Made by a program: the position numbers and the translations under genes
Part shown: positions 1 through 61,530 of the stretch, in pieces
Layout of the letters: the number at the start of each line of letters is the position of its first letter
Position numbering within the stretch: the first letter of the stretch is position 1
The notes under the pieces: model-generated
The model's database searches: none
The model's input: the letters and a program-made list of their open reading frames with translations, nothing else
Told to the model about the DNA's origin: nothing
Source: Pseudomonadota bacterium
Lineage (GTDB): Bacteria; Pseudomonadota; Gammaproteobacteria; Burkholderiales; REEB80
Assembly: GCA_028873515.1 (NCBI GenBank)
Contig: JAGWIG010000012.1
Location: forward strand, 1-61,530
DNA length: 61,530 nt
Direction: 5' to 3'

Positions 1-149
1 AGCAATTGAACGCCGGGTTGAAGTGTTACATCGATTACTACAATCGGCACCGTATCAAATCAAAGCTTGGCGGCATGAGCCCAGTGGAATATCGACTACA
101 GGCAGCATGCCGCTAATGCCTATCCGTCCAACTCTTGGGGGTCAGTTCA
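1..149 (+). mobile_element. Right end of an IS3-family insertion sequence
   Basis: The window opens inside an IS. The last transposase codons end at 116 and are followed by a terminal inverted-repeat-like sequence ending in GGGGGTCAGTTCA at about 137-149, a typical end for IS3-family (IS150-like) elements. The recombinase-like reading frame on the opposite strand runs straight into this sequence, so the IS appears to have inserted into that gene. The left end of the element lies outside the window. Confidence 0.75.
3..116 (+). CDS. IS3-family transposase OrfB, C-terminal fragment
   Basis: Reading from base 3, the frame encodes the last 37 residues of a DDE transposase and stops at the TAA at 114-116. 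The visible text contains YIDYYN, then KLGGMSPVEYR, the classic C-terminal signature of IS3/IS150-type OrfB transposases, where the tract follows the catalytic glutamate of the rve core domain. The N-terminal part is off the window edge. The gene is partial only because of the window boundary; nothing seen here shows it to be broken. Confidence 0.8.
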   Translation, partial: QLNAGLKCYIDYYNRHRIKSKLGGMSPVEYRLQAACR

Positions 150-1226
150 AACCCGGGGCGGTTCAAATTCTTGATCGAGGAACTCTGGCCGTAGTTCGCA
201 TAAGTATTTCTCTGTCAGTGCATCCAGAGGTATCCATTGCTCAGCAAAATTAGCCTGTAACTTTCCTGCCTTGCGGCGAAAGTTACTGCAACGAAGTTTT
301 GAACTGTGTGCGATGGTTTGTGCATAGAGCGCAAGAAATAGGCCAGCGACAATTACTTGCAAGTTTTTGTGGCTGATAATTTTGCCAAGGACTTCGCGGA
401 TGCGGCTAGGGTCGAATATGGCCTCGGAAGGCGGTTTTCTTTTAGACTTGGGACGTACGAACTTCTGTGTCAAGCGAAAATGACTGCGTACGAAATCAAG
501 AAATGTGCAGGCATTTTTCGCTGCACTACGATTGACGGTATCTACATAATCATCCAAGTTATGCTGGGAAACTTCCGGCCAGAACTGAAGCCCCCTATCC
601 ATAAGGAATTCGCAGAATCTTCTGGCATCCCTGATACGATGACGCACTGTGGCATGTGAATATTCGTGGCCACGTTGATGTTTTAGTGCTAACCGTCTTT
701 GGCTTGCTTCAGTAAACATCTTAATCGCACGTTCAAAATCTTCCGAAAGCAAAATGTTGGGGTTTTCGTTATTGTGCGGCTTATCTTTACTTTTCAGTGA
801 GGCCAGCCCACGGTCAATCTCAAATAAGTAAGATTCCAACCTTGGGCGCAACATTGATTGTATTGGAAGCATCTCGAAGAAGCGCTTGATAGCCTTATAC
901 CCATATTGTTCCAATAGTGGGGGCCACACATCTTCACTTAACTTACTATCCAAAGTTGATTTCAGTACATCCCCCGCAAGTGCTACACGATGGTGGTGGG
1001 CTGGATCAGAGCTGGCATCGCGCTGGCGATACGATGGAATGGTCAAAAGAACATCCTTGGCGAAAGGGTGAGGTAAATTTTGCCAACACTGTTCTGGGAG
1101 TTCGTTTTCGACACGATCCCCCAGAGATCCGCAATTGTGGCGCAGGTCATCATTCAACGGTGGGCAGAGTAAATGCCCATCGCAAACATTGCACCTGCGA
1201 GAACGTAATTTCTTGGATGTCCGCAT
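147..1226 (-). pseudogene. Recombinase-like gene truncated by the IS insertion
   Basis: 359 codons remain. The N-terminus carries C12, C15, C21 and C32, a possible zinc-binding cluster. Around residues 190-240 there is a helical segment (HATVRHRIRDARRFCEFL) resembling the SAM-like core-binding domain of tyrosine recombinases, and the part after residue 290 resembles the start of a catalytic domain in which the usual catalytic arginine context is not evident. The final residues (DQEFEPPRV) are encoded by IS-derived or junction sequence, so the original 3' end, including any HxxR and tyrosine motifs, is missing. It starts 12 bp after the HTH gene and looks like the third gene of a recombinase operon, similar in concept to multi-recombinase transposons such as Tn554. 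Family assignment is tentative. Confidence 0.55.
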
Positions 1227-1238
1227 AAGCAGATTCGG

Positions 1239-1718
1239 CTATTCCTTAATAAAAGGGAAAATAGTGCCTGTCGGTCCCGTGTCTGGCGCGATGGTTGAAT
1301 TATTTTTGGAAGGTTTGCTTGTCCCCTTTTCTTTTACTTCAGCAGGCTGTTTTGCTTCGGCGGGGGCCTTGGCCTGTACAGGCGTAGCAATAGGATGTCC
1401 AGTTGTGCTTGAGAGGGTATTGCGGTTAATCACGATGGCATGTCGTGGCAAGATGACTAATGGATCGACATCTTCTCCTGCCTCAAGCTCAACCGTGATC
1501 TCATAGAGCTCGTTCGGCAAACATTGCAGTACATTGCAAGCTACATTGATAAACCGCAGGTCAAGTGCCGGCCCTTCGTCTTTCAGGTAGCGCGAGGCGT
1601 GTGAGCTAGACATTGGATAACCTGATGCAGTCATTCGTCTACCAAACTCGCTGGCGCTATTTATTTGTCGCTGGCGAATTAGAACCGCCAGCCTGTTACT
1701 GATCGTGATTATCATCAA
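1239..1718 (-). CDS. Small HTH protein of the recombinase operon
   Basis: A 159-residue protein. Residues about 5-70 resemble an XRE/Cro-type helix-turn-helix (RLAVLIRQRQINSASEFGRR, then a second helix with SSHASRYLKDEG). The C-terminal half is a low-complexity Ala/Pro/Lys/Glu linker. The start overlaps the last 23 bp of the upstream tyrosine recombinase gene, so the two are probably translationally coupled. It may regulate or assist recombination, as small third proteins do in other multi-recombinase modules, but this is inferred from position. It could also be an ordinary transcriptional repressor. Confidence 0.6.
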   Translation of the reverse strand: MMIITISNRLAVLIRQRQINSASEFGRRMTASGYPMSSSHASRYLKDEGPALDLRFINVACNVLQCLPNELYEITVELEAGEDVDPLVILPRHAIVINRNTLSSTTGHPIATPVQAKAPAEAKQPAEVKEKGTSKPSKNNSTIAPDTGPTGTIFPFIKE

Positions 1719-2901
1719 TTAGTCCTTCCGTCATAGAGTCAATGGCTTTTGTGAAGTTCTCGATACCTTGTTGCACTTGGTTTCCAACCTGTTCGGGATT
1801 CTGGTGGTAGTAGGTGCCGAGAGTCGTGCTGAGATGTTCATGCCCAAGCTGCTGTTGCAATGCTTCCGGCCCGATTACATTGGCCATTTGTGTTGCATAT
1901 GTATGGCGTAGAAGGTGGGGTGAAACCCGAAATGGGATGCCTGCATTGGATGCAATGCTTTGAAGCATGCGCCTAACTTGCTCGGTACAGATTTCTCCGC
2001 CACGCTCTGATAGGAAAAGGCGATCAGGATCTTCTGTTTTCTTGCTGAGGAAACTCGGTCGCACTTCATCCAGATACCAATCCATCAGAGGTTTGATTAA
2101 GGGGTTGTAAAGCCTTACCACACGGGTTTTTCGGCCTTTCCCTACTACCGTGAGTAATGCGTAATTTCCGAAGTTTGGATATTTAAGGTCAGGCTGGAAA
2201 TAGTTAATCTTCAAATTAACAAGCTCTTCCACACGGACTCCGGTTAAGAGAGTAACCATAGACATAACTTTGTCTCGACGCAGGGTGTTGTATGCCTTGC
2301 TTCCGGAAAGTTTCGCTTGTCGGATTTCGATGTCGAACTGTTCAATCAGTTTCTGGCATTGCACGGCCGAAAGTGGTGTGATGACTTTCTTGCGTTGATG
2401 ACGCTTCCGCTTGATTGGGATTGCGTTCTCGTTGGTGACGAAGCGCTGGGGCTGTACGCCGAACTTGCGATGAATTTCATTAGTCAGCCCACGAGAATCC
2501 AGAATATAATTTTGAAAGGAGCGTAGATACGTTAAATAGGTTGATTGCCGTCCGAGTCCGATATCCGCTTCCTTAACCTTGTGCGCAAGAAAGTCGGATA
2601 CATCATCTTCCAGCCACTCCCATGGCGGTAGGCCAACATATTTCAGGAAGCCACGAAGTGCACCAAGCGCCAGCTGGACGGTTTTTTTTCCGTTTGCACG
2701 AGTACCAACCAGATGCTTCTCAAATAGAGATAGAAGAACCTCAGTATGCTCATGTTCCGCTTGCGTCAGATCTCGGGCGCGAGGACCAATAGCCCCGGCC
2801 TTGCCTGGGAATACTTGATTCCCTGACATATTGGCATTGCTCAAACTGACGATATTAGCCTTCATGTGGAGCATTATTGCATAATACGCAACACTTCGCA
2901 A
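1696..2901 (-). CDS. Tyrosine recombinase / integrase
   Basis: A 401-residue site-specific recombinase of the XerC/D-lambda Int type. It shows a SAM-like core-binding domain (about 50-140) and a catalytic domain (about 175-370) with the full catalytic set visible: R223 in TGVRVEEL, lysines near 255-258 (GKGRK), H329 and R332 in HLLRHTYAT, H354 in LGHEHLSTT, and the nucleophile Y364 or Y365. It probably integrates or excises this element or a sub-element. The true start may be a later ATG (MLHMKANIV). A 14-bp direct repeat lies across its upstream region. It is the first gene of the operon with the HTH and recombinase-like genes. Confidence 0.88.
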   Translation of the reverse strand: MRSVAYYAIMLHMKANIVSLSNANMSGNQVFPGKAGAIGPRARDLTQAEHEHTEVLLSLFEKHLVGTRANGKKTVQLALGALRGFLKYVGLPPWEWLEDDVSDFLAHKVKEADIGLGRQSTYLTYLRSFQNYILDSRGLTNEIHRKFGVQPQRFVTNENAIPIKRKRHQRKKVITPLSAVQCQKLIEQFDIEIRQAKLSGSKAYNTLRRDKVMSMVTLLTGVRVEELVNLKINYFQPDLKYPNFGNYALLTVVGKGRKTRVVRLYNPLIKPLMDWYLDEVRPSFLSKKTEDPDRLFLSERGGEICTEQVRRMLQSIASNAGIPFRVSPHLLRHTYATQMANVIGPEALQQQLGHEHLSTTLGTYYHQNPEQVGNQVQQGIENFTKAIDSMTEGLIDDNHDQ

Positions 2902-3054
2902 GTTTTTGCAATATTAAAGGCTGTAACTGTTGTCGTAATGCAACAGCCATTAACTGGCGCTCAACCCTTTGATATGCTTTAAATCCCCGACAAATAGAAG
3001 AAGTGGGGCTGGAGAAAATATCCTTTAATAGGATAAACGCTGCATAATACGCAA
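2878..3054. repeat. 14-bp direct repeat beside the integrase
   Basis: TGCATAATACGCAA occurs at 2878-2891 and again at 3041-3054, about 160 bp apart, spanning the 5' end of the integrase gene and its upstream region. Direct repeats here are expected for integrase arm-binding sites, an attachment site or an operator. No match to a tRNA end is seen. Confidence 0.5.
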
Positions 3055-3079
3055 AATAATAGGTGGCAAATGTTGGAAT

Positions 3080-3105
3080 AAAAAAACCCCCGCCGAAGCG
3101 AGGGT
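3080..3105 (-). terminator. Terminator of the primase gene
   Basis: On the minus strand a stem CCCTCGC / GCGGGGG closes on a TTCG tetraloop and is followed by a run of seven T, just past the primase stop codon at 3128. This is a canonical intrinsic terminator. A near-identical hairpin sits after the minus-strand gene ending at 27825. Confidence 0.85.
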
Positions 3106-3127
3106 TGAATAAGAGTGCAAGGAACAG

Positions 3128-4183
3128 TTAATTGCCGATCTGTCTTGTTCTGCAATCCAGTATTTTTACTTTCTTTACCCATTTATCCAGGAAATCCTCA
3201 CCTGTGATTTCTGGGATATGAAGAATAGAATGGATACCCAAACGCAAGGCTCTCCGATGCAGCTCATTTGCTGCATCCTGACCTGGGCGACGGCCTTTAT
3301 CATCCATGGGATCGTTGTCTGAAAAAATATGTAATTCACGCACCCATTCCGGGATAATGAATTTACGCATCATTCCGGCAGATACCAATGACCACACTGT
3401 CATGGGACTGTGGCGGTAATTATAGGCAGCGCGAACACCCAGCATGGTTTCAATCCCCTCACCTACGCCAAGCTTCCCGCTTAACTTGCCATGAAAAAGG
3501 CGAATGGCTCCTCCCGTTGCTGTTCCGGTTCCTTTCATCATTTTTTTTATTTTCAGGCCGTCCCCTGGATTGGCCTTATGACCATCCGTTGTAAGATAGG
3601 TACGGTGGATGTTGACTGGATGACTTTCGCCGTCACGAATCTTGGCCAGCATCGCCGGGAATTCGCCTATTTTTTGGTAATATTCTTTTCCGTTGGGTCG
3701 CGTGGCCATTGTCCAATAGGGTAATGCAGGATGAAAACGCAAGTCTCCAGGACCAGGAAGATCGCCATTTAACAACGGAATACGGCTATGCAGGTAAAGC
3801 CAGACGGGATCACCCGGATTAACGGCAACTGCCTCTTCCCATAGCTTTTGAAGTTTGCTCCGGATTTCATCCCGTGAGGGTTCATGATTGCTGGTAATGA
3901 CATAAGGTTTAATCGGCACGACCTGTGCTGTATCACTGATCAGGGTAAACGCCTCACGATTGCTGATCCCGTTTACCTTAGCCACAAGGGTCAACCCATT
4001 GCCCGCACCACACTGGTTGCATATCCACGAACCACTGTTATCCTTTCTTGAATTAAACCGGAAGCGGTCTTTCCCGCCACATATCGGACAGGGACCGTGT
4101 TTTTTACTGAGATACTGTTTATCGATGCCCAGTCTTGGAAGAACCTGGAACCAATCGATTGTATTCAAATCAATCTTATCCAT
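3128..4183 (-). CDS. Plasmid/phage-type DNA primase (zinc finger plus Toprim)
   Basis: A 351-residue protein with an N-terminal primase zinc ribbon (C32, C35, C55, C58 in CPICGGKDRFRF and WICNQCGAG) and a C-terminal Toprim domain with GEGIET at 241-246 and the acidic SDND at 288-291. This order matches short P4-alpha/TraC-like primases that make RNA primers on mobile elements; no helicase domain follows. The ATG at 4183 is preceded by AAGGAATC. It is a single-gene unit with its own terminator at 3080 and a GAATTC stem-loop leader upstream. It probably primes element replication or the transferred strand; which of these is not decidable here. Confidence 0.85.
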   Translation of the reverse strand: MDKIDLNTIDWFQVLPRLGIDKQYLSKKHGPCPICGGKDRFRFNSRKDNSGSWICNQCGAGNGLTLVAKVNGISNREAFTLISDTAQVVPIKPYVITSNHEPSRDEIRSKLQKLWEEAVAVNPGDPVWLYLHSRIPLLNGDLPGPGDLRFHPALPYWTMATRPNGKEYYQKIGEFPAMLAKIRDGESHPVNIHRTYLTTDGHKANPGDGLKIKKMMKGTGTATGGAIRLFHGKLSGKLGVGEGIETMLGVRAAYNYRHSPMTVWSLVSAGMMRKFIIPEWVRELHIFSDNDPMDDKGRRPGQDAANELHRRALRLGIHSILHIPEITGEDFLDKWVKKVKILDCRTRQIGN

Positions 4184-4208
4184 AAGATTCCTTGTTTGAT
4201 AAATTATT

Positions 4209-4236
4209 GAATTCCGAATACTCGGACGTTTGAAAA
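4209..4236 (-). promoter_or_regulatory. GAATTC stem-loop motif, copy A
   Basis: On the plus strand GAATTC is followed by a CCGA/TCGG mini-stem and then ACGTTTGA. It lies 26 bp upstream of the primase start. The 3' flank is identical in copy B (7746), which marks this as a shared leader or operator element. The rest of the 315-bp gap up to 4498 shows no gene. Confidence 0.5.
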
Positions 4237-4459
4237 ATCATGAAAGGAAAAATGAAATAACCTTTCGTTGTTGTGCACAAACAAGGAAAAGTTACTTTGG
4301 AGATCACGTCAGATATTTTTGATTTCGATAAAAGGAATGCCCGTGACAAGGCTTATCGAATGAATTCTCCTGTCCAGGAGACGGTGTATGACATCTATGA
4401 TTGTGGAATAATTTAAACCGGATTTTTTTTCAAATACTATTCATGAATCCGTATTTTTT

Positions 4460-4493
4460 AAAAAAAACACCCTAACCTGTTACGGTTAGGGTG
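4460..4493 (-). terminator. Terminator of the VWA gene
   Basis: A perfect 10-bp stem CACCCTAACC / GGTTAGGGTG with a 6-nt loop, followed on the minus strand by eight T. It sits directly after the stop codon at 4499 and ends the MoxR-DUF3150-VWA transcript. Confidence 0.9.
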
Positions 4494-4498
4494 GCGAA

Positions 4499-5668
4499 TT
4501 ACATTTCAATCTGGACAATTTCCCCAAACGGGGCTTCATTGATTTCCGAGGTTGAAATCCATAAGACTGGATAACCCGGCTCTTTTTTAGGAAACGAACC
4601 ATACATGTCCGTAAAGTAAAGGGCACATACAGGTTGATCCTCCATTTTGTCGATGTGTTCGAAAAAAGGCCGGAAGTCCGTTCCTCCACCCCCTTTTGGG
4701 TGAAAGGCTATCATATCATCCGGGCCAAATTCCTCACTATGCTGAATCGCTGCATCGGCATAAACCACCAACAAGGACTCGGGTTTAAGTTTATTGACGA
4801 TAGCACAGACCTCTGATTGGAACTGGCCCAGGATCTCTTCATCAATTGAACCGCTGGTATCAATACACAAGGCTATTTTCCCGACTTTCTCTGAATACAG
4901 TGAAGGAAGGTAAAACCCCATATGTATAAATCGTGGATTAGGTTTCCTATAGGAATAGTCTTCCCGGGCAGCCTGTTCAGCAAACCGGTGAAGAACTGAT
5001 TTCCAGTCCACTTTTTCATGCACCAGATCCTTGACCATCCGGCTCAGACAGCCCGGAAACTTCCCTCTCATGGCCGCAGTTTTTTCAGCCTGGCTAACAG
5101 CAAGTTTCCATTCCACCTTGGCTTGTTCAACGTCTTCATCTGGGTAGGGCCTGATTTCACCAGGCTGCATCTTTATGGGAGAAACATTATGACCTGTTTG
5201 CTGATTTTCTCCAGATTGACTGTCTTGTCCAGACCCGTTATTCTCCCCCTCCGAATCGGATCCACTTTCATTATCTGGAAGTAAATCATAGATTTTTTCG
5301 GCGGGCATGCCAGCGTATGCAGGGTTGCAAAGCCAGTCATCCAGTTTTACGAATCCGGATTGTTCAAGCAGGGGGTTAATGGCGTAGTCACAGGCTCTAT
5401 TCCATTTTTCATGATCCCGTTTACCTTTACGCCAGGCATGACCATTCGTGACATGCATAATCTCGTGGGCTAACAGTGTTTCTAAACCGTGAACGGTTTG
5501 TTTTGCCATAAACTCAGGGTTATATCCAATGACCTTTCCATCGGTGTAACAGGTATCGCAGGCTGTATCTTCAATGCATTTCAACCTGAACAGTAGCGAC
5601 CCAAAAAATGGATTACCCAGAACCAGATTGGTCTTGGCCTGAGTGATTTTATTTGCCACTTCATTCAT
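4499..5668 (-). CDS. VWA-like metallopeptidase-domain protein (DUF2201 type)
   Basis: A 389-residue protein. The N-terminal domain holds a zinc-protease-like HEIMH motif (68-72); residues about 130-165 form a Ser/Glu/Gly-rich linker; the C-terminal half is a VWA-like domain with the MIDAS-type DTSGS at 270-274. This architecture matches proteins annotated as putative metallopeptidase (DUF2201), which pair with MoxR AAA+ ATPases. Here it is the third gene after moxR and a DUF3150-like gene, the familiar plasmid and phage arrangement. Such ATPase-VWA pairs are thought to remodel protein complexes, but no substrate is known for this set. Whether the HExxH is catalytically active is untested. Confidence 0.8.
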   Translation of the reverse strand: MNEVANKITQAKTNLVLGNPFFGSLLFRLKCIEDTACDTCYTDGKVIGYNPEFMAKQTVHGLETLLAHEIMHVTNGHAWRKGKRDHEKWNRACDYAINPLLEQSGFVKLDDWLCNPAYAGMPAEKIYDLLPDNESGSDSEGENNGSGQDSQSGENQQTGHNVSPIKMQPGEIRPYPDEDVEQAKVEWKLAVSQAEKTAAMRGKFPGCLSRMVKDLVHEKVDWKSVLHRFAEQAAREDYSYRKPNPRFIHMGFYLPSLYSEKVGKIALCIDTSGSIDEEILGQFQSEVCAIVNKLKPESLLVVYADAAIQHSEEFGPDDMIAFHPKGGGGTDFRPFFEHIDKMEDQPVCALYFTDMYGSFPKKEPGYPVLWISTSEINEAPFGEIVQIEM

Positions 5669-5706
5669 AAGATAAAGAGAGGTGTTTCCACCCCTCCCCT
5701 CCTTTT

Positions 5707-6624
5707 CTAGAAAAGCGTTTCCATTACATTTTGCAGTGGATTAACTTTTTCCTGCTCTGTAAGGGTAACTCCCATGTACGCCGCCATGATGGATTGAATT
5801 TCACTGGCCTGGCGTGCAGTCTCGTTCCGGATCTGGATGTTGGAACGTAATGTTTCCGGATCATGGATAACCAGTTTCTGTTCAACCTGCTTGCGCAGGT
5901 TTTCCAGAGTTTCATCTTCCGTGAAATTAAGTCGAGGAAGTAAAGCAACCAATTCCCGGGCATTCTCAACGAGTGAATTACGGATGCCAGCATTAGGTTG
6001 AGACAGACGTTCGGTAATTTTACTGACGACACCAAACAACCTCTCCCATAAATCACGCATAGCCTTACCAACGGCTTCGTCAGCATAGTTGTCAATTGAA
6101 TCCTTGATGACAGTCATTTCAGTTTCCGGTAGGTTCACACCAAAATGAGCGGCATTTGGAAAAGGCAATACAAAGAACCGGATTTCAAATTTCTTGAACA
6201 ATTCTTCGGGAGGCAGATAGTCACTTTCCCTGAATAAACCGTTCAGAAGTTGTTTCGCTTCTTCTTTCAAATTATCGATATCATTAAGGAATGCTTCAAC
6301 AGCCAGAGCAAACTCACGGCGATATTCACGAATCCTGTCGGATACTTCCATATACATGGAAGATGGCAGTATGCGCACTCCCATTTGGTCATAGTCTAAT
6401 GTGACGTTGTAAAACCAGCGCCTGATTTCAGTGCTGATTTTTTGAACCTGGATGTAAGAACTTGAGTTCTCTGGAATCAGCAGTTTATTGAAACGTCCGA
6501 TATTATGATTAATTGCTGCATGATTGACGTTGACTTCATTGGTTGCCCGTTCGTCAAAGCGGCGGGCAGACCAGATCGAAATATTCAAATGGGCCAACAT
6601 GACGTTGCTGGATATATTATCCAT
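5707..6624 (-). CDS. DUF3150-like protein between MoxR and VWA genes
   Basis: I chose the ATG at 6624 (MDNISS), which has AAGGAAAA upstream, giving 305 residues; a longer frame reaches 6651 but overlaps moxR. The protein is largely helical with no catalytic motif that I recognise. Its placement between a MoxR ATPase and a DUF2201/VWA protein, and its size, match the DUF3150 family commonly found in this gene trio on plasmids and phages. It may bridge the ATPase and VWA protein. Family assignment rests mainly on context and general similarity. Confidence 0.65.
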   Translation of the reverse strand: MDNISSNVMLAHLNISIWSARRFDERATNEVNVNHAAINHNIGRFNKLLIPENSSSYIQVQKISTEIRRWFYNVTLDYDQMGVRILPSSMYMEVSDRIREYRREFALAVEAFLNDIDNLKEEAKQLLNGLFRESDYLPPEELFKKFEIRFFVLPFPNAAHFGVNLPETEMTVIKDSIDNYADEAVGKAMRDLWERLFGVVSKITERLSQPNAGIRNSLVENARELVALLPRLNFTEDETLENLRKQVEQKLVIHDPETLRSNIQIRNETARQASEIQSIMAAYMGVTLTEQEKVNPLQNVMETLF

Positions 6625-6634
6625 GTTCTTTTCC

Positions 6635-7678
6635 TTAAATTGTCCCGCCATTGATCAATTGCCCAAAATGACCGGACATGGCTTTGATAAAGGCCGGAGA
6701 AGTAGTAATGTTTTTATCCCGAAGCAACGCATCCCGGATGCACAGTACGGAATATTCCGCATAACCATTCTGTTCAAGTCGTTCAAGATAGGTCATGACA
6801 CGACTGAAATTATTGGCATTGGCTCTTGCAGCCAGCGCTGTGCTGACTGCGTAAAGTGTTGAGATTTCTTTTGGAATGATGGCTGAATCTGGGGCCATCA
6901 TAATGGCATCCGGATTGGGCAAATCCCTGTAAAGACGAAGAAAGGACGTAAAATTAACAGCCGCTTCTTCACCTACAGCTCCAGCGAAAGCCATGACCTC
7001 CATTTCTTTAGGCAAACCCAGGTTTAATAATTTCCCAAGATTCGCCCAGGTTCTGGGACTTGGACTATTAACCAGATCTGCGGTTGGATTAAACTTTTGC
7101 AAAAAATCCGGTTGAAACCGCAAATAGGCAATCACTTCACTTGGAACGTTGCTGGCTATGGCCCATGAACACCAGTCATCAAGTGTTGGGCTTAGCTCAA
7201 GTATCGTGGTAAAACGGCTTTTTACAGGTTCCAGAATCCCGCTTACCCCGGCACGATCAACGCGACGATTGGTAGCAGCAATAAATGAAATGCAGTCTGG
7301 AAGAACGTGTTCTCCAACCTGACGTGCAAGAAGAAGCTGCATATATCCTGCCTGGACACTTGCTGGTGCCTGGCCGAGATCATCCAGAAACCATACAGTT
7401 GGTTTTGTTGCCGTAATGGCCCTGTGTAAATCCCCATATGGAAGAAAAGTAGCATGGATCGCATCATTAGCGACCCATGGCAAACCTTTGACATCCGTAG
7501 GATCAGCAACAGCCGGATGGCTGATGATAATCTCTGCATTCGCAGCTTTAGCAGCCTGGGTAACAATATCGGACTTACCTATTCCAGGAGCGCCTGTAAT
7601 TAATACCGGGAGCTGAGTTGGAATGGTTTTTGCCAGTATTTGCCCTAATTGCGAAGGACGCACAAGAGTTGTGCTCAT
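6635..7678 (-). CDS. MoxR-type AAA+ ATPase
   Basis: A 347-residue ATPase with Walker A GAPGIGKS (29-36), Walker B-like WFLDD (96-100), and a sensor segment AATNRRVDRAGV. The domain plan is that of the AAA_5/MoxR-CobS family, which act as chaperone-like remodelers together with VWA proteins. It is the first gene of the minus-strand trio ending at 4499 and is preceded by TCAAGGAG near the start. The 200-bp leader upstream is unusually rich in hairpins, suggesting post-transcriptional control of the whole trio. Confidence 0.88.
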   Translation of the reverse strand: MSTTLVRPSQLGQILAKTIPTQLPVLITGAPGIGKSDIVTQAAKAANAEIIISHPAVADPTDVKGLPWVANDAIHATFLPYGDLHRAITATKPTVWFLDDLGQAPASVQAGYMQLLLARQVGEHVLPDCISFIAATNRRVDRAGVSGILEPVKSRFTTILELSPTLDDWCSWAIASNVPSEVIAYLRFQPDFLQKFNPTADLVNSPSPRTWANLGKLLNLGLPKEMEVMAFAGAVGEEAAVNFTSFLRLYRDLPNPDAIMMAPDSAIIPKEISTLYAVSTALAARANANNFSRVMTYLERLEQNGYAEYSVLCIRDALLRDKNITTSPAFIKAMSGHFGQLINGGTI

Positions 7679-7745
7679 CGTTGCTCCTTGAAAAAAGTTC
7701 GCGGAGCTTTCCCTGTACGGGCAAACTTGCCCGCGAGGGTTACAT

Positions 7746-7775
7746 GAATTCCTGGAAACCCAGGACGTTTGAAAA
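7746..7775 (-). promoter_or_regulatory. GAATTC stem-loop motif, copy B
   Basis: GAATTC is followed by the 5-bp stem CCTGG/CCAGG and then ACGTTTGAAAA, 68 bp upstream of moxR. It shares ACGTTTGAAAA with copy A. Between it and moxR is a further hairpin, CGGGCAA/TTGCCCG, near 7714-7730. Confidence 0.5.
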
Positions 7776-7828
7776 GATGTACTGGAATGCCGCTTAAGGC
7801 ATTCCAGTACATCCTCATGTTGAGGATG
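7776..7828. repeat. Two overlapping inverted repeats upstream of moxR
   Basis: A perfect 16-bp inverted repeat spans 7776-7791 and 7798-7813 with a 6-nt loop. Its right arm is reused by a second hairpin, ACATCCTCA/TGAGGATGT at 7810-7828 with outer GTAC extension, so only one of the two can form fully at a time. It lies between ssb (ends 7879) and moxR. It could be a bidirectional terminator, a protein-binding palindrome or an RNA switch; no T-run decides for a simple terminator. Confidence 0.7.
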
Positions 7829-7878
7829 TACTGTTTATTACATTAAACTTTAGGCTTTATACAAAAAATAAGTGCTCG

Positions 7879-8355
7879 CTAGAACGGTATATCATCAGAA
7901 AAGTCTTCAAAATTATCATGCTTATTTGTACTGGCATGATTTTGTGAACGGTTTTCAGAATGCCCGGCTGAAGATACTGCAGGCTGGTCTGGGCTACGAT
8001 TTTGTGTAGCGCTCCCTCCTTCAGATTTGCTGCCTAACATTTGCATCCGTTCACCGACAATTTCAGTGGTATATTGGTCCTGGCCTTCCTTGTTTTGCCA
8101 TTTGCGGGTTTGCAATTTACCTTCCAGATAAATGCTGGATCCCTTCTTTAAATATTGGCTAACTATTTCGGCCAGTTTTCCAAAAAAAACAACCTTATGC
8201 CATTCGGTCTTTTCCTGCTTTTCGCCGGATTTATCCTTCCATTGTTCGGATGTGGCAATGGCAAGATTGGCTATGGCATCTCCATTGGTTGCATACCGCA
8301 TTTCCGGATCACGTCCAAGATTGCCTATCAATATCACTTTGTTGACTGACGCCAT
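7879..8355 (-). CDS. ssb: Single-stranded DNA-binding protein
   Basis: A 158-residue SSB. The N-terminal OB-fold is plain from [31 protein letters not shown] and [16 protein letters not shown] Ser/Gln/Asn-rich linker follows, and the chain ends in the acidic tip DFSDDIPF used to recruit replication and repair proteins. It coats single-stranded DNA during replication and transfer. It is the last gene of an operon that begins with a sliding clamp-like gene at 10742. The start has AGGAGAAATAAAGC upstream. Element-borne SSBs are common on conjugative plasmids. Confidence 0.95.
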
Positions 8356-8358
8356 GCT

Positions 8359-9270
8359 TTATTTCTCCTGTATTTTTTGAATTTCCCAAAGGTTCTTAAA
8401 CCTCTGGACGAATTCACCGTGTTCCTGAACGGTTACGGCTGTTTTTCCTTTTTCGGAAATCGAAACCATGTCGCCTATCTTAACTTCTGCGCAGACAACG
8501 GCTCGCTCGATGTCTTTTCCAATCATCCTGACAATGGAACCGTCACTGGTTTCCACGTCAGCATAGTAACTGGAATAACTGTCATCACCTTCCCCATGCA
8601 TCCCTATACGGTGACACACTAATTTACCTGTGGTAGAACGAAGTTTTTTCCCTTTATGAAAAGGTTTTACCTCCACAATGTTTTGAGTGTCGGCTTCACT
8701 ATATGTTGAAGGGCTTGCGCTTTTGGCAGGCATGATTTGAGACGGTGGTTCCGTCTCAAAAAGCTTAACCTTGCCGGTTTCGCCCTTTTTAACGTGAAGT
8801 AAGCGCCTGGCAAGTTTGAGCGCATCCATTTCAAGCTCTTTTCGGACATGCCCTGCCTGGTATTCCACATTGCCCAGGTTTACCCAGGGTCCGTGTTTTA
8901 AGGCGTTTTTCCCTGACAGGCGAAGCTTTCTTGCCATAAGTTTCTTTTCTATATTGACATAGAGATAAACTATGGCCGTTGCCGAGACTTTCACACGCCA
9001 GATTTCATCGCTCCAAACATGCAATTCTGTTCGAGAAGCAGGAATGATGGTGACATTCGACTTAGAAGCGTCCGGTTGTGAAATCTCCGGAATTGGATTA
9101 GGTTTTTTGAAAGTCCTCAGTCTTACCGCTGCAAATCCAGCAATAGCAACAACTATCGTTAATGGATAAATAGCCAGCAAACCTATGGCAAATAATGAAA
9201 GCCATGCCCAACCCAGCCCAATAAGCCGGTGAGTAAGGTGCTGGCCCCGGATAATTACGGACTGAATCAT
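8359..9270 (-). CDS. Membrane-anchored hypothetical protein in the clamp-SSB operon
   Basis: A 303-residue protein I do not recognise. One or two hydrophobic segments lie at about 17-48 (WAWLSLFAIGLLAIYPL and TIVVAIAGFAAV), followed by a basic patch and a soluble region of roughly 250 residues. Its start overlaps the stop of the 145-aa gene upstream (ATGA type), and ssb begins 4 bp after it ends, so it is firmly part of the clamp/SSB operon. It may tether a replication or repair activity to the membrane, but that is a guess from context. Confidence 0.6.
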   Translation of the reverse strand: MIQSVIIRGQHLTHRLIGLGWAWLSLFAIGLLAIYPLTIVVAIAGFAAVRLRTFKKPNPIPEISQPDASKSNVTIIPASRTELHVWSDEIWRVKVSATAIVYLYVNIEKKLMARKLRLSGKNALKHGPWVNLGNVEYQAGHVRKELEMDALKLARRLLHVKKGETGKVKLFETEPPSQIMPAKSASPSTYSEADTQNIVEVKPFHKGKKLRSTTGKLVCHRIGMHGEGDDSYSSYYADVETSDGSIVRMIGKDIERAVVCAEVKIGDMVSISEKGKTAVTVQEHGEFVQRFKNLWEIQKIQEK

Positions 9271-9704
9271 ACTGATGCCTCCAGATTAAATGGGCCTAAT
9301 TTTTTTCTGAGATAAGCCTTGAATGCTGAACCCACCTCATTGATACCCATCAACCCATCAATTAACGCTTCTGAATTGTAGCCAAACATCAAGCATATTT
9401 CATTGAATGAAATAGCATATTCTTCTGGGCAGAGAAACCATCCGATAAGCTCATTGAGCTCATTGGCTTCTTCTTTATTTAATCCCCTGGTAGCTTTGGC
9501 AGCCGTTAACACATGCAATTGAACCAGACTGTCTTCAAGCAGAATGCCCAACAGCTCCTGATTTTCTTCAGGCGTCAAATCATCGAAAGAAGCTTTTTCT
9601 AAAAACTGATTGTTATTAAGACAGGTATTATCCAGCAATATAAATTCATTCGGTTTAGCCGATACTTCTAACGCCATATTCATGGCACGCGATATGTTTA
9701 CCAT
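9267..9704 (-). CDS. Acidic hypothetical protein in the clamp-SSB operon
   Basis: A 145-residue, Glu/Asn/Leu-rich, probably all-helical protein with no motif I can name. It starts 3 bp after the clamp-like gene ends, with GAGGGTATAAGCC as ribosome binding site, and its stop overlaps the next gene. Tight coupling to a clamp-like gene suggests a partner or regulator of that protein. Confidence 0.6.
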   Translation of the reverse strand: MVNISRAMNMALEVSAKPNEFILLDNTCLNNNQFLEKASFDDLTPEENQELLGILLEDSLVQLHVLTAAKATRGLNKEEANELNELIGWFLCPEEYAISFNEICLMFGYNSEALIDGLMGINEVGSAFKAYLRKKLGPFNLEASV

Positions 9705-9707
9705 GGC

Positions 9708-10742
9708 TTATACCCTCGGAGTTGCGATAACCCATAAACCGCGCTCGGATTCAAAGGAAACCAGTGGGCCTGACTCATTTCTAGCTATTTTTGTTGTTCC
9801 GCGTGAAGCGTTTAAGGCGGACATAACATGACGGCCAAGCAGGGTAAACCGGATATTCTGTTTTCCTGAAACTTCAGCCTCACATGATTCTGTGCCATCT
9901 GCCTGTATACCCTTCACAGAACAGTTTACCTGGGACTTGCCAACCTCAAGCTCAATGTAGGTCTGTTGAGTATTGTCAGCAAGGATAAAGGCAGTCTTAA
10001 TGGCCTCATTCAGGTTTTTGGGAAGAACACTCAAAACCGTTTCTTCTGGAAGAGACTGAATCATTTTATCCACATCAGGATAAGTTCCATCCACGGTTTT
10101 ACAGCGTATGGTAAATTCCTGGAATGTGAATTGCACAATATGGTTAGTGCCAATTGTGATAATGACTTTGTCTGAACTGGCAGCTTCGGTTGCAATTGTC
10201 TGTGCTGAATGAAAAGGCAGAATGAAACTGGCTTCGTTATCCGTTGCCACTTCTTTTTCAGATCGGGCAAGTGAAATGCCATTTGAAGCACAAATTACCA
10301 GTTTATCCCCAGTAAATTTTACATAGGCTCCATTCAGGTATTGACGGATATCATTACAGGACATGCAGTCTGCGACAAAATTCAGGGCATCTGCCAGAAC
10401 TTCACCAGACACGGTTACGCTTAGTAAAATTTCTGGTGGAGTAATGGACGGCACTAATTCATTTGTGGCCTTAAAGAGGTAATGACCTTCTGCATGGGTC
10501 AGGTTTAACTGGCCGTCTGCAATCTTGAGTGTCAATTCATTAGGTAATGCCTTAATCAGCTTGCAGATTTTCTGGTCAATTACGATATCCTGTGTACTAA
10601 ATAAATCATTATTCTGATCGAAAGCAACTTCTACCTGCATTTCATCGTTCGCGGTGATAATAACGTTTCCAGCAATGGAAACACCATGCCTGGATTTTGG
10701 AAGTGCCAAGCTTGCCTTTTCAAAGGCTGTTTTTATTTTCAT
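9708..10742 (-). CDS. DNA sliding clamp (DnaN/beta subunit)-like protein
   Basis: A 344-residue protein that reads like a divergent DNA polymerase III beta clamp. Landmarks in order are NGAYVKFTGDKLVICASNG (equivalent to the NGxxFE...ATDGHRLA region of DnaN), LPFHSAQTI, a GTYPDVDKMI segment (cf. GRFPDY) and a C-terminal TPRV-like tail where DnaN has the PMR(L) end. Length is near the usual 366. Clamps encircle DNA and tether polymerases; a mobile-element copy could serve an element polymerase, exclude the host clamp or recruit host Pol III. It opens an operon ending in ssb. Similarity is modest, and a structural prediction would settle it. Confidence 0.7.
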   Translation of the reverse strand: MKIKTAFEKASLALPKSRHGVSIAGNVIITANDEMQVEVAFDQNNDLFSTQDIVIDQKICKLIKALPNELTLKIADGQLNLTHAEGHYLFKATNELVPSITPPEILLSVTVSGEVLADALNFVADCMSCNDIRQYLNGAYVKFTGDKLVICASNGISLARSEKEVATDNEASFILPFHSAQTIATEAASSDKVIITIGTNHIVQFTFQEFTIRCKTVDGTYPDVDKMIQSLPEETVLSVLPKNLNEAIKTAFILADNTQQTYIELEVGKSQVNCSVKGIQADGTESCEAEVSGKQNIRFTLLGRHVMSALNASRGTTKIARNESGPLVSFESERGLWVIATPRV

Positions 10743-11253
10743 AATTTATCCCTATGAAAAATACCTAAAAGCCTCTTGACCCTCCATAATTTGTGGGCTT
10801 GAGGCGGTGATTTTGAAGAGAAAAACCAAAAATAATGCCGATTAAGGAATACTTGTTTTAGTTATTCGGCATATTTTGGACATCTTCATAAAGAAATGGT
10901 TCATCTTCATGAAAATCGGCCAGCAATCCTTGGCATGGATCACTATCTCACTGGTTTTAAACTTACGGATACTTATTTATGTAAATTTATCATTAACATA
11001 AAAAGCAGTTACAGAACATGATATTCATCATGTTGATATTTCCGGAACAAAATTCCGGTAATTGGATTCCAGTTGCCACTGGACAGGTCATAAACTTATT
11101 CGTGCTTTCCTATGAATTCCTGATTCATAGGAAAGCACCCTTAAGGCGCTTTTTGACAACCTGCGAACAGGTTAGGTGGCATATCCCGGAAGTAAGGCTG
11201 TCAGGGATAATTATGGGGATATCTTTTTAGATATGCAGAATAAATCGTCATGC
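10743..11253. other. 511-bp gene-free region with several hairpins
   Basis: No convincing gene lies between the clamp operon and the sbcC-like gene. The region holds a palindrome AACATGAT/ATCATGTT near 11015-11034, a CCGGAA/TTCCGG hairpin near 11041-11058, a strong 15-bp hairpin at 11102-11138, and AACCTG/CAGGTT near 11159-11174. A 70-codon frame here (11018-11230) has no ribosome binding site and odd composition. The promoter of the clamp operon should be in the left part. Confidence 0.5.
11102..11138. repeat. Perfect 15-bp hairpin
   Basis: GTGCTTTCCTATGAA at 11102-11116 is the exact reverse complement of 11124-11138, with a 7-nt loop TTCCTGA. A GAATTCC sequence lies across the loop. No T-run of terminator length follows on either strand, so a single-strand initiation site, a protein-binding palindrome or a sRNA end are possible. 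Confidence 0.75.
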
Positions 11254-13689
11254 TTATTCAACATGATTTAATTCATCAAGGTTGATGATGACATCCGCTT
11301 CATTCCATAAATCAGGGGTCTGGGTGACAAAATACTCACGATCATAGTTGCCAATTTCCAGCACCCTTTTTTTCATGGACATAAACTGCTTTTTACGTTC
11401 CGGATCCAGGGGGCCATCCGCTTCATCAGAAAAAAGCGTCTTATACTCATTGCCACTGTTATAGGCAATATACAAGGCAATGGCTCGCGTTAGCGTTTCA
11501 TTGATCCAGACTTTTTGCCCTCCTGACATGACCGTAATGCTTTTGGCTTCATTCCGATCTGCGTCATGAACAAGGATATCGAAACCTTCCTTCATTTCTC
11601 CTTTTGCCGTTTGCATCTGTGTCTGAATCGAGACGGTAAATCTTGGCCCATAACATTTCAGAAGCAAATCATTCACAATGCATGCGAGCGTTGGGCCAGC
11701 ATCATCGATACTCAAGGCAACAATGCCGTCATTTCCAAAAGCCTTTGATAACAGGATCCAGTAAGGTATTTCTTCTTCGATCCGATGTATTTTGTTTAAA
11801 GAAGATTCCAGTATTTGAGATTCTGTAGCTATCCGGACAGAAGATGTTTCAAGTTCTGCTATCACGGCCTCTAATTCGGATATCTTGACCGAATGTTCCC
11901 GGGAAACTTTGGCAGCTTGTTCAAGTTCGTTTTCTGCCTTTTTTACTTCATCAATACCCGCATAGAACGGAATAGTCGCCAGTTCCTGTTCAAGAGAAGC
12001 AATAGCCTGTTGGCTTGCATGGGTTCCACTGTCCTGCCTGGAAAGTAACTTTTGTTCTTCGGCTACTTCCTTTTCAATGGATTCCTTAAGCATGGCAGTC
12101 TGGCTATCTCCCATCATTTTTTGATGAGTGATCTGTTCCTTAACCGATGAGATCGTTTTTTCTGCCGCATGCAGTGATGCTTCTAATGCTGTTACAGATT
12201 GAAGCTCCCTGATTCTGCGACGGGTCGATTCAAGCTGGGTTTCGATTTCCTTCTTTTTTGCTTCACACGGGTTATCGGCTGTTTGAGCTTTAAGGACAAT
12301 AATCTGCTTGTTCACCTTTTCCCATTCGATGCGGTGATCCACCACAGCTTTTTCTGCCAAAGGCATAGATTCCTTAGCCAGCATGGCATCCTTAAGCAAG
12401 GGACATGTTGCAGGGAATGATGTGCCATTACATGGCACTTCAGAGATTAATGAAGCGCGTTTCCGATAACTCTCACGTTGTTCAACCAGAACCTTGCCTT
12501 CACGTTCAATTCCGATTTTTTGAGAAATTAGCGTTTCAATCTGTACCATATCTTTGTGATAGGATTCGATTTCTAGCTGAACTGAATTCAAGTTTTGCAT
12601 TAAAACAGCATCAAGGGTGTCCAGCTCTGCCAAAGTAACTTTAGCCGTCATCATTTCTTCTTTTCTGGAAATAATTTTTTCGGCAGCAACCAGGGATGAA
12701 TTAAAAGCCGCCAGGCTTTTTTCTGTATCTGCAGTGACTTTAACCAGAGATTCATTCAGATTCCTGATCTTTTGACGTACCGAATTCATGTCTTCATGAA
12801 AGATAGCCAGTTCCTTGGCAAACCGGTTCTTTTCGACATCAATTCTTTCCAGAATCATTGCACGGCGTTGCACTTTTTCCTGCTCGGAATCCTGACGCGC
12901 ACGTGCCGTAGCCAGTTCAATCTGCATCTTTTCAACCTGTGAAACCAGTTGTGCACCAGATTCTACAAGTTGTACGTGAGATGCCCGGTGCGCGTTCAAT
13001 GTCTGTGTTACTGCGTCAAGCTGCAGCTTTAAGGATTCTGCCTTGGCATTATCCGGCCTTAGCTCCTCCAGCCTTGATTTCAGCTTCTTGCAGACATCTG
13101 CAGCCTTGGCTCCCAATTCCCGTATTTTTTCAAGCCCAAGCAGATCAGCCATGAGGCTTTTGATTTCCCCATTGCTATAACTTGATAAAGGCCTTTTGGT
13201 CTGCGCGGAAAATACGGAAGTGAAAAAAGTTTCAGGACTACCGAGGATTGACTCGATGCATCGATCATAGGTATCTGTTTTTCCATCAGATACGGTTCCA
13301 TCCGGCATGACGTAGGGTTCCCAGCTTTCTCCTTTCTTGATGTGGAGGAAAGCATCCTGTTTTTTAGTTTTATCCGTAACCTTAAAGAGCAGGATTGACT
13401 GATATTGATGGCCTTTATGTTCCCAATGCAATTCTTTCCTGGCTTCAGAGCGGGAAAGATGATCATAGAACGAAAAACTTCCCGGTGAATTTGCCGTTGC
13501 CCTGGAAGGCATAATCCGATAAGGATGCATGTTGTCCAGGATGGTGGTTTTCCCAGTACCATTTGGTGCTACTATCGTAATGGTTTTGGCATTACCACTC
13601 AGTTTTTCCAAATCAAGGATCAGTTCATCCCTACCCATTCCTGAAGCAATACCTGAGAATCCAGATAGGATTAAATGTCTGGGTGTCAT
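11254..13689 (-). CDS. SbcC/Rad50-like SMC ATPase
   Basis: An 811-residue ABC-type ATPase with Walker A APNGTGKTT (41-49), long heptad-rich coiled coils (about 190-380 and 470-640), a central cysteine pair in PCNGTSFPATCP where Rad50/SbcC proteins carry the zinc hook (non-canonical spacing here), an ABC signature MSGGQK (721-726) and Walker B with D-loop FSDEADGPLD (753-762). It is shorter than E. coli SbcC. With an SbcD-like nuclease (15851-17044) it would form a hairpin- and end-processing nuclease. The start overlaps the 76-aa gene upstream (ATGA). sbcC and sbcD are separated here by envelope genes, which is unusual. Confidence 0.82.
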   Translation of the reverse strand: MTPRHLILSGFSGIASGMGRDELILDLEKLSGNAKTITIVAPNGTGKTTILDNMHPYRIMPSRATANSPGSFSFYDHLSRSEARKELHWEHKGHQYQSILLFKVTDKTKKQDAFLHIKKGESWEPYVMPDGTVSDGKTDTYDRCIESILGSPETFFTSVFSAQTKRPLSSYSNGEIKSLMADLLGLEKIRELGAKAADVCKKLKSRLEELRPDNAKAESLKLQLDAVTQTLNAHRASHVQLVESGAQLVSQVEKMQIELATARARQDSEQEKVQRRAMILERIDVEKNRFAKELAIFHEDMNSVRQKIRNLNESLVKVTADTEKSLAAFNSSLVAAEKIISRKEEMMTAKVTLAELDTLDAVLMQNLNSVQLEIESYHKDMVQIETLISQKIGIEREGKVLVEQRESYRKRASLISEVPCNGTSFPATCPLLKDAMLAKESMPLAEKAVVDHRIEWEKVNKQIIVLKAQTADNPCEAKKKEIETQLESTRRRIRELQSVTALEASLHAAEKTISSVKEQITHQKMMGDSQTAMLKESIEKEVAEEQKLLSRQDSGTHASQQAIASLEQELATIPFYAGIDEVKKAENELEQAAKVSREHSVKISELEAVIAELETSSVRIATESQILESSLNKIHRIEEEIPYWILLSKAFGNDGIVALSIDDAGPTLACIVNDLLLKCYGPRFTVSIQTQMQTAKGEMKEGFDILVHDADRNEAKSITVMSGGQKVWINETLTRAIALYIAYNSGNEYKTLFSDEADGPLDPERKKQFMSMKKRVLEIGNYDREYFVTQTPDLWNEADVIINLDELNHVE

Positions 13690-13916
13690 GATTCCCCCAT
13701 GCGACCAGTTCTGCTATTGTCAGATTGAATACTGTCATGAATTGCGTAGCAGGCTGTGGCGTTTGTTTCCCGGCAAACCAGAATGGCTTTCCCGGAAGGT
13801 AATGCGCCTATACCAACTGCTGCTACTCCTATTTTCTTGTCCATTTCACTGAAATTGATCTCCCGTACTTCATGAAGACCTCTTTTTTCAAGAAATTCTT
13901 TTACTTCGTTGCTCAT
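13686..13916 (-). CDS. Small hypothetical protein coupled to the SbcC-like gene
   Basis: 76 residues, not recognised. The ATG has a strong AAGGAG upstream, and the gene overlaps the start of the sbcC-like gene by 4 bp, so the two are translationally coupled. There are no membrane segments or metal motifs. Confidence 0.65.
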   Translation of the reverse strand: MSNEVKEFLEKRGLHEVREINFSEMDKKIGVAAVGIGALPSGKAILVCRETNATACYAIHDSIQSDNSRTGRMGES

Positions 13917-13980
13917 CTGTTACTCCTTGACCTATATCATCCCGGACGACCTGTTTCTGATCGTTCCAGGCCGAGGTTTT

Positions 13981-14020
13981 GAATTCTTTCCCCGGCATAA
14001 AAATTTGCAGGGGTTTGAAA
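13981..14020 (-). promoter_or_regulatory. GAATTC stem-loop motif, copy H
   Basis: GAATTC, then CCCC ... GGGG with a long AT-rich loop, then TTTGAAA, 65 bp before the 76-aa/sbcC transcript. The stem is less regular than in copies A-D. The rest of 13917-14190 shows no gene; a 99-codon frame there lacks a ribosome binding site. Confidence 0.4.
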
Positions 14021-14190
14021 TCCGGTATTCGTGTTCCTGAATTACGGTTGATTAAATTCCAGCTTGCGCTGGTGCTAAAAAACGATGTTTTCCAAAGGAT
14101 TACCATTTCCCTTTGGGAAAGACCGGTTTTAGTAATTGGGATGACGTAGTTAGAAAGATCCCCTCCACGTTGAACGTGGAGGGGCATTGA

Positions 14191-14754
14191 TCAGAAAGCG
14201 GAAATTTTGACCTGAATGGTCTGTCCGGGTGGAGACTGCATTAAGGCAGTCCCTCTTTTACCGTTGTATACATACGTTACACGGTATCCGGTAATAACCC
14301 TTTTCTGCACGTTCTGACATTGCTGTTGCATGCCAGTACTGGTGTTGCTGCTATTGTTTTGTAGCCGATCGCCTGTTATGGCCCCTGCAATGGCTCCTGC
14401 CGCACCTGCTGCGACCTTGCCATTACCCTGGCCAACCTGGCTGCCGACTAGCGCACCGACTACACCACCGAAAATGGATCCAACCATTGAATGGTTTTGA
14501 ACCTTGGCCCGGACAGGAACGTTATAGCATTCCTGGCCAACCACAGTCTGATAAACCGGGCTGCTGCTTACAACTGCTGCCTGATCGATTATATCGGCAG
14601 CCTGGGCTGGCGATACAAACGTAGACAGCATGAACAGACCAACCATTCCAAAAACATTCAGGCAGTTGTCAATTTTATGAGGGCAATGTGGTGCGGCAAA
14701 TACAGCGATACTAGAAATGATGAGGACAAAGAGTTCGAAATAAATGTGATTCAT
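14191..14754 (-). CDS. Glycine-zipper envelope protein (17-kDa antigen-like)
   Basis: A 187-residue exported protein. The centre (about 90-130) is a glycine-zipper 2TM segment (GGVVGALVGSQVGQGNGKVA and GAAGAIAGAITGD) as in Rickettsia 17-kDa-antigen/SlyB-like proteins. The C-terminal part has the usual YRVTYVYNGK pattern. A signal-peptide-like stretch (MVGLFMLSTFVSPAQA) begins at residue 37, so translation may really start at 14646; the longer frame overlaps the upstream gene's stop by 4 bp. Such proteins sit in the outer membrane or periplasm; a role in conjugation or envelope stability is possible but unproven. Confidence 0.75.
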   Translation of the reverse strand: MNHIYFELFVLIISSIAVFAAPHCPHKIDNCLNVFGMVGLFMLSTFVSPAQAADIIDQAAVVSSSPVYQTVVGQECYNVPVRAKVQNHSMVGSIFGGVVGALVGSQVGQGNGKVAAGAAGAIAGAITGDRLQNNSSNTSTGMQQQCQNVQKRVITGYRVTYVYNGKRGTALMQSPPGQTIQVKISAF

Positions 14755-15071
14755 TTCTGATCTCCTGGGCCATAACCATTATAGTAGGTAGTCGGGCCGT
14801 AAGTGACCTGGCCGACCGATTCATATCCAACCTGCTGTTGAACAGACTGGACGTTCTGGCTGGAATCAGCCATTCGGTTTGAAACATACTGGGCAGCCAT
14901 TCCACCCAGAGCGCTCCCCAACATCGGTCCATAATAGCTGTTATTTCCGCCAAGTCTGGATCCAAGCGCAGAACCAATCATGGTTCCAAGCATTTGACTG
15001 TAATAATCTGCAGCATTGGCATTCACTGAAATGCTTAACAGGACAGCCATAATTAAAAATGATTTTTTCAT
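14751..15071 (-). CDS. Small exported glycine-zipper protein
   Basis: I chose the ATG at 15071, which has GTGGAG upstream and begins a good signal peptide (MKKSFLIMAVLLSISVNANA). The mature 86 residues contain two glycine-zipper stretches (GTMIGSALGSRLGG, GPMLGSALGGMAAQ). It overlaps the following 187-aa glycine-zipper gene by 4 bp, making a two-gene envelope pair. Confidence 0.7.
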   Translation of the reverse strand: MKKSFLIMAVLLSISVNANAADYYSQMLGTMIGSALGSRLGGNNSYYGPMLGSALGGMAAQYVSNRMADSSQNVQSVQQQVGYESVGQVTYGPTTYYNGYGPGDQK

Positions 15072-15123
15072 GTTTACTCCACAATTAAACGGAGAAACCC
15101 AACCCATAAGAGTGTGGATCCCA

Positions 15124-15531
15124 TTATGCGTTGAGATAATTGACACTTGAATGTCTTTCCATGTAAAGACGAGCCTCTACCATGGATTTGCGCTGGATTT
15201 CCTCAAACTTTCCATGCATGGGCTCCAGAAGAATCTGCTGGTTTTTTGAAAGGATGATCTTGCGGATTACCTTCTTCCCGGCAACAGGTTGCAAGGATAA
15301 TGCAGCGCCATGTCCTAACGGATACAGAATATTCGATGAATGATTGTCATTAGCCGCAACCTTGGATGTAACCTTGGATTGGACTTTTACTGAACGTCTT
15401 TTCCATTTCCATATTCCCCATGCTGCCAAGGCATACACAGGAAATAAAAAGGGAAGGACTGCCAGGGCAAAAGTCAAAACGATTGCTGCCCAAAGGTAAA
15501 GCATTCCCTTGATGGATATAATATGTTGCAT
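15124..15531 (-). CDS. Small membrane protein under the duplicated leader
   Basis: 135 residues from the ATG at 15531, which has a strong GAGGAGAACACC site. One or two hydrophobic segments (MLYLWAAIVLTFALAVLPFL, then VYALAAWGIW) precede a basic cytoplasmic stretch (KWKRRSVKVQSK) and a helical tail. Function unknown. Its leader is nearly identical to that of the gene at 32992-33270, although the two proteins differ apart from MQ at the start; the shared part is therefore regulatory. Confidence 0.7.
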   Translation of the reverse strand: MQHIISIKGMLYLWAAIVLTFALAVLPFLFPVYALAAWGIWKWKRRSVKVQSKVTSKVAANDNHSSNILYPLGHGAALSLQPVAGKKVIRKIILSKNQQILLEPMHGKFEEIQRKSMVEARLYMERHSSVNYLNA

Positions 15532-15690
15532 GGTGTTCTCCTCGATCGCTGGTCGGGCGAAAGAAAAAACCACCATGCTGACCAGGCAGGTGGTAAAACA
15601 CTGCCTGGTTAGGCTGACTCTCCTGGGATAAATCCTGGGAGATGAATTCTTCGATAACCTCGAAGACGGGGGTTTAGCACTAATAATTAT
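15532..15690 (-). promoter_or_regulatory. Duplicated leader with antiterminator/terminator hairpins, copy 1
   Basis: Read on the minus strand: a CATAAT box (about 15690), a GAATTC-associated stem CTTCGA/TCGAAG (15649-15665), a hairpin with TCTCC/GGAGA and GGAT/ATCC arms (15619-15642), then two alternatives. Arms ACCAGGCAG/CTGCCTGGT (15581-15609, 9 bp perfect) compete with ACCACC-TGC/GCA-GGTGGT (15569-15594), which is followed by six T (15564-15569). The shared segment makes them mutually exclusive, as in transcription attenuators and riboswitches. The ribosome binding site follows. No known riboswitch class is recognised. Confidence 0.65.
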
Positions 15691-15814
15691 GGGGAAGGCT
15701 GTAGCCGTATTTTGGTGAAATCATGATGGTTTTTTTGATGTTTTCAACAACTGGCTGTCCAATAAATCTGCTTTATTGGACAATCAACTATTGACAAGGG
15801 TAACCCCAGTGATG

Positions 15815-15840
15815 AAACCCGCCGCCAAAGCGACGGGTTT
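15815..15840 (-). terminator. Terminator of the SbcD-like gene
   Basis: On the minus strand AAACCCG and CGGGTTT arms with a GCTTTGGCGG loop region form a hairpin 10 bp after the sbcD-like stop. The T-run is only three long, so the terminator is weaker than its neighbours. Confidence 0.6.
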
Positions 15841-15850
15841 CCTGGGTAGA

Positions 15851-17044
15851 CTATTGCAGAATCGATGCAACGATCTCATCGGGTTCCTTCAAAAGAAGGG
15901 ACTCCAACCGTGTGGATAAGGGTTCCTGATTCGTATTGGAAACCTCACACCATTTTGCCAGCTTGTCACCAAAGCTTTGCGAGTTGTTTATTCCTTCAGC
16001 ACGGGTACGCTGAATAGGAAGAATACGACCTTCAAGCTTGATTCCTGCGGATTGCTCAAACAAGACTTCAATGGCTGCCCGGTCGATGACGTTCTGATGT
16101 TCTTCATCAATCTGCCAACGAACCCGGACAAAGGCTCCCTGCGCTTCACCAGCTAGTTGACGCAGTGCATCCATGTCCGGCTCGCCATTAAATTCTGCAT
16201 AAAGCATTTTTCTGGCCGGTGTTTCCTTGAACGAGAAGGAAGCATTGGATGCTGTCACATCCCAAACAATAAACCCTTTTGGATCTTCCTCACCATAATG
16301 CAGCCTTCCGATTGAACCGGCATAGGCAATACTTTGCCCGCCATTTTCCCAATGTTGATGTTTGTGAATATGGCTGAGCATGACCGCCGATGTTCCGGCA
16401 GAAAACAGGATGCCTGTGGTGAATTCATGATCCAGGGAAGCCATGGTGAATCCATGCTCCGTGATGCATCCTGTTACTGTTCCATGGGATACCAGGACAG
16501 TCGGGATGCCGGAAGCAGAGGCGGCCATGTTGATATCCGTAAATCCCGACATTAGGTCTGCAAGGATTTCACTTAATGACGTGGAAGCATTTTCTGCACC
16601 AATTGTTGCAGCCAGAACGCAACGGTTAACGGTTGGTATGACTGTAAACAGACATTTTGTTCCGTTTGGGAGTGCATGAAAGCGCCACCCTTCCGAAGCA
16701 ATCCATTCGTTTTTATCGGTAAGGGCTACCTGCCCTATGCGATCAGCTACGAACACAGGATAGTTATTGCCAATTTTCCCAAACAGGTTCAGGGTTCCAG
16801 GAGGTTCATGCGAGAAGGTTCCCTGCAGCATGAGTACCGGCATCACCGTGGTCAGTTTAACAATTTGCCGAGCCAATGCATCAACGGCTGGAGAATGTAA
16901 ATCCTGGCGATGGTCGGTTGAGTCTCCTGATAAAACGGCGACTTCACAGCCTGTCGCCTGTTCTACCGCATAAGCAAAACAGCGATCTACTTCTTCCAGG
17001 GTTTCATTGGAATAATGAAGATCGCCTGCATGAAAAATCTTCAT
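15851..17044 (-). CDS. SbcD/Mre11-like exonuclease
   Basis: A 397-residue calcineurin-like metallophosphoesterase. Motifs in order: DLH at 8-10 (FHAGDLHYS), GDSTDHR near 40, a LQGTFSHE segment where Mre11 has GNHD, LVSHG near 195, and LSHIHKHQ near 223. These are the metal ligands of SbcD/Mre11 nucleases, although GTFSHE replaces the canonical GNHD. Partner of the SbcC-like ATPase at 11254-13689. It has AAGGAAAGATA before the ATG and lies 9 bp after the 408-aa gene, in the same transcript. The likely job is processing hairpins or ends during replication or transfer. Confidence 0.85.
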   Translation of the reverse strand: MKIFHAGDLHYSNETLEEVDRCFAYAVEQATGCEVAVLSGDSTDHRQDLHSPAVDALARQIVKLTTVMPVLMLQGTFSHEPPGTLNLFGKIGNNYPVFVADRIGQVALTDKNEWIASEGWRFHALPNGTKCLFTVIPTVNRCVLAATIGAENASTSLSEILADLMSGFTDINMAASASGIPTVLVSHGTVTGCITEHGFTMASLDHEFTTGILFSAGTSAVMLSHIHKHQHWENGGQSIAYAGSIGRLHYGEEDPKGFIVWDVTASNASFSFKETPARKMLYAEFNGEPDMDALRQLAGEAQGAFVRVRWQIDEEHQNVIDRAAIEVLFEQSAGIKLEGRILPIQRTRAEGINNSQSFGDKLAKWCEVSNTNQEPLSTRLESLLLKEPDEIVASILQ

Positions 17045-17053
17045 TATCTTTCC

Positions 17054-18280
17054 TTAAATTGGCGAATCAATGTTGCAGATTTCGCTTCGATAATCTGGAT
17101 CATCGAGCCGTTCATCCACTTCAATCAAGATGTCTGTCAGGATTTTCTGATCCTGTTTCCAGTTATCGCCCCATTTCAATGAAGCATACATATTGAAACT
17201 GTTGAAATTGATGGAGGAAAACTGGCAAGCATCCATAATTGTTTTAAGCATGCCTTCTGGATGAATCACGCCATTGTCGTCCGGTTGAATCCCGGATTGG
17301 GTTTCCGTCTGATCTGTGCCAGGGACAGGGATATCTGGCGCCGGATCCTGCTTTACGGTATCAATTACATGCCCATCATTCAATCTCAAGGCGCTTTCCG
17401 ATCCCTGTATCTGATGTTGTCGTTCAAGAAGCAGGCTTGATGTAATGACGGACGATTCCAAAGTGATGATATATTGCTTGACTCGCGTAACCGACCCATC
17501 ATCCTTAATCATGGGCACTTCCGAAACTGCCTTTGTAAGCCAGAAAATTGGGCTTCCGTCCCGATTCAGACCTGAGAGCTTATTGCTTCTTAATCCCTTA
17601 ATCAGGTTTAATTGGGCAATACAGCCTGACATGCCATAGAAAGAAGTCAAAGGTGTTTCAATGAGTCCTGCACCAGGAATCCCAGGAATGTAATACAGGA
17701 TTTTACCGCTCATATTGCATTGACGGGATTGGTATTCCTTGCATTGTTCAGGAATGCATTCTCCACGAACGACATGTTTTCTTCCACCAAATTGTCGCAC
17801 TGCTTTCCCGTTTTCATTAATGGGAATGGTCGCAAAAGTCGTGCAGACGCGCTGACCTTCTTCGGTGAATTCAGACCAGTATTTTCTTCCGGCAGAAACA
17901 TAAGAGGCAAGGGAGTGTGGAATCACTTGATACGGGTCATCAAATACAAACATGACAGGGAAACGCCAAAGACGTTTCTGTGTGTCACCATTTCTGATCT
18001 CACCGTACAAATCCATAATTTGATTGGCCACGTCCGGATTTTTGAAATCACAGCGTCGGGCAACGAAATAAGGAATATTTTTAGGCACAAGACTATTTTT
18101 AATGTTGACGGTTTCTGAAATCTGCTTTTCGATTTCGTCAAATGACAGACCTTGTTCAACCCCGTCCTTGTAGATTTTTTTGGCAGCTTCATTGCTCCAG
18201 GCTGTTTTTGTTGGAACCTTGACGCCAGCTCTTACTTTGCCATCCACCGGCAATATGGCCGGTTTGATAAGTTGCTCCAT
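17054..18280 (-). CDS. Putative recombination-directionality-factor-like protein (Gp3 type)
   Basis: A 408-residue protein. The middle (about 165-240) holds a cysteine cluster (GECIPEQCKEYQSRQC ... GCI) followed by FYGMSG, and upstream is LWRFPVMFVFDD. This pattern recalls the family annotated as hydrolase/metal-binding or Gp3-like recombination directionality factor found on phages and conjugative elements. The C-terminal third is an acidic Pro/Gln linker and a small helical domain. Strong AAGGAAAACC site before the ATG. If the family is right it may steer excision versus integration; I hold this as tentative because no catalytic site is evident. Confidence 0.45.
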   Translation of the reverse strand: MEQLIKPAILPVDGKVRAGVKVPTKTAWSNEAAKKIYKDGVEQGLSFDEIEKQISETVNIKNSLVPKNIPYFVARRCDFKNPDVANQIMDLYGEIRNGDTQKRLWRFPVMFVFDDPYQVIPHSLASYVSAGRKYWSEFTEEGQRVCTTFATIPINENGKAVRQFGGRKHVVRGECIPEQCKEYQSRQCNMSGKILYYIPGIPGAGLIETPLTSFYGMSGCIAQLNLIKGLRSNKLSGLNRDGSPIFWLTKAVSEVPMIKDDGSVTRVKQYIITLESSVITSSLLLERQHQIQGSESALRLNDGHVIDTVKQDPAPDIPVPGTDQTETQSGIQPDDNGVIHPEGMLKTIMDACQFSSINFNSFNMYASLKWGDNWKQDQKILTDILIEVDERLDDPDYRSEICNIDSPI

Positions 18281-18297
18281 GGTTTTCCTTTATAGAA

Positions 18298-18318
18298 TAA
18301 ATTCCGGGGCGACCCGGT
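18298..18318 (-). promoter_or_regulatory. GAATTC-like stem-loop motif, copy I
   Basis: A(A)ATTCCGGGG followed by CCCGG, 18 bp from the start of the 408-aa gene. It is a variant of the shared leader motif (AAATTC instead of GAATTC) and sits downstream of copy G in the same leader. Confidence 0.35.
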
Positions 18319-18420
18319 ATGAATAAAAAACCAGTTATAATTCCTGATCATCGTTGAACTGATTACAGGATTTTTCATGAAATGATCAGATACCAGAATT
18401 TGGCATTTCCAATCATTATT

Positions 18421-18461
18421 GAATTCCAGGAAATCCCTGGGCGATTGATGAATCTCATTAT
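18421..18461 (-). promoter_or_regulatory. GAATTC stem-loop motif, copy G, with CATAAT box
   Basis: GAATTC with stem CCAGG/CCTGG, then ATTATG on the plus strand (CATAAT on the minus strand) at 18454-18459, which could be a -10 box. It is 141 bp upstream of the 408-aa gene. Confidence 0.45.
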
Positions 18462-18530
18462 GATTGGTTTTTGGTATGACTTTATGATGAATCACTAACA
18501 AAAATTCATATCTTTTGCTGGTGATTGAAT

Positions 18531-18565
18531 GAAATAAGGACCGCCTTGTGGGCGATCCTTATTTC
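18531..18565 (-). terminator. Terminator of the 362-aa gene
   Basis: A long stem GAAATAAGGA-CGCC / GGCG-TCCTTATTTC with a 5-nt loop, one internal mismatch, overlapping the stop codon of the gene ending at 18564. Little T-run follows, but the stem itself is strong. Confidence 0.65.
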
Positions 18566-19652
18566 AGGCGGCCTTGATTAATTCTGGCTGAATGGAGGGT
18601 TTTGTTTCCAGTGCTAAAACTGTTGAATCAAAATAGGTTAAAAGCTCATCCAGCGCATTTTTGCGTCCAATATATCCACCGATTATCTCCGAGTTTTCAA
18701 GCACCCAGTCTGGATTTTCATCAACTGTCATGTTCTTGACATAATGAGCAATGACGATATCAAAGGTGTCTCCCTTGATCCATTCATTATATATTTCCAG
18801 GTTGGCACTGGCGTTGGTCAACAAGGCGCGACGGTGACCTGTGGCAAGCTGTTTATCAGAGCAGGCCTTGGCCAGTTTGAGCGCTTTCCCCCATAGGTAG
18901 TTTTTATCATCCGATGTATCAATGACTCCAGATGAATTTACCAGATTGAATTTCGGCTTTTGTCCCGCTACCCATTCTTTCTGTTCAATCCAGTAATGAG
19001 CAAATACAGGAGCTTGACTCTTGATGGTATCCAGACACTCTTTGTCAGGAACCCAGATCAAATCGCACTGGATCGCTGTTTGATCGGATTTGATGCGCAA
19101 TCCATTATCAAACTGGTCAAGCAGAACGGCGTTAATGTTACCTATTTCCCCGGATGCACGAAGTTTTTTCCATTCTTGCGTAGCAACCCGTTCCCAGCCA
19201 TAACCTGCCTCAATGACTTTGCTGGAAAGTTCAAACTCAAGCTTATCCCTGTTTTCGTAATCAATTTCATTAATGATTTCATCGACAAGTTCTCGCCCTG
19301 ACAAACCAGAGGTTAACACAGCCGTAGCCAGTTCAACCTTGAAGATAGTAGTAAGAATTTCTTTTAATTGAATGCGTGTTGCATGAATGACCTCATCGGA
19401 ATTAAGTTCAGGCTGATCATCCGAATTCAAGGCCAGGGCAAGATGCACAGGATAGCCTTGATCCGTTTTTTTATGAAGGGCGCCCATACCCTCAGCCATC
19501 GTTAAAGGATTCTCACAACCCTCGATATCATCTGCCAAATAGCCTACGACAAGATATTCATTGGCCTGAAAGATAAAATGATCCCCATTATCCTGTTCCG
19601 ACAATAAATAAGGCAATTCAAGATCGTGGATGTTTATATCCTTATTGTCCAT
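18564..19652 (-). CDS. Hypothetical protein
   Basis: 362 residues from the ATG at 19652, preceded by CGGAGCATCCATT; a longer frame to 19673 lacks a site. It is a soluble, acidic, mixed alpha/beta protein without signal peptide, membrane segments or a catalytic motif I recognise. A patch WKKLRASGEIGNINAVLLDQFDNG lies near 165-190. It is the first gene of the minus-strand block facing away from the CRISPR operon and carries its own leader motif (copy E) and terminator. Confidence 0.55.
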   Translation of the reverse strand: MDNKDINIHDLELPYLLSEQDNGDHFIFQANEYLVVGYLADDIEGCENPLTMAEGMGALHKKTDQGYPVHLALALNSDDQPELNSDEVIHATRIQLKEILTTIFKVELATAVLTSGLSGRELVDEIINEIDYENRDKLEFELSSKVIEAGYGWERVATQEWKKLRASGEIGNINAVLLDQFDNGLRIKSDQTAIQCDLIWVPDKECLDTIKSQAPVFAHYWIEQKEWVAGQKPKFNLVNSSGVIDTSDDKNYLWGKALKLAKACSDKQLATGHRRALLTNASANLEIYNEWIKGDTFDIVIAHYVKNMTVDENPDWVLENSEIIGGYIGRKNALDELLTYFDSTVLALETKPSIQPELIKAA

Positions 19653-19800
19653 AATGGATGCTCCGTATTTCAATAACCGTTATTTTGATAATAACCATGA
19701 ATTGACAGCTCTGGGATAATGCTTCGCTGTCTTTGATTTGATGCGTGCAATGATCTTGTCATTGAACACACATAAAGTTTCACCATGACTGGTGAGAATG

Positions 19801-19832
19801 GATTCCTCGAATCCCGAGGACAGGTTTAGACG
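19801..19832 (-). promoter_or_regulatory. GAATTC-like stem-loop motif, copy E
   Basis: GATTCCTCG and CGAGGA arms followed by AGGTTTAGACGC, 149 bp upstream of the 362-aa gene. The AAAC-type flank in minus sense (GTCTAAACC) matches copies C and D (GCTAAACC, GTCAAACC). Confidence 0.4.
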
Positions 19833-19927
19833 CTTTTAATTATTATTCGTTTATTCATCCTAAATTGAACGAATGCTAGGTATTTTGTCTGACTATTCCT
19901 CTTGGTAATAATCCCCGTCTATATGAC

Positions 19928-20066
19928 AAAAACGTGTACATACTGAATATTACACATATCAGCAATATCAATCAGTTACAAATTTCGTAAAAAAATGGGC
20001 ACGGTGCCCATTTTACGAATTTTTGATAACTACATGATTTTATTAAATGGCGGTGTGTACACGTTT
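19928..20066. repeat. Nested inverted repeats upstream of the CRISPR operon
   Basis: Outer arms AAAACGTGTACA (about 19929-19940) and TGTACACGTTTT (20055-20066) are exact reverse complements 114 bp apart. Centred between them is a long imperfect hairpin, about 19981-20025, with the 13-nt palindrome GGGCACGGTGCCC and flanking TTCGTAAAA/TTTTACGAA arms. Such an arrangement could be an operator bound by a dimeric regulator at two spaced sites with a looped centre. Confidence 0.65.
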
Positions 20067-20318
20067 TAGACTTGTTATCGGTTCAATCATCGATATTTCT
20101 GTCTTGAAATTCTTTTTCCTATCTTTACAAATATTGGCTTCCTTGACATGAAATAAATTTCTATAAACTGGTTTTATGTTCATTTGCATAAATCATGCGC
20201 GAAAAAGTTCGTCATTCATTCGGTTAGTAATAACAAATTTCGTCAAACTTTGGTTTTATGTTGATTATCGATGAAGTTTGAAACATGACCTCTGCAAAAT
20301 CATATACAGGAGAATGTT

Positions 20319-20981
20319 TTGATACCTGCAAACCTGAAATTTGCCTATGACCACCTTGGGAGATTTATAGCTCCGGGATTGAACCCCTTAGCATGGACTG
20401 CTGGATTTGGACTCAGCAAGAAAGGGAAAAGAACTCGATTTACAAACGGAGTCGCCGTGTTGATCCAACCTGAAAAATCAACCTTTTGCGGCATTACCCC
20501 TGAATTGAATGAAAACGCCAAATCCTCAATCCATATCGAAGTTTCTGACATGACACCACGAGATCTCATGTCGCTTTGCCTATATAATCCGCCCAAAGGG
20601 TTGTGGGTTGGGCTATCTTTTGTAAAAACAGGCGTTGAAGAGTCCGGAATTATACTGAATTCCTCACTTTCCAAGGCTGTGTTTTCAGAAAATTCCGGCA
20701 AGAATATTCGTATTTCCTATCCACTTGTTCTAGCTGATCTGGCTTCTGCGCTGCAACAGTTCCCTAAACTGCCATCCGTTAAATCATTAAACCAGTCTTT
20801 TGATCTTTGCAAAAAGAAATGGTTTGACAGAGAAATGACCCAATCTGAATCAGTGCAATACCACCGGGAAATAGCCTCCACGCCCCTTCCATATGTTTTC
20901 GAAAAACTTATGAATTATTCTATGAGTATTTACATGTTGCTTGATTACATAAAATTTACCCAGGAGAAGGCCAATGCTTGA
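20319..20981 (+). CDS. csf1: Type IV CRISPR Csf1-like protein (putative large subunit)
   Basis: A 220-residue protein, first gene of the cas operon. The start is a TTG with CAGGAGAA 4 bp upstream; the nearby ATG runs at once into a stop. Position and size fit Csf1, the large-subunit analogue of type IV-A complexes, and the segment LYNPPKGLWVGLSFVKTG resembles the Csf1 pattern of a PP turn followed by a beta strand. The N-terminal zinc-finger cysteines described for many Csf1 proteins are not visible here. It would recognise target DNA within the crRNA complex. Assignment is mostly by context, so a divergent or novel subunit is possible. Its stop overlaps the cas6e start by 8 bp. Confidence 0.55.
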   Translation: MIPANLKFAYDHLGRFIAPGLNPLAWTAGFGLSKKGKRTRFTNGVAVLIQPEKSTFCGITPELNENAKSSIHIEVSDMTPRDLMSLCLYNPPKGLWVGLSFVKTGVEESGIILNSSLSKAVFSENSGKNIRISYPLVLADLASALQQFPKLPSVKSLNQSFDLCKKKWFDREMTQSESVQYHREIASTPLPYVFEKLMNYSMSIYMLLDYIKFTQEKANA

Positions 20982-21519
20982 AACCATTATGACTTTTCCA
21001 ACTCCTGAAACAGCCTATGCTTCTCATCAGGCAGTGTGGAATGCCCTGAAAAGAGAAGATGGAGTAAAGCGGAATTTCTTGTTTCGTGTGGTTCCATCGC
21101 GCCAGTCAGGGCTTTCCCTGATAAAGATACGTTCACTGGAAATGCCTGAAAACATCAAGCCCATAACTTGCCATAAGCCTGAGTCCGGCAGTCATTATCA
21201 ATTTTCATTGCTAGCCCACCCGGTAAAACGGATTTCCGGCCAGGAATACGCACTTAAAACTGAAGCCGAGGTCAAGAGTTGGCTAGAAATGCAGCTTGAG
21301 CGCAATGGAATGAATCTTGTTTCATGCTGTATTGAATTTATTCCTGCCATCCCGCTTGGAAAAAAGAAATTTAACATTAGCCTTCATGCAGTGGAAATTC
21401 ATGGCCGTCTTTTGATTATCAATGCGCACAAAGCAGAATCCGCCATGATTGAGGGAATTGGAAGATGTAAAAGCATGGGATTTGGCATGCTTGAGTTAAA
21501 GGAAATTGATAATGCGTAA
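20974..21519 (+). CDS. cas6e: Cas6e-like CRISPR RNA endonuclease
   Basis: A 181-residue RAMP nuclease. It aligns by eye with E. coli Cas6e: YASHQAVWNAL at 15-25 (catalytic-type H18), FLFRVV near 36, YQFSLLAHPVKR near 74-85 and the glycine-rich loop GIGRCKSMGFGMLEL near 161-175. It cuts precursor crRNA at the base of the repeat hairpin and usually keeps the product. In type IV-A systems this slot is csf5/cas6; some type IV systems use a Cas6e. AAGGCCA and AGGAG precede the ATG. Both arrays in this window carry the I-E-style repeat hairpin expected for it. Confidence 0.88.
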   Translation: MLETIMTFPTPETAYASHQAVWNALKREDGVKRNFLFRVVPSRQSGLSLIKIRSLEMPENIKPITCHKPESGSHYQFSLLAHPVKRISGQEYALKTEAEVKSWLEMQLERNGMNLVSCCIEFIPAIPLGKKKFNISLHAVEIHGRLLIINAHKAESAMIEGIGRCKSMGFGMLELKEIDNA

Positions 21520-22213
21520 TTTTTATGTGTGCGTAGATTTAGCTTCTCCGGTCATTCCTACAAAAGGATGGTTAACACTTGATGCCATATTAGGTGCCCA
21601 GTTATTTCGTGAAACGGGCGATATGGAAGTGGCTCATGAAAATATCCCCCTGGCCAAAACAAAGGGGGTATGGCATGGAAGTGCTGCTTTTTTCGATATT
21701 GGCGAGACAGGCCGTGCGGCCTTTGGGCGTTCGATGAAATTGTCTGATCTCCTTGAAGGCAACTGGGTTCCTTTTGGCAAAACCAAATACCCCTACTTTG
21801 TGGATCAAAGCAGAAATCAGGCAGCCAATCAATGGGGTGCAAAACTGAATACCTACCCTACCCTAAGTTCTGAGCACGTTTACTGGTTCGGAAAAGGTGA
21901 CATGGAGCAGGTGGCAAAATTATTCAATGGCATCAGGGAAGGATGGGGAATCGGGAAGAAGGTATCCCATGGTTACGGTCGAATTCAATCCGTCATGATT
22001 GAAGAATGTGATATTGACCGGTCGTTTCAACTTCAGGATGGATCACCAGCAAGACCCATTGAATATAAACACTGGATTTCCATGACCGGAAAACCTGATA
22101 TCACTACTTTCATTGAATCCTGGGCAATGCCATATTTTTGTAGTGAACGTGTGCTTTGTGCCATTCCGGCAAACCATATCATGAGCTGTAGTCAGGCTAG
22201 TGACCAGGTTTAG
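21512..22213 (+). CDS. csf3: Type IV CRISPR Csf3 (Cas5-like) protein
   Basis: A 233-residue RAMP-fold protein started at the ATG at 21512 (AAGGAAA upstream); it overlaps the cas6e end by 8 bp. The GWGIGKKVSHGYGRI loop (about residues 147-161) is the RAMP glycine-rich loop, and the N-terminal beta strand FYVCVDLASPV is typical. In type IV-A complexes Csf3 binds the 5' handle of the crRNA like Cas5. Order after cas6e and before csf2 supports the call. Confidence 0.75.
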   Translation: MRNFYVCVDLASPVIPTKGWLTLDAILGAQLFRETGDMEVAHENIPLAKTKGVWHGSAAFFDIGETGRAAFGRSMKLSDLLEGNWVPFGKTKYPYFVDQSRNQAANQWGAKLNTYPTLSSEHVYWFGKGDMEQVAKLFNGIREGWGIGKKVSHGYGRIQSVMIEECDIDRSFQLQDGSPARPIEYKHWISMTGKPDITTFIESWAMPYFCSERVLCAIPANHIMSCSQASDQV

Positions 22214-22253
22214 GTTTCCTGGCCGCAATTAAATTATTTACTGGAGATTATTC

Positions 22254-23258
22254 ATGTACGACATATTTTTGAAGGGTACCATCAAAACTGTAAGCCCGGT
22301 AACATTTACAACCCCTGACCCCAATGGCCATATGATTGCCGGTTCGCTTCCACTCATGGGAGGACGCTTATATGTACCTGCGTCTTCAATCCGAGGCGCA
22401 CTACGCCGCAAGGCTCTTTCAGTCATTAGCGGAAATACCAAATTCAGTCTGGCTGATTATTATCTAAATGCAATCGGTGGAGTCAAGGGAAGCAAAACAG
22501 ACTCTGACAGTAATGAGGCAAAAACCTGGATTGAGTGTGTTCGGCGAGTTCAATCCCGGAACCCGCAGGTTTCTCTTTTTGGTGCAATGGCTCCGGCGAC
22601 TGTCCCTGGCAAATTGTCTGTGGATCATGCCATTGATGTATCTGATTATCCAGTTAGGGCTGCATGGATGCAGCATGTCAGGGTGGATGATCTAAAACGG
22701 GATCCTTCAGTTCTGGGTACAATGAGTGGCGATATTTTTGATGAATACGAACAGATGAAAAGTGGCGCCGCAGAACGTTCCGAACTAAAAGCTCAAATCA
22801 AGAAGCTCGAAAGCACACTTTCTAAAAGCAGTGACGATCAAAAAATTCGTGAAGAGATTGCTGTTAAAAAAGAAGAGCTTAAAAAGCTGCATGAAGTGCA
22901 GATTCAACTCCATAACCTTCAATACCAGGTAATCCCGTCAGGTGTAATCATGGCCTCTGGTTTCCGTATCATGAACGTTACGGAAGCTGAAGCATCCTTG
23001 TTCATGAAGGCTCTTGATTCGTTAGCGCTGAATCCGGTATTGGGAGGAAGACGTAACCATGGTAACGGCCTTGTTGCCGGAAACTGGGAAGTCTTATACC
23101 GGGAAAATGGTTCCAGATCTATGCGCTCCGGCGGAAATATTGCTTTTGAAGGCGACTTTTACCCGGCCAAATTTACCGGAAAAGCCGATGAATGGGCCAA
23201 TACAGAAATTGACTGGAATGATTACAATTTTTCTGCCGAACTTTTAAAACAGCCCTGA
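22254..23258 (+). CDS. csf2: Type IV CRISPR Csf2 (Cas7-like backbone)
   Basis: A 334-residue Cas7-family protein that multimerises along the crRNA. Features: N-terminal strand YDIFLKGTIKTVSPVTF, the Csm3/Cas7-like YVPASSIRGALRRKAL (about 40-55), and a C-terminal glycine loop LGGRRNHGNGLVAG (about 263-276). Residues about 170-225 form a highly charged helical stretch (ELKAQIKKLES, KKEELKKLHEVQIQL) that looks like a coiled coil inserted in the fold. GGAGATTATTC precedes the ATG. A terminator-like hairpin follows the gene, so downstream csf4 may be expressed at a lower level. Confidence 0.85.
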   Translation: MYDIFLKGTIKTVSPVTFTTPDPNGHMIAGSLPLMGGRLYVPASSIRGALRRKALSVISGNTKFSLADYYLNAIGGVKGSKTDSDSNEAKTWIECVRRVQSRNPQVSLFGAMAPATVPGKLSVDHAIDVSDYPVRAAWMQHVRVDDLKRDPSVLGTMSGDIFDEYEQMKSGAAERSELKAQIKKLESTLSKSSDDQKIREEIAVKKEELKKLHEVQIQLHNLQYQVIPSGVIMASGFRIMNVTEAEASLFMKALDSLALNPVLGGRRNHGNGLVAGNWEVLYRENGSRSMRSGGNIAFEGDFYPAKFTGKADEWANTEIDWNDYNFSAELLKQP

Positions 23259-23270
23259 TTACCAAAAGAT

Positions 23271-23300
23271 GGGGGGTGACCGCCCCCCCCCGTATTTTTT
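23271..23300 (+). terminator. G6/C9 hairpin with T-run between csf2 and csf4
   Basis: GGGGGG (23271-23276), TGACCG, then nine C (23283-23291) form a GC stem followed by GTATTTTTT. It sits 12 bp after csf2 and 24 bp before the csf4 ATG, so it may attenuate transcription into csf4-cas1-cas2. The homopolymer C tract could also vary in length. Confidence 0.6.
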
Positions 23301-23323
23301 ATCAATTACATAAGGATTGTGCG

Positions 23324-25540
23324 ATGAATCCACTACTTGGCGAGGCATTTGATATTGCCCATACGGCCCCTTTCAGCCTGACGAAAAACAAGGCACAGCA
23401 TGATTATGCTGAACGGGTTCATGAAATCATCCAATGTGCAATAGGTGGAGACGGAAATGGGCATGGACAGGCATTCGTTGAAGCCGAAACAGGTGTTGGT
23501 AAAACACTCGGATACCTGATCCCCGTTCTTTTACATTTGGCCAGAACAGGTGAACGAGCAGTGATCAGCACCCATTCTCTTCATTTGCAGCAGCAGATTA
23601 TGGGTCCAAACGGGGATATGGATAAAGCGGTTGCCATTGTAGAGAAACTGACAGGTGTCCGCCTCACTGCGGCAGAAAGGGTAGGCAAACGTAATTTTGT
23701 AGATGCAGACCGTTGTCAGAAAAAAATGAATAGCCTTTCACCACACGATATGGTCGATGAGCCATGGAAAGAATTTGTTGAGTGGGCAAAAAATGGATCA
23801 GGGGATTTTCGTGAATGGTTTGAAGATTATGAATCCTTGCCGAATAACATGGATCAGGAAGAAGTGTGTATAACCGCAACCTCATCAACGGAAGCATTGG
23901 TACGATATGTGGCTTATTCCGAGGCTGCCCGAACTGCGGATATTGTGGTCACTAATCATGCCCTATTGGTCCATGCTGCAAAATTTGGTATCAAGCTGTT
24001 TCATTCGATGGATGACTCAAGGAAAATTGCCGTATTAGTTATTGATGAGTGCGATACGGTTTCGAGCGTTGCAAAAAGCATGACCTCAAGCCTTCTTCCT
24101 TTGTGTGAATTGAAAGAAGCCCTGCAAGCATGGAATTCGATCGTGCCTAGTCAGGTGACAAGCAACGCGCTTACGTCCATAGACAAGTTGCTGGATGTGC
24201 TTAAGCATTTAGCAGTAAATAAATTACCAAATCATGAGTACATCAAGTTCTTTAGTGATCTTGATCCATCAGATAGAGCAGATATTATCAAGAACATCAA
24301 ATATTTGAATAAATACCTTGAGTCGTTGAGAGCCAAAAAGGAAATAACGCTACCCATTGAACGCGATATACAAAAATATGCCAGACTTTTAAATGAGGTG
24401 CTTGAAGATACGGACTATTTTAATGGCAAATATTTAGCATTGCGCTGGTCGCCAAGCTTGAATTATCCTTCATTTCGTACTTTCAGGCTAAATCCGGAAC
24501 GGATCCTTAAAGCCTTATGGTCACCATGGAATGAAAGAAATGAAGAAGAGGATACCAAAAATAATCGAAGCGCCTTTAAGAAGATAGATTTCGTTCCACC
24601 CGTGCAGGCTAATGCGCTGATATTAACATCGGCGACCATTTCTGCGCCGAACGCCAAAACCTCTAGTAATTTTACTGAAATGAAGATTGGTATGGGAATT
24701 TATGATCCTAATAATCCCTGTTCACATCTTCATGGCTCTTTTTCTCCAGCAAAATTTGGTGACATGAGCTTTGTTTTTCCGGATCCCTCCGCTCCTTTCC
24801 CATTCATCAAGAAGGAAAACAACAGTGAAATTGACGAGAACTTTGTTGATACAGAATTAAATCCGGAATGGATTAATTACACCGCAACAATGATTCTTGC
24901 GGCCAGGAAGGAAGGTGGGCGTGTTCTTGTTCATGCCAATTCCTATCGTTCAACCGAAGCCATTTCAGATGCCTTGCGGAAGATGGGTGTCAATCCCATT
25001 GAAAAAACCCGTGAACGAAAACCGATTGATTGTATCAAGGATGTTCTGGCAGATGAAAATAGTATATTTGTATCACCTTCTGCAGCCGAAGGGCTGGATC
25101 TTCCTTCTGCCAGCCGTCAATTTAATCTGGATGGGAAATCAGCTTTCAAGCATGTCATTATTACACAATTGCCATATTCCAAGCCTGATGATGTAGTAAA
25201 TGTGGCCCGCAGGGGTTATATAAACTATAAATTCCAATCTGAATCGTATGCAAAACGTATTGTATATGAGTTAAGCCGATCAGCGGCATTACGTAAATTC
25301 AAGCAGCAGATTGGTCGAGGTTTGCGCTCTCACGATGCTGAAATGACCCTGTGGGTTGCCGATCCAAGATTTCCAAGCAGCAATCTACTGACCCGGAATA
25401 ACAATACGCCCGCAAGAACATGTAGAAAACATGAGGACTTCAAGTTTGCCATTCCATACCGGTTTCGTGCAGGACTGCGTAATTCATTTGAAAAAAAGGG
25501 AAGAATGTTTTTGCAGGACGGTAGATTTGTCCAGGGATAA
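23324..25540 (+). CDS. csf4: Type IV-A CRISPR helicase Csf4 (CasDinG)
   Basis: 738 residues from the ATG at 23324 (AAGGA upstream); an upstream GTG in frame is unlikely. It is a DinG/XPD-type superfamily 2 helicase: Walker A ETGVGKT (55-61), DEAH-box variant DECD (241-244), helicase C-terminal motifs AAEGLDLP and QQIGRGLR. Canonical DinG has four cysteines for a 4Fe-4S cluster; only C131 and C182 are in the region and without the C-x4-C-x5-C spacing, so the Fe-S domain looks vestigial, as described for type IV DinG proteins. It would unwind DNA at the target. It ends 3 bp before cas1. Confidence 0.9.
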   Translation: MNPLLGEAFDIAHTAPFSLTKNKAQHDYAERVHEIIQCAIGGDGNGHGQAFVEAETGVGKTLGYLIPVLLHLARTGERAVISTHSLHLQQQIMGPNGDMDKAVAIVEKLTGVRLTAAERVGKRNFVDADRCQKKMNSLSPHDMVDEPWKEFVEWAKNGSGDFREWFEDYESLPNNMDQEEVCITATSSTEALVRYVAYSEAARTADIVVTNHALLVHAAKFGIKLFHSMDDSRKIAVLVIDECDTVSSVAKSMTSSLLPLCELKEALQAWNSIVPSQVTSNALTSIDKLLDVLKHLAVNKLPNHEYIKFFSDLDPSDRADIIKNIKYLNKYLESLRAKKEITLPIERDIQKYARLLNEVLEDTDYFNGKYLALRWSPSLNYPSFRTFRLNPERILKALWSPWNERNEEEDTKNNRSAFKKIDFVPPVQANALILTSATISAPNAKTSSNFTEMKIGMGIYDPNNPCSHLHGSFSPAKFGDMSFVFPDPSAPFPFIKKENNSEIDENFVDTELNPEWINYTATMILAARKEGGRVLVHANSYRSTEAISDALRKMGVNPIEKTRERKPIDCIKDVLADENSIFVSPSAAEGLDLPSASRQFNLDGKSAFKHVIITQLPYSKPDDVVNVARRGYINYKFQSESYAKRIVYELSRSAALRKFKQQIGRGLRSHDAEMTLWVADPRFPSSNLLTRNNNTPARTCRKHEDFKFAIPYRFRAGLRNSFEKKGRMFLQDGRFVQG

Positions 25541-25543
25541 ATA

Positions 25544-26362
25544 GTGGAAATTCCAGGTATGCCCATTTCATCAAGGTTATCTTTTTTCTATGCGGAAAAA
25601 GGAAGCCTGGAATTAAATGGGCATGCAGTTGTACTCCGGCAAAGCGAGAATATCATTCAGTTTCCCGTTGGTGCCGCATGCGCCATTCTGATTGAGCCGG
25701 GCACAACGGTAACACATGCAGCAGTCAAGGCTTGCGCTGATGAGGGCACATTATTGTTATGGGTCGGAGAACATGGAGTTCGCTGTTATTCCGCTGGTAA
25801 TCCAGGAGGTGCAAATGCCGAAAAAATATTGCTTCAAGCATCAATTAGATTAGATAAACAGAAACATTTCAAATCAGCATCGAGAATATTTACACATATG
25901 TTTGGGGAGTCTCCACCACACTTCCGCAGCATAGAACAGTTGCGTGGAATGGAAGGGGCCAAGGTTCGTAATCGATATCAATCATTAGCCAAAGAGGCAG
26001 GCATTGAATGGAAAGGGCGCGATGCAACAAATGCCTTGAACACACCTTTAAATTTGGCAATAAGTTGCGGTAATGCAGCATTGTATGGCCTAGCAGAAGC
26101 AGTAATACTGGCATTAGGTTATGCACCTGCAATAGGTATGGTGCATTCTGGTGATCCAAGATCGTTTGTATTCGATATAGCCGATACAGTTAAGTTTACA
26201 ACTGTCGTGCCTATGGCAATGAGATTAGTAAAAGATTCAACAGAAAGTATCGAGGGTCGGGTTCGCAGAGCTTGTCGTGACTTGTTTCGTGAAAGTAATA
26301 TGGCAGAATTGTTGATAGATATTATTGAGCGGATTATGTCGGATGACATTAATGGTATTTAG
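25544..26362 (+). CDS. cas1: Cas1 integrase, type I-E-like
   Basis: A 272-residue Cas1. Metal ligands are present: E137 (RGMEGAK), H201 (GMVHSGDP), D211 and D214 (FDIADTVKF). The whole protein follows E. coli Cas1 (I-E), e.g. PVGAACAILIEPGT, GTLLLWVGEHGVR, LGYAPAIGMVHSG, and VRRACRDLFR. With Cas2 it inserts new spacers into the array. The start is GTG at 25544; an ATG at 25559 is possible. It overlaps cas2 by about 20 bp and lies directly after csf4, so it is in the same operon as the type IV effector genes. Type IV systems generally lack cas1. Confidence 0.96.
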   Translation: MEIPGMPISSRLSFFYAEKGSLELNGHAVVLRQSENIIQFPVGAACAILIEPGTTVTHAAVKACADEGTLLLWVGEHGVRCYSAGNPGGANAEKILLQASIRLDKQKHFKSASRIFTHMFGESPPHFRSIEQLRGMEGAKVRNRYQSLAKEAGIEWKGRDATNALNTPLNLAISCGNAALYGLAEAVILALGYAPAIGMVHSGDPRSFVFDIADTVKFTTVVPMAMRLVKDSTESIEGRVRRACRDLFRESNMAELLIDIIERIMSDDINGI

Positions 26363-26639
26363 TGTTACAGGAGCCCCAAAAAAAATTACGGGGCGTATGC
26401 AAAGACTCTTGTTGGAGATTTCGCCTGGAATTTATGTAGGAAATATTTCTGCGAAGATTGGAAAAGCAATATGGAACTCAATTTTAGAATGTGAATGTTC
26501 AGCTATTGCTGTATCCTCTGCAAAAAATGAGGCTGGCTTTATTATTGCATCGCATGGGAAAAATAGACGTGAGCCTATTGACAACTATGGAATTAGTCTT
26601 GTTCGTTACAGGAGAAATGATGGCATTAAAATTAAATAA
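26343..26639 (+). CDS. cas2: Cas2, type I-E-like
   Basis: About 98 residues from ATG 26343 (ATG 26352 also possible). The features match Cas2 of type I-E: VTGAPKKITGRMQRLLLEISP, GIYVGNISAKIGKAIW, GKNRREPIDNYGISLV. It forms the structural dimer of the spacer-integration complex with Cas1. The stop lies 60 bp before the first repeat. It lacks an extra nuclease domain. Confidence 0.93.
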   Translation: MTLMVFSVTGAPKKITGRMQRLLLEISPGIYVGNISAKIGKAIWNSILECECSAIAVSSAKNEAGFIIASHGKNRREPIDNYGISLVRYRRNDGIKIK

Positions 26640-26698
26640 ATCGTCGGCGATTTTTTTAGGTGAAAATACCCTTTCAAAATCATAAAGTTCCAGTAAGG
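26640..26698 (+). promoter_or_regulatory. CRISPR leader
   Basis: A short AT-rich stretch (with a T7 run and AAAATACC) between cas2 and the first repeat. New spacers should enter here: the repeats next to it are identical, and the distal ones are degenerate. At 59 bp it is short for an I-E leader, and no IHF site is obvious. Confidence 0.6.
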
Positions 26699-27763
26699 GT
26701 ATTCCCCGCACATGTGGGGATTAAAGGAAACAAGTGGCAAAATCTGGTCAACAAAATCCGTATTCCCCGCACATGTGGGGATTAAAGGAAATGTAAAGGC
26801 AATAATGATTGGGATATAGCGTATTCCCCGCACATGTGGGGATTAAAGGAGTCTGATTACATCCTCGCGGTTTAAAACTTCGTATTCCCCGCACATGTGG
26901 GGATTAAAGATACTTTCTACCCTTTGATAACAGGTCATGCACGTATTCCCCGCACATGTGGGGATTAAAGGATTTTGACGCCGAGATTTTAGCTATTGTT
27001 AACGTATTCCCCGCACATGTGGGGATTAAAGAGGACAGGCTTCTGATTGCCCTGACCTGTTACTGTATTCCCCGCACATGTGGGGATTAAAGAACTACAC
27101 TGTTTGGAGCCGGGTTGATGTAATTGTATTCCCCGCACATGTGGGGATTAAAGCAGGGCGGCGATTTTACATGCGGAATCATTGCCGTATTCCCCGCACA
27201 TGTGGGGATTAAAGAATAAGAAACAGGAGCCTGAAATTTTCAGCTTCGTATTCCCCGCACATGTGGGGATTAAAGTTACTGCTAGGTGGGCGGATGCAGC
27301 AGCAGCAGGTATTCCCCGCACATGTGGGGATTAAAGATGGGGATAAAGCGTATATCACGCTAAATTATCGTATTCCCCGCACATGTGGGGATTAAAGACT
27401 TTTGATCGATGAAGCCGACGCTTTTCTTAAGTATTCCCCGCACATGTGGGGATTAAAGCAAGGATTTTCTTCGCCCCGAAAAAACGGATCAGTATTCCCC
27501 GCACATGTGGGGATTAAAGTCAGGCGCTGGTCTTGCTGAGTCCAAACACCTAGTATTCCCCGCACATGTGGGGATTAAAGCTTGGCGTCTTCAGAAATTA
27601 GCCGTGCTGCTGGGTATTCCCCGCGTATGTGGGGATTAAAGGATGGCATCATGTTCAAACCCACTAAAACCGAAGTATTCCCCGCGTATGTGGGGATTAA
27701 AGCAGGGCTTCATGCACGTTTTGCAAATCAACGACGTATTCCCCGCGTATGTGGGGATGAAAG
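26699..27763 (+). CRISPR. Main CRISPR array, 18 repeats and 17 spacers
   Basis: 28-nt repeats start at 26699 and recur every 61 bp to 27736, with 33-nt spacers. Repeats 1-15 are identical (GTATTCCCCGCACATG... ending GGGGATTAAAG); repeats 16-17 have CGTATG in place of CACATG, and repeat 18 also has GATG for GATT, so the distal end is the old end. CCCC/GGGG with inner pairs forms the short hairpin typical of type I-E repeats and suitable for Cas6e. It is directly downstream of cas2. All spacers are different. Spacer 12 (27398-27430) can encode LLIDEADAF, like a Walker B of an ATPase. Confidence 0.97.
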
Positions 27764-27793
27764 AAAGGATGTGGATTAAAGAAATAATAAGAC

Positions 27794-27818
27794 AAAAAAA
27801 CCCCCGCCGAAGCGGGGG
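27794..27818 (-). terminator. Terminator of the methyltransferase-helicase gene
   Basis: Minus strand GCGGGGG..., stem CCCCCGC/GCGGGGG with a CGAA tetraloop followed by seven T. It is close to the terminator at 3080. Only the minus strand has a T-run, so array transcripts could run past it. Confidence 0.85.
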
Positions 27819-27824
27819 GGGGTA

Positions 27825-30800
27825 TTAAGCGGCTGCTACAGCTTTATGAGTAGTATCCAGCTCAAGCTCATGATTCAGCTCGGACTGGCGTTCATAAAGT
27901 TTTTCCAGCTCATCTGTAAAGGGTACAGGTTTTTGCAATTCGTTTTCAAGATCAGCTCGCTGCTTTTCAAGAAAACATAACTCATCCTTGGCCTTGTTCA
28001 GTTCTGCCAGGAAGTTCCTTATCTTGTATTCAACCGAAGCAATAATACCTGCCTCTGAATTAGATAAAGGAAGCTTGACATGGTAAGTCTGAAATTCACC
28101 CTGGAAGTTTATTTCCTGCATCCCGAATCTGGTAAGTTCTATTGACATGGGAAAACCGGCAAAGTTGCCAATATCATGGTTTCCGAAGTCATGGGACTTA
28201 CCTTTTACGGACAGGATTTCAAGAAGTTTTGTTCCGGCGTCGACACGTTCTGTATAAACATGCCTGTTGATGGTCATCCGGAAATTCTTCCCTGTCGTAT
28301 CCTCCCTGATTTTTAAATCTGCTTCAAGGGACCTTATGGTATCCGTATGTCCTTGTATGCTGGAGACGGTATAGCCCAGACGTGTCTTGATTGACCACAT
28401 TTTTCGATCATGGGCTCGACGAAGCATACCGAGACGAATAATTTCGTTATCCACTGCCGCTTTTTCACGAACAAGCGGATTGCCTGATGCAATGGCCTTG
28501 ATTTCAGAATAGGTCAAGGCTCTGGCATCAATGTCTTCAGCTATACGGCAACCTGAATATCCACTCATGACCTGGGAAATGAACCTGGCCTTTGTTTCTA
28601 GTGTTTGCCACATGTAAGCATCAAAGCTGCCAGATGTGACATACCGGAATATTTTTACAACCGGATTGGAATTTCCCTGTCTGACTGTTCTACCAAGACG
28701 TTGCTCGACATCGGAAGGTCTCCATGGTGCGTCAATATCGTGCTGTGCAACAATCAGCCGCTGCACATTGGTACCCACACCCATTTTGTCCGTAGATCCG
28801 AACAGGAAACGAACCACTCCCCTGCGAACTTTTTTGAACAGGACATCCTTGTCATTGTCGTTTTTGCAATCATGAATGAATGCAATTTCCGATTCTGGTA
28901 CACCCATGTCCTGAAGTTTCGAAGAAATTTCATCATAAGCATTGAATTTTGCCGCATCAGGTGTGGAGATATCACAGAACAGTAATTGTGTGAGACGTTT
29001 TTCTCTTGTCTCATTCCAGATTCTGTATGCGTATCTGGCAACCTGATTAACCTTGCTGTCCGGGTGATCCATGGAATAGGGATTAATCAGTCTCATGTCC
29101 AGTGCAGCCTTTCGGCCCTCACCTGTAATCTTGAGCATATTGTCTTCCTCTGGTTCAACTGTTCGGCTACGTACGGCTGCAGCACGCTTTACCAGTTCGT
29201 TGACAAATTCCCTTAACTCAGGCGTCGCGGCACACTCCACCACTTCTGGCTTTCCCCCTTCAATCATGGGTAACAACAGATTGGCTTCTTCATCACTGAC
29301 GATATCCGTAAAGGTATAGAACATGGTCAACAGTTCAGGCAGGTTGGTAAATTTGCTAAAGCGTGTATTGACACGATAGCCGCTACCGTCCGGCGCTACT
29401 TCCATGGCTGTCACGGCTTCACCGAAGTTTGCCGCCCAGGAGTCAAAATGTTCCACGTTTTTTTCTTCAAGGATGTCGGGGCGCATATACCGTTGCATCG
29501 TGTACATTTCGGCCATGGTATTGCTGATAGGAGTTGCTGTAGCCATGACTACTCCCGATGCATCCCCACGTTTTTCCATGATATGGCGAGTTTTGAGATA
29601 CATGTCGAATGCACGCTGGGATTCAGTTTGCGGAATTCCGGCAACCCGGCTCATCTTGGTGGCGATATAAAGGTTTTTGAAGTAATGGGCTTCATCAATG
29701 AACATCATGTCGATTCCAAGTGTTTCAAAATCGATGTTGTCCGTATCTTTATCCTCGGCGTTAACCAGTAGTTCCAGCCTGGCCTGGAGGCGTTTTTTTG
29801 CCAGCTCAAGTTTTTTGACAACGACTCGTTCCGATTCATTATCAATCATTGAATCCAGCAGGAATATTTCATCCCGAAGCGCTTTTTGCACACCCAATGA
29901 GGACATCATGATTTTTTCAAAGCTGGAATGCGTCAGGATGATGGCATCGTAATTGCCGGTTACAATTTTGGCCACGAGCAGTTTTCTCCGCTCCCTGGAC
30001 AAATCATCCCTGCTCGCCGCCAGAAGTCTTGCATGGGGGTATAAGCGCAGGAATTCAGCCGTATACTGCAGAAGCATATGGTTGGGTACCACATGAATCG
30101 GCTTGTTCGCCAACCCCAGCCGCTTACTTTCCATCGATGCCGCCTGCATGGTAAAGGTTTTACCAAAGCCTACCTTATGGGCAAGCAATGTATTCCCACC
30201 CTGAAGGATACGCCAGACTCCGTTTTTCTGGTGTGGGCGAAGCTTGACTGCTACGTTCATTCCAGGAAAATCAAGATGGCTTCCTTCATATTTTCTGATG
30301 ACATCCGTATTGTAGGAATCATTATAAATTCGGGCCATTTTCATGGAACGATCTTCATCGTTCCACAACCACTCCCTGAATGCCTCATGCAGCTCTGACA
30401 GTTTTGCCCTGGCCGCTTCGGTTTCATCAGAATTAATGACACGTCTTTTGTCCTGTAACTCATCATATATCGTTGGAATGCGTTGATTCAGCGCATCATC
30501 GATTAATGACAGCCCGTCAAGGCGTGAGGTGCCGTATGTGGACTTATTGGCCGTAGAAGCTTGAGCACGCCACCATCCATTACCCCGGCTTATAATCCAT
30601 GTACCCATCGAACCGGCATAGTGAATATTACAGGTCTTGTCCGCTCCGAAAAGGTGATCCACAAACTCTTCCAGTATTTCAGGCGGAATCCATGGCGAAC
30701 CCAACCGACAATGTATGTCGCAAGGTGGAATATCTTCAGGAATAACCTCTTTGAGCGCCTCTACATTCATATCAAAACGGGGATCCAGGCTTGCGGCAGC

Positions 30801-32606
30801 TTCTGCCTGAACCAGCTTCTGCTTGACATTTCCAGCCAGGTATTCTTCCATGACTACCCACGTAGACCGGTTAGGATCGAAAAAGACTCGACCCTCGGCT
30901 TCAAGAGCTTTCATGGCCTCATCCTGATCCATACCGCATAGGGCACCGATTTTCTCAGCGTCTACTTTGCCTAACAGGTTCAGCGAAATGAGCATGGCGT
31001 CCGAAACACTTTCTGCCGAGTCAGCAGCAATGTAAGGCCATGCTGTACGCTCAGTGAATATTTCGGTTTTGGTGGAAGCCATCGTATCATCTTCCCATTC
31101 TTCAATGGACATTAATGATGGTAGCGAAGGATCCTTGAATATCCGACGGTTTTCCTTCTGATGAATAGCTCCAAATTTTGAAACAAATGCATCGTAAATT
31201 CCATTAAGATGTTTTCTTGAAGCTTCAACCACATGGCTATCAGAATCTGGATCAATCTGTAAGGCCAGTAGCTCGCGCAGGCTGTCCCTGATTGCAACCA
31301 TTCCCGCAATCCGTTTTATGGCCGTAGCTCCCAGACCTGATTTTTCCAGTTGACCATTGATGACCTGATAGAGTATGCCCTGTTCAACACGGAACTCCCC
31401 TTCCCCGTCATTGAATTCTCCATAAAAAACGGGAGCTTCAAGTGAGGCAGGTTCGTCAGTGAAAATATCGGCAGGCAGTCCGGATATGGCAAACTGCAGT
31501 TTCTGGCTTAAATCACCATCACCAACAAGTTCATATCCACGGCCTTGAGGATTACTGGACTCAACAACATTTCCAAGCATCCTGTATGGGTGATTATGAA
31601 AATACTCGTTGATATGAATGTCCTTTTGATAACCTGTCAAGGGTTGGGTTTCAAGCCAGGTTTCAGATCCTGATACTTCTCCTGGGCGCCGTTTGCGTAG
31701 AAACACGATATCTGTCGTGACTGACGCATTGGCATTTCCATTGAAAACTTCCCGTGGCAACCTGATCGCTGCTACCAGATCCGCTCTTTCAGACAGATAC
31801 TGGCGAACCACACCGGACTGTTTGTCCATCGTGCCAATACTGGTGATGAACGCAACCATGCCGCCAGGCTTGACCTTGCCCATCGCTTTGGCGAAAAAGT
31901 AGTCATGAATGAGAAACTTGTTTCGCTTGAAAGCTGGATCATGGATTTTGTATGAGCCAAACGGAATGTTCGAAATGGTCAGATCGAAATAATTATCCGG
32001 AAGGTTGGTGTATTGCAGCCCTATATCAAGTATGGTTGCATCTTCATACAAGGCTTTGGCAATCCCTGAAGAGACCGGATCAATCTCAACCCCTACAAAT
32101 GATGAGGCTGCTGAAATCTTTTCTGGGCAAAGACCAATAAAATGACCTATACCCAGGGCGGGTTCCAGGATTTTTCCTCCTTTGAATCCCATTTTTTCTA
32201 CAGCAGCCCACATGGCTGAAATGACCAAACCGGTTGTGTAGTGGGCATTGTTAACGCTTTCACGCATGGACTGCCATTCGTCCTGTGTGACAATATCCTG
32301 AATCTGGCGGGTATAGGAAGATCCCCACCCGAAAACTTCAGGAATCCCGCCCCAGCCAACATACCTGGACAGGATATTTTTTTCATCCAGGGTAGCCGAA
32401 CGATTTTCGAGGGTGATGAACTTTAAGGTTTGAAGCGCAGCAATATTTTCTTCAATTCTTGTTTTTGTATTCCATGAAACAGGAAGATGCCCTGGCGGAA
32501 TACGGTAATTTTTTTGAATTGCATGGAACAAGGTATTGGGTGCGGAATGTATCTCATCCGGTCCAAATCCTGGCAGCCATAGCGATATTACAGATTTTTT
32601 TGCCAT
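27825..32606 (-). CDS. Giant DNA methyltransferase-SF2 helicase fusion
   Basis: 1593 residues. The N-terminal part is an N6-adenine-type methyltransferase: SAM motif LEPALGIGHF (147-156) and NIPFG (213-217, NPPF-type). A middle segment of no known fold follows, then an SNF2/DEAD-like helicase with Walker A HKVGFGKTF (810-818), a DEAH box FIDEAHYFKN (near 975), MATATPISNT and C-terminal LGRTVRQGN. Similar fused proteins occur on plasmids and phages (e.g. DarB-like anti-restriction proteins). It may protect incoming DNA or act in replication. Convergent with the CRISPR array. Leader motif J is upstream. Confidence 0.82.
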   Translation of the reverse strand: MAKKSVISLWLPGFGPDEIHSAPNTLFHAIQKNYRIPPGHLPVSWNTKTRIEENIAALQTLKFITLENRSATLDEKNILSRYVGWGGIPEVFGWGSSYTRQIQDIVTQDEWQSMRESVNNAHYTTGLVISAMWAAVEKMGFKGGKILEPALGIGHFIGLCPEKISAASSFVGVEIDPVSSGIAKALYEDATILDIGLQYTNLPDNYFDLTISNIPFGSYKIHDPAFKRNKFLIHDYFFAKAMGKVKPGGMVAFITSIGTMDKQSGVVRQYLSERADLVAAIRLPREVFNGNANASVTTDIVFLRKRRPGEVSGSETWLETQPLTGYQKDIHINEYFHNHPYRMLGNVVESSNPQGRGYELVGDGDLSQKLQFAISGLPADIFTDEPASLEAPVFYGEFNDGEGEFRVEQGILYQVINGQLEKSGLGATAIKRIAGMVAIRDSLRELLALQIDPDSDSHVVEASRKHLNGIYDAFVSKFGAIHQKENRRIFKDPSLPSLMSIEEWEDDTMASTKTEIFTERTAWPYIAADSAESVSDAMLISLNLLGKVDAEKIGALCGMDQDEAMKALEAEGRVFFDPNRSTWVVMEEYLAGNVKQKLVQAEAAASLDPRFDMNVEALKEVIPEDIPPCDIHCRLGSPWIPPEILEEFVDHLFGADKTCNIHYAGSMGTWIISRGNGWWRAQASTANKSTYGTSRLDGLSLIDDALNQRIPTIYDELQDKRRVINSDETEAARAKLSELHEAFREWLWNDEDRSMKMARIYNDSYNTDVIRKYEGSHLDFPGMNVAVKLRPHQKNGVWRILQGGNTLLAHKVGFGKTFTMQAASMESKRLGLANKPIHVVPNHMLLQYTAEFLRLYPHARLLAASRDDLSRERRKLLVAKIVTGNYDAIILTHSSFEKIMMSSLGVQKALRDEIFLLDSMIDNESERVVVKKLELAKKRLQARLELLVNAEDKDTDNIDFETLGIDMMFIDEAHYFKNLYIATKMSRVAGIPQTESQRAFDMYLKTRHIMEKRGDASGVVMATATPISNTMAEMYTMQRYMRPDILEEKNVEHFDSWAANFGEAVTAMEVAPDGSGYRVNTRFSKFTNLPELLTMFYTFTDIVSDEEANLLLPMIEGGKPEVVECAATPELREFVNELVKRAAAVRSRTVEPEEDNMLKITGEGRKAALDMRLINPYSMDHPDSKVNQVARYAYRIWNETREKRLTQLLFCDISTPDAAKFNAYDEISSKLQDMGVPESEIAFIHDCKNDNDKDVLFKKVRRGVVRFLFGSTDKMGVGTNVQRLIVAQHDIDAPWRPSDVEQRLGRTVRQGNSNPVVKIFRYVTSGSFDAYMWQTLETKARFISQVMSGYSGCRIAEDIDARALTYSEIKAIASGNPLVREKAAVDNEIIRLGMLRRAHDRKMWSIKTRLGYTVSSIQGHTDTIRSLEADLKIREDTTGKNFRMTINRHVYTERVDAGTKLLEILSVKGKSHDFGNHDIGNFAGFPMSIELTRFGMQEINFQGEFQTYHVKLPLSNSEAGIIASVEYKIRNFLAELNKAKDELCFLEKQRADLENELQKPVPFTDELEKLYERQSELNHELELDTTHKAVAAA

Positions 32607-32680
32607 AACATACCCTTAAATGATTGAACAGGTAGATCGTCATCTACCTGAAATTCTTTGAATTTGAATTTCTTACGTAA

Positions 32681-32700
32681 GAATTCCCGTTGAGGGATTT
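32681..32700 (-). promoter_or_regulatory. GAATTC stem-loop motif, copy J
   Basis: GAATTC followed by CCCG/AGGG and ATTTGG, 75 bp before the 1593-aa gene. Minus sense: CCAAATCCC, loop, GGGAATTC. Confidence 0.4.
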
Positions 32701-32800
32701 GGATATCGCTGACAGTTAAATCAGCATTTGTGGAATCCGTGATTAGCTCACGGGGGGCTTAAAAATGGTCTTTTCTAATAGCTCTTCATTAAAAGCGGTT

Positions 32801-32829
32801 AAAAAAGACCCCAGGCTTGAAGCCTGGGG
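32801..32829 (-). terminator. Minus-strand terminator
   Basis: CCCCAGGCT/AGCCTGGGG with a 3-nt loop followed by TTTTTT on the minus strand. It likely ends the transcript of the gene at 32992-33270. An 11-bp hairpin TTTTATTTGCA/TGCAAATAAAA lies at 32891-32922 between them. The other bases of 32607-32991 show no gene. Confidence 0.85.
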
Positions 32830-32991
32830 AAGCGGGGGCAGTACAATACACATAACACAACACAAAACATGATTGAAATCGATAAATCGCTTTTATTTGC
32901 AGATTGGACATTGCAAATAAAAAGGATCAATCCTTAACGGTTTGAGCCCTATCCCAACCGCCCAACTGGCGGCTGGGATTAAGCGACAGCA

Positions 32992-33270
32992 TCAGGAAAA
33001 ACAAACATCCTTGATGTATTTTCTTGCTGGAACATAACCTTTTGTATTGCAGGCAATAGCCCACAACATATCGTTTAAGCCAGCATCCTTCATCACCTCA
33101 ACGGCTTCCTCAAGAAGATTGCATGTAGCAATTTCCATAAGATAGCTCGGGTGTTGAACCAGAGCCTTGCCAAACTGGGCCGGATTTTTTTCAATGCGCT
33201 CAAGAAGCGTCTTGTTGGCTGATTGACGGGCTACATGGTTTAATTTTTTAACTGTAAACAGTTGTTGCAT
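32992..33270 (-). CDS. Hypothetical protein under the duplicated leader
   Basis: 92 residues from ATG 33270, which has GAGGAGAGCACC upstream. Longer frames to 33429 run through the leader and are not believed. Helical, with segments LLERIEKNPAQFGKALVQHP and CNLLEEAVEVMKDAGLNDMLWAIACN reminiscent of a small helical repeat; the function is unknown. It shares a regulatory leader with the gene at 15124-15531 and so probably belongs to the same regulon. Confidence 0.7.
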   Translation of the reverse strand: MQQLFTVKKLNHVARQSANKTLLERIEKNPAQFGKALVQHPSYLMEIATCNLLEEAVEVMKDAGLNDMLWAIACNTKGYVPARKYIKDVCFS

Positions 33271-33424
33271 GGTGCTCTCCTCGATCGCTGGTCGGGCGAA
33301 AGAAAAAACCACCATGCTGACCAGGCAGGTGGTAAAACACTGCCGGGTAGGCGACTCTCCTGGGATTAAACTCAGAAGATGAATTCTTCGATCCTCGAAG
33401 ACGGGTTTGACACTAGCCATTATG
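33271..33424 (-). promoter_or_regulatory. Duplicated leader with antiterminator/terminator hairpins, copy 2
   Basis: Same order of elements as copy 1: CATAAT box (33418-33423), GAATTC stem motif D (33381-33400), a weaker TCTTC/GGAGA hairpin, antiterminator arms at 33320-33328 and 33340-33348 (one mismatch) and terminator arms at 33308-33333 followed by six T (33303-33308). Differences fall mostly in loops or keep pairing by G-T wobble. A second shared spacing is TTTYACCAAA 22 bp from CATAAT in both copies. Confidence 0.65.
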
Positions 33425-33517
33425 AGCAATGATTTGTTTTTTATTTGGTAAAATGCTTATCGTTTTTTATGTCTTTTCAGATAAAAAACTGCTATGCCAC
33501 TGTGACTTTTGAACAAG

Positions 33518-33552
33518 AAAAAAGCCCTCAATCCAGTCAAGGGCTGAGGGCT
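33518..33552 (-). terminator. Terminator of the 179-aa zinc-ribbon gene
   Basis: AGCCCTCA/TGAGGGCT stem then a T-run on the minus strand, 20 bp after the stop at 33573. Confidence 0.85.
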
Positions 33553-33572
33553 ATAATTTGTATTTTAATAAA

Positions 33573-34112
33573 TCACTTTAAGTTATCTTTTTTAGCCTTT
33601 ATTTTTGATAGGTTAATAATGCTGCATCCTGTCAAGGTATAGTGATCAACCCATTCGGAACCACAGACCTCACACGAAACATTCTGATAACAACGGGATC
33701 CATCAAATTCGAAATTCCCCACGTCCAGTTCTCCACTACCGCAATTTGGGCAGTGCAGGCCGTGAGACTGGAGATAACCATAAACATCTGGCCCTTTGTC
33801 CATAACGTCTCTTACCCAATCGAATACGGCTTTTAATGATGCCGCATCGATTTTCCAGTCAGGAACATCCCCTTGCAAATCCAATCCCCTGGCTTCAAAA
33901 TCTTCGTCTCCAAGGAGAGGTGAAACAAAATATCTTGAGACGAACTGTCCATACTCTGTATGTGGATACCGACTGTCGTAGAATTCAATCAGGGGATCAT
34001 CCCGATCATGAGTAAGACTGGATCCCAGGCCATATGTATCATTCTTGAATACCAGTCTGGCTATAAAATTGATGCCGTTCGAGGCAGTAAACTTTTTAAT
34101 TAATTTGATCAT
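33573..34112 (-). CDS. Zinc-ribbon hypothetical protein
   Basis: 179 residues. The C-terminal half carries a two-CxxC zinc ribbon (CPNCGSGELDV ... SCEVCGSEW, about 127-162). The N-terminal half is a mixed alpha/beta domain with YGLGSSLTHDRDD. I do not recognise the family. AAGGAATTTAA lies before the ATG. It is monocistronic with its own terminator. Confidence 0.6.
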   Translation of the reverse strand: MIKLIKKFTASNGINFIARLVFKNDTYGLGSSLTHDRDDPLIEFYDSRYPHTEYGQFVSRYFVSPLLGDEDFEARGLDLQGDVPDWKIDAASLKAVFDWVRDVMDKGPDVYGYLQSHGLHCPNCGSGELDVGNFEFDGSRCYQNVSCEVCGSEWVDHYTLTGCSIINLSKIKAKKDNLK

Positions 34113-34363
34113 TTAAATTCCTTATTTAACAGCTTGATCAGATGACAGTTTTTTAGGAATATGAACCTGATTCCGGGTAAAGGAATGCCCGTTCATGTAT
34201 TTATTGATTTCGTGAATAATGTAGCGTGAGCGCCGTAAAATACAGCTTACGGTGAAAACGGATTCAGGGTGTTTCGTTCAGGCTTTAAGTGTTTGGATGG
34301 GTCGTTCAGGCGTGGCGCTCAGGATGTGGGAGTTACATACTCTTGCGGTCTTTGTTGTATGTT

Positions 34364-34708
34364 TCAGGACACAGTGCGAAGTCTAACCCCGTATGAATCG
34401 GATACGACAGCATCAACCGTAAGTGCAAATTGTGTCACCCGTGCAGCGCATGCTTTGCTATCCGTATCCAGGGGAATCAATATCCCATGTGGTTCAAGTA
34501 GATTGCATACTGCACCCCAATAATACGTACCTTTAAGTGCGCGATTGAAGTTATCGCCCTTCGATAGATAGGCATGAGCCTCTTGCTTGCCCGATACAGT
34601 CTGAAAAGATTTGCGGGCAATTGCAGCAACATGATTGCAGCAGGGTGACCACCCTAATTTCACCAGCTTTCCTACCACTATCAGCCTGGTTTCAGTATAA
34701 GTTAACAT
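34364..34708 (-). CDS. Hypothetical protein
   Basis: 114 residues from ATG 34708, which has a good AAGGAAATGAG site; the frame opens further upstream to 34783 but without one. Contains a central LVKLGWSPCCNHVAAIARKS and a final small hydrophobic segment. Function unknown. The gap between it and the zinc-ribbon gene (34113-34363) shows no gene. Confidence 0.55.
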   Translation of the reverse strand: MLTYTETRLIVVGKLVKLGWSPCCNHVAAIARKSFQTVSGKQEAHAYLSKGDNFNRALKGTYYWGAVCNLLEPHGILIPLDTDSKACAARVTQFALTVDAVVSDSYGVRLRTVS

Positions 34709-34766
34709 CTCATTTCCTTTCGCTTCATCACTATTCGAAGTCTCAGGTGATGAATGACGTTCTTTA

Positions 34767-34958
34767 CTAAATGAGTTTCCCAATGAACCCCTTATACCGC
34801 GAATAGATTGCAGGGCGATGCAGTATAAGAGCCTTGAGATCTGCGTTAGTCATGGGGTTTTTCGGGTCGTTAATCATTTCCATAAATGCCCGATCCCTTT
34901 TCGCTATGCTGTCTCCAGCCTGGTAATATAGAAAGAGCTGATCTTTGTTAGTTGACAT
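34767..34958 (-). CDS. Small hypothetical protein
   Basis: 63 residues from ATG 34958 (MSTNKDQLF), with a modest GGAAC site; a longer frame starts at 35042 but would overlap the small membrane gene upstream. Basic, soluble, with helix MEMINDPKNPMTNADLKAL. Function unknown. Confidence 0.45.
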   Translation of the reverse strand: MSTNKDQLFLYYQAGDSIAKRDRAFMEMINDPKNPMTNADLKALILHRPAIYSRYKGFIGKLI

Positions 34959-35013
34959 AGGTTGTCCAGTTCCTTTTACAGAGAAAGGCCACCCTTTTAC
35001 AGGTGGCCTGGTA

Positions 35014-35106
35014 TCAATTCGATCTGGCTTTGACATAGCCAATGAATGTGGCCATGCAAAGCAATCCTATACAGATGATAATTGCCGCCACGATGGGTTC
35101 TGGCAT
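35014..35106 (-). CDS. 30-residue single-pass membrane peptide
   Basis: Too short for ordinary gene calls. ATG at 35106 has AATAGGAGACGATT, one of the better ribosome binding sites of the region. The peptide is PEPIVAAIIICIGLLCMAT-like, one hydrophobic helix and a basic end (YVKARSN). A hairpin AGGCCACC/GGTGGCCT follows (34983-35010). Function unknown. Confidence 0.55.
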   Translation of the reverse strand: MPEPIVAAIIICIGLLCMATFIGYVKARSN

Positions 35107-35170
35107 AATCGTCTCCTATTGTCCTTGTCCTAATTTTTATGAATGGTACTGAACTAGCACAAGTGCAAAA

Positions 35171-35362
35171 TTAGCCGCTATCAATCATGGACAGAAAAAG
35201 TGCAAAAGCTTGCATGCCTATAAAAATCAAGCCGCCAGCAATAAATGAACCTTTTATGCCAAAATAGCCGCCGCTAAAAATAAACGCAGAAGCGGCCCAT
35301 GACCTGTTACGGAAATCATCTGCCATTTTTTCAACGGCATTTTTATTAAATTTCAATTTCAT
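35171..35362 (-). CDS. Small two-pass membrane protein
   Basis: 63 residues with two hydrophobic segments (ASAFIFSGGYFGIKGSFI, AGGLIFIGMQAFALFLS) after a basic N-terminal helix. Strong GGAGCGAATC site. Preceded by leader motif F and a hairpin AGGGG/CCCCT. Function unknown. Confidence 0.6.
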   Translation of the reverse strand: MKLKFNKNAVEKMADDFRNRSWAASAFIFSGGYFGIKGSFIAGGLIFIGMQAFALFLSMIDSG

Positions 35363-35436
35363 GATTCGCTCCTTCGGTTAATGGGAGGGCGAATCTTTTC
35401 CCGTAGGGGTGAAGAGACGCCCCTGTGGGTTGAATA

Positions 35437-35473
35437 GAATTCCAGGTAACTCCTGGGTAGTTTCCAGCCATTA
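35437..35473 (-). promoter_or_regulatory. GAATTC stem-loop motif, copy F, with CATAAT box
   Basis: GAATTC and stem CCAGG/CCTGG at 35437-35455, with ATTATG (minus CATAAT) near 35470. 75 bp before the 63-aa gene. Minus-strand CATAATGGCT is the same as in leader copy 2. Confidence 0.5.
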
Positions 35474-35538
35474 TGTGTTCAAAATTTTGGATCCTGAGAT
35501 TGATTGCTGATCCTTTTTTTGTATTTCTCGTTTTGCAG

Positions 35539-35576
35539 AAAAAAGCCCGAACATGCCAAAAGGCACGAACGGGCTC
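35539..35576 (-). terminator. Terminator of the 205-aa gene
   Basis: AGCCCG ... GTGCC/GGCA(c) ... CGGGCT two-part stem, six T on the minus strand, 28 bp after the stop at 35604. Confidence 0.8.
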
Positions 35577-35603
35577 ATTGAATGACTGTATTTTTTCCTT
35601 TGG

Positions 35604-36221
35604 CTAGGTGCCCTGGTGAAAAATCATGTAGGCAACACCACGTTTTATGGCATCGTCAATATAAGGACGCAGTTTTTCCGGAACAGATGCGATGGGTATG
35701 CCTCCTACACCTAACCTGGAAAGATTCAGAATGAACTCATAGACTCCGTGTTCGCCATTTTGTTTATGGGAGAATGAGGCATTCTGCCGAATCCATTTCC
35801 ACTCGACCACATTGTCAGGCGTGTCATAATCGCCTATGGCGTCCTGCACCAGAATACTGGCAATTTTCTCAATTTCGACCACGGTAGAAAGATTGAAGGG
35901 CCGATTTTTGTTTTGCACTGCCTGGGCGCTTTCAGGTTCCTTAAAAGATGAATCAATGGCCGTTTCCACCTTTTCTGGTTGCTTTGCCGGTTCAGAAGTT
36001 TTTCTTAAATGCTGGTTAACGGTATCCAGAGTTTCCTGTGCACAACGTTTCCATGTTTCCATCGAAACAAATCCGTTATCCATGTCAGGAACGGGCGATT
36101 GCAGGATATGTCTTGAATAATATTCCAGTGCCACAAGTATAAAGGGCTGTATAAGTGCCCCGTTTACTGAATAGTTCATAAGGTGATCAATCACCTGCTG
36201 GTTTGTTTTATGGGTTTTCAT
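35604..36221 (-). CDS. Hypothetical protein
   Basis: 205 residues, soluble, no recognised motif. A conserved-looking helix pair LMNYSVNGALIQPFILVALEYYSRHIL occupies the start, a Glu/Pro/Lys linker lies near 80-105, and the end is DDAIKRGVAYMIFHQG. AAAGAAAG precedes ATG. May be element-specific; close to the nuclease gene but with its own terminator. Confidence 0.5.
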   Translation of the reverse strand: MKTHKTNQQVIDHLMNYSVNGALIQPFILVALEYYSRHILQSPVPDMDNGFVSMETWKRCAQETLDTVNQHLRKTSEPAKQPEKVETAIDSSFKEPESAQAVQNKNRPFNLSTVVEIEKIASILVQDAIGDYDTPDNVVEWKWIRQNASFSHKQNGEHGVYEFILNLSRLGVGGIPIASVPEKLRPYIDDAIKRGVAYMIFHQGT

Positions 36222-36273
36222 GAATATCTTTCTTTAATCAGATTGAACTGAATTATTTTTCTATGAGTTTGAT

Positions 36274-36297
36274 AAAACCAGGCTGTTACGCCTGGTT
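36274..36297 (-). terminator. Terminator of the PLD nuclease gene
   Basis: AACCAGGC/GCCTGGTT stem with 6-nt loop, then TTTTATC on the minus strand, just after the stop at 36304. Confidence 0.8.
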
Positions 36298-36303
36298 ATT
36301 CAA

Positions 36304-36930
36304 TTACTGGATTTGTTGTGACAGGGATTTTCGCCAATCCCAGTTCTTGATATAAAGATTTGCCAAAGCGGGATCATCCTTAATCAACAGAATGTTCTCG
36401 GCATTGTACTTTTGTGCAGACACACTGAAGTTGAAGCTGCCCGTCAAGACTGCCTGATCATCAAAGATCATGACCTTGTTATGGGCAATATCTACCGTAT
36501 TATCAATCCAGACTGGAACATGATGTTCGCGCATCGTCATGATGCCTGAATAACGCTCATGTTCATTGGATTTGTCTGCGATGACTTCTACATCTACCCC
36601 TCGATCCTTTGCCCTGGCAAGTGCGGAGATAATTGGCTTACTGGTAAAACTATAGGCCTGGACCAGAATCTGATGTTGGGCATGGTTGATTTCACTGACA
36701 ATGACACGGGTGGCATCGCCATTTGGGCTGAATGCAACAATGACTGCACTGTCAATCCGGATTTGCCTGGCTGGCATGGCCCGCTCACTGTACACCCGGT
36801 TATTATATTTATTGCTGTTCTGATATGCAGACTGGTGCAGGAAACGTTCGCCAAGGCTTAACAATCCATATGCATGGGCATTTGAAACAAAACAGGATGC
36901 AGCAAGCATCATTAAAACCATTATGCGCAT
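36304..36930 (-). CDS. Secreted phospholipase D-family endonuclease (Nuc-like)
   Basis: A 208-residue protein with a signal peptide (RIMVLMMLAASCFVSNAHA) and one PLD motif, H151-N-K-V-M-I-F-D-D (HxKx4D), then TGSFNFS near 164-170. This matches the Nuc endonucleases of conjugative plasmids such as pKM101, which act as dimers on nucleic acid in the periplasm. AAGGAAG is upstream of ATG. Its start overlaps a small basic peptide gene (36921-37058). Confidence 0.85.
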   Translation of the reverse strand: MRIMVLMMLAASCFVSNAHAYGLLSLGERFLHQSAYQNSNKYNNRVYSERAMPARQIRIDSAVIVAFSPNGDATRVIVSEINHAQHQILVQAYSFTSKPIISALARAKDRGVDVEVIADKSNEHERYSGIMTMREHHVPVWIDNTVDIAHNKVMIFDDQAVLTGSFNFSVSAQKYNAENILLIKDDPALANLYIKNWDWRKSLSQQIQ

Positions 36931-37058
36931 TTTAAGCTTCCTTTGATTTCTTTCATGAGTTGGTTCTTGAAATGTTTCCTGATGGATTTCATGGGTTTTG
37001 CATGAACGCCACCTTTGCGCATGATAGGTGCGCAGGCATACCTGTTACGTAATTTCAT
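36921..37058 (-). CDS. Small basic peptide coupled to the PLD nuclease
   Basis: 45 residues, rich in Lys/Arg (KLRNRYACAP, MKSIRKHFKNQ) with two cysteines. TTGGAAAACAAA precedes the ATG; the last codons overlap the nuclease start by 10 bp, so it may couple translation. No known family; could also be a leader peptide. Confidence 0.4.
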   Translation of the reverse strand: MKLRNRYACAPIMRKGGVHAKPMKSIRKHFKNQLMKEIKGSLKCA

Positions 37059-37222
37059 TTTGTTTTCCAACAGGTTGGGTTGTTTTTTGATGACCTGAAT
37101 ACCAGATCAATGAAATGGATTCTGTGGGCTCCACAGACAAGTAATTAGTTTCAATTATGGGAAGCTCATTTCCGTATTCATTATTAAATGATGGCATTTT
37201 ATTCTAACTATTTGCACATAAT

Positions 37223-37789
37223 TTGAAGGGCCAGATTCCCAAAATTAATGAAACATCTTGGGAAATTGACGTAGTGCATAATCAATCCATTCAGAAAGAA
37301 CATGTTTGCCAGCAGTTCGGAGTCACTTCAGTACCTAAACGGGTTCAAGTCAGAACTTCCCCTGCATCAAAGACACTACGAAAGGATTTCAATTTCGTTT
37401 CACAGGGCATCATTCTGGCAGAGCGAAGCCAATGCCGTATCGGTTGCAATATGCCCATGTTCCTTGAGCAGTTGCGTAAATCCGAAACAATAATCAGGGG
37501 TGCTGCAAAGGTTATTGATGCGCTGATCGTAACCCATGATGTTTCTCAAGATGATCTTCAATTCCTGTTTGATTGTGTTATTCAAATTCCCAGCCCAATC
37601 ATGATGCGATACCTGGACTTAATTCTCGAAGCGGATCGGGTGTTGTCGCTTTTATTAATTCTTCTTGCTTATAACCACATCGATAGCGATGGAAAAATCA
37701 AGTATTACGGAGAGGTACGTCGTGCCTTAATAGCCATCAAGATTGCAGCGCAGGGTATTGAACCATTTACTTCAAAAAAGGAAAAATAA
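37223..37789 (+). CDS. Unknown protein directly upstream of the orphan CRISPR array
   Basis: Up to 188 residues from a TTG at 37223; the real start is uncertain (an ATG at about 37451 gives about 113 residues). The C-terminal 115 residues are clearly helical and hydrophobic (SPIMMRYLDLILEADRVLSLLLILLAY) with a basic end. No ribosome binding site is convincing. It ends 32 bp before the first orphan-array repeat, in the cas2 position relative to the array, but has no resemblance to Cas2. Confidence 0.45.
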   Translation: MKGQIPKINETSWEIDVVHNQSIQKEHVCQQFGVTSVPKRVQVRTSPASKTLRKDFNFVSQGIILAERSQCRIGCNMPMFLEQLRKSETIIRGAAKVIDALIVTHDVSQDDLQFLFDCVIQIPSPIMMRYLDLILEADRVLSLLLILLAYNHIDSDGKIKYYGEVRRALIAIKIAAQGIEPFTSKKEK

Positions 37790-37821
37790 ATTTCAATTTG
37801 TAGTCCTGGATTTCAGAAAGA

Positions 37822-37969
37822 GTATCCCCCGCGCACGCGGGGATTAAAGGGCTTCAGTTTTGATGTCTTTGGCAAGTTCGTTGTATCCCCCGCGCACGCG
37901 GGGATTAAAGAATCGTTGAACCTTATCAGCAATACAGTTTTGTATCCCCCACACACGTGGGGATTAAAG
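37822..37969 (+). CRISPR. Orphan 3-repeat CRISPR array
   Basis: 28-nt repeats at 37822, 37883 and 37942, spacers of 33 and 31 nt. They share GTAT..CCCC..GGGGATTAAAG with the main array, but the stem is CCCCGCG/CGCGGGG in repeats 1-2 and CCCCAC/GTGGGG in repeat 3, so paired bases change together and the hairpin is kept. A broken GGGGATTGAA follows repeat 3. No cas genes adjoin; the Cas6e at 20974 could process it. The 340-bp gap from 37790 to 38129 holds nothing else except the OMP gene promoter. Confidence 0.85.
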
Positions 37970-38129
37970 ATGGGGATTGAATGATTTGATTAATCGCTAA
38001 TCTTTCGGCCCTTGACAATTATTTTAAACCTATAGAATTAAATTTAATGATTCAGGCAATTCATGGAATCAGAGCCCCTTCTTTCCATCCAGCAAAGCTG
38101 GAAAAAAAACATCAACAAGGAGTATGTAA

Positions 38130-38927
38130 TTGAACAAATTCGTTAAATCATTAACCGCCCAAAAACTGGGTTTTGTTTTACTGTTAGCCATGTCACCCCT
38201 GGCCCATGCCTCGTGGAAAGTAGGTTCTGGCGTGGAACAATTCAACTGGCATGAATATGCCAGTAACGGAAGCCTTCTGGACAAGGAACAAGGTGCTCGT
38301 TATGACCTGTTTGCCAGTTATCTTCAGAACGGGAATGAAGGTCTGCTGTTTGGTTGGCATGGCAAATTCTATACAGGGGATCCGACTTATAACGGAGCCA
38401 CCCAGCTCGGGGTACCCTATAACTCTGACTCCCAGTATAACGGCCTCAATAATGAATTGTTGGCTGTTTACCGAACCCGTCTTGACAGCAAGCGGGTGGA
38501 CTGGACTACAGGGCTTGGATATGACATGTGGAGACGCGGAACCCGCAATACCCTGCTTGGCATGACCCAGAATGAAGACTGGAACGTTGTATATGCCAAA
38601 TTTGGTGGTGAAATCTATCAGCATGCCCATTCCGGTTGGCATGGCGGCGGCGGTGTGCGCTATACGCTTTATACAAGTGAAAACAGCCATTTTGATGCCC
38701 TTGGGGCCAGTTCCAATCCATCGCTCAGCCCTGGTAAATCGTATGGCTATGATGTAAATGGCGGATACCGGATTAACCGGCACTGGGATTTTACGGCTTA
38801 TTACAGCTATACAAGGTTTACCCAGTCCTCACCTGTATCTCTCTCATTTGGAGGCCTTGCCGCCAGTGCATTTCAACCCTTGTCTGTCCAGAAAGATATA
38901 GGGGCTAACATTTCGTATCAGTTCTAG
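38130..38927 (+). CDS. Outer-membrane beta-barrel protein
   Basis: 265 residues, TTG start with AAGGAG 8 bp upstream. Signal peptide LGFVLLLAMSPLAHA, alternating aromatic beta strands, and the C-terminal aromatic SYQF needed for barrel insertion. The strand count suggests 8-10 strands. No catalytic residues that would mark an omptin or deacylase are evident. Own terminator at 38952. Possibly an element-borne surface exclusion, porin or receptor protein. Confidence 0.75.
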   Translation: MNKFVKSLTAQKLGFVLLLAMSPLAHASWKVGSGVEQFNWHEYASNGSLLDKEQGARYDLFASYLQNGNEGLLFGWHGKFYTGDPTYNGATQLGVPYNSDSQYNGLNNELLAVYRTRLDSKRVDWTTGLGYDMWRRGTRNTLLGMTQNEDWNVVYAKFGGEIYQHAHSGWHGGGGVRYTLYTSENSHFDALGASSNPSLSPGKSYGYDVNGGYRINRHWDFTAYYSYTRFTQSSPVSLSFGGLAASAFQPLSVQKDIGANISYQF

Positions 38928-38951
38928 TGTTTAAGCAGTTAAATCATAAAG

Positions 38952-38984
38952 GAACGGCGGCACATGTAAGGCCGCCGTTCTTAT
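38952..38984 (+). terminator. Terminator of the OMP gene
   Basis: GAACGGCGGC/GCCGCCGTTC, 10-bp perfect stem with TTAT after it. Confidence 0.8.
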
Positions 38985-39018
38985 CCCCGAATGGGAAGAG
39001 TTGTAAAGGAGAGTTATC

Positions 39019-41091
39019 GTGTTATCCGATTTTGATGTATCTGAGGCGTTACGTCGCCTGAGCGAGGTTTTGCCTGGTTTCAGACAGCGTAATGAACAGG
39101 TTCAAATGATGGATATCGTTTCACAAACGTTTGGCTCGGATAATCAGGCTTTTGCCATGATTGAAGCTGGGACCGGGACAGGCAAGACGTTTTCATATCT
39201 GCTGCCAGGGATTATTGCCTCAAAAAGAACGGGTAAGCGTCTTGTAATATCTACGGCAACGGTTGCTTTGCAAGACCAGTTGATTGCCAAGGATCTTCCC
39301 ACTTTAGCCAAAGTTTTCCCCGGACTGAAATATGCCGTTGCCAAAGGCAAAAACCGTTATGCCTGTTTAATGAAGCTGGATCATCAGGCATCTGGCATCC
39401 AGACAGATATCTTTGCCGCTGAAACAGAGACCCCCTCGGTTCACGCATCCCTTCTGTATGGACTGATACGTGATGACTTGTGGGATGGAGGGCGTGACAC
39501 CCTGGCTGTTCCTGTCCAGGATTCAGAATGGAAAAAAGTTTCTGTGGACTCTGCTACCTGCATGGGGCGTGGATGTCGTCATTTTAACGAATGCCCCTAT
39601 ATTGCTGCACGTAGCGAGTTTGATAAATCAGATGTGATTGTGGCTAATCACGATGTTTTAATGTTTGCCTATCAAAATCCACATTCAAAAATATTACCGG
39701 AACCAGAAAATTCCAACATTGTGTTAGACGAAGGCCATCATTTGCCTGATAAGGTTATTAAAACAGGGCAACTTTCCGTCATGATGCAAAAGGCTTCAGA
39801 GTTGATTAAAGCAGCACCGGATATTATTTCTGCCTGCATTCCGGATCAAAATCTGGCGGAACTCGCCATGACTTATGCTGAAACCACCTATGCTGATTTG
39901 CGCCATCTTCGCAGACAGATCGGAAACCTGTTCCTGTCAAAGCCAAAAAACCTGATTGAAGCAACATCCAGCCTCGTTTTTCCTTTTGAAGGCATTGGAG
40001 AAATCCTGTCCGTATCGCAGGAAGGACTGCTTGGCCGGTTAAATGAAATGAACTCGATTGCCAAACGGGCAAAAAAAACCTCGGAAAGCCATATGCGGGA
40101 TTTAAAAAACAGGCATGCGGACATAGCCCTGATAATGAAGGCAGAAAGAAGCTATGGCAAAGTGTCTTCCCTGGAAAGGGAAATTGACTCCATAGTCCAA
40201 GGTATTGAAGCGTTTGCCGACGAAGATGATGAGGGGGGGACTGCTCGATGGGTTGAAACGGTTCCCTATGCGGGTAAAAAGGATTACCAGACGGTTGCTG
40301 CCCCTATTGATGCATCCTATGTCATGCGTGGATTATGGAAAAAAATGCATGCCGCCGTGATTACGTCTGCTACGCTTGCCCCTTATGGGGATCTTAGACA
40401 GACAGTAAGAAATTTCGGATTACCAAAAAGCACAGCAACAGCCATTATTGAATCTCCGTTTGATTATGGTCGATCCAGAATGGTCATCCCTCCCATGAAA
40501 TCGGATCCGAGAAATCATGAATCACATACGCGGGAAGTCGCCAGAATGTTGCCGGAATATTTGTCCTTTGCAAGAGGATCACTCATTTTGTTTGCATCCA
40601 TGCGGCAGATGAAAGATGTTTTTTCAAGACTGTTGCCTGAGATTAAAAAAACCATTCTGGTGCAAGGCAACATTGGAAAAGCTGAAATTCTGAGGCTGCA
40701 CCGTGAAAGGATTGGGCAGGGTTTATCCAGCGCCATTTTTGGACTGGCCAGCTTTGGGGAAGGTATCGATCTACCAGGTGAATTATGTGAATTGGTTTTA
40801 ATTGTCAAACTACCTTTTGATCCGCCTGGCGAGCCTTATGCTGTAGCGAAAGAAAGGTGGGTGATTGATCATGATGGGAATCCCTTTATGGATTTACAGG
40901 TGCCCAAGGCGGCTATCATTTTAAAACAGCAAACAGGACGGCTCCTACGCCATGAAAATGATACGGGCGTGGTTGTTGTGCTGGATAATCGCCTGATTGC
41001 GACCTCTTACGGAAAATTGATGTTGAAAGGTCTGCCTTTCAAGAAATATTCCAGAAAAATTCCTGACGCACGCCATACTGCCGTGGCCTGA
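39019..41091 (+). CDS. dinG: DinG-family Fe-S helicase
   Basis: 690 residues, GTG start with AAAGGAGAG. SF2 helicase of the DinG/YoaA family: Walker A GTGTGKT (51-57), DEGH (237-240), FGEGIDLPG and QQTGRLLR (motif VI). C116, C181, C186 and C192 keep the 4Fe-4S spacing C-x4-C-x5-C seen in E. coli DinG. Unlike csf4 it therefore has an intact cluster site. Role in this element: unwinding of R-loops or D-loops, or repair. It lies close to the orphan array. Confidence 0.92.
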   Translation: MLSDFDVSEALRRLSEVLPGFRQRNEQVQMMDIVSQTFGSDNQAFAMIEAGTGTGKTFSYLLPGIIASKRTGKRLVISTATVALQDQLIAKDLPTLAKVFPGLKYAVAKGKNRYACLMKLDHQASGIQTDIFAAETETPSVHASLLYGLIRDDLWDGGRDTLAVPVQDSEWKKVSVDSATCMGRGCRHFNECPYIAARSEFDKSDVIVANHDVLMFAYQNPHSKILPEPENSNIVLDEGHHLPDKVIKTGQLSVMMQKASELIKAAPDIISACIPDQNLAELAMTYAETTYADLRHLRRQIGNLFLSKPKNLIEATSSLVFPFEGIGEILSVSQEGLLGRLNEMNSIAKRAKKTSESHMRDLKNRHADIALIMKAERSYGKVSSLEREIDSIVQGIEAFADEDDEGGTARWVETVPYAGKKDYQTVAAPIDASYVMRGLWKKMHAAVITSATLAPYGDLRQTVRNFGLPKSTATAIIESPFDYGRSRMVIPPMKSDPRNHESHTREVARMLPEYLSFARGSLILFASMRQMKDVFSRLLPEIKKTILVQGNIGKAEILRLHRERIGQGLSSAIFGLASFGEGIDLPGELCELVLIVKLPFDPPGEPYAVAKERWVIDHDGNPFMDLQVPKAAIILKQQTGRLLRHENDTGVVVVLDNRLIATSYGKLMLKGLPFKKYSRKIPDARHTAVA

Positions 41092-41112
41092 TTTTTCTCC
41101 TTGTACGGCCTT

Positions 41113-41138
41113 GGCCATCGCTCCGGTGGCCTTTTTTT
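41113..41138 (+). terminator. Terminator of dinG
   Basis: GGCCA ... TGGCC followed by seven T; reaches the end of the convergent higA-like gene. Confidence 0.85.
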
Positions 41139-41604
41139 ATATTCCGGCTGGAATGAATACAGCAGGGCTGACAGAAAAAAATCCGGCCAGTTTTCCGGCC
41201 AGTGCGGCATTAATTTTTCTTTTGCCCGAAAGGATTGCAGACAGGTTGCCCTGCGGAATGATATGCGCCAGATCATTCTGTTTTAATCCACCCTGCTCTA
41301 TCAGATACCGTAAAGCTTCTTTAGGCTCGATATCCTTTATTGGATAATGTTTGGCATCATAAGCAGATATAAGCGCACCAACTATTTCAAGCAGCCCAAA
41401 TAGAACGTGAGTTTCATCATTGCCAACCGTATCCAGCAAGGTGTTCATGAGATCTACCATGCGGTTATAGTTGTTTTCATCGTGAATTGGGCGCAAATGT
41501 ACAAGGTGATCCAGTGCCTCCCAGGCTGATTGTAGTGACGGAACATCAAAAGTATCAATAGCAGTTTGCATGGTTAACCTTTTTCCTGCCGATGCTGTTT
41601 GCAC
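41137..41604 (-). CDS. higA: HigA-type antitoxin
   Basis: 155 residues, a DNA-binding antitoxin of the HigA family. The C-terminal HTH (LRYLIEQGGLKQNDLAHIIPQGNLSAILSGKR, about 95-130) matches the family, and the N-terminal helical part is also usual. AAAAAGG before ATG. Its toxin partner upstream is apparently truncated, so this may be a solo antitoxin. Confidence 0.8.
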   Translation of the reverse strand: MQTASAGKRLTMQTAIDTFDVPSLQSAWEALDHLVHLRPIHDENNYNRMVDLMNTLLDTVGNDETHVLFGLLEIVGALISAYDAKHYPIKDIEPKEALRYLIEQGGLKQNDLAHIIPQGNLSAILSGKRKINAALAGKLAGFFSVSPAVFIPAGI

Positions 41605-41864
41605 CAGTCATCATATTCACGATGGGTGAAAACATACCGGATATAAACTTTTCCTACAGGATAATAAACAAGCGCAATCACCCGGTAGTTATTCCCGCCT
41701 ATATTAAAAATCGTGTAACCTGAAACGTAACCTGTAACCTGATGTAACTTATTCACATTTTCGTTCAGGTTACACTTAACTAATTGATATGTATTAATAA
41801 TAACGAAAATGTAACCTTGTAACCTGAAAAAATGGAAGATGGGGGAAGATATATAACTAGCCAT
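41574..41864 (-). pseudogene. higB: HigB-like toxin, C-terminal half only
   Basis: The C-terminal 47 residues (IFNIGGNNYRVIALVYYP, VYIRYVFTHREYDDW) are the HigB/RelE-like toxin fold, but the first ~50 codons come from the repeat cluster at 41715-42014 (VNKLHQVTGYVSG) and do not match HigB. Thus the toxin gene looks broken by the repeats. It overlaps higA by 31 bp as usual for higBA operons. Confidence 0.6.
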
Positions 41865-42014
41865 AAATCACATTTAACATATGCTGACGAACCGCATATT
41901 TCTACTATATACCTATATAAAACAGGTTACAAAGTTACAAATTAATCACACTACTGATTTCATTAAGAATTTTTGTAACCTGAAATGTAACCTGTAACTT
42001 TTCCATCAGGTTAC
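41715..42014. repeat. Iteron-like cluster of GTAACCTG
   Basis: GTAACCTG or its complement at 41715, 41727, 41734, 41766 (reverse), 41819, 41923 (reverse), 41975, 41987 and 42007 (reverse), and GTAACCTT at 41811. Two blocks have the same order: GTAACCTGAAAYGTAACCTG, then GTAACYT, then a reverse copy. In between is an AT-rich stretch (TATATAACTAG, CTACTATATACCTATATAA). Candidate replication origin, partition site or operator. Confidence 0.6.
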
Positions 42015-42077
42015 AAAGTTACAAACAACCCTCTTCATTAATTTAAGCCCATGCATTCCAAAGACCCTGATGTCCTC

Positions 42078-42419
42078 CTAACCAGAAAATACCACAGAGA
42101 GTTTGCCTGGCTGTAACCTGGAAGATGTTTTGACAACGATTTTCACATCCCTACCTAACAGGGTAAGGCATTCCATCATTTTGGCCTCGGATATTCCGCG
42201 AAACTGTCCACGGAGCAGGCTGGAAAGCTTAGGTTGGGTCAGGTGTAAAAGTTTGGCTGCATCGGTTTGAGTCAGATGCCTTCTCTTAAGAATATCACGA
42301 ATTTTTGTGGCAAGCTGTGCTTTCACCAGCATTTCACTAGCATTCTTATACCCCAGATCGAGATAAACATTTTCACTGCCTGATTCCATTTCAACGATTT
42401 CATGGTTGACTGGTTTCAT
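42078..42419 (-). CDS. HTH antitoxin, second TA pair
   Basis: 113 residues. Helix-turn-helix of the HigA-2/HTH_37 type (LKRRHLTQTDAAKLLHLTQPKLSSLLRG, about 44-72). It starts with AAGGAG and overlaps the toxin gene end by 3 bp. It should bind its toxin and repress the operon. Confidence 0.82.
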   Translation of the reverse strand: MKPVNHEIVEMESGSENVYLDLGYKNASEMLVKAQLATKIRDILKRRHLTQTDAAKLLHLTQPKLSSLLRGQFRGISEAKMMECLTLLGRDVKIVVKTSSRLQPGKLSVVFSG

Positions 42420-42778
42420 TATCGGACTCCTTTTGACTTTTGTTCTGCAATCCGCAGACGATCCCGAATCAGATCCATGTCGGGTTTCGGCGTCTTGACG
42501 CCTTGCGTAGATTTTTTTTGAAAGACATGCAGAACATAAACAGCATCACTGAAACGAACGGTGTAAACCGCCCGATATGCGTTTCCATTCAAATCTTCAA
42601 TTACCTCAATCACACCAGCCGAACCGAATCCATGCAAGGGTTTTGCCTGTTCATGCTTTCTGCCTGTCTGCGCCAGATGTAAGGCGTAACCAAACAGGTC
42701 AATCACTTCATCAGGCAGGGAAAGCAGATCCTTTTTGCTTGATCCTATCCAGCCCAACAGTTTGGTGTGTTCCGACAT
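42419..42778 (-). CDS. Gp49-like (RelE/HigB superfamily) toxin
   Basis: 119 residues, phage-derived Gp49-like family: WIGSSKKDLLSLP, then YRAVYTVRFSDAVYVLHVFQKKS, and LIRDRLRIAEQK. Such toxins are ribosome-dependent mRNA nucleases; here paired with the HTH antitoxin downstream. The ATG lies 6 bp from a TATAAT, which could mean a leaderless or short-leader transcript. Confidence 0.85.
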   Translation of the reverse strand: MSEHTKLLGWIGSSKKDLLSLPDEVIDLFGYALHLAQTGRKHEQAKPLHGFGSAGVIEVIEDLNGNAYRAVYTVRFSDAVYVLHVFQKKSTQGVKTPKPDMDLIRDRLRIAEQKSKGVR

Positions 42779-42928
42779 GGCTTGATTATACCCATATGGA
42801 TATAAAAAAACAAAAAATTATCAAAGTGTTCCTCTTATAGACCCGGGTTTAGCTTTTTTCCCGAAATTTCAATCGTTGGCAATAAGAAATACAGGGGATG
42901 TCCCTGTAATCTTTAGGAGCACTCAACC

Positions 42929-43141
42929 ATGAGTACGGCCAACCAGAATATTTACAATTTTGTCGTTAAGGCTTTAACAGGTTTTCATCGAATTTATTCG
43001 ATAGAAACCGGGCTCGAAATCGGGTATATCGAGAATAGTGGTAAAAAATGGATAATGAATATTTACGGCGACAAGCATTATTACAGCGGAACATTTACTG
43101 AAATGCGAAAGGTTGCAATCAGGCTTGGCGCAGAAGTATAA
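42929..43141 (+). CDS. Small hypothetical protein
   Basis: 70 residues with TAGGAGCACTCAACC before ATG. Beta-rich (IENSGKKWIMNIYGDKHYYSG). Not recognised. It is next to the TnpB remnant. Confidence 0.5.
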   Translation: MSTANQNIYNFVVKALTGFHRIYSIETGLEIGYIENSGKKWIMNIYGDKHYYSGTFTEMRKVAIRLGAEV

Positions 43142-43193
43142 CGGGTTTGGAACTGTTTTAATTCTAGCCCGCTCACAATGAAGTCTCCCACCG

Positions 43194-43487
43194 CTAAAGT
43201 CCTTGCGGTCTTGTAGCTGGGGTTTCCTGGCTCGACGACCAGTGCGCAGGGGTGTTGCCACCCTTGCGGCTTACCTTGGTCTCCCCAGGCGTAGATTGCG
43301 TTTGTGCAACCGGTTCGGAGCCTTCCGCCCCTGCCTTGTTCCTTGTGATCCCGCACCGTTTCTTTTCTTTCTGAACACGCTTCCCAGACAATAACTGCCG
43401 GACACCGCGCAGGGCAATAACCTTTGCCGCGTTGTGATCCGCATGGTCGGTGTTCCCGCAGCCTGGGCTCTTCGGCCTGCACATAAA
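43194..43487 (-). pseudogene. IS200/IS605-type TnpB C-terminal remnant
   Basis: HFMCRPKSPGCGNTDHADH... followed by NAAKVIALRG gives the TnpB zinc-finger end (CGxTDxADxNAA). Only about 95 codons remain; the RuvC catalytic domain is gone. GC is higher than that of neighbours. The upstream frame (to 43669) is a different short gene fused by the insertion. Gene-free sequence lies on both sides (43142-43839). Confidence 0.7.
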
Positions 43488-43839
43488 ATGATCAAGATTA
43501 TCTCTCCTGCCATTTTTTCAGGTGTCCTGGGTGGACATAATTCCTGTTTTGCCCATTCCATCATCAATTTCCCATCGCTGTCATGTTTAAGAAGCCATTT
43601 TCGCAGTTCCTTATACATCGTTACGGAGATTCGCTTGGATGGCAATGGAATCAAATTAGTCTGGCACATTAATCGGCCCTTTTGAGAGTTACAAATTTTG
43701 TTTGTGGTCCCTAAATAGATTATTAAATTCTTAGTCCCTCATATTTATTAAATGAAGTCTTATTTCTGCCACCTTTTCGTCTCATTAAGCCAGGAGAATT
43801 AGTAACAATGGTGATATTCATTTCCTGGTTATTCTTTAT

Positions 43840-44121
43840 ATGACTAAAAAATCATTTGATACCTTGATTTCCGAAGCAGTTGAATCCGCCAGTAAACTTC
43901 AAGCCAGATTAATACGGAAGGGATATGCCGTTAATGTCATTGCCACTGTCAATGCAAAAGGAAAATTCCTTTATGTCAGTTCAGTCCTTACCCCTCCCGT
44001 TCTTCCAAAAACCTTTAATGGGTGTACGATCTTAAATGTCCAGAGTTCCAATCTGACACTTCATCCTAGGGGTTTCAACAAGAGTATCAAGAAGGTGCCG
44101 CCGTACCAGTTATGCGCTTAA
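43840..44121 (+). CDS. Hypothetical protein
   Basis: 93 residues, basic C-terminus, no clear ribosome binding site. It overlaps the frame of the DsbC/G-like gene by 10 bp but the latter starts later (44205). Segment YAVNVIATVNAKGKFLYVSS is beta-rich. Unknown. Confidence 0.4.
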   Translation: MTKKSFDTLISEAVESASKLQARLIRKGYAVNVIATVNAKGKFLYVSSVLTPPVLPKTFNGCTILNVQSSNLTLHPRGFNKSIKKVPPYQLCA

Positions 44122-44204
44122 ATCTTAACCAGGTGATATTTATGAAAGGAGAAGCTGAAAGAGGGAAGTCGCCCCCTCCCTGTAAAGGAGATTCAGCAAA
44201 ACAA

Positions 44205-45032
44205 ATGAAGCAGAAATTAAAATGGCTTGCCAAGGTATTCATGCTATGCACCATTCCCTTATATGCCCAGGCATCTGTTCCTGCTCATAAGGATACATCC
44301 TTGCTTAAGAAGGCAGAATCCTTTGTGCAGCTCATGACACACGGATATGGTCATGCCCTGTCCACCTTCAGCGGACCGGACGGACTTGTTGGTGTCGTCG
44401 TCAAAATGGGCCCCATCCCTTCAGAGCCCAAGAAAATTCTATGGCTGACCAAGGATGGTGACTATGCAGTTGCAGGAACCTTGATTAATCCTTACGGCGC
44501 TGATGAAACGGCCCATATCGCCCGAAAAATGGGTTTTCTTCCCAAACCTGTCGGCAAGGCTGTTTTTTTCAAAAATACCGTCAATGCAGCAGGGTTTGCA
44601 GATGGAATCAAAGGTCCAACCATCCATGTGTATTTTGATCCCAACTGTTCTTTCTGTAATCGGTTCTACAATCTTGTTGAGCCAGATGTCAAAGCTGGTA
44701 AATTGCGGGTGCACTGGATTCCTGTATCTTTGTTACCCCATGACAGCATAGGACGTGCCGTCGCCATTATGAGTGCCGATATTCCCAGTGCAGCTATGGC
44801 GTTAAATGAAAGTCATTTTGACCAGACTCATGAGCTTGGTGGAATCAAACCTATTGATTCAGGACGATTGAATGTTTTTAACAAGATTTTCAGTAACACA
44901 CGGCTACTTCTTGCCGGAAGTGGTGGAATTGCTGGAACACCTACTATTGTTTTTAAGGGGAAACATGGAATCCAGGTGTTACATGGCATGACTGAACCAC
45001 TTAAGACAATTGAGCTTGATTTAACAAAATAA
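44205..45032 (+). CDS. Periplasmic DsbC/DsbG-like thiol-disulfide protein
   Basis: 275 residues from ATG 44205 (AAAGGAG upstream). Signal peptide (KWLAKVFMLCTIPLYAQA) and thioredoxin-fold domain with active site N-C-S-F-C (DPNCSFCNRF) near 148-156 and cis-Pro-like GTPTIVF near 250. Matches DsbC/DsbG proteins; conjugation loci often carry one to fold pilus or channel proteins. Own terminator follows. Confidence 0.85.
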   Translation: MKQKLKWLAKVFMLCTIPLYAQASVPAHKDTSLLKKAESFVQLMTHGYGHALSTFSGPDGLVGVVVKMGPIPSEPKKILWLTKDGDYAVAGTLINPYGADETAHIARKMGFLPKPVGKAVFFKNTVNAAGFADGIKGPTIHVYFDPNCSFCNRFYNLVEPDVKAGKLRVHWIPVSLLPHDSIGRAVAIMSADIPSAAMALNESHFDQTHELGGIKPIDSGRLNVFNKIFSNTRLLLAGSGGIAGTPTIVFKGKHGIQVLHGMTEPLKTIELDLTK

Positions 45033-45054
45033 TTGGAGTGACACATAGATTTGA

Positions 45055-45088
45055 GGCCATATCTTTTGATATGGCCTTTGATTTTTTT
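45055..45088 (+). terminator. Terminator of the DsbC/G-like gene
   Basis: GGCCATATC/GATATGGCC with a TTTT loop, followed by TTTGATTTTTTT. Confidence 0.9.
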
Positions 45089-45092
45089 GCGC

Positions 45093-45119
45093 TTGACAAT
45101 GAAAAAATATGGGTAGAAT
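45093..45119 (+). promoter_or_regulatory. Putative promoter of the 233-aa gene
   Basis: TTGACA at 45093-45098 and TAGAAT at 45114-45119, 15 bp apart (shorter than the usual 17). AAGGAGAAATA precedes the ATG at 45157. Confidence 0.4.
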
Positions 45120-45156
45120 GGAGGTAGATATAAAATAAAAAGGAGAAATAAAAAAA

Positions 45157-45858
45157 ATGAAAATAAAGTGTCCTCTATGCGAGAGTGAACATTCTACCCG
45201 CTTGGTAATGGGCTATGCTCAAGGACTTTCCAGAACGAGAACGAGAACAATCAGTATTGGTGGTTTGTTCAGCGTTCCCTTGATGCCACTGATTACTGGC
45301 GGTCTTTTCCTGACTTCTTTCCTGACCTGGCCGATTGCAATCCCCTATTTCCTGTTCAAACTATTCAGGCCTATTGCCTTGTTTTCAAAATCCAGGGGAA
45401 CCAGCCAGAACATGATCTCTGTCCAGTCTCAGCCGCCCTATCGTTTTCCAGTAGGGAAATACATGCTTTACGGGTTCATGTTTTTTGGCGTCGTCATCAT
45501 GGCCGCAGGGTTTATGTTCAGGGTTTATCATCTGGCATCAGGCGAGAGAGCGGTATTTAATGTATCTATAGAACTCATTACATTAGCCCTGGTTGTGTTT
45601 GTTATCATGAAAGGAAAGGCATACAACAACAAGATATGGCCACTTCTGGAGGCTGCGTGGCAGCGATCTTTCATGTGTAAGCGATGCGGTGGTATTTTCC
45701 TGGTACCGGAATATGACCCGGTTGGCGTTAATGCTGTTTCATCCTACAAGGGATGGAAAAAAGGCAGCCTTCTTCCTGAATCACATACCCAGGAACAAAA
45801 GGAAGCTGTTGAAGCCAAGGCATTCGACTTCGACAAGAAGAACCTGCGTAAGGAATAA
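45157..45858 (+). CDS. Zinc-ribbon membrane protein
   Basis: 233 residues. CPLC at 5-8 and a late CKRCGG (near 174-179) may bind zinc. Four hydrophobic segments: about 32-65, 110-126 and 140-152. The end is a soluble charged tail. Function unknown. It follows the DsbC/G-like gene after the terminator. Confidence 0.55.
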   Translation: MKIKCPLCESEHSTRLVMGYAQGLSRTRTRTISIGGLFSVPLMPLITGGLFLTSFLTWPIAIPYFLFKLFRPIALFSKSRGTSQNMISVQSQPPYRFPVGKYMLYGFMFFGVVIMAAGFMFRVYHLASGERAVFNVSIELITLALVVFVIMKGKAYNNKIWPLLEAAWQRSFMCKRCGGIFLVPEYDPVGVNAVSSYKGWKKGSLLPESHTQEQKEAVEAKAFDFDKKNLRKE

Positions 45859-45870
45859 ATTGCAGATAAC

Positions 45871-46906
45871 AATACAGACTACGTTTTTGGCATGCACCTT
45901 AACTACGATGCGATGTTGGTTCCTGAGTTGATCGAGGTTGATGCAATCTCAGTTGGCGATTATCAAGCCAAAATTTCATTCCGCCGTTAAGCGCGCTGTT
46001 GGCTGAAAAAAGACTATACGGCCTACGCACTAAAGGGAATAAGTCGTAGCAAGAAGAAGTCCGCAGCCAATCTTCAAAATAACATCGAAACGGCGTATGC
46101 AGAAACAATCCTGCACGAAGATGTCGAAGTCTCGGAAACACAAGACAGTGGAAAAAAACTACCTACAAAAGGAATGCAGATTCACGCCGAATATAGCCTC
46201 TACGGCCACTTCTTTTACCTTGAACAACTTTTTGGAGGGGTCGAGAAAATACGCTTCTTTCTGGATCAGAATTCAGGAATGCGTGCTGCTTGTCTGTCAG
46301 CCTTTCAACTGGAAATTGCTTCGCGTCGAGCCGATGCTTTCTTTGTCAGAATCAACAAAGACATGATCATTTCAGAAAAGCATACTGCAATTGCTTTAAG
46401 TCGGGCAGAGTTCAACGATGCACGTATAGCAAATCCGACTCTGACTGACTCTGAGCTGGAAGTATTACTCACCAAACAACATATTGCTCGTATGGCAATG
46501 ATTGGTAAATAGCAGGATCTCTGGATGATGTATCCGTTTCCTAACATGGGCGAGCCTGAGAAGGCAGTTTGCTATCTGACCGATTATAAGGATTACGATG
46601 AAAACCACTTGGCTAGGCTTTACAACAAGGCTTCTATGCATGCCATTGATCGTTTCTTCATGCAGGTACGCAGAAGATTGTCGGTTCTAGAGCGCCCAAC
46701 AGGAACAGCCAGTAACATGAATCGTGTCTGGCATGGATACAGTGTCTATAATCCTGAAACCATTGTGAAGATGCTTGGTATATTCCGTGTATTTTATAAC
46801 TACTGCCCTGCCTTGCCGAGCAGGATAAGCAAACGCCAGCGATACGGCTAGGATTGGCAAAGGGCAAGGTTAGCTTGGAAGATATTATTTACTTTTAATT
46901 TATGTT
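45871..46906 (+). pseudogene. Degenerate transposase-like gene
   Basis: Coding pieces in different frames: NNTDYVFGMHLNYDAMLVPE (stops at 45990), then KGMQIHAEYSLYGHFFYLEQ (46174-46512), then a piece with VRRRLSVLERPTGTASN and YSVYNPETIVKMLGIFRVFYNY (46525-46851), then TPAIRLGLAKGKVSLEDIIYF to 46899. Together they look like one transposase-like protein with a DDE-like core, broken by stops and frameshifts. It lies just upstream of the type III restriction-modification genes and may have brought them in. Nothing else is seen in 45859-47011. Confidence 0.6.
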
Positions 46907-47011
46907 AGGGTCTAGCTATTCCATGGACGGCGAACTGCTAATATGCATAGTTATGTTCCCAATTAATACTAACCTTGATTCATCTCTAATAGATCAGCGA
47001 AAGAACAAGAA

Positions 47012-48889
47012 ATGGCGGAACTAATTTTCAAAGGTAAAGAGTTTGTATATAATCACCATCTCGCTGTACCGTTCCATCCATTGGTGCCCCATCCTGACAA
47101 ATCCATCGGTGATACACGAACTGACGGCAATCTTATCATCCACGGTGACAACCTACTGGCCTTGAAATCATTATTGCCTATGTATGCAGGCCAAGTAGAT
47201 TGTATATTCATTGACCCTCCGTACAATACTGGCAACGAGGGCTGGGGTTACAACGACAACGTAAACAGTCCACTAATGCAGGAGTGGTTAAAAGCCAATC
47301 CGATAGGTATCGAGGATGGACTACGGCACGACAAGTGGTGTGCGATGATGTGGCCGCGTCTGAGGTTGTTGCATGAACTACTTGCCGATCATGGTGTTCT
47401 ATGGATGACACTCGATGCAAATGAAACTCATCGTGCCATTTCATTGATAGAAGGAATATTCGGAGAAGGTGAAATTCTTTCTGTTATAACTACAGAAGCT
47501 AACCCAAGAGGCCGACAATCGGATACGTTTTTCGCGACAGTAAATGACTATTTGATTTGCGTTGCAAAAAACAAGGATGAGGCTAACCTTAGGGGGCTTC
47601 CTGCCAGCGAAGAATACAGTGATGAATTCAAAAATGTAGATGCTGATGGTAGTAGATGGAGAGAGCTAGGGCTTCGCCAGCGTGGAGCTGATTCGCTACG
47701 AAGTGATCGCGAAGATATGTATTTCGCCATATATGTATGCCCATCAGACGGATCAATATCGCTTGAAAAAACGGCAATTCACACAGAACAAGTTGTTCCC
47801 AAAAAATCAGATGGTCGCGATGGACGCTGGAGCTGGTCGCCAGAATATGTAAAAAATGAAATAACGAGGATATATGGAAGGAAGGTAAAAGGGCGTGATG
47901 GTCAAGTGCGCTTTGATGTGTTCTACAAAGATTCTATTGATCGTGACGGTGAGGTTCGCAGACAAAAACCACGGAGTATTTGGCCCAGTGAAATTGCAAA
48001 TACAGAACTTGGTGGCACTGAACTTACAAATATCTTTGGTAAAAAGATGTTTGACTATCCCAAACCAAGAACACTGCTAGAAACAATTCTGGAAATATCC
48101 ACAACAAAAAATAGTTTGATTCTCGATTCCTTCGCGGGTTCGGGTACTACTGCACACGCCGTGCTGGCTGCTAACAAGAAAGACGGTGGTAATCGCAAGT
48201 TCATCTTGGTGGAATGCGAGAATTACGCTGATGAACTTACTGCCGAGCGCGTAAGGCGCGTCGTGAATGGTTACACATTCACCGGCAAACAGCGCGAGGA
48301 GTTGCTACGCAAGTCTTTGACTTTCACAGATTTGAAAAAGGCCGACAAGCTGCTCAATAAAATTGCTAGCCTCGAAAATCTAGATGCACATCGCTTCGAC
48401 AAGATCGAGAAAACGGTGAAAAACGGCGAGCTACTTGTCGAGGGGGTAAAAGCCATAGACAATCAGATTGAAGGCTTGGGAGGCAGCTTTACCTTCTGTA
48501 CGCTGGGTGCTGCCATTGAGATGGAAAAGATGCTGACAGGCGAAACTTTGCCGACCTTCGATCAGTTGGGTGCATTGCTCTACCATATAGCTACCAACGA
48601 ACCTTTCGACTCAGCCAAGTCTTGGGAAAAGGATGGTCTCGGCTATCTTGGTGAATCAACGCATTTTCATGTCTGGCTTATCTACAAACCTGAACTCGAC
48701 TTTCTTAAATCTCGCGACGCTGCACTTACTTTATCCAAGGCTAAAGGTTTAGTAGAAGCCAAGCCTGGGAAAAAGCATCTGGTGTTCGCGCCAGCCAAGT
48801 TTGTTTCACAGAAACTATTGAACGAGGCGAACTTGCCAGTGGAGTTCGCACCTTTACCCTTCGCACTCTATCGAATAGAGCGAGGCTGA
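47012..48889 (+). CDS. Type III restriction-modification methyltransferase (Mod)
   Basis: 625 residues. Motif IV DPPYNTGNEGW (68-78) comes before motif I LDSFAGSGTT (near 370), the beta-class adenine methyltransferase order. A specificity region lies between them and at the C-terminus. It starts with AGAACAAGAA and ends 1 bp before the Res gene. It modifies its recognition site and lends specificity to Res. Confidence 0.93.
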   Translation: MAELIFKGKEFVYNHHLAVPFHPLVPHPDKSIGDTRTDGNLIIHGDNLLALKSLLPMYAGQVDCIFIDPPYNTGNEGWGYNDNVNSPLMQEWLKANPIGIEDGLRHDKWCAMMWPRLRLLHELLADHGVLWMTLDANETHRAISLIEGIFGEGEILSVITTEANPRGRQSDTFFATVNDYLICVAKNKDEANLRGLPASEEYSDEFKNVDADGSRWRELGLRQRGADSLRSDREDMYFAIYVCPSDGSISLEKTAIHTEQVVPKKSDGRDGRWSWSPEYVKNEITRIYGRKVKGRDGQVRFDVFYKDSIDRDGEVRRQKPRSIWPSEIANTELGGTELTNIFGKKMFDYPKPRTLLETILEISTTKNSLILDSFAGSGTTAHAVLAANKKDGGNRKFILVECENYADELTAERVRRVVNGYTFTGKQREELLRKSLTFTDLKKADKLLNKIASLENLDAHRFDKIEKTVKNGELLVEGVKAIDNQIEGLGGSFTFCTLGAAIEMEKMLTGETLPTFDQLGALLYHIATNEPFDSAKSWEKDGLGYLGESTHFHVWLIYKPELDFLKSRDAALTLSKAKGLVEAKPGKKHLVFAPAKFVSQKLLNEANLPVEFAPLPFALYRIERG

Positions 48890-48890
48890 G

Positions 48891-51536
48891 ATGTCGCTGC
48901 GAGACCTCGACTATCAATCACGAACACTGGCACGGCTCGACGAATATCTGATCGAGCTGTCTCAGCAAAAGAAAAAAACTGACAAGATTTCAGAAGCCAA
49001 TGCACGTGAAACCGACCCCGACTTGATTCGTGATGTACCTGACTTCGCATCCAAAACATGGGAAGTTATGCGCACAACTGGCAGGCTTCCGGAATCGCGT
49101 GCCGCAGTGCCTTATTCCAGCCGCGCTGATGGCGTGGGACGAACAGTGCCAAACGTTGTATTCAAGGTGCCTACGGGCGGCGGCAAAACTTACCTGGCTG
49201 TTTCTGCCCTTTCACGCATCTTTGGACGCTATTTGGGTGGCAGTACTGGTTTTGTGCTATGGATAGTGCCAAACGAAGCCATCTATTCGCAAACAAAAAA
49301 ACAATTGGCCGACCGCCAGCATCCATATCGGCAAATGCTTGATGTTCAGTCAGGCAATCGTGTAATACTGATGGAGAAAAGGGATCGACTCGATGCGCGC
49401 GATGTACAAGGTAATCTGTGTGTAATGCTGCTGATGCTGCAATCGTCCAACCGAGATAATAAAGATACGTTGAAAATGTTTCAAGATCGTGGCGACGTAC
49501 AGGGTTTTTTTCCGCCCGAGGGCGACATGGAATTGCACAAGGTAGCGATGGAACTCACACCGAATCTGGATGCATATGGTAAGGCTGGCGAAGTCGGAGC
49601 ATTCTGGCCAATAGTGAAAGATTCGCTGGGTAATGCATTGCGGCTAATTCGTCCAGTAGTGGTTATGGACGAAGGACACCGGGCAGTATCGGAATTGGCG
49701 TTTTCTACGCTTTATGGCTTCAACCCCTGTTTCGTGCTGGAACTCTCTGCTACGCCTAAGGATGTTGCTGCTACAGGCGGGAAATCTCCAAGGCCAGCAC
49801 GCTACGCAAATGTGCTGATCGAGGTAAAGGGCATAGACCTCGACCGCGAAGGTATGATTAAAATGCCACTCAACCTCGATTCGCGCCAAGGTTCCGACTG
49901 GCGGAATACACTGGCAGTGGCGCTTGATAGGCTCAATACCCTAGATAGTGAAGCACGATGGTTACATGGTGAGCGTGGTCGCTATATTCGTCCCATCATG
50001 CTAGTGCAGGCTGAACGAACTGGTTCTGATCAGCGCGATGGCTCTCACATTCACGCTCTCGATGTCAAGGAATGGCTGGTTAATTCTGGGCTCGATGAGG
50101 CCGAAATCGCCATCAAGACGGCAGACACAAACGATTTGGCTGCACTAGAAAATCAGGATCTGCTATCGCCCATAAATCGCGTGCGAGTAATAATCACCAA
50201 ACAGGCATTGCAAGAAGGCTGGGATTGTCCCTTCGCTTATGTACTTTGTGTCTTGGCGGCGAGCGGCAACCTTTCTGCCTTGACACAACTTGTGGGTCGG
50301 ATCTTGCGCCAACCACATGCGGAGAAAACGGGGGTCGCATCTCTCGACGAGTGTTACGTCATCACGCATCATGGTGGAACTGCTGATGTGGTCGCAGCTA
50401 TCAAGGCTGGGTTAGAAGAGGATGGAATGGGCGATCTGGTGAAAGAAATCCGTACTTCTGACAATGGCAATATTTCCCGAAAAGTGAAACGGCGAGCCGA
50501 GTTTGACGGGACGGAAATTTTTCTGCCTCTGGTTTTGCGCATGGATGGCGAAAGTATCCGTCCACTAGACTATGAGCAAGATATTTTGTTCGATGTTGAC
50601 TGGACTGGGCTGGACGTATCCGGTCTAGTGGCGAAAATACCAGACAACATACAAAGTGCAGAACATCAAATGCGGCGGATTCATCTTGCTGATATAGGCA
50701 ATGAACGGATTGTAAGCGAAACCGTAGGTACAACTAACGAGATGTTGCGATTTGATCCGGCCTATGCGGTGCGTATGATTTCGGATATCGTGCCCAATGC
50801 GTGGATTGCCCGCGAGATCGTGGGGAAGGTGAAGTCTGGGCTTCAGGGGCGTGGGTTTGATGATGCGAAATTTAGTGAGTTGGCTGGATTACTTGTAGAA
50901 GAATTGCGGAAGTGGTTGGACGGCGAACGCGATAGAATGGCTAGGTCCCATTTTAGTGATGAGGTAGCAGTTGGGCGCATCCAGTTTCGTCTGCGAGCGG
51001 ATGGTAAAAACTGGCGCATGCCATTTGAAATAGAAACCTTTGAGCCGGAAACTGCGGATCAGTTGGTCGGAAAGAATGGCGTGGCATTGGAGCGAAGCCT
51101 GTTTTCCCCGATTTACAAAGGCGATTTTTCTAATCCAGATGAGCGCGATATTGCAGTTTATCTTGATGGTGAGGCCGCGCTGGTTTGGTGGCACCGCAAT
51201 GCCGCACGCAATCACTTTTCAATTCAAGGATGGCGGAGGGAAAAAGTTTATCCAGACTTTATTTTTGCAATGCAACGAGGCGAAATTGCAAATCAATTAG
51301 TGGTGCTGGAGATGAAAGGGAAACATCTATCGGGCAATCCAGACACTGAATACAAGAAGGCGCTGTTGCAACTTATGAGTGTAGCCTTCAACATCGAACA
51401 GACCACCCATGTCGGCGAACTGGAACTCGTAGTTCCTGACGGTACTACAGTAGAGTGTGCTCTTGTTTTGATGACAGAATGGAAGACTCGCCTGCCAAAT
51501 GAATTTCTGAAAGTATCTATTGCGAATCATTATTGA
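48891..51536 (+). CDS. Type III restriction enzyme (Res)
   Basis: 881 residues. Helicase Walker A PTGGGKT (94-100), DEGH (near 257-260), LSATP (near 284) and QALQEGWDCPFAY (motif V-like). C-terminal PD-(D/E)xK type nuclease: YPDFIF ... VVLEMKGKHL (about 782-806). With Mod it forms the restriction complex. A bidirectional terminator follows. Confidence 0.93.
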   Translation: MSLRDLDYQSRTLARLDEYLIELSQQKKKTDKISEANARETDPDLIRDVPDFASKTWEVMRTTGRLPESRAAVPYSSRADGVGRTVPNVVFKVPTGGGKTYLAVSALSRIFGRYLGGSTGFVLWIVPNEAIYSQTKKQLADRQHPYRQMLDVQSGNRVILMEKRDRLDARDVQGNLCVMLLMLQSSNRDNKDTLKMFQDRGDVQGFFPPEGDMELHKVAMELTPNLDAYGKAGEVGAFWPIVKDSLGNALRLIRPVVVMDEGHRAVSELAFSTLYGFNPCFVLELSATPKDVAATGGKSPRPARYANVLIEVKGIDLDREGMIKMPLNLDSRQGSDWRNTLAVALDRLNTLDSEARWLHGERGRYIRPIMLVQAERTGSDQRDGSHIHALDVKEWLVNSGLDEAEIAIKTADTNDLAALENQDLLSPINRVRVIITKQALQEGWDCPFAYVLCVLAASGNLSALTQLVGRILRQPHAEKTGVASLDECYVITHHGGTADVVAAIKAGLEEDGMGDLVKEIRTSDNGNISRKVKRRAEFDGTEIFLPLVLRMDGESIRPLDYEQDILFDVDWTGLDVSGLVAKIPDNIQSAEHQMRRIHLADIGNERIVSETVGTTNEMLRFDPAYAVRMISDIVPNAWIAREIVGKVKSGLQGRGFDDAKFSELAGLLVEELRKWLDGERDRMARSHFSDEVAVGRIQFRLRADGKNWRMPFEIETFEPETADQLVGKNGVALERSLFSPIYKGDFSNPDERDIAVYLDGEAALVWWHRNAARNHFSIQGWRREKVYPDFIFAMQRGEIANQLVVLEMKGKHLSGNPDTEYKKALLQLMSVAFNIEQTTHVGELELVVPDGTTVECALVLMTEWKTRLPNEFLKVSIANHY

Positions 51537-51580
51537 ATAGATAAACCTCAATCAGCACCAATTTACGTATTTCTAAAAAT

Positions 51581-51607
51581 AATTAGGGAGCTAACATCTC
51601 CCTAATT
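51581..51607. terminator. Bidirectional terminator after Res
   Basis: AATTAGGGAG/CTCCCTAATT with a 7-nt loop, T-rich on the minus strand. It separates the Res gene from the convergent minus-strand genes. Confidence 0.8.
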
Positions 51608-51660
51608 ATTACACACGTTTCACCAACGACTAGACTGTAACGGGCGTCCGGTTTTATATT

Positions 51661-51777
51661 TTAATGGGTATGATTGATGTTGCGCTGGCTGTCATTATCG
51701 CTATGTTTATGAACATACCAAGCACCCAAAGGCATCAGGATAGCGAGAAGCAGCAAAAAGACATAACCATTATCCAT
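51661..51777 (-). CDS. 38-residue single-pass membrane peptide
   Basis: M-DNGYVFLLLLAILMPLGAW, then a basic/polar tail with HKHSDND. ATG lies 2 bp after the stop of the zinc-ribbon gene upstream, so it may be translated by reinitiation; no clear Shine-Dalgarno. Unknown. Confidence 0.4.
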   Translation of the reverse strand: MDNGYVFLLLLAILMPLGAWYVHKHSDNDSQRNINHTH

Positions 51778-51779
51778 TT

Positions 51780-52178
51780 TTAAAGTGATTCAGGCTCTGC
51801 TATAAATTCAAAGCCACAGGATGAATTCAGGCAACAATGAAATTGTCGTCCATGCTCCAGTTCCCTGAAATCCGTTCGGCTGCTGCAACGTGGACAAGTC
51901 ATAATCTCTTCATCAAACAGGTAAATTGTATTGATGTATTGTAAAACCTGAAATTCATCCTGCTCTGTCAGTTCAGATCCAGAAAATGAAGCAGGACGAC
52001 TTTTACGGTTCAGGCTGTATTTTTTTGTAATGCTGTTAACGGCTTTGTAAGGACGCATCCCTTTCCTGCCGTATGTATCCATGAACTGTTTTTCAGAAAA
52101 ATGGATATTGTTCAGGCCAAACCCAAAATGATCGAGCATGAGTCTGCCAGATAATTGTTGAAATAGATCTTTATTCAT
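51780..52178 (-). CDS. Zinc-ribbon hypothetical protein
   Basis: 132 residues. C-terminal zinc ribbon CPRCSSRTDF and CCLNSSCGFEF (about 94-124). The N-terminal half (GRLMLDHFGFGLNNIHFSEKQ) is helical and basic. May bind DNA; superficially like a small transcription regulator. Not recognised. Confidence 0.55.
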   Translation of the reverse strand: MNKDLFQQLSGRLMLDHFGFGLNNIHFSEKQFMDTYGRKGMRPYKAVNSITKKYSLNRKSRPASFSGSELTEQDEFQVLQYINTIYLFDEEIMTCPRCSSRTDFRELEHGRQFHCCLNSSCGFEFIAEPESL

Positions 52179-52408
52179 TTGATTTCCGATTTAAAAAAAC
52201 ACAAACCGATGGCTAATAAACGTTACTTACATTGCCCAATATCCTGTGTTGATGGGTATTGATTTGCGGTGTAACAGAAAAGAATATGAGCGGCAATGAA
52301 CATTACCAGCCATTAAATTTGATTCCTTGAACCTCAAGGACAGGGTTATGCTGATATTTTGACAGAAATTACTTGAAAGATTTTTTGAATGCCTGCCATT
52401 TTGATGGC

Positions 52409-53599
52409 TTATTCATTTCTTGATTCAACTGATTCCCAGTTGAACAGTCTACCCCACGCATGAAAAGCCATGGCTTGAATGGAAGGAAAACTGGTATGTC
52501 TTGCCCACCAGTCATTTGCCATACCCACTACGATGCCTGGATTATTTATACCTGTAATTACTGCTGGCCACACCAGGATCTGTTCATAACAAACCAGATA
52601 GCCAATTTTGTGATGCCTGTATTGAGCGATACCTTTCCCAAACCAGTTGGATGAAGCGCCTCCTTTACTCCATGGATGCCACATTGAAACCGGCACTGGA
52701 ACTCTTTGCGGAAAGAAACGGTAATCCTTGCCCCCCATCAGAACCATATCATTGTCATATCCTGCAACAGGACGTAACCGTTCGGCTCCGATTGCCACAA
52801 TGTCTTTTTTGGCTGCTGCCATTTTGGCAACAGGTTCCCACATAATCCTGCGGGATACACTCCAAGTTCCTACCGTGGTTTCAGGTAACACAATTACATT
52901 ATGAGAACCCTGCGACTCAATTGCCTTTTTTGCCATGATAATTGCTGCCTGGTTACGCCAATATTGACTGCTAAAATTCAAAGAGCCGCTAGCCATGCCA
53001 TTAAAATGAGTCTGAATCGCTACACCTTGTTTAATCGGTAACTGATAGGTGGAATTCATGAAAAATGAAACGACCAACATCACGATGATGAAAGCCCAGT
53101 ACCGTAAAACTATAAGCAGAATTAGAATTAAAGTAAGAACCAGTCCAGCTATGCCCATTCCTGGAAATATCCATCCTGCAGCCGTCAGAGGGCTGGCCCA
53201 CCCCAAAACGCCTAATGGTGGAAGGGCAAGCAGAATGAGGGAAATGGAAGCGGTTAAGATATGACTGGATGATTTTCGCCAGAATACAGCCCATGGAAGG
53301 GCATTGAGAATACCACATGAAAGCCATAACCCATAACCCTGTATCCATGAAGCATGACTAAAAAATACCTCCGCACCATGAGGCAAACCACAGGATGCAG
53401 CCAGGTAATAAGTCATTGCAGACAGAAAAACAATGATCCTGGTTTGACTGTTTAAAATAATGGCCGGAGCCAGGATAGAAAAAAACAGGAAATTTCCCGG
53501 CCAGGCTATCCAGCCTGTCAGGGCAGCCAGGGTAATATTGTTAAAATGGTCAAATGCTGGAAAATGTGATTTACAGGGTCGAGCGTAATTCATCATCAT
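52409..53599 (-). CDS. traB: TraB-like conjugal CN-hydrolase membrane protein
   Basis: 396 residues. N-terminal half has six to eight membrane helices; the C-terminal half is a carbon-nitrogen hydrolase: VLPETTVGTW (Glu), a Lys around GGKDYRFF, and GYLVCYEQILVWP with the nucleophilic Cys. This matches TraB of Ti-type plasmids and apolipoprotein N-acyltransferase-like proteins. It overlaps the ATPase gene upstream by 29 bp; the operon is UvrD-ATPase-TraB. Confidence 0.75.
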   Translation of the reverse strand: MMMNYARPCKSHFPAFDHFNNITLAALTGWIAWPGNFLFFSILAPAIILNSQTRIIVFLSAMTYYLAASCGLPHGAEVFFSHASWIQGYGLWLSCGILNALPWAVFWRKSSSHILTASISLILLALPPLGVLGWASPLTAAGWIFPGMGIAGLVLTLILILLIVLRYWAFIIVMLVVSFFMNSTYQLPIKQGVAIQTHFNGMASGSLNFSSQYWRNQAAIIMAKKAIESQGSHNVIVLPETTVGTWSVSRRIMWEPVAKMAAAKKDIVAIGAERLRPVAGYDNDMVLMGGKDYRFFPQRVPVPVSMWHPWSKGGASSNWFGKGIAQYRHHKIGYLVCYEQILVWPAVITGINNPGIVVGMANDWWARHTSFPSIQAMAFHAWGRLFNWESVESRNE

Positions 53600-54650
53600 C
53601 GTATGAAGCCCGCATTGCTGATTCAGCGGCTATTTTTTTATCAGCTATCATTTGTCGCAGGCATTGATTTAAGGTGTGCATGCCTTCGCTCTTGCCCTGG
53701 CTAATCATGTTTTTGATGTTGTGTAATTCATTTTTTCTGATAAATCCTGCAATAGCTTTGGTATTGACCATAATCTCGGTGGCAAGACAATTTTTGGTTC
53801 CTTCCTTTTCTGGAACTAACGTTTGCACAACGATACCAATCAATGTAGACGAGATCAGGTTCAGTTTTTGAGGTAACTCATGGCCGGAATAGAAACTGAG
53901 TAGCCGGTTAATGGTGTCTTCGCAATTCCTGGTATGCATGGTGGCCATGACAAAATGCCCTGAATCAGAAGCCCGCAGCATGGTATCGACGGTTTCCTTG
54001 TCCATGACCTCGCCGATGGCAATGACATCCGGATTATGCCGCAGAGCAGATTCAAGTCCTTTACCGAAAGAGTTGACATTTGAAGGCACCTCCCGTTGCG
54101 ATATCAACGATTTCTTGTTCTTATGTATATATTCAATCGGCTGTTCAATGGCAAGAATGTGTAATGATCTTTGCGTGTTAATCTGATCGATGATTGAGGC
54201 CATCGTGGTTGTTTTGCCTGACCCGGTTGGTCCGGCGATAATAAGAAGTCCTTTTGATTTCCTGGATAATGTCCTGATGATTGGTGGTAGACCAAGTTGT
54301 TCGGAAGAAGGGGGCGCTACAGGCTGAATCCGGATAGCCAGGGCAATATTTTTTTCCTCCCCCCCTTCCTCGTAAACCGAAACCCTGATCCGCGAAGTAT
54401 CGTTATGCATGGTATGGGCAAGGCTGAACCCTCCACCTTCTTCGTTCATACGCGCATACCATGATTTCCCCCCAATGGAAGGCATGCCCATAAACTGGGT
54501 AATGTCGTCTTTGGAGATTTTTTCGCCGTCTACCATAGAAAAACCAGAAGGTGTTTTAATCATGACAGGATAGTTTTCCTTGACATGAATATCCGAAACG
54601 GCTGCTGGATTTTTATTGATGATATCCGTAATTTTTTCAGCAAGCTTCAT
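53571..54650 (-). CDS. PilT/DotB/TraJ-family secretion ATPase
   Basis: 359 residues. Walker A GPTGSGKTT (140-148), Asp-box-like LAIEQPIEYI, Walker B-like IAIGEVMDKET, His-box GHFVMATMHTRN, as in PilT and in the DotB/TraJ ATPases of type IVB and IncI-like conjugation systems. It powers assembly or retraction or substrate transfer. 4-bp overlap with UvrD-like gene. Confidence 0.8.
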   Translation of the reverse strand: MKLAEKITDIINKNPAAVSDIHVKENYPVMIKTPSGFSMVDGEKISKDDITQFMGMPSIGGKSWYARMNEEGGGFSLAHTMHNDTSRIRVSVYEEGGEEKNIALAIRIQPVAPPSSEQLGLPPIIRTLSRKSKGLLIIAGPTGSGKTTTMASIIDQINTQRSLHILAIEQPIEYIHKNKKSLISQREVPSNVNSFGKGLESALRHNPDVIAIGEVMDKETVDTMLRASDSGHFVMATMHTRNCEDTINRLLSFYSGHELPQKLNLISSTLIGIVVQTLVPEKEGTKNCLATEIMVNTKAIAGFIRKNELHNIKNMISQGKSEGMHTLNQCLRQMIADKKIAAESAMRASYDDDELRSTL

Positions 54651-56431
54651 GCATTTAGTCCTGGATTTTCATTGACAGCTATTTCTGCCTCCTGCAAAAA
54701 AGGACTTTCAGTCTTATCACCGGAAAACGAAACGACCAGACGTTCCTTCGCTCTGGTAAAGCCCACATAAGCCAGCCTTCTTTCTTCAGAAACTGATGTG
54801 GACTGTTCGCTAGGCACCACACCATCTTCCATGCCAACAATCCAGACATTTTCCCACTCTAGACCTTTGGAGCCATGAAGGGTTGTCAGGATAACAGGCT
54901 GTGGTTGAGCCTTCTCTTCCTCAGTTTTGGTATCTTCCCTTTTGGAGTGCTCAATCAAATCAATCCTGTTTTTAAGAGGCCCATTAAGCTTCCTTAATGT
55001 CTGAATGAGCAGCATGGCCTCTTCGAGTTCCCTGCTGTTACTGCATGCGGTTTCCAGCCAGCTTTCAATCCCATTTAATACCAGTGTTTCCCGGTTATTT
55101 TCGGATATCTGGGCTTTCCAGCCATTCATCATCGTCAGAAATTCACGATATCGCTTCATTTCATGCTCATTTACCCCTTCCGATAACCAGAATTTCATCC
55201 CGAATAGTTTTGGATCCTTCCCAGGCGATGCCAGGTTGTTTCCAAGATGGGTATGCAAGGCTGTGAGAGTTGCTTCCGAAAGCCCGCTCCATTTGAGCAC
55301 GTGGTTGATTCCGGTTGCCTTGGTGTTGTCATTGGCTGCCTTGCATAGAAGCAAGGCGATTTTAGCCCCGTGATAATCAAACAGGCTTTTGCTGCCCAGG
55401 CGTCTGTAAGGAACGCCTGATGAACATAGGGTCGATTCAATGGCATTAAGCCTTCGGTTCGTTCTGGCTAAAACTGCCCAGGAGCCGGGATTGGACCGAA
55501 CAACCCGTACAACTTCGGCAGCCTCTTCTTTGGAATTGGCCAGCACAACCTTTGTGATATAACCTCCATTGCCTTTTGCCGCATTCAGATCCTTGTTCAT
55601 TCTGGCCTTGTTGTGCCCAATCAGTTTTGCAGAAGGGTCAAGGATTTCTTTCCGGCAACGGTAGTTGGTATCCATGACTATTTTGCGTGCGCCGAATTCC
55701 TTAAGAAATCCTTCCATGCCTTCATAGCCCATGGCATGCCGCCATCCGAAAATACTTTGATCATCATCACCTACTACCGTTACTACGGCCCCCTTTCTTT
55801 TATATTCCTTGATCCACTCGTATTGAAGCGCATCTGTATCCTGAAATTCATCTACGAACAAATGTGTGCAGGGTAAAGGATCAATACCATTTCTCATGGC
55901 TGATACAGAAAGCCTGACGAGATCCTGAAAATCGATGGATTTATTCTGTGCAGTAAGACCTTCATAAGCCTTGATCAAAGCGGCGATATTGCCTTCCAAT
56001 GAGCCGTAGTCCAGGGAAATCCTGGCTTTCTCAATAATCTGCATGGCATTTTCCTGAATCTCGGGTGGCATGTCGGAAAGTTCTGCCGCCCGCTGAGCAT
56101 AGAGCATTTGTTCAGGTTCAGTCAGGATGTTGATATTCTTTTCAATAACTCCAAATTGTCGTAACTGCTTGAATGAAAGCCCGTGGAACGTGCCTACCAT
56201 CACACGTGACGTATCCGCCTTCCGGATGCGAGCCTTGATTTTATCCAGCATGGAATTGGACGCATCTTTGGTAAAGGTGGTAATCACCAGTTTGGTATCA
56301 GGATTGGATTCTAGAATATAAGCGGCCTTTTCTACCAGCAGCGTTGTCTTGCCTGATCCCGGGCATGCAACAACCAGGCAGTTTCCCGGTTCTTCTACCG
56401 CTTCCTGTTGTGCATAATTCAATTGGGCCAT
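54647..56431 (-). CDS. UvrD/PcrA-type superfamily 1 helicase
   Basis: 594 residues. Walker A ACPGSGKTTL (22-31), FVDEFQDT (near 194), GDDDQSIFGWR (near 217), NYRC, TLHGSKGLEWENVWI and YVGFTRAKERL. Complete SF1A helicase, shorter than E. coli UvrD. Starts with MAQLNYAQQEAV. A short ten-codon uORF (MPTPAY...) precedes and overlaps its start. Works in replication or transfer of the element. Confidence 0.92.
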   Translation of the reverse strand: MAQLNYAQQEAVEEPGNCLVVACPGSGKTTLLVEKAAYILESNPDTKLVITTFTKDASNSMLDKIKARIRKADTSRVMVGTFHGLSFKQLRQFGVIEKNINILTEPEQMLYAQRAAELSDMPPEIQENAMQIIEKARISLDYGSLEGNIAALIKAYEGLTAQNKSIDFQDLVRLSVSAMRNGIDPLPCTHLFVDEFQDTDALQYEWIKEYKRKGAVVTVVGDDDQSIFGWRHAMGYEGMEGFLKEFGARKIVMDTNYRCRKEILDPSAKLIGHNKARMNKDLNAAKGNGGYITKVVLANSKEEAAEVVRVVRSNPGSWAVLARTNRRLNAIESTLCSSGVPYRRLGSKSLFDYHGAKIALLLCKAANDNTKATGINHVLKWSGLSEATLTALHTHLGNNLASPGKDPKLFGMKFWLSEGVNEHEMKRYREFLTMMNGWKAQISENNRETLVLNGIESWLETACSNSRELEEAMLLIQTLRKLNGPLKNRIDLIEHSKREDTKTEEEKAQPQPVILTTLHGSKGLEWENVWIVGMEDGVVPSEQSTSVSEERRLAYVGFTRAKERLVVSFSGDKTESPFLQEAEIAVNENPGLNA

Positions 56432-56493
56432 ATATATGCTGGCGTTGGCATGGTGTAAAGGACAACGCCCTCCTCAATAAAAAAGCCAGTAAA

Positions 56494-57504
56494 TTAGCTT
56501 GCGGCTATATGCTTTAAAACACCATCTATCTTCTGATTGATGAGACTTATGGGTTTAAACATTTCACTGAGCATTTTGTTGATTTCTACAATGACAGCTT
56601 TTTTGTCCATTTCATTCATTTCGCCGTTCCACCATAACGTATCAATGGAAATCAGAAGAGGATCAATCTTGCGGAAGGCTTCAATAAGTTTCAGAGAAAT
56701 TTTGGCGCTGACACGAACCTTGACCCGTTTGTATTCCCCGGCAGAGACCTGATGATAATTGGGTTTGTTACTGATCATGGCACCAATCAGGACATCCATA
56801 CGTTCACAATCTTCCGTGAGTTGTTTGTCTAGGTTTACCGCCCGTATTTCTAGCATGGCGGTCAATTTTTTCAGGGCCGCTAATGGCAAGACCTGATAGC
56901 CATGTTGCAGAGCATGAGTAAATCCATCATCAATTTGCATAAAGAATTTTTCAAATAAATCATAGGTTGGTTGCAATCTGCTTACAAACTCAATCTCAAC
57001 GCCGGTATGAGTCACACTCTCTTCAATCAGTTTCCGGCCCGTCTCACGTCGCCTAAGTGAATTGGCGAGCATTCTGTTCTTGAGTTCAGTACTGATTTTG
57101 TTGATGGCTCTTGAAATGCTCTCTTCATCCGCCACAGAAATTTCTTTACCAGCCATGGCTTTTTCAACTGTGTCATTATTGACACCCGATGTTTTGGCAA
57201 TTTTCTTGATATTCTTTTCAAGAGAAGAGCCAAATTTGGATGCTACATACTGGGCAAAGTCATTGAGCTTTACCGGTTTAACGTCCTGACTTGTCTTGTC
57301 TTCATCAAGAGCTTCAGATTGAACAGATCCCAGATTATCTTCAGCAGACTGTTCAGGGGCAGATATTTCCACTTCTGAATGAGCGCCAGTGTCAATGTTA
57401 TGGCTTTCATCACCGGAGGCATGTTGTTCAATTTGTGGTTCGATATCATCCATCGGGGTACCATCTTCCGATGATTGGGTTTTTTTTAGGTTTTTTCCTG
57501 CCAT
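56494..57504 (-). CDS. Hypothetical protein of the transfer operon
   Basis: 336 residues from ATG 57504 with an excellent GGAGG; the frame to 57543 is longer but without one. N-terminal 80 residues acidic and disordered; a helical segment with VNNDTVEKAMAGKEISVADEESISRAINK (HTH-like) follows, then an alpha-helical part. May be a DNA-binding or partition protein; no known family. 62 bp upstream of UvrD. Confidence 0.55.
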   Translation of the reverse strand: MAGKNLKKTQSSEDGTPMDDIEPQIEQHASGDESHNIDTGAHSEVEISAPEQSAEDNLGSVQSEALDEDKTSQDVKPVKLNDFAQYVASKFGSSLEKNIKKIAKTSGVNNDTVEKAMAGKEISVADEESISRAINKISTELKNRMLANSLRRRETGRKLIEESVTHTGVEIEFVSRLQPTYDLFEKFFMQIDDGFTHALQHGYQVLPLAALKKLTAMLEIRAVNLDKQLTEDCERMDVLIGAMISNKPNYHQVSAGEYKRVKVRVSAKISLKLIEAFRKIDPLLISIDTLWWNGEMNEMDKKAVIVEINKMLSEMFKPISLINQKIDGVLKHIAAS

Positions 57505-57738
57505 AAAACCTCCGTAAATAAATAGGTTCATTACGAAGTTCATTCTGGAAAGGGAAAACAGAATTTAATTTTTAAATGATTCAATTTTTATTGCTGCTTT
57601 CAATTCTGAATTTAATGCTTTGAGACCCATAAATAGATACTAGTTGGCAACAGGCTTGCATTATTTATTTTTTGGATAAAATAAAAGTCAAGAATTGTCG
57701 TGATGTCATCTAATTCAATTTGAAGGACAAGGCCTCAC

Positions 57739-59697
57739 GTGCAAAATGATGACAAAGACTTTGAAAACTACCATGGAACCAATGTGACATCCCTTGATAA
57801 AAAAACATCCGTAGCGCTTGCCAAGATAGGTGTGCCCAGCCTGACGGAAATGCTCCTTTTTATTCCTCACAAATTCCATGATTATTCATGTTCACTGAGA
57901 TCCATTCCACCCATTACCGGTTTGCCTGAGCTTTATGAGGTTAATGTTCAGTCCATTCGCCTTTTTAATAAAAGCGGGCAAATGGTCAACTCATTTTCGC
58001 AGAGTGCGTTTCGGCTTTTCATTGAAGCATTCGTCGGTAATACGCCCGTTACCCTGACTGTTTTTGGTAATGTCTGGCCCTGGAAAGAAATTAACAGGCA
58101 CACTATTGCTCATGTATACGGTGTACTGGGCACATGGAAGGAACAACTCCAGATTAACAGTCCCGAACTGATACATGACGAACTGGTTGGAAAAGTCGTT
58201 CCTGTCTATCCTGGCAAGCCAGGGGTTTATCGAAGCAGTACCGTGGCCAGACTTGTCACCCTTGCGCTGAATCATCTTAATGAAGCGGTAACGTTGCTTT
58301 CTCGGGAAATTCCCTATTCCGGGCAGGAATTGCTGGATAAAACAGGGTATCCGGATTATTCAACCTTATTAATGTCCATGCATCGGCCTGGCAGTGTAAC
58401 TGAAGGAAAAAACGCTGCAAAGGCATGCCGCTCCCTGGCAGTCAGGCATCTAATAGAAAAATCCCGCCGTATCATTTGCACGAATGAATCCGCTGAGGCT
58501 TTTAAATTACCTTCCGGACAAGTTAGCACGATCACATTATCACTCCCGATGGATTTGACCGGTGACCAGGAAACGGCTGTCCGTGCCATTGAAACCCGCC
58601 TTCTTTCCGGTCGTGCCATGAGAATCCTGTTATGCGGTGATGTCGGGACAGGAAAAACCTTGACCTATCTGATTCCCCTGGTGGCCGCATGGCGAAACGG
58701 CGCAAAAATTGGAATCGTTACCGCCAATTCCCTGCTGGTTAGACAGATAGCTACAGAAGCCCGTGCCATATTTCCTGGCCTGATCGTTCATGAAATTACT
58801 TCAGGGAAGAAAATCCCTGATGAGCATGCCATTCTGGTTGGAACCACCGCCATTATCCATGCCGCACTTAAGCATGACTGGCGACCCGATATCCTGGTAG
58901 TGGATGAGCAGCAGAAATTTTCCATGGAACAGCGTGAGTCCTTAATGGAAGCACATACACATTATATTGAAGCCTCTGCCACACCAATTCCTCGAACCGT
59001 AGCCGCAGCATTTTATGGTGGCATGGATTACCTGACCTTACGTGATTCACCAGTCAAAAAGAAAATTGTTTCCTATGTCATATCAACGGATGAGAAAAAA
59101 AGGCTGTTTGATTTCATAAAACGAGTCATTCAGACCGGGGCACAATGCGCCGTGGTTTACCCTCGGGTCGATGATAATGCTGAACTGGAAAGGCGTGGGG
59201 TGGAAACGGCCTTCAGCCAATGGAATGCCTTGTTTCCCGGCAAGGTCTGTATGCTTCATGGCCGTCTGTCCGATGTAGAAAAGGCAGCAGTTGCAGATCA
59301 GATGCGCAACAAGGAAAAGGATATTCTGGTGGCATCCATTGCTATAGAACTTGGCATTACCCTTCCAGCATTGAAAGCCGAAATCGTCGTTGAACCGGAA
59401 CGGTTTGGAATGTCTCAACTTCATCAGCTAAGAGGAAGACTTGCAAGGCAGGGCGGCACCGGACATTTTTTCATGTATCTGCCTCATCCGATAGAGAAAG
59501 ATACCATGGCTCGAATCCAGGCTGTGGCTGACCACACTGATGGGTTTGAATTGGCTGAAATTGACATGAATGAGCGTGGATTTGGTGATTTTGCCAACAT
59601 GGGCGATGGCAATCAGGATGGTAAAACCCGTCTCCTGTTTGGAGGGTTCAATCTAAACCGCGATGATCTTGATCGGGCGTTAGTAAATCAAGTTTGA
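57739..59697 (+). CDS. recG: RecG-family branch-migration helicase
   Basis: 652 residues, GTG start. The wedge OB domain is followed by helicase: Walker A CGDVGTGKT (near 297-305), DEQQKFSMEQ (DEQH-like, near 388), SATPIP, MLHGRLSDVEK and LRGRLARQGGTGHFF. RecG usually has about 690 residues. It remodels stalled forks and R-loops. Divergent from the UvrD operon. Confidence 0.93.
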   Translation: MQNDDKDFENYHGTNVTSLDKKTSVALAKIGVPSLTEMLLFIPHKFHDYSCSLRSIPPITGLPELYEVNVQSIRLFNKSGQMVNSFSQSAFRLFIEAFVGNTPVTLTVFGNVWPWKEINRHTIAHVYGVLGTWKEQLQINSPELIHDELVGKVVPVYPGKPGVYRSSTVARLVTLALNHLNEAVTLLSREIPYSGQELLDKTGYPDYSTLLMSMHRPGSVTEGKNAAKACRSLAVRHLIEKSRRIICTNESAEAFKLPSGQVSTITLSLPMDLTGDQETAVRAIETRLLSGRAMRILLCGDVGTGKTLTYLIPLVAAWRNGAKIGIVTANSLLVRQIATEARAIFPGLIVHEITSGKKIPDEHAILVGTTAIIHAALKHDWRPDILVVDEQQKFSMEQRESLMEAHTHYIEASATPIPRTVAAAFYGGMDYLTLRDSPVKKKIVSYVISTDEKKRLFDFIKRVIQTGAQCAVVYPRVDDNAELERRGVETAFSQWNALFPGKVCMLHGRLSDVEKAAVADQMRNKEKDILVASIAIELGITLPALKAEIVVEPERFGMSQLHQLRGRLARQGGTGHFFMYLPHPIEKDTMARIQAVADHTDGFELAEIDMNERGFGDFANMGDGNQDGKTRLLFGGFNLNRDDLDRALVNQV

Positions 59698-59736
59698 ATA
59701 ATAGCAAAGTCAGATAGATAACAAGGATAATTGAAT

Positions 59737-61377
59737 ATGGCTTCTGGAGCATTAATGGGCATTGCCAAAAACAACGATCACATTAATTTTCGTAATAAAA
59801 AAGCCATTGTTATTGATGATTTCAGTGGTATATGCACCATGCTTCGGGAAATGCTCAAGACATTTGGTACCCAGAATGTCGATACGGCAAGCGATGGAGC
59901 ACAGGCCCTTATTGCGCTCAGCCGTAAACGCTACGACATCATCCTGTGTGATTTCAACCTGGGTGAAGGCAAGAATGGTCAGAATGTCCTGGAAGAAGCC
60001 AAGCTCAAGAAGTATGTCCCGATAAATTCTGCGTGGGTCATGATCACTGCTGAAAAGACCATGGATATGGTTATGGGTGCCGCAGAATATCAGCCCGATG
60101 ATTATATTCTCAAACCTATCAATGAAGGCATGCTTCGGGCACGCCTTGAAAAAATAATCCTGAAAAAAGCAGTGTTTTATGAAATCGACAAGGCTGTACG
60201 GAACAAGGATTATGAGCTAGCTATTACCCTGTGTGACAGCAAGGCGAAAGATGATACGGTTAATGTCCATGATTTGCTGCGCCTGAAAAGCCAGTTATGC
60301 ATGCAAACCGGTAATTATGATGAGGCCAGGAAGGTCTATTTAGATATTCTGGAAGAACGTTATGTGCCTTGGGCAAAAACGGGTCTAGGCAGAATCTGTT
60401 TTCTGAACCGGGAATATTTTGAAGCCAAAACAATATTGGAAGAAGTAACCGAGGCATCCCATACGTACCTTGAGGCTTATGACTGGCTTGCCAGGACATA
60501 TGAACATATTGGCGATTTGAACAAGGCCCAGGAAACATTTTTACGAGCTTCTGAAATGTCTCCTAACGTGATTTCGCGCCAGAACGTAATTGGTGAGATT
60601 GCCCTTAAACGTCAAGACTTATCTGTTGCCCGTGAAGCCTTCCAGCAAACCATAGCATTAAGCAGGTATTCTGTTTTAAAGTCCCCCTCGGCCTATATCG
60701 GCCTTGCAAAAGCTCATGCCGAATGCGGTGATAGTGGTGAGGCCATAAAAACACTTGAATCAGCCAGAAATGAATTCAAGGGTAATGCTGAGGTTGAATT
60801 GCATGCCTCCGTAACAGAGGTTGATATCCTGAATCGTAAGGGAGATATAAATAATGCCCGCGCTGTTATGGAAGAAGCTTTGAAGCTTGTGGACAGGCTT
60901 GGTAACAAGGTTTCCACATCTGTTGCTATGGATACTGCCAAAATTTTACTGGCAATGGGCGACAAGCAACGGGCTTCGCAGGTATTTTCCCAGATTATCA
61001 AGAACCATTCAGATAACGAAGAAATAATTAATCAGGTAAAAACAGCTTTTTCAGATGCGGATATCCATGATGAAGGTCATAAACTGATTGAATCTTCCCG
61101 CAAGGAAGTGGTGGAAATCAATAATAAAGGTGTAATGCTTGCTAAAGAAGGCAAGCTGGATGAAGCCATGGATTTGTTGCGACATGCTGTTTCTAAACTT
61201 CCTGATAATACCCGTATTCTACTTAATTATTGTCATGTCCTTATTTTATATATGCAACAAAAGGGTAAAAACACCCGCATGCTGCATGAAGGGCGGGAGC
61301 TGGCTGAACGAGTCATCAAGCTGGATCCTTCTGAAAAACGGGGGCCACTACTGCTTATGACACTTGGCCGACTTTAA
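59737..61377 (+). CDS. Response regulator with TPR repeats
   Basis: 546 residues from ATG 59737 (AAGGATAATTGAAT). N-terminal receiver domain: VIDDFS (acidic pocket), phospho-acceptor D about 72 in ILCDFNLGEGKNG, T/K motif. After residue 150 there are about eight TPR units (e.g. YDEARKVYLDILEERY, GDLNKAQETFLRASEMSP). No output DNA-binding domain, so it acts by protein contact. 39 bp after recG and probably co-transcribed. Confidence 0.88.
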   Translation: MASGALMGIAKNNDHINFRNKKAIVIDDFSGICTMLREMLKTFGTQNVDTASDGAQALIALSRKRYDIILCDFNLGEGKNGQNVLEEAKLKKYVPINSAWVMITAEKTMDMVMGAAEYQPDDYILKPINEGMLRARLEKIILKKAVFYEIDKAVRNKDYELAITLCDSKAKDDTVNVHDLLRLKSQLCMQTGNYDEARKVYLDILEERYVPWAKTGLGRICFLNREYFEAKTILEEVTEASHTYLEAYDWLARTYEHIGDLNKAQETFLRASEMSPNVISRQNVIGEIALKRQDLSVAREAFQQTIALSRYSVLKSPSAYIGLAKAHAECGDSGEAIKTLESARNEFKGNAEVELHASVTEVDILNRKGDINNARAVMEEALKLVDRLGNKVSTSVAMDTAKILLAMGDKQRASQVFSQIIKNHSDNEEIINQVKTAFSDADIHDEGHKLIESSRKEVVEINNKGVMLAKEGKLDEAMDLLRHAVSKLPDNTRILLNYCHVLILYMQQKGKNTRMLHEGRELAERVIKLDPSEKRGPLLLMTLGRL

Positions 61378-61483
61378 TAATTCACGGATTCAAGCATGAA
61401 GTGCAATTTTGAATAATGCTGATCAGGGGGGCAGGATGCGGTAGCATTTGTGCTTTTTTGACCAGCCAGTCGAAATTGCATCC

Positions 61484-61530
61484 ATGAACTACACACACCT
61501 TACCCAGGAAGAAAGATACCAGATTTACGC
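61484..61530 (+). CDS. IS30-family transposase, N-terminal fragment
   Basis: ATG at 61484 begins NYTHLTQEERYQIYA, the standard start of IS30-type transposases. The rest lies outside the window. The bases just before it (61380-61483) probably contain the IS left end. Confidence 0.85.
   Translation, partial: MNYTHLTQEERYQIY

Follow-up and report, generated by a model that had tools for sequence, protein, structure and literature searches.

Coordination of operons in mobile elements is best known through DNA-binding activators and repressors. Leaders regulated by CsrA/RsmA carry a GGA motif in a hairpin loop. Three further leader systems come close to the one described here, as far as their sources portray them: the stems of the HK022 put RNA, about 70 nt long, adjoin one another, and it contains a triplex as well as non-canonical pairs (PMC9378689); in ANTAR RNAs both hairpins carry a hexaloop, with A in position 1 and G in position 4 (PMC3369931); and LoaP-dfn leaders combine a UNCG loop with a NusG paralogue (PMC12691694). 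SGI1, according to the description drawn on here, uses the AcaCD activator of a helper plasmid. Among the titles and abstracts listed for leaders, antitermination and IncC/AcaCD leaders there was nothing comparable to the family reported below.

The window, i.e. the whole 61,530-nt stretch of DNA analysed, carries a CRISPR locus with RAMP and other Cas proteins, DinG-type helicases and two arrays, which we take to be of type IV-A. It also encodes a phage-type integrase, a primase, SSB, DUF2201 and a beta-clamp-like protein. Relatives of the primase occur on many plasmids, the best-ranked ones being largely betaproteobacterial, and three of the opened ones have FlhC or FlhD genes nearby.

A structured mRNA 5´ leader (leader A) occupies the minus strand between about 15700 and 15532. 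A first-pass annotation regarded it as a candidate attenuator or riboswitch, duplicated in the element before unrelated genes, in which an antiterminator competes with a terminator. Both hairpins do exist where it placed them, and they share bases (Table 1). The antiterminator, here called P3, has the stem ACCAGGCAG/CTGCCTGGT and a folding energy of -16.6 kcal/mol, while the terminator-like hairpin with its six T reaches -11.5 to -11.9 kcal/mol. Leader A folds more stably than its shuffled versions (z -4.8, 0/200 equally low), and so does the second copy, leader B (z -3.1, 1/200 equally low). In both predicted folds a linker of 5 nt separates the first two hairpins, P1 and P2; P1 of leader A lies 16 nt 3´ of the CATAAT box.

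Table 1. Positions of leader elements and associated reading frames in the window
Feature	Position	Strand	Remarks
Leader A, CATAAT, probable -10 box	15686-15691	-	from sequence
Leader A, putative transcription start	~15679	-	deduced from sequence
Leader A, P1, CCG-UCUUCGA/GGUUA/UCGAAGA-AU	15646-15669	-	hairpin common to 13 leaders
Leader A, P2, variable second hairpin	15619-15642	-	fold and alignment
Leader A, P3, 9 bp	15581-15609	-	antiterminator of the first-pass annotation
Leader A, terminator-like hairpin with U6	15564-15594	-	strong only in copies A and B
Leader A, P4, 19-bp hairpin	15528-15578	-	pairs Shine-Dalgarno sequence and start codon
135-aa ORF behind leader A	15124-15531	-	no family, no relative found
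Leader B	33271-33424	-	88% identical to A, E 1.8e-49 (blastn)
Leader B, -10 box	33419-33424	-	
Leader B, P1	33383-33404	-	
Leader B, P3	33320-33348	-	
Leader B, P4	33267-33317	-	
92-aa ORF behind leader B	32992-33270	-	no Pfam match
Leader F, P1	19802-19823	-	before 362-aa ORF (18564-19652)
Leader G, P1	52322-52343	-	before ORF 51780-52178, CbtA-like match slightly below Pfam's cut-off
Leader H, P1	4364-4384	-	before Toprim primase ORF (3128-4183)
Leader N, P1, stem UCUGUGG/CCACAGA	37119-37140	-	before PLD-like ORF (36304-36930); E 0.03

When leader A was compared by blastn with the whole genome (275 contigs, 3.4 Mb), leader B was recovered as annotated, together with a third copy, leader C, on contig C167 (84% identical) and a short match, leader D, on contig C182. 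The motif had rightly been called duplicated, and it is in fact more than that. Identity between A and B reaches 98% over 86 bases, beginning just inside the gene; the genes themselves differ, as had been stated, neither ORF matching Pfam, and the 135-aa protein has no relative among the viral contigs or plasmids searched. Common to A, B, C and D are CCG/CTG, the 7-bp hairpin P1, ATTCA, the second hairpin P2 and GTC. Beyond P1, a leader on contig C59 (J) is more distantly related to A, B and C, with local scores of 39 against A and 41 against C (best of 1000 shuffles, 31 and 28). It keeps ACCACC.TGCC.GGTCAGCA and has lost the GGUGGU partner, which is also lost in C. The P3 stem contains a C-U mismatch in B and C, in agreement with the earlier remark that substitutions preserve pairing in part. 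A conserved peptide frame behind the identity, a possibility the annotation had itself raised, was looked for and ruled out: three two-base indels separate leaders A and B and a one-base indel lies inside the best conserved block of J, so that a conserved peptide does not account for the identity.

The most conserved part of these leaders, absent from the first-pass annotation, is the 7-bp hairpin P1, in which GUC...GAAU is invariant. Thirteen leaders begin with it; they are spread over six contigs of a single genome, with six of them in the window and seven elsewhere. A covariance model built from A, B, C and D (R1) brought in places whose stem letters differ (window 19823, 52343 and 4384; C167:5658; C262; C59). 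From one R1 list of nine matches C141 (E 2.87) and an antisense match were dropped; another, of 15, held nine members and six matches that were dropped. A pattern search added P1 at C145:259 and C167:1640; it gave 35 matches in the genome, 12 of them members, against 17 for a reversed-pattern control. Leader M, which scored E 0.36 with R1, was recognised only by this search. The second model (R2, 12 rows) recovered 12/12 of its own rows at E 4.5e-5 or better, plus window position 37140. The latter, leader N, differs in its stem letters and agrees in its flanks and CATAAT box; it was kept because of its -10 box and 7-bp stem. Altogether R2 gave 16 matches in its own genome at E<=10, of which 13 were kept (the 12 model rows and N). 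One of the others, C246:2980 (E 0.06), was dropped because the next same-strand ORF of at least 60 aa starts about 690 nt behind it, while C81:3432 (E 0.10) and C246:9661 (E 3.6) were dropped without a gene check.

All 13 P1 hairpins point to a same-strand start codon 126 to 327 nt downstream, the start codons having been assigned by us. The ORFs behind them include a primase, a PLD-like protein, the sub-cut-off CbtA-like protein and several without family; the one behind leader K runs off the contig end. Leaders A, B, C, J and N have a CATAAT box 12-16 nt ahead of the motif, the remaining ones other or less clear boxes. Contig C167, which bears three P1 leaders, also encodes a 345-aa sigma-70 family protein (L154:14682-15719). 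This protein might read the CATAAT promoters, where no clear -35 box is seen. On the minus strand of the same contig, near leader C, there is a HEARO RNA (RF02033, 92.4 bits, above cut-off; L201:2115-2362). All six P1 leaders of the window are on the minus strand, though the element has genes on both strands. A strong terminator-like site (window 4468-4493) immediately precedes the presumed promoter of leader H.

Comparison of the 13 rows speaks for P1 acting as RNA. In the alignment 97.8% of 91 cells pair, both sides change in 5/7 stem pairs, and the covariation score, 0.524, exceeds that of shuffles (0.251; 0/500 as high) and of slid versions (at most 0.139). Since 9/13 rows were found by models or a pattern favouring pairing, this pairing is partly built into the row set. 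Less dependent on such bias is the comparison of the orthologous leaders D and E (283/330 columns identical), whose four substitutions in P1 form two compensatory pairs. Leader D has 98 predicted pairs: 70 recur unchanged in E, nine are kept with one change and six with two; six are broken, all beyond nt 124, and seven fall on gaps. About five tandem hairpins are kept between D (L155:3667-3340) and E (L226 before 5315) over about 120 nt, a chain with no broken pair and some pairs on gaps.

An inverted repeat near the -10 box of several promoters could also be a palindromic DNA operator, lying behind the promoter and serving a common repressor. Two members, however, can differ in up to 5/7 letters of their arms while complementarity is retained. 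Across the 13 leaders loop length ranges between 2 and 5 nt, the 3-nt flanks are symmetric in 0/13, and gene orientation is the same in 13/13. Variable loops, asymmetric flanks and common orientation fit RNA better, and we regard the operator as highly improbable.

Folding extends beyond P1. With P1 removed, the bodies of 11 non-redundant leaders have a mean z of -3.2, against -0.86 in 93 other upstream regions (p 4e-5); these controls are 150-nt stretches before mechanically chosen ORFs, some probably inside genes, and they therefore differ from true leaders. Stable start-proximal hairpins, on average more folded than controls, are what one would expect if P1 and the hairpins following it merely shielded the 5´ end of the message from decay, with no dedicated factor. 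Such shielding needs no invariant flanks, yet in 13/13 rows the G, U, C that precede and the G, A, A, U that follow are invariant (the search patterns and models favoured these letters), and we consider it unlikely. The P1 hairpin and the leader structure are well supported, computation bearing out the hairpins, their recurrence, the covariation of P1, its position and orientation and the extra folding of the leaders. Rfam 15 gave no match in the window at the gathering cut-off, and permissive Rfam scans of leader A and 13 loci gave nothing at the motif above the gathering score. The earlier view of a structured, cis-regulatory-looking RNA before unrelated genes holds, except for its attenuator switch, which is not conserved. 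Evidently, this is a real family of structured leaders without an Rfam match, larger than first noted and with a different conserved part.

The 3´ part of the leaders is where the attenuator has to be judged. It would switch, under a ligand, protein or ribosome, between the 9-bp hairpin and an intrinsic terminator at U6, and in A and B the two hairpins do share bases, with -11.9 kcal/mol for the best hairpin before the U-run. Weak hairpins still precede U-runs in C (-3.0 kcal/mol) and J (-2.6 kcal/mol), but they use other letters and ACCACC no longer takes part; the ACCACC:GGUGGU-U6 hairpin is confined to A and B. A strong, exclusive terminator conserved in the homologues is therefore not found, and the terminator/antiterminator switch does not stand as a conserved principle. 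Further, the 5´ hairpin P3, with its low energy in A, would form first, and the site is absent from a simple terminator scan. The same bases in A and B also form a stronger structure: GGUG and the U-run enter P4, over the Shine-Dalgarno sequence and AUG, at -27.5 (A) and -30.1 (B) kcal/mol, with 0/200 shuffles equally low. The unpaired probability of the Shine-Dalgarno sequence is 0.00-0.01 in A and B, where the ribosome site is thus paired in the fold, as in leaders that mask it. This stronger P4 makes translation at least as likely an output as termination, and for leaders A and B attenuation appears to us improbable. Our best guess is that their output is translational masking; it does not extend to the whole family. 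The P4 equivalents in C and J do not exceed shuffles in stability (z +0.58 and 0.03), and covariation of P4 in these two leaders was dropped as a line of evidence, matching folds being no better than shuffles. As a set-wide trait, masking of the ribosome site was not found (11 members against 68 controls, p 0.59).

What the 13 leaders have in common is P1, and we propose, with about even confidence, that P1 is the docking site of a common trans-acting factor, Shine-Dalgarno masking providing the output in A and B. We infer the following course, including the direction of control. Transcription would start shortly behind the putative -10 box and yield P1 first, then the further hairpins, which differ between leaders. 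On the nascent or finished RNA, P1 would dock one common factor, probably a protein that binds RNA and comes from an element or from the host, and this shared docking would join unrelated operons into one RNA-level regulon. In A and B, as long as P3 is formed, the 3´ part would be free to fold P4 and bury the Shine-Dalgarno sequence and start codon. If P3 is opened, ACCACC may pair with GGUGGU, breaking P4 and freeing the start; if that pairing forms while the U-run is at the polymerase exit, transcription would end. The shared hairpin suggests common RNA-level control of these messages, several of them on mobile DNA.

The factor was sought among known kinds. A Pfam scan of 50 ORFs of the window and 11 on other contigs, a selection of all ORFs, showed no RNA-regulator domain. 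The ProQ/FinO domain has no match in the genome, which leaves a FinO/ProQ route without its protein. A NusG domain occurs once genome-wide (178-aa frame, contig C193), so that the paralogue needed for a LoaP/RfaH route was not found. Nor do the leaders look like CsrA/RsmA targets, GGA being present at the P1 loop in 4/13.

With no NusG paralogue for the LoaP/RfaH route, P1 could instead act like put, an RNA close to the transcription start to which RNA polymerase itself binds and which causes terminators to be ignored in long mobile-element operons. P1 leaders are start-proximal, have tandem hairpins and precede long runs of same-strand genes, just as HK022 putL is described directly behind its promoter with two stem-loops (PMC9378689); the run that follows A contains a terminator-like site (14184-14160). 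Against this, the put stems adjoin in that description and stem I carries a triplex (PMC9378689), whereas P1 consists of a plain 7-bp stem, at least 5 nt of linker separating it from the next hairpin. There is no enrichment of terminator-like sites (19 in positions 1-20000 against 20.8 in shuffles), and the gene run that starts with A stops at a strong one (4493-4468). A put-like role hence seems to us rather doubtful, and docking of a common factor remains our preferred reading of P1.

Outside this genome, several searches were made. A pattern scan of genome contigs gave at least 113 stretches; among the matches listed, GAGTC within 45 nt behind P1 was confined to loci of this genome. In viral contigs one leader pattern gave no stretch, a further pattern 13, five of which agree in the letters surrounding the match (all 13 judged by eye alone), and the P3 core pattern two. 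Model R2 matched 14 of 300 genomes at E<=0.05, this genome included, where about 15 are expected by chance, and the 13 others scored at most 26.4 bits against 31-46 bits for the 12 model rows (read by eye). It matched three of 369 genomes at E<=0.002, again including this one, and at E<=0.001 only this one of 398; the three samples overlap, and the large ones were run under stricter filters, which lose weak matches. A covariance search of plasmids, advised earlier as a check, was run with R2 on nine records, six of which matched at E<=10, with a top score of 22.3 bits (E 0.0023). Blastn of the leaders against plasmids and phages gave pieces of 20-38 bases or nothing. Among the matches read, no convincing copy of a P1 leader was thus found in the three genome samples, the nine plasmid records, the viral-contig patterns or the plasmid and phage blast, and the evidence comes entirely from one genome.

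Two spacers of the window (27581 and 26727) match contigs of the same genome. One agrees at 32/33 positions with C262 (L226:349-381); the other matches C262 over 23 bases, every one identical (L226:4476-4498), and C182 over 19 (L155:2818-2836), the last match falling inside the 196-aa ORF behind leader D. Five P1 pieces were checked against 19 CRISPR spacers, and none was present.

A wider reading, which we offer as speculative and would not ourselves bet on, is that the P1 regulon spans unrelated mobile elements of one cell and that the RNA-based control of the CRISPR-bearing element is tapped by the spacer-matched islands. P1 would then be read by the candidate factor or directly by RNA polymerase. 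If true, coordination after transcription start would be common to the CRISPR-bearing element and the spacer-matched islands. P1, at about 24 nt, is a small, concrete and testable RNA handle toward finding the factor.

Compared with known systems, the leaders A and B resemble translational riboswitches in that ribosome site and start codon lie in P4, with a competing pairing; unlike known Shine-Dalgarno-masking leaders, they have no Rfam class at the motif, and the downstream ORFs have no evident common pathway. As in HK022 put, short tandem hairpins stand right behind a mobile-element promoter; unlike put as its source depicts it, P1 forms a stem-loop of 7 bp that a single-stranded linker follows. 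A pair of small hairpins, joined by a short linker and followed by a terminator-like structure, recalls ANTAR RNAs, but the A1/G4 hexaloop given for these is found in 0/13 P1 hairpins (such hexaloops occur elsewhere in the first 100 nt of 5/13 leaders). One small leader hairpin common to several operons of one genome is a trait shared with LoaP-dfn, from which, as described, our leaders differ in that 9/13 P1 loops begin with GG and the NusG match is single. Finally, if the islands do tap the control of the CRISPR-bearing element, P1 would be an RNA counterpart of the use that SGI1, in the account available, makes of its helper plasmid's activator AcaCD.
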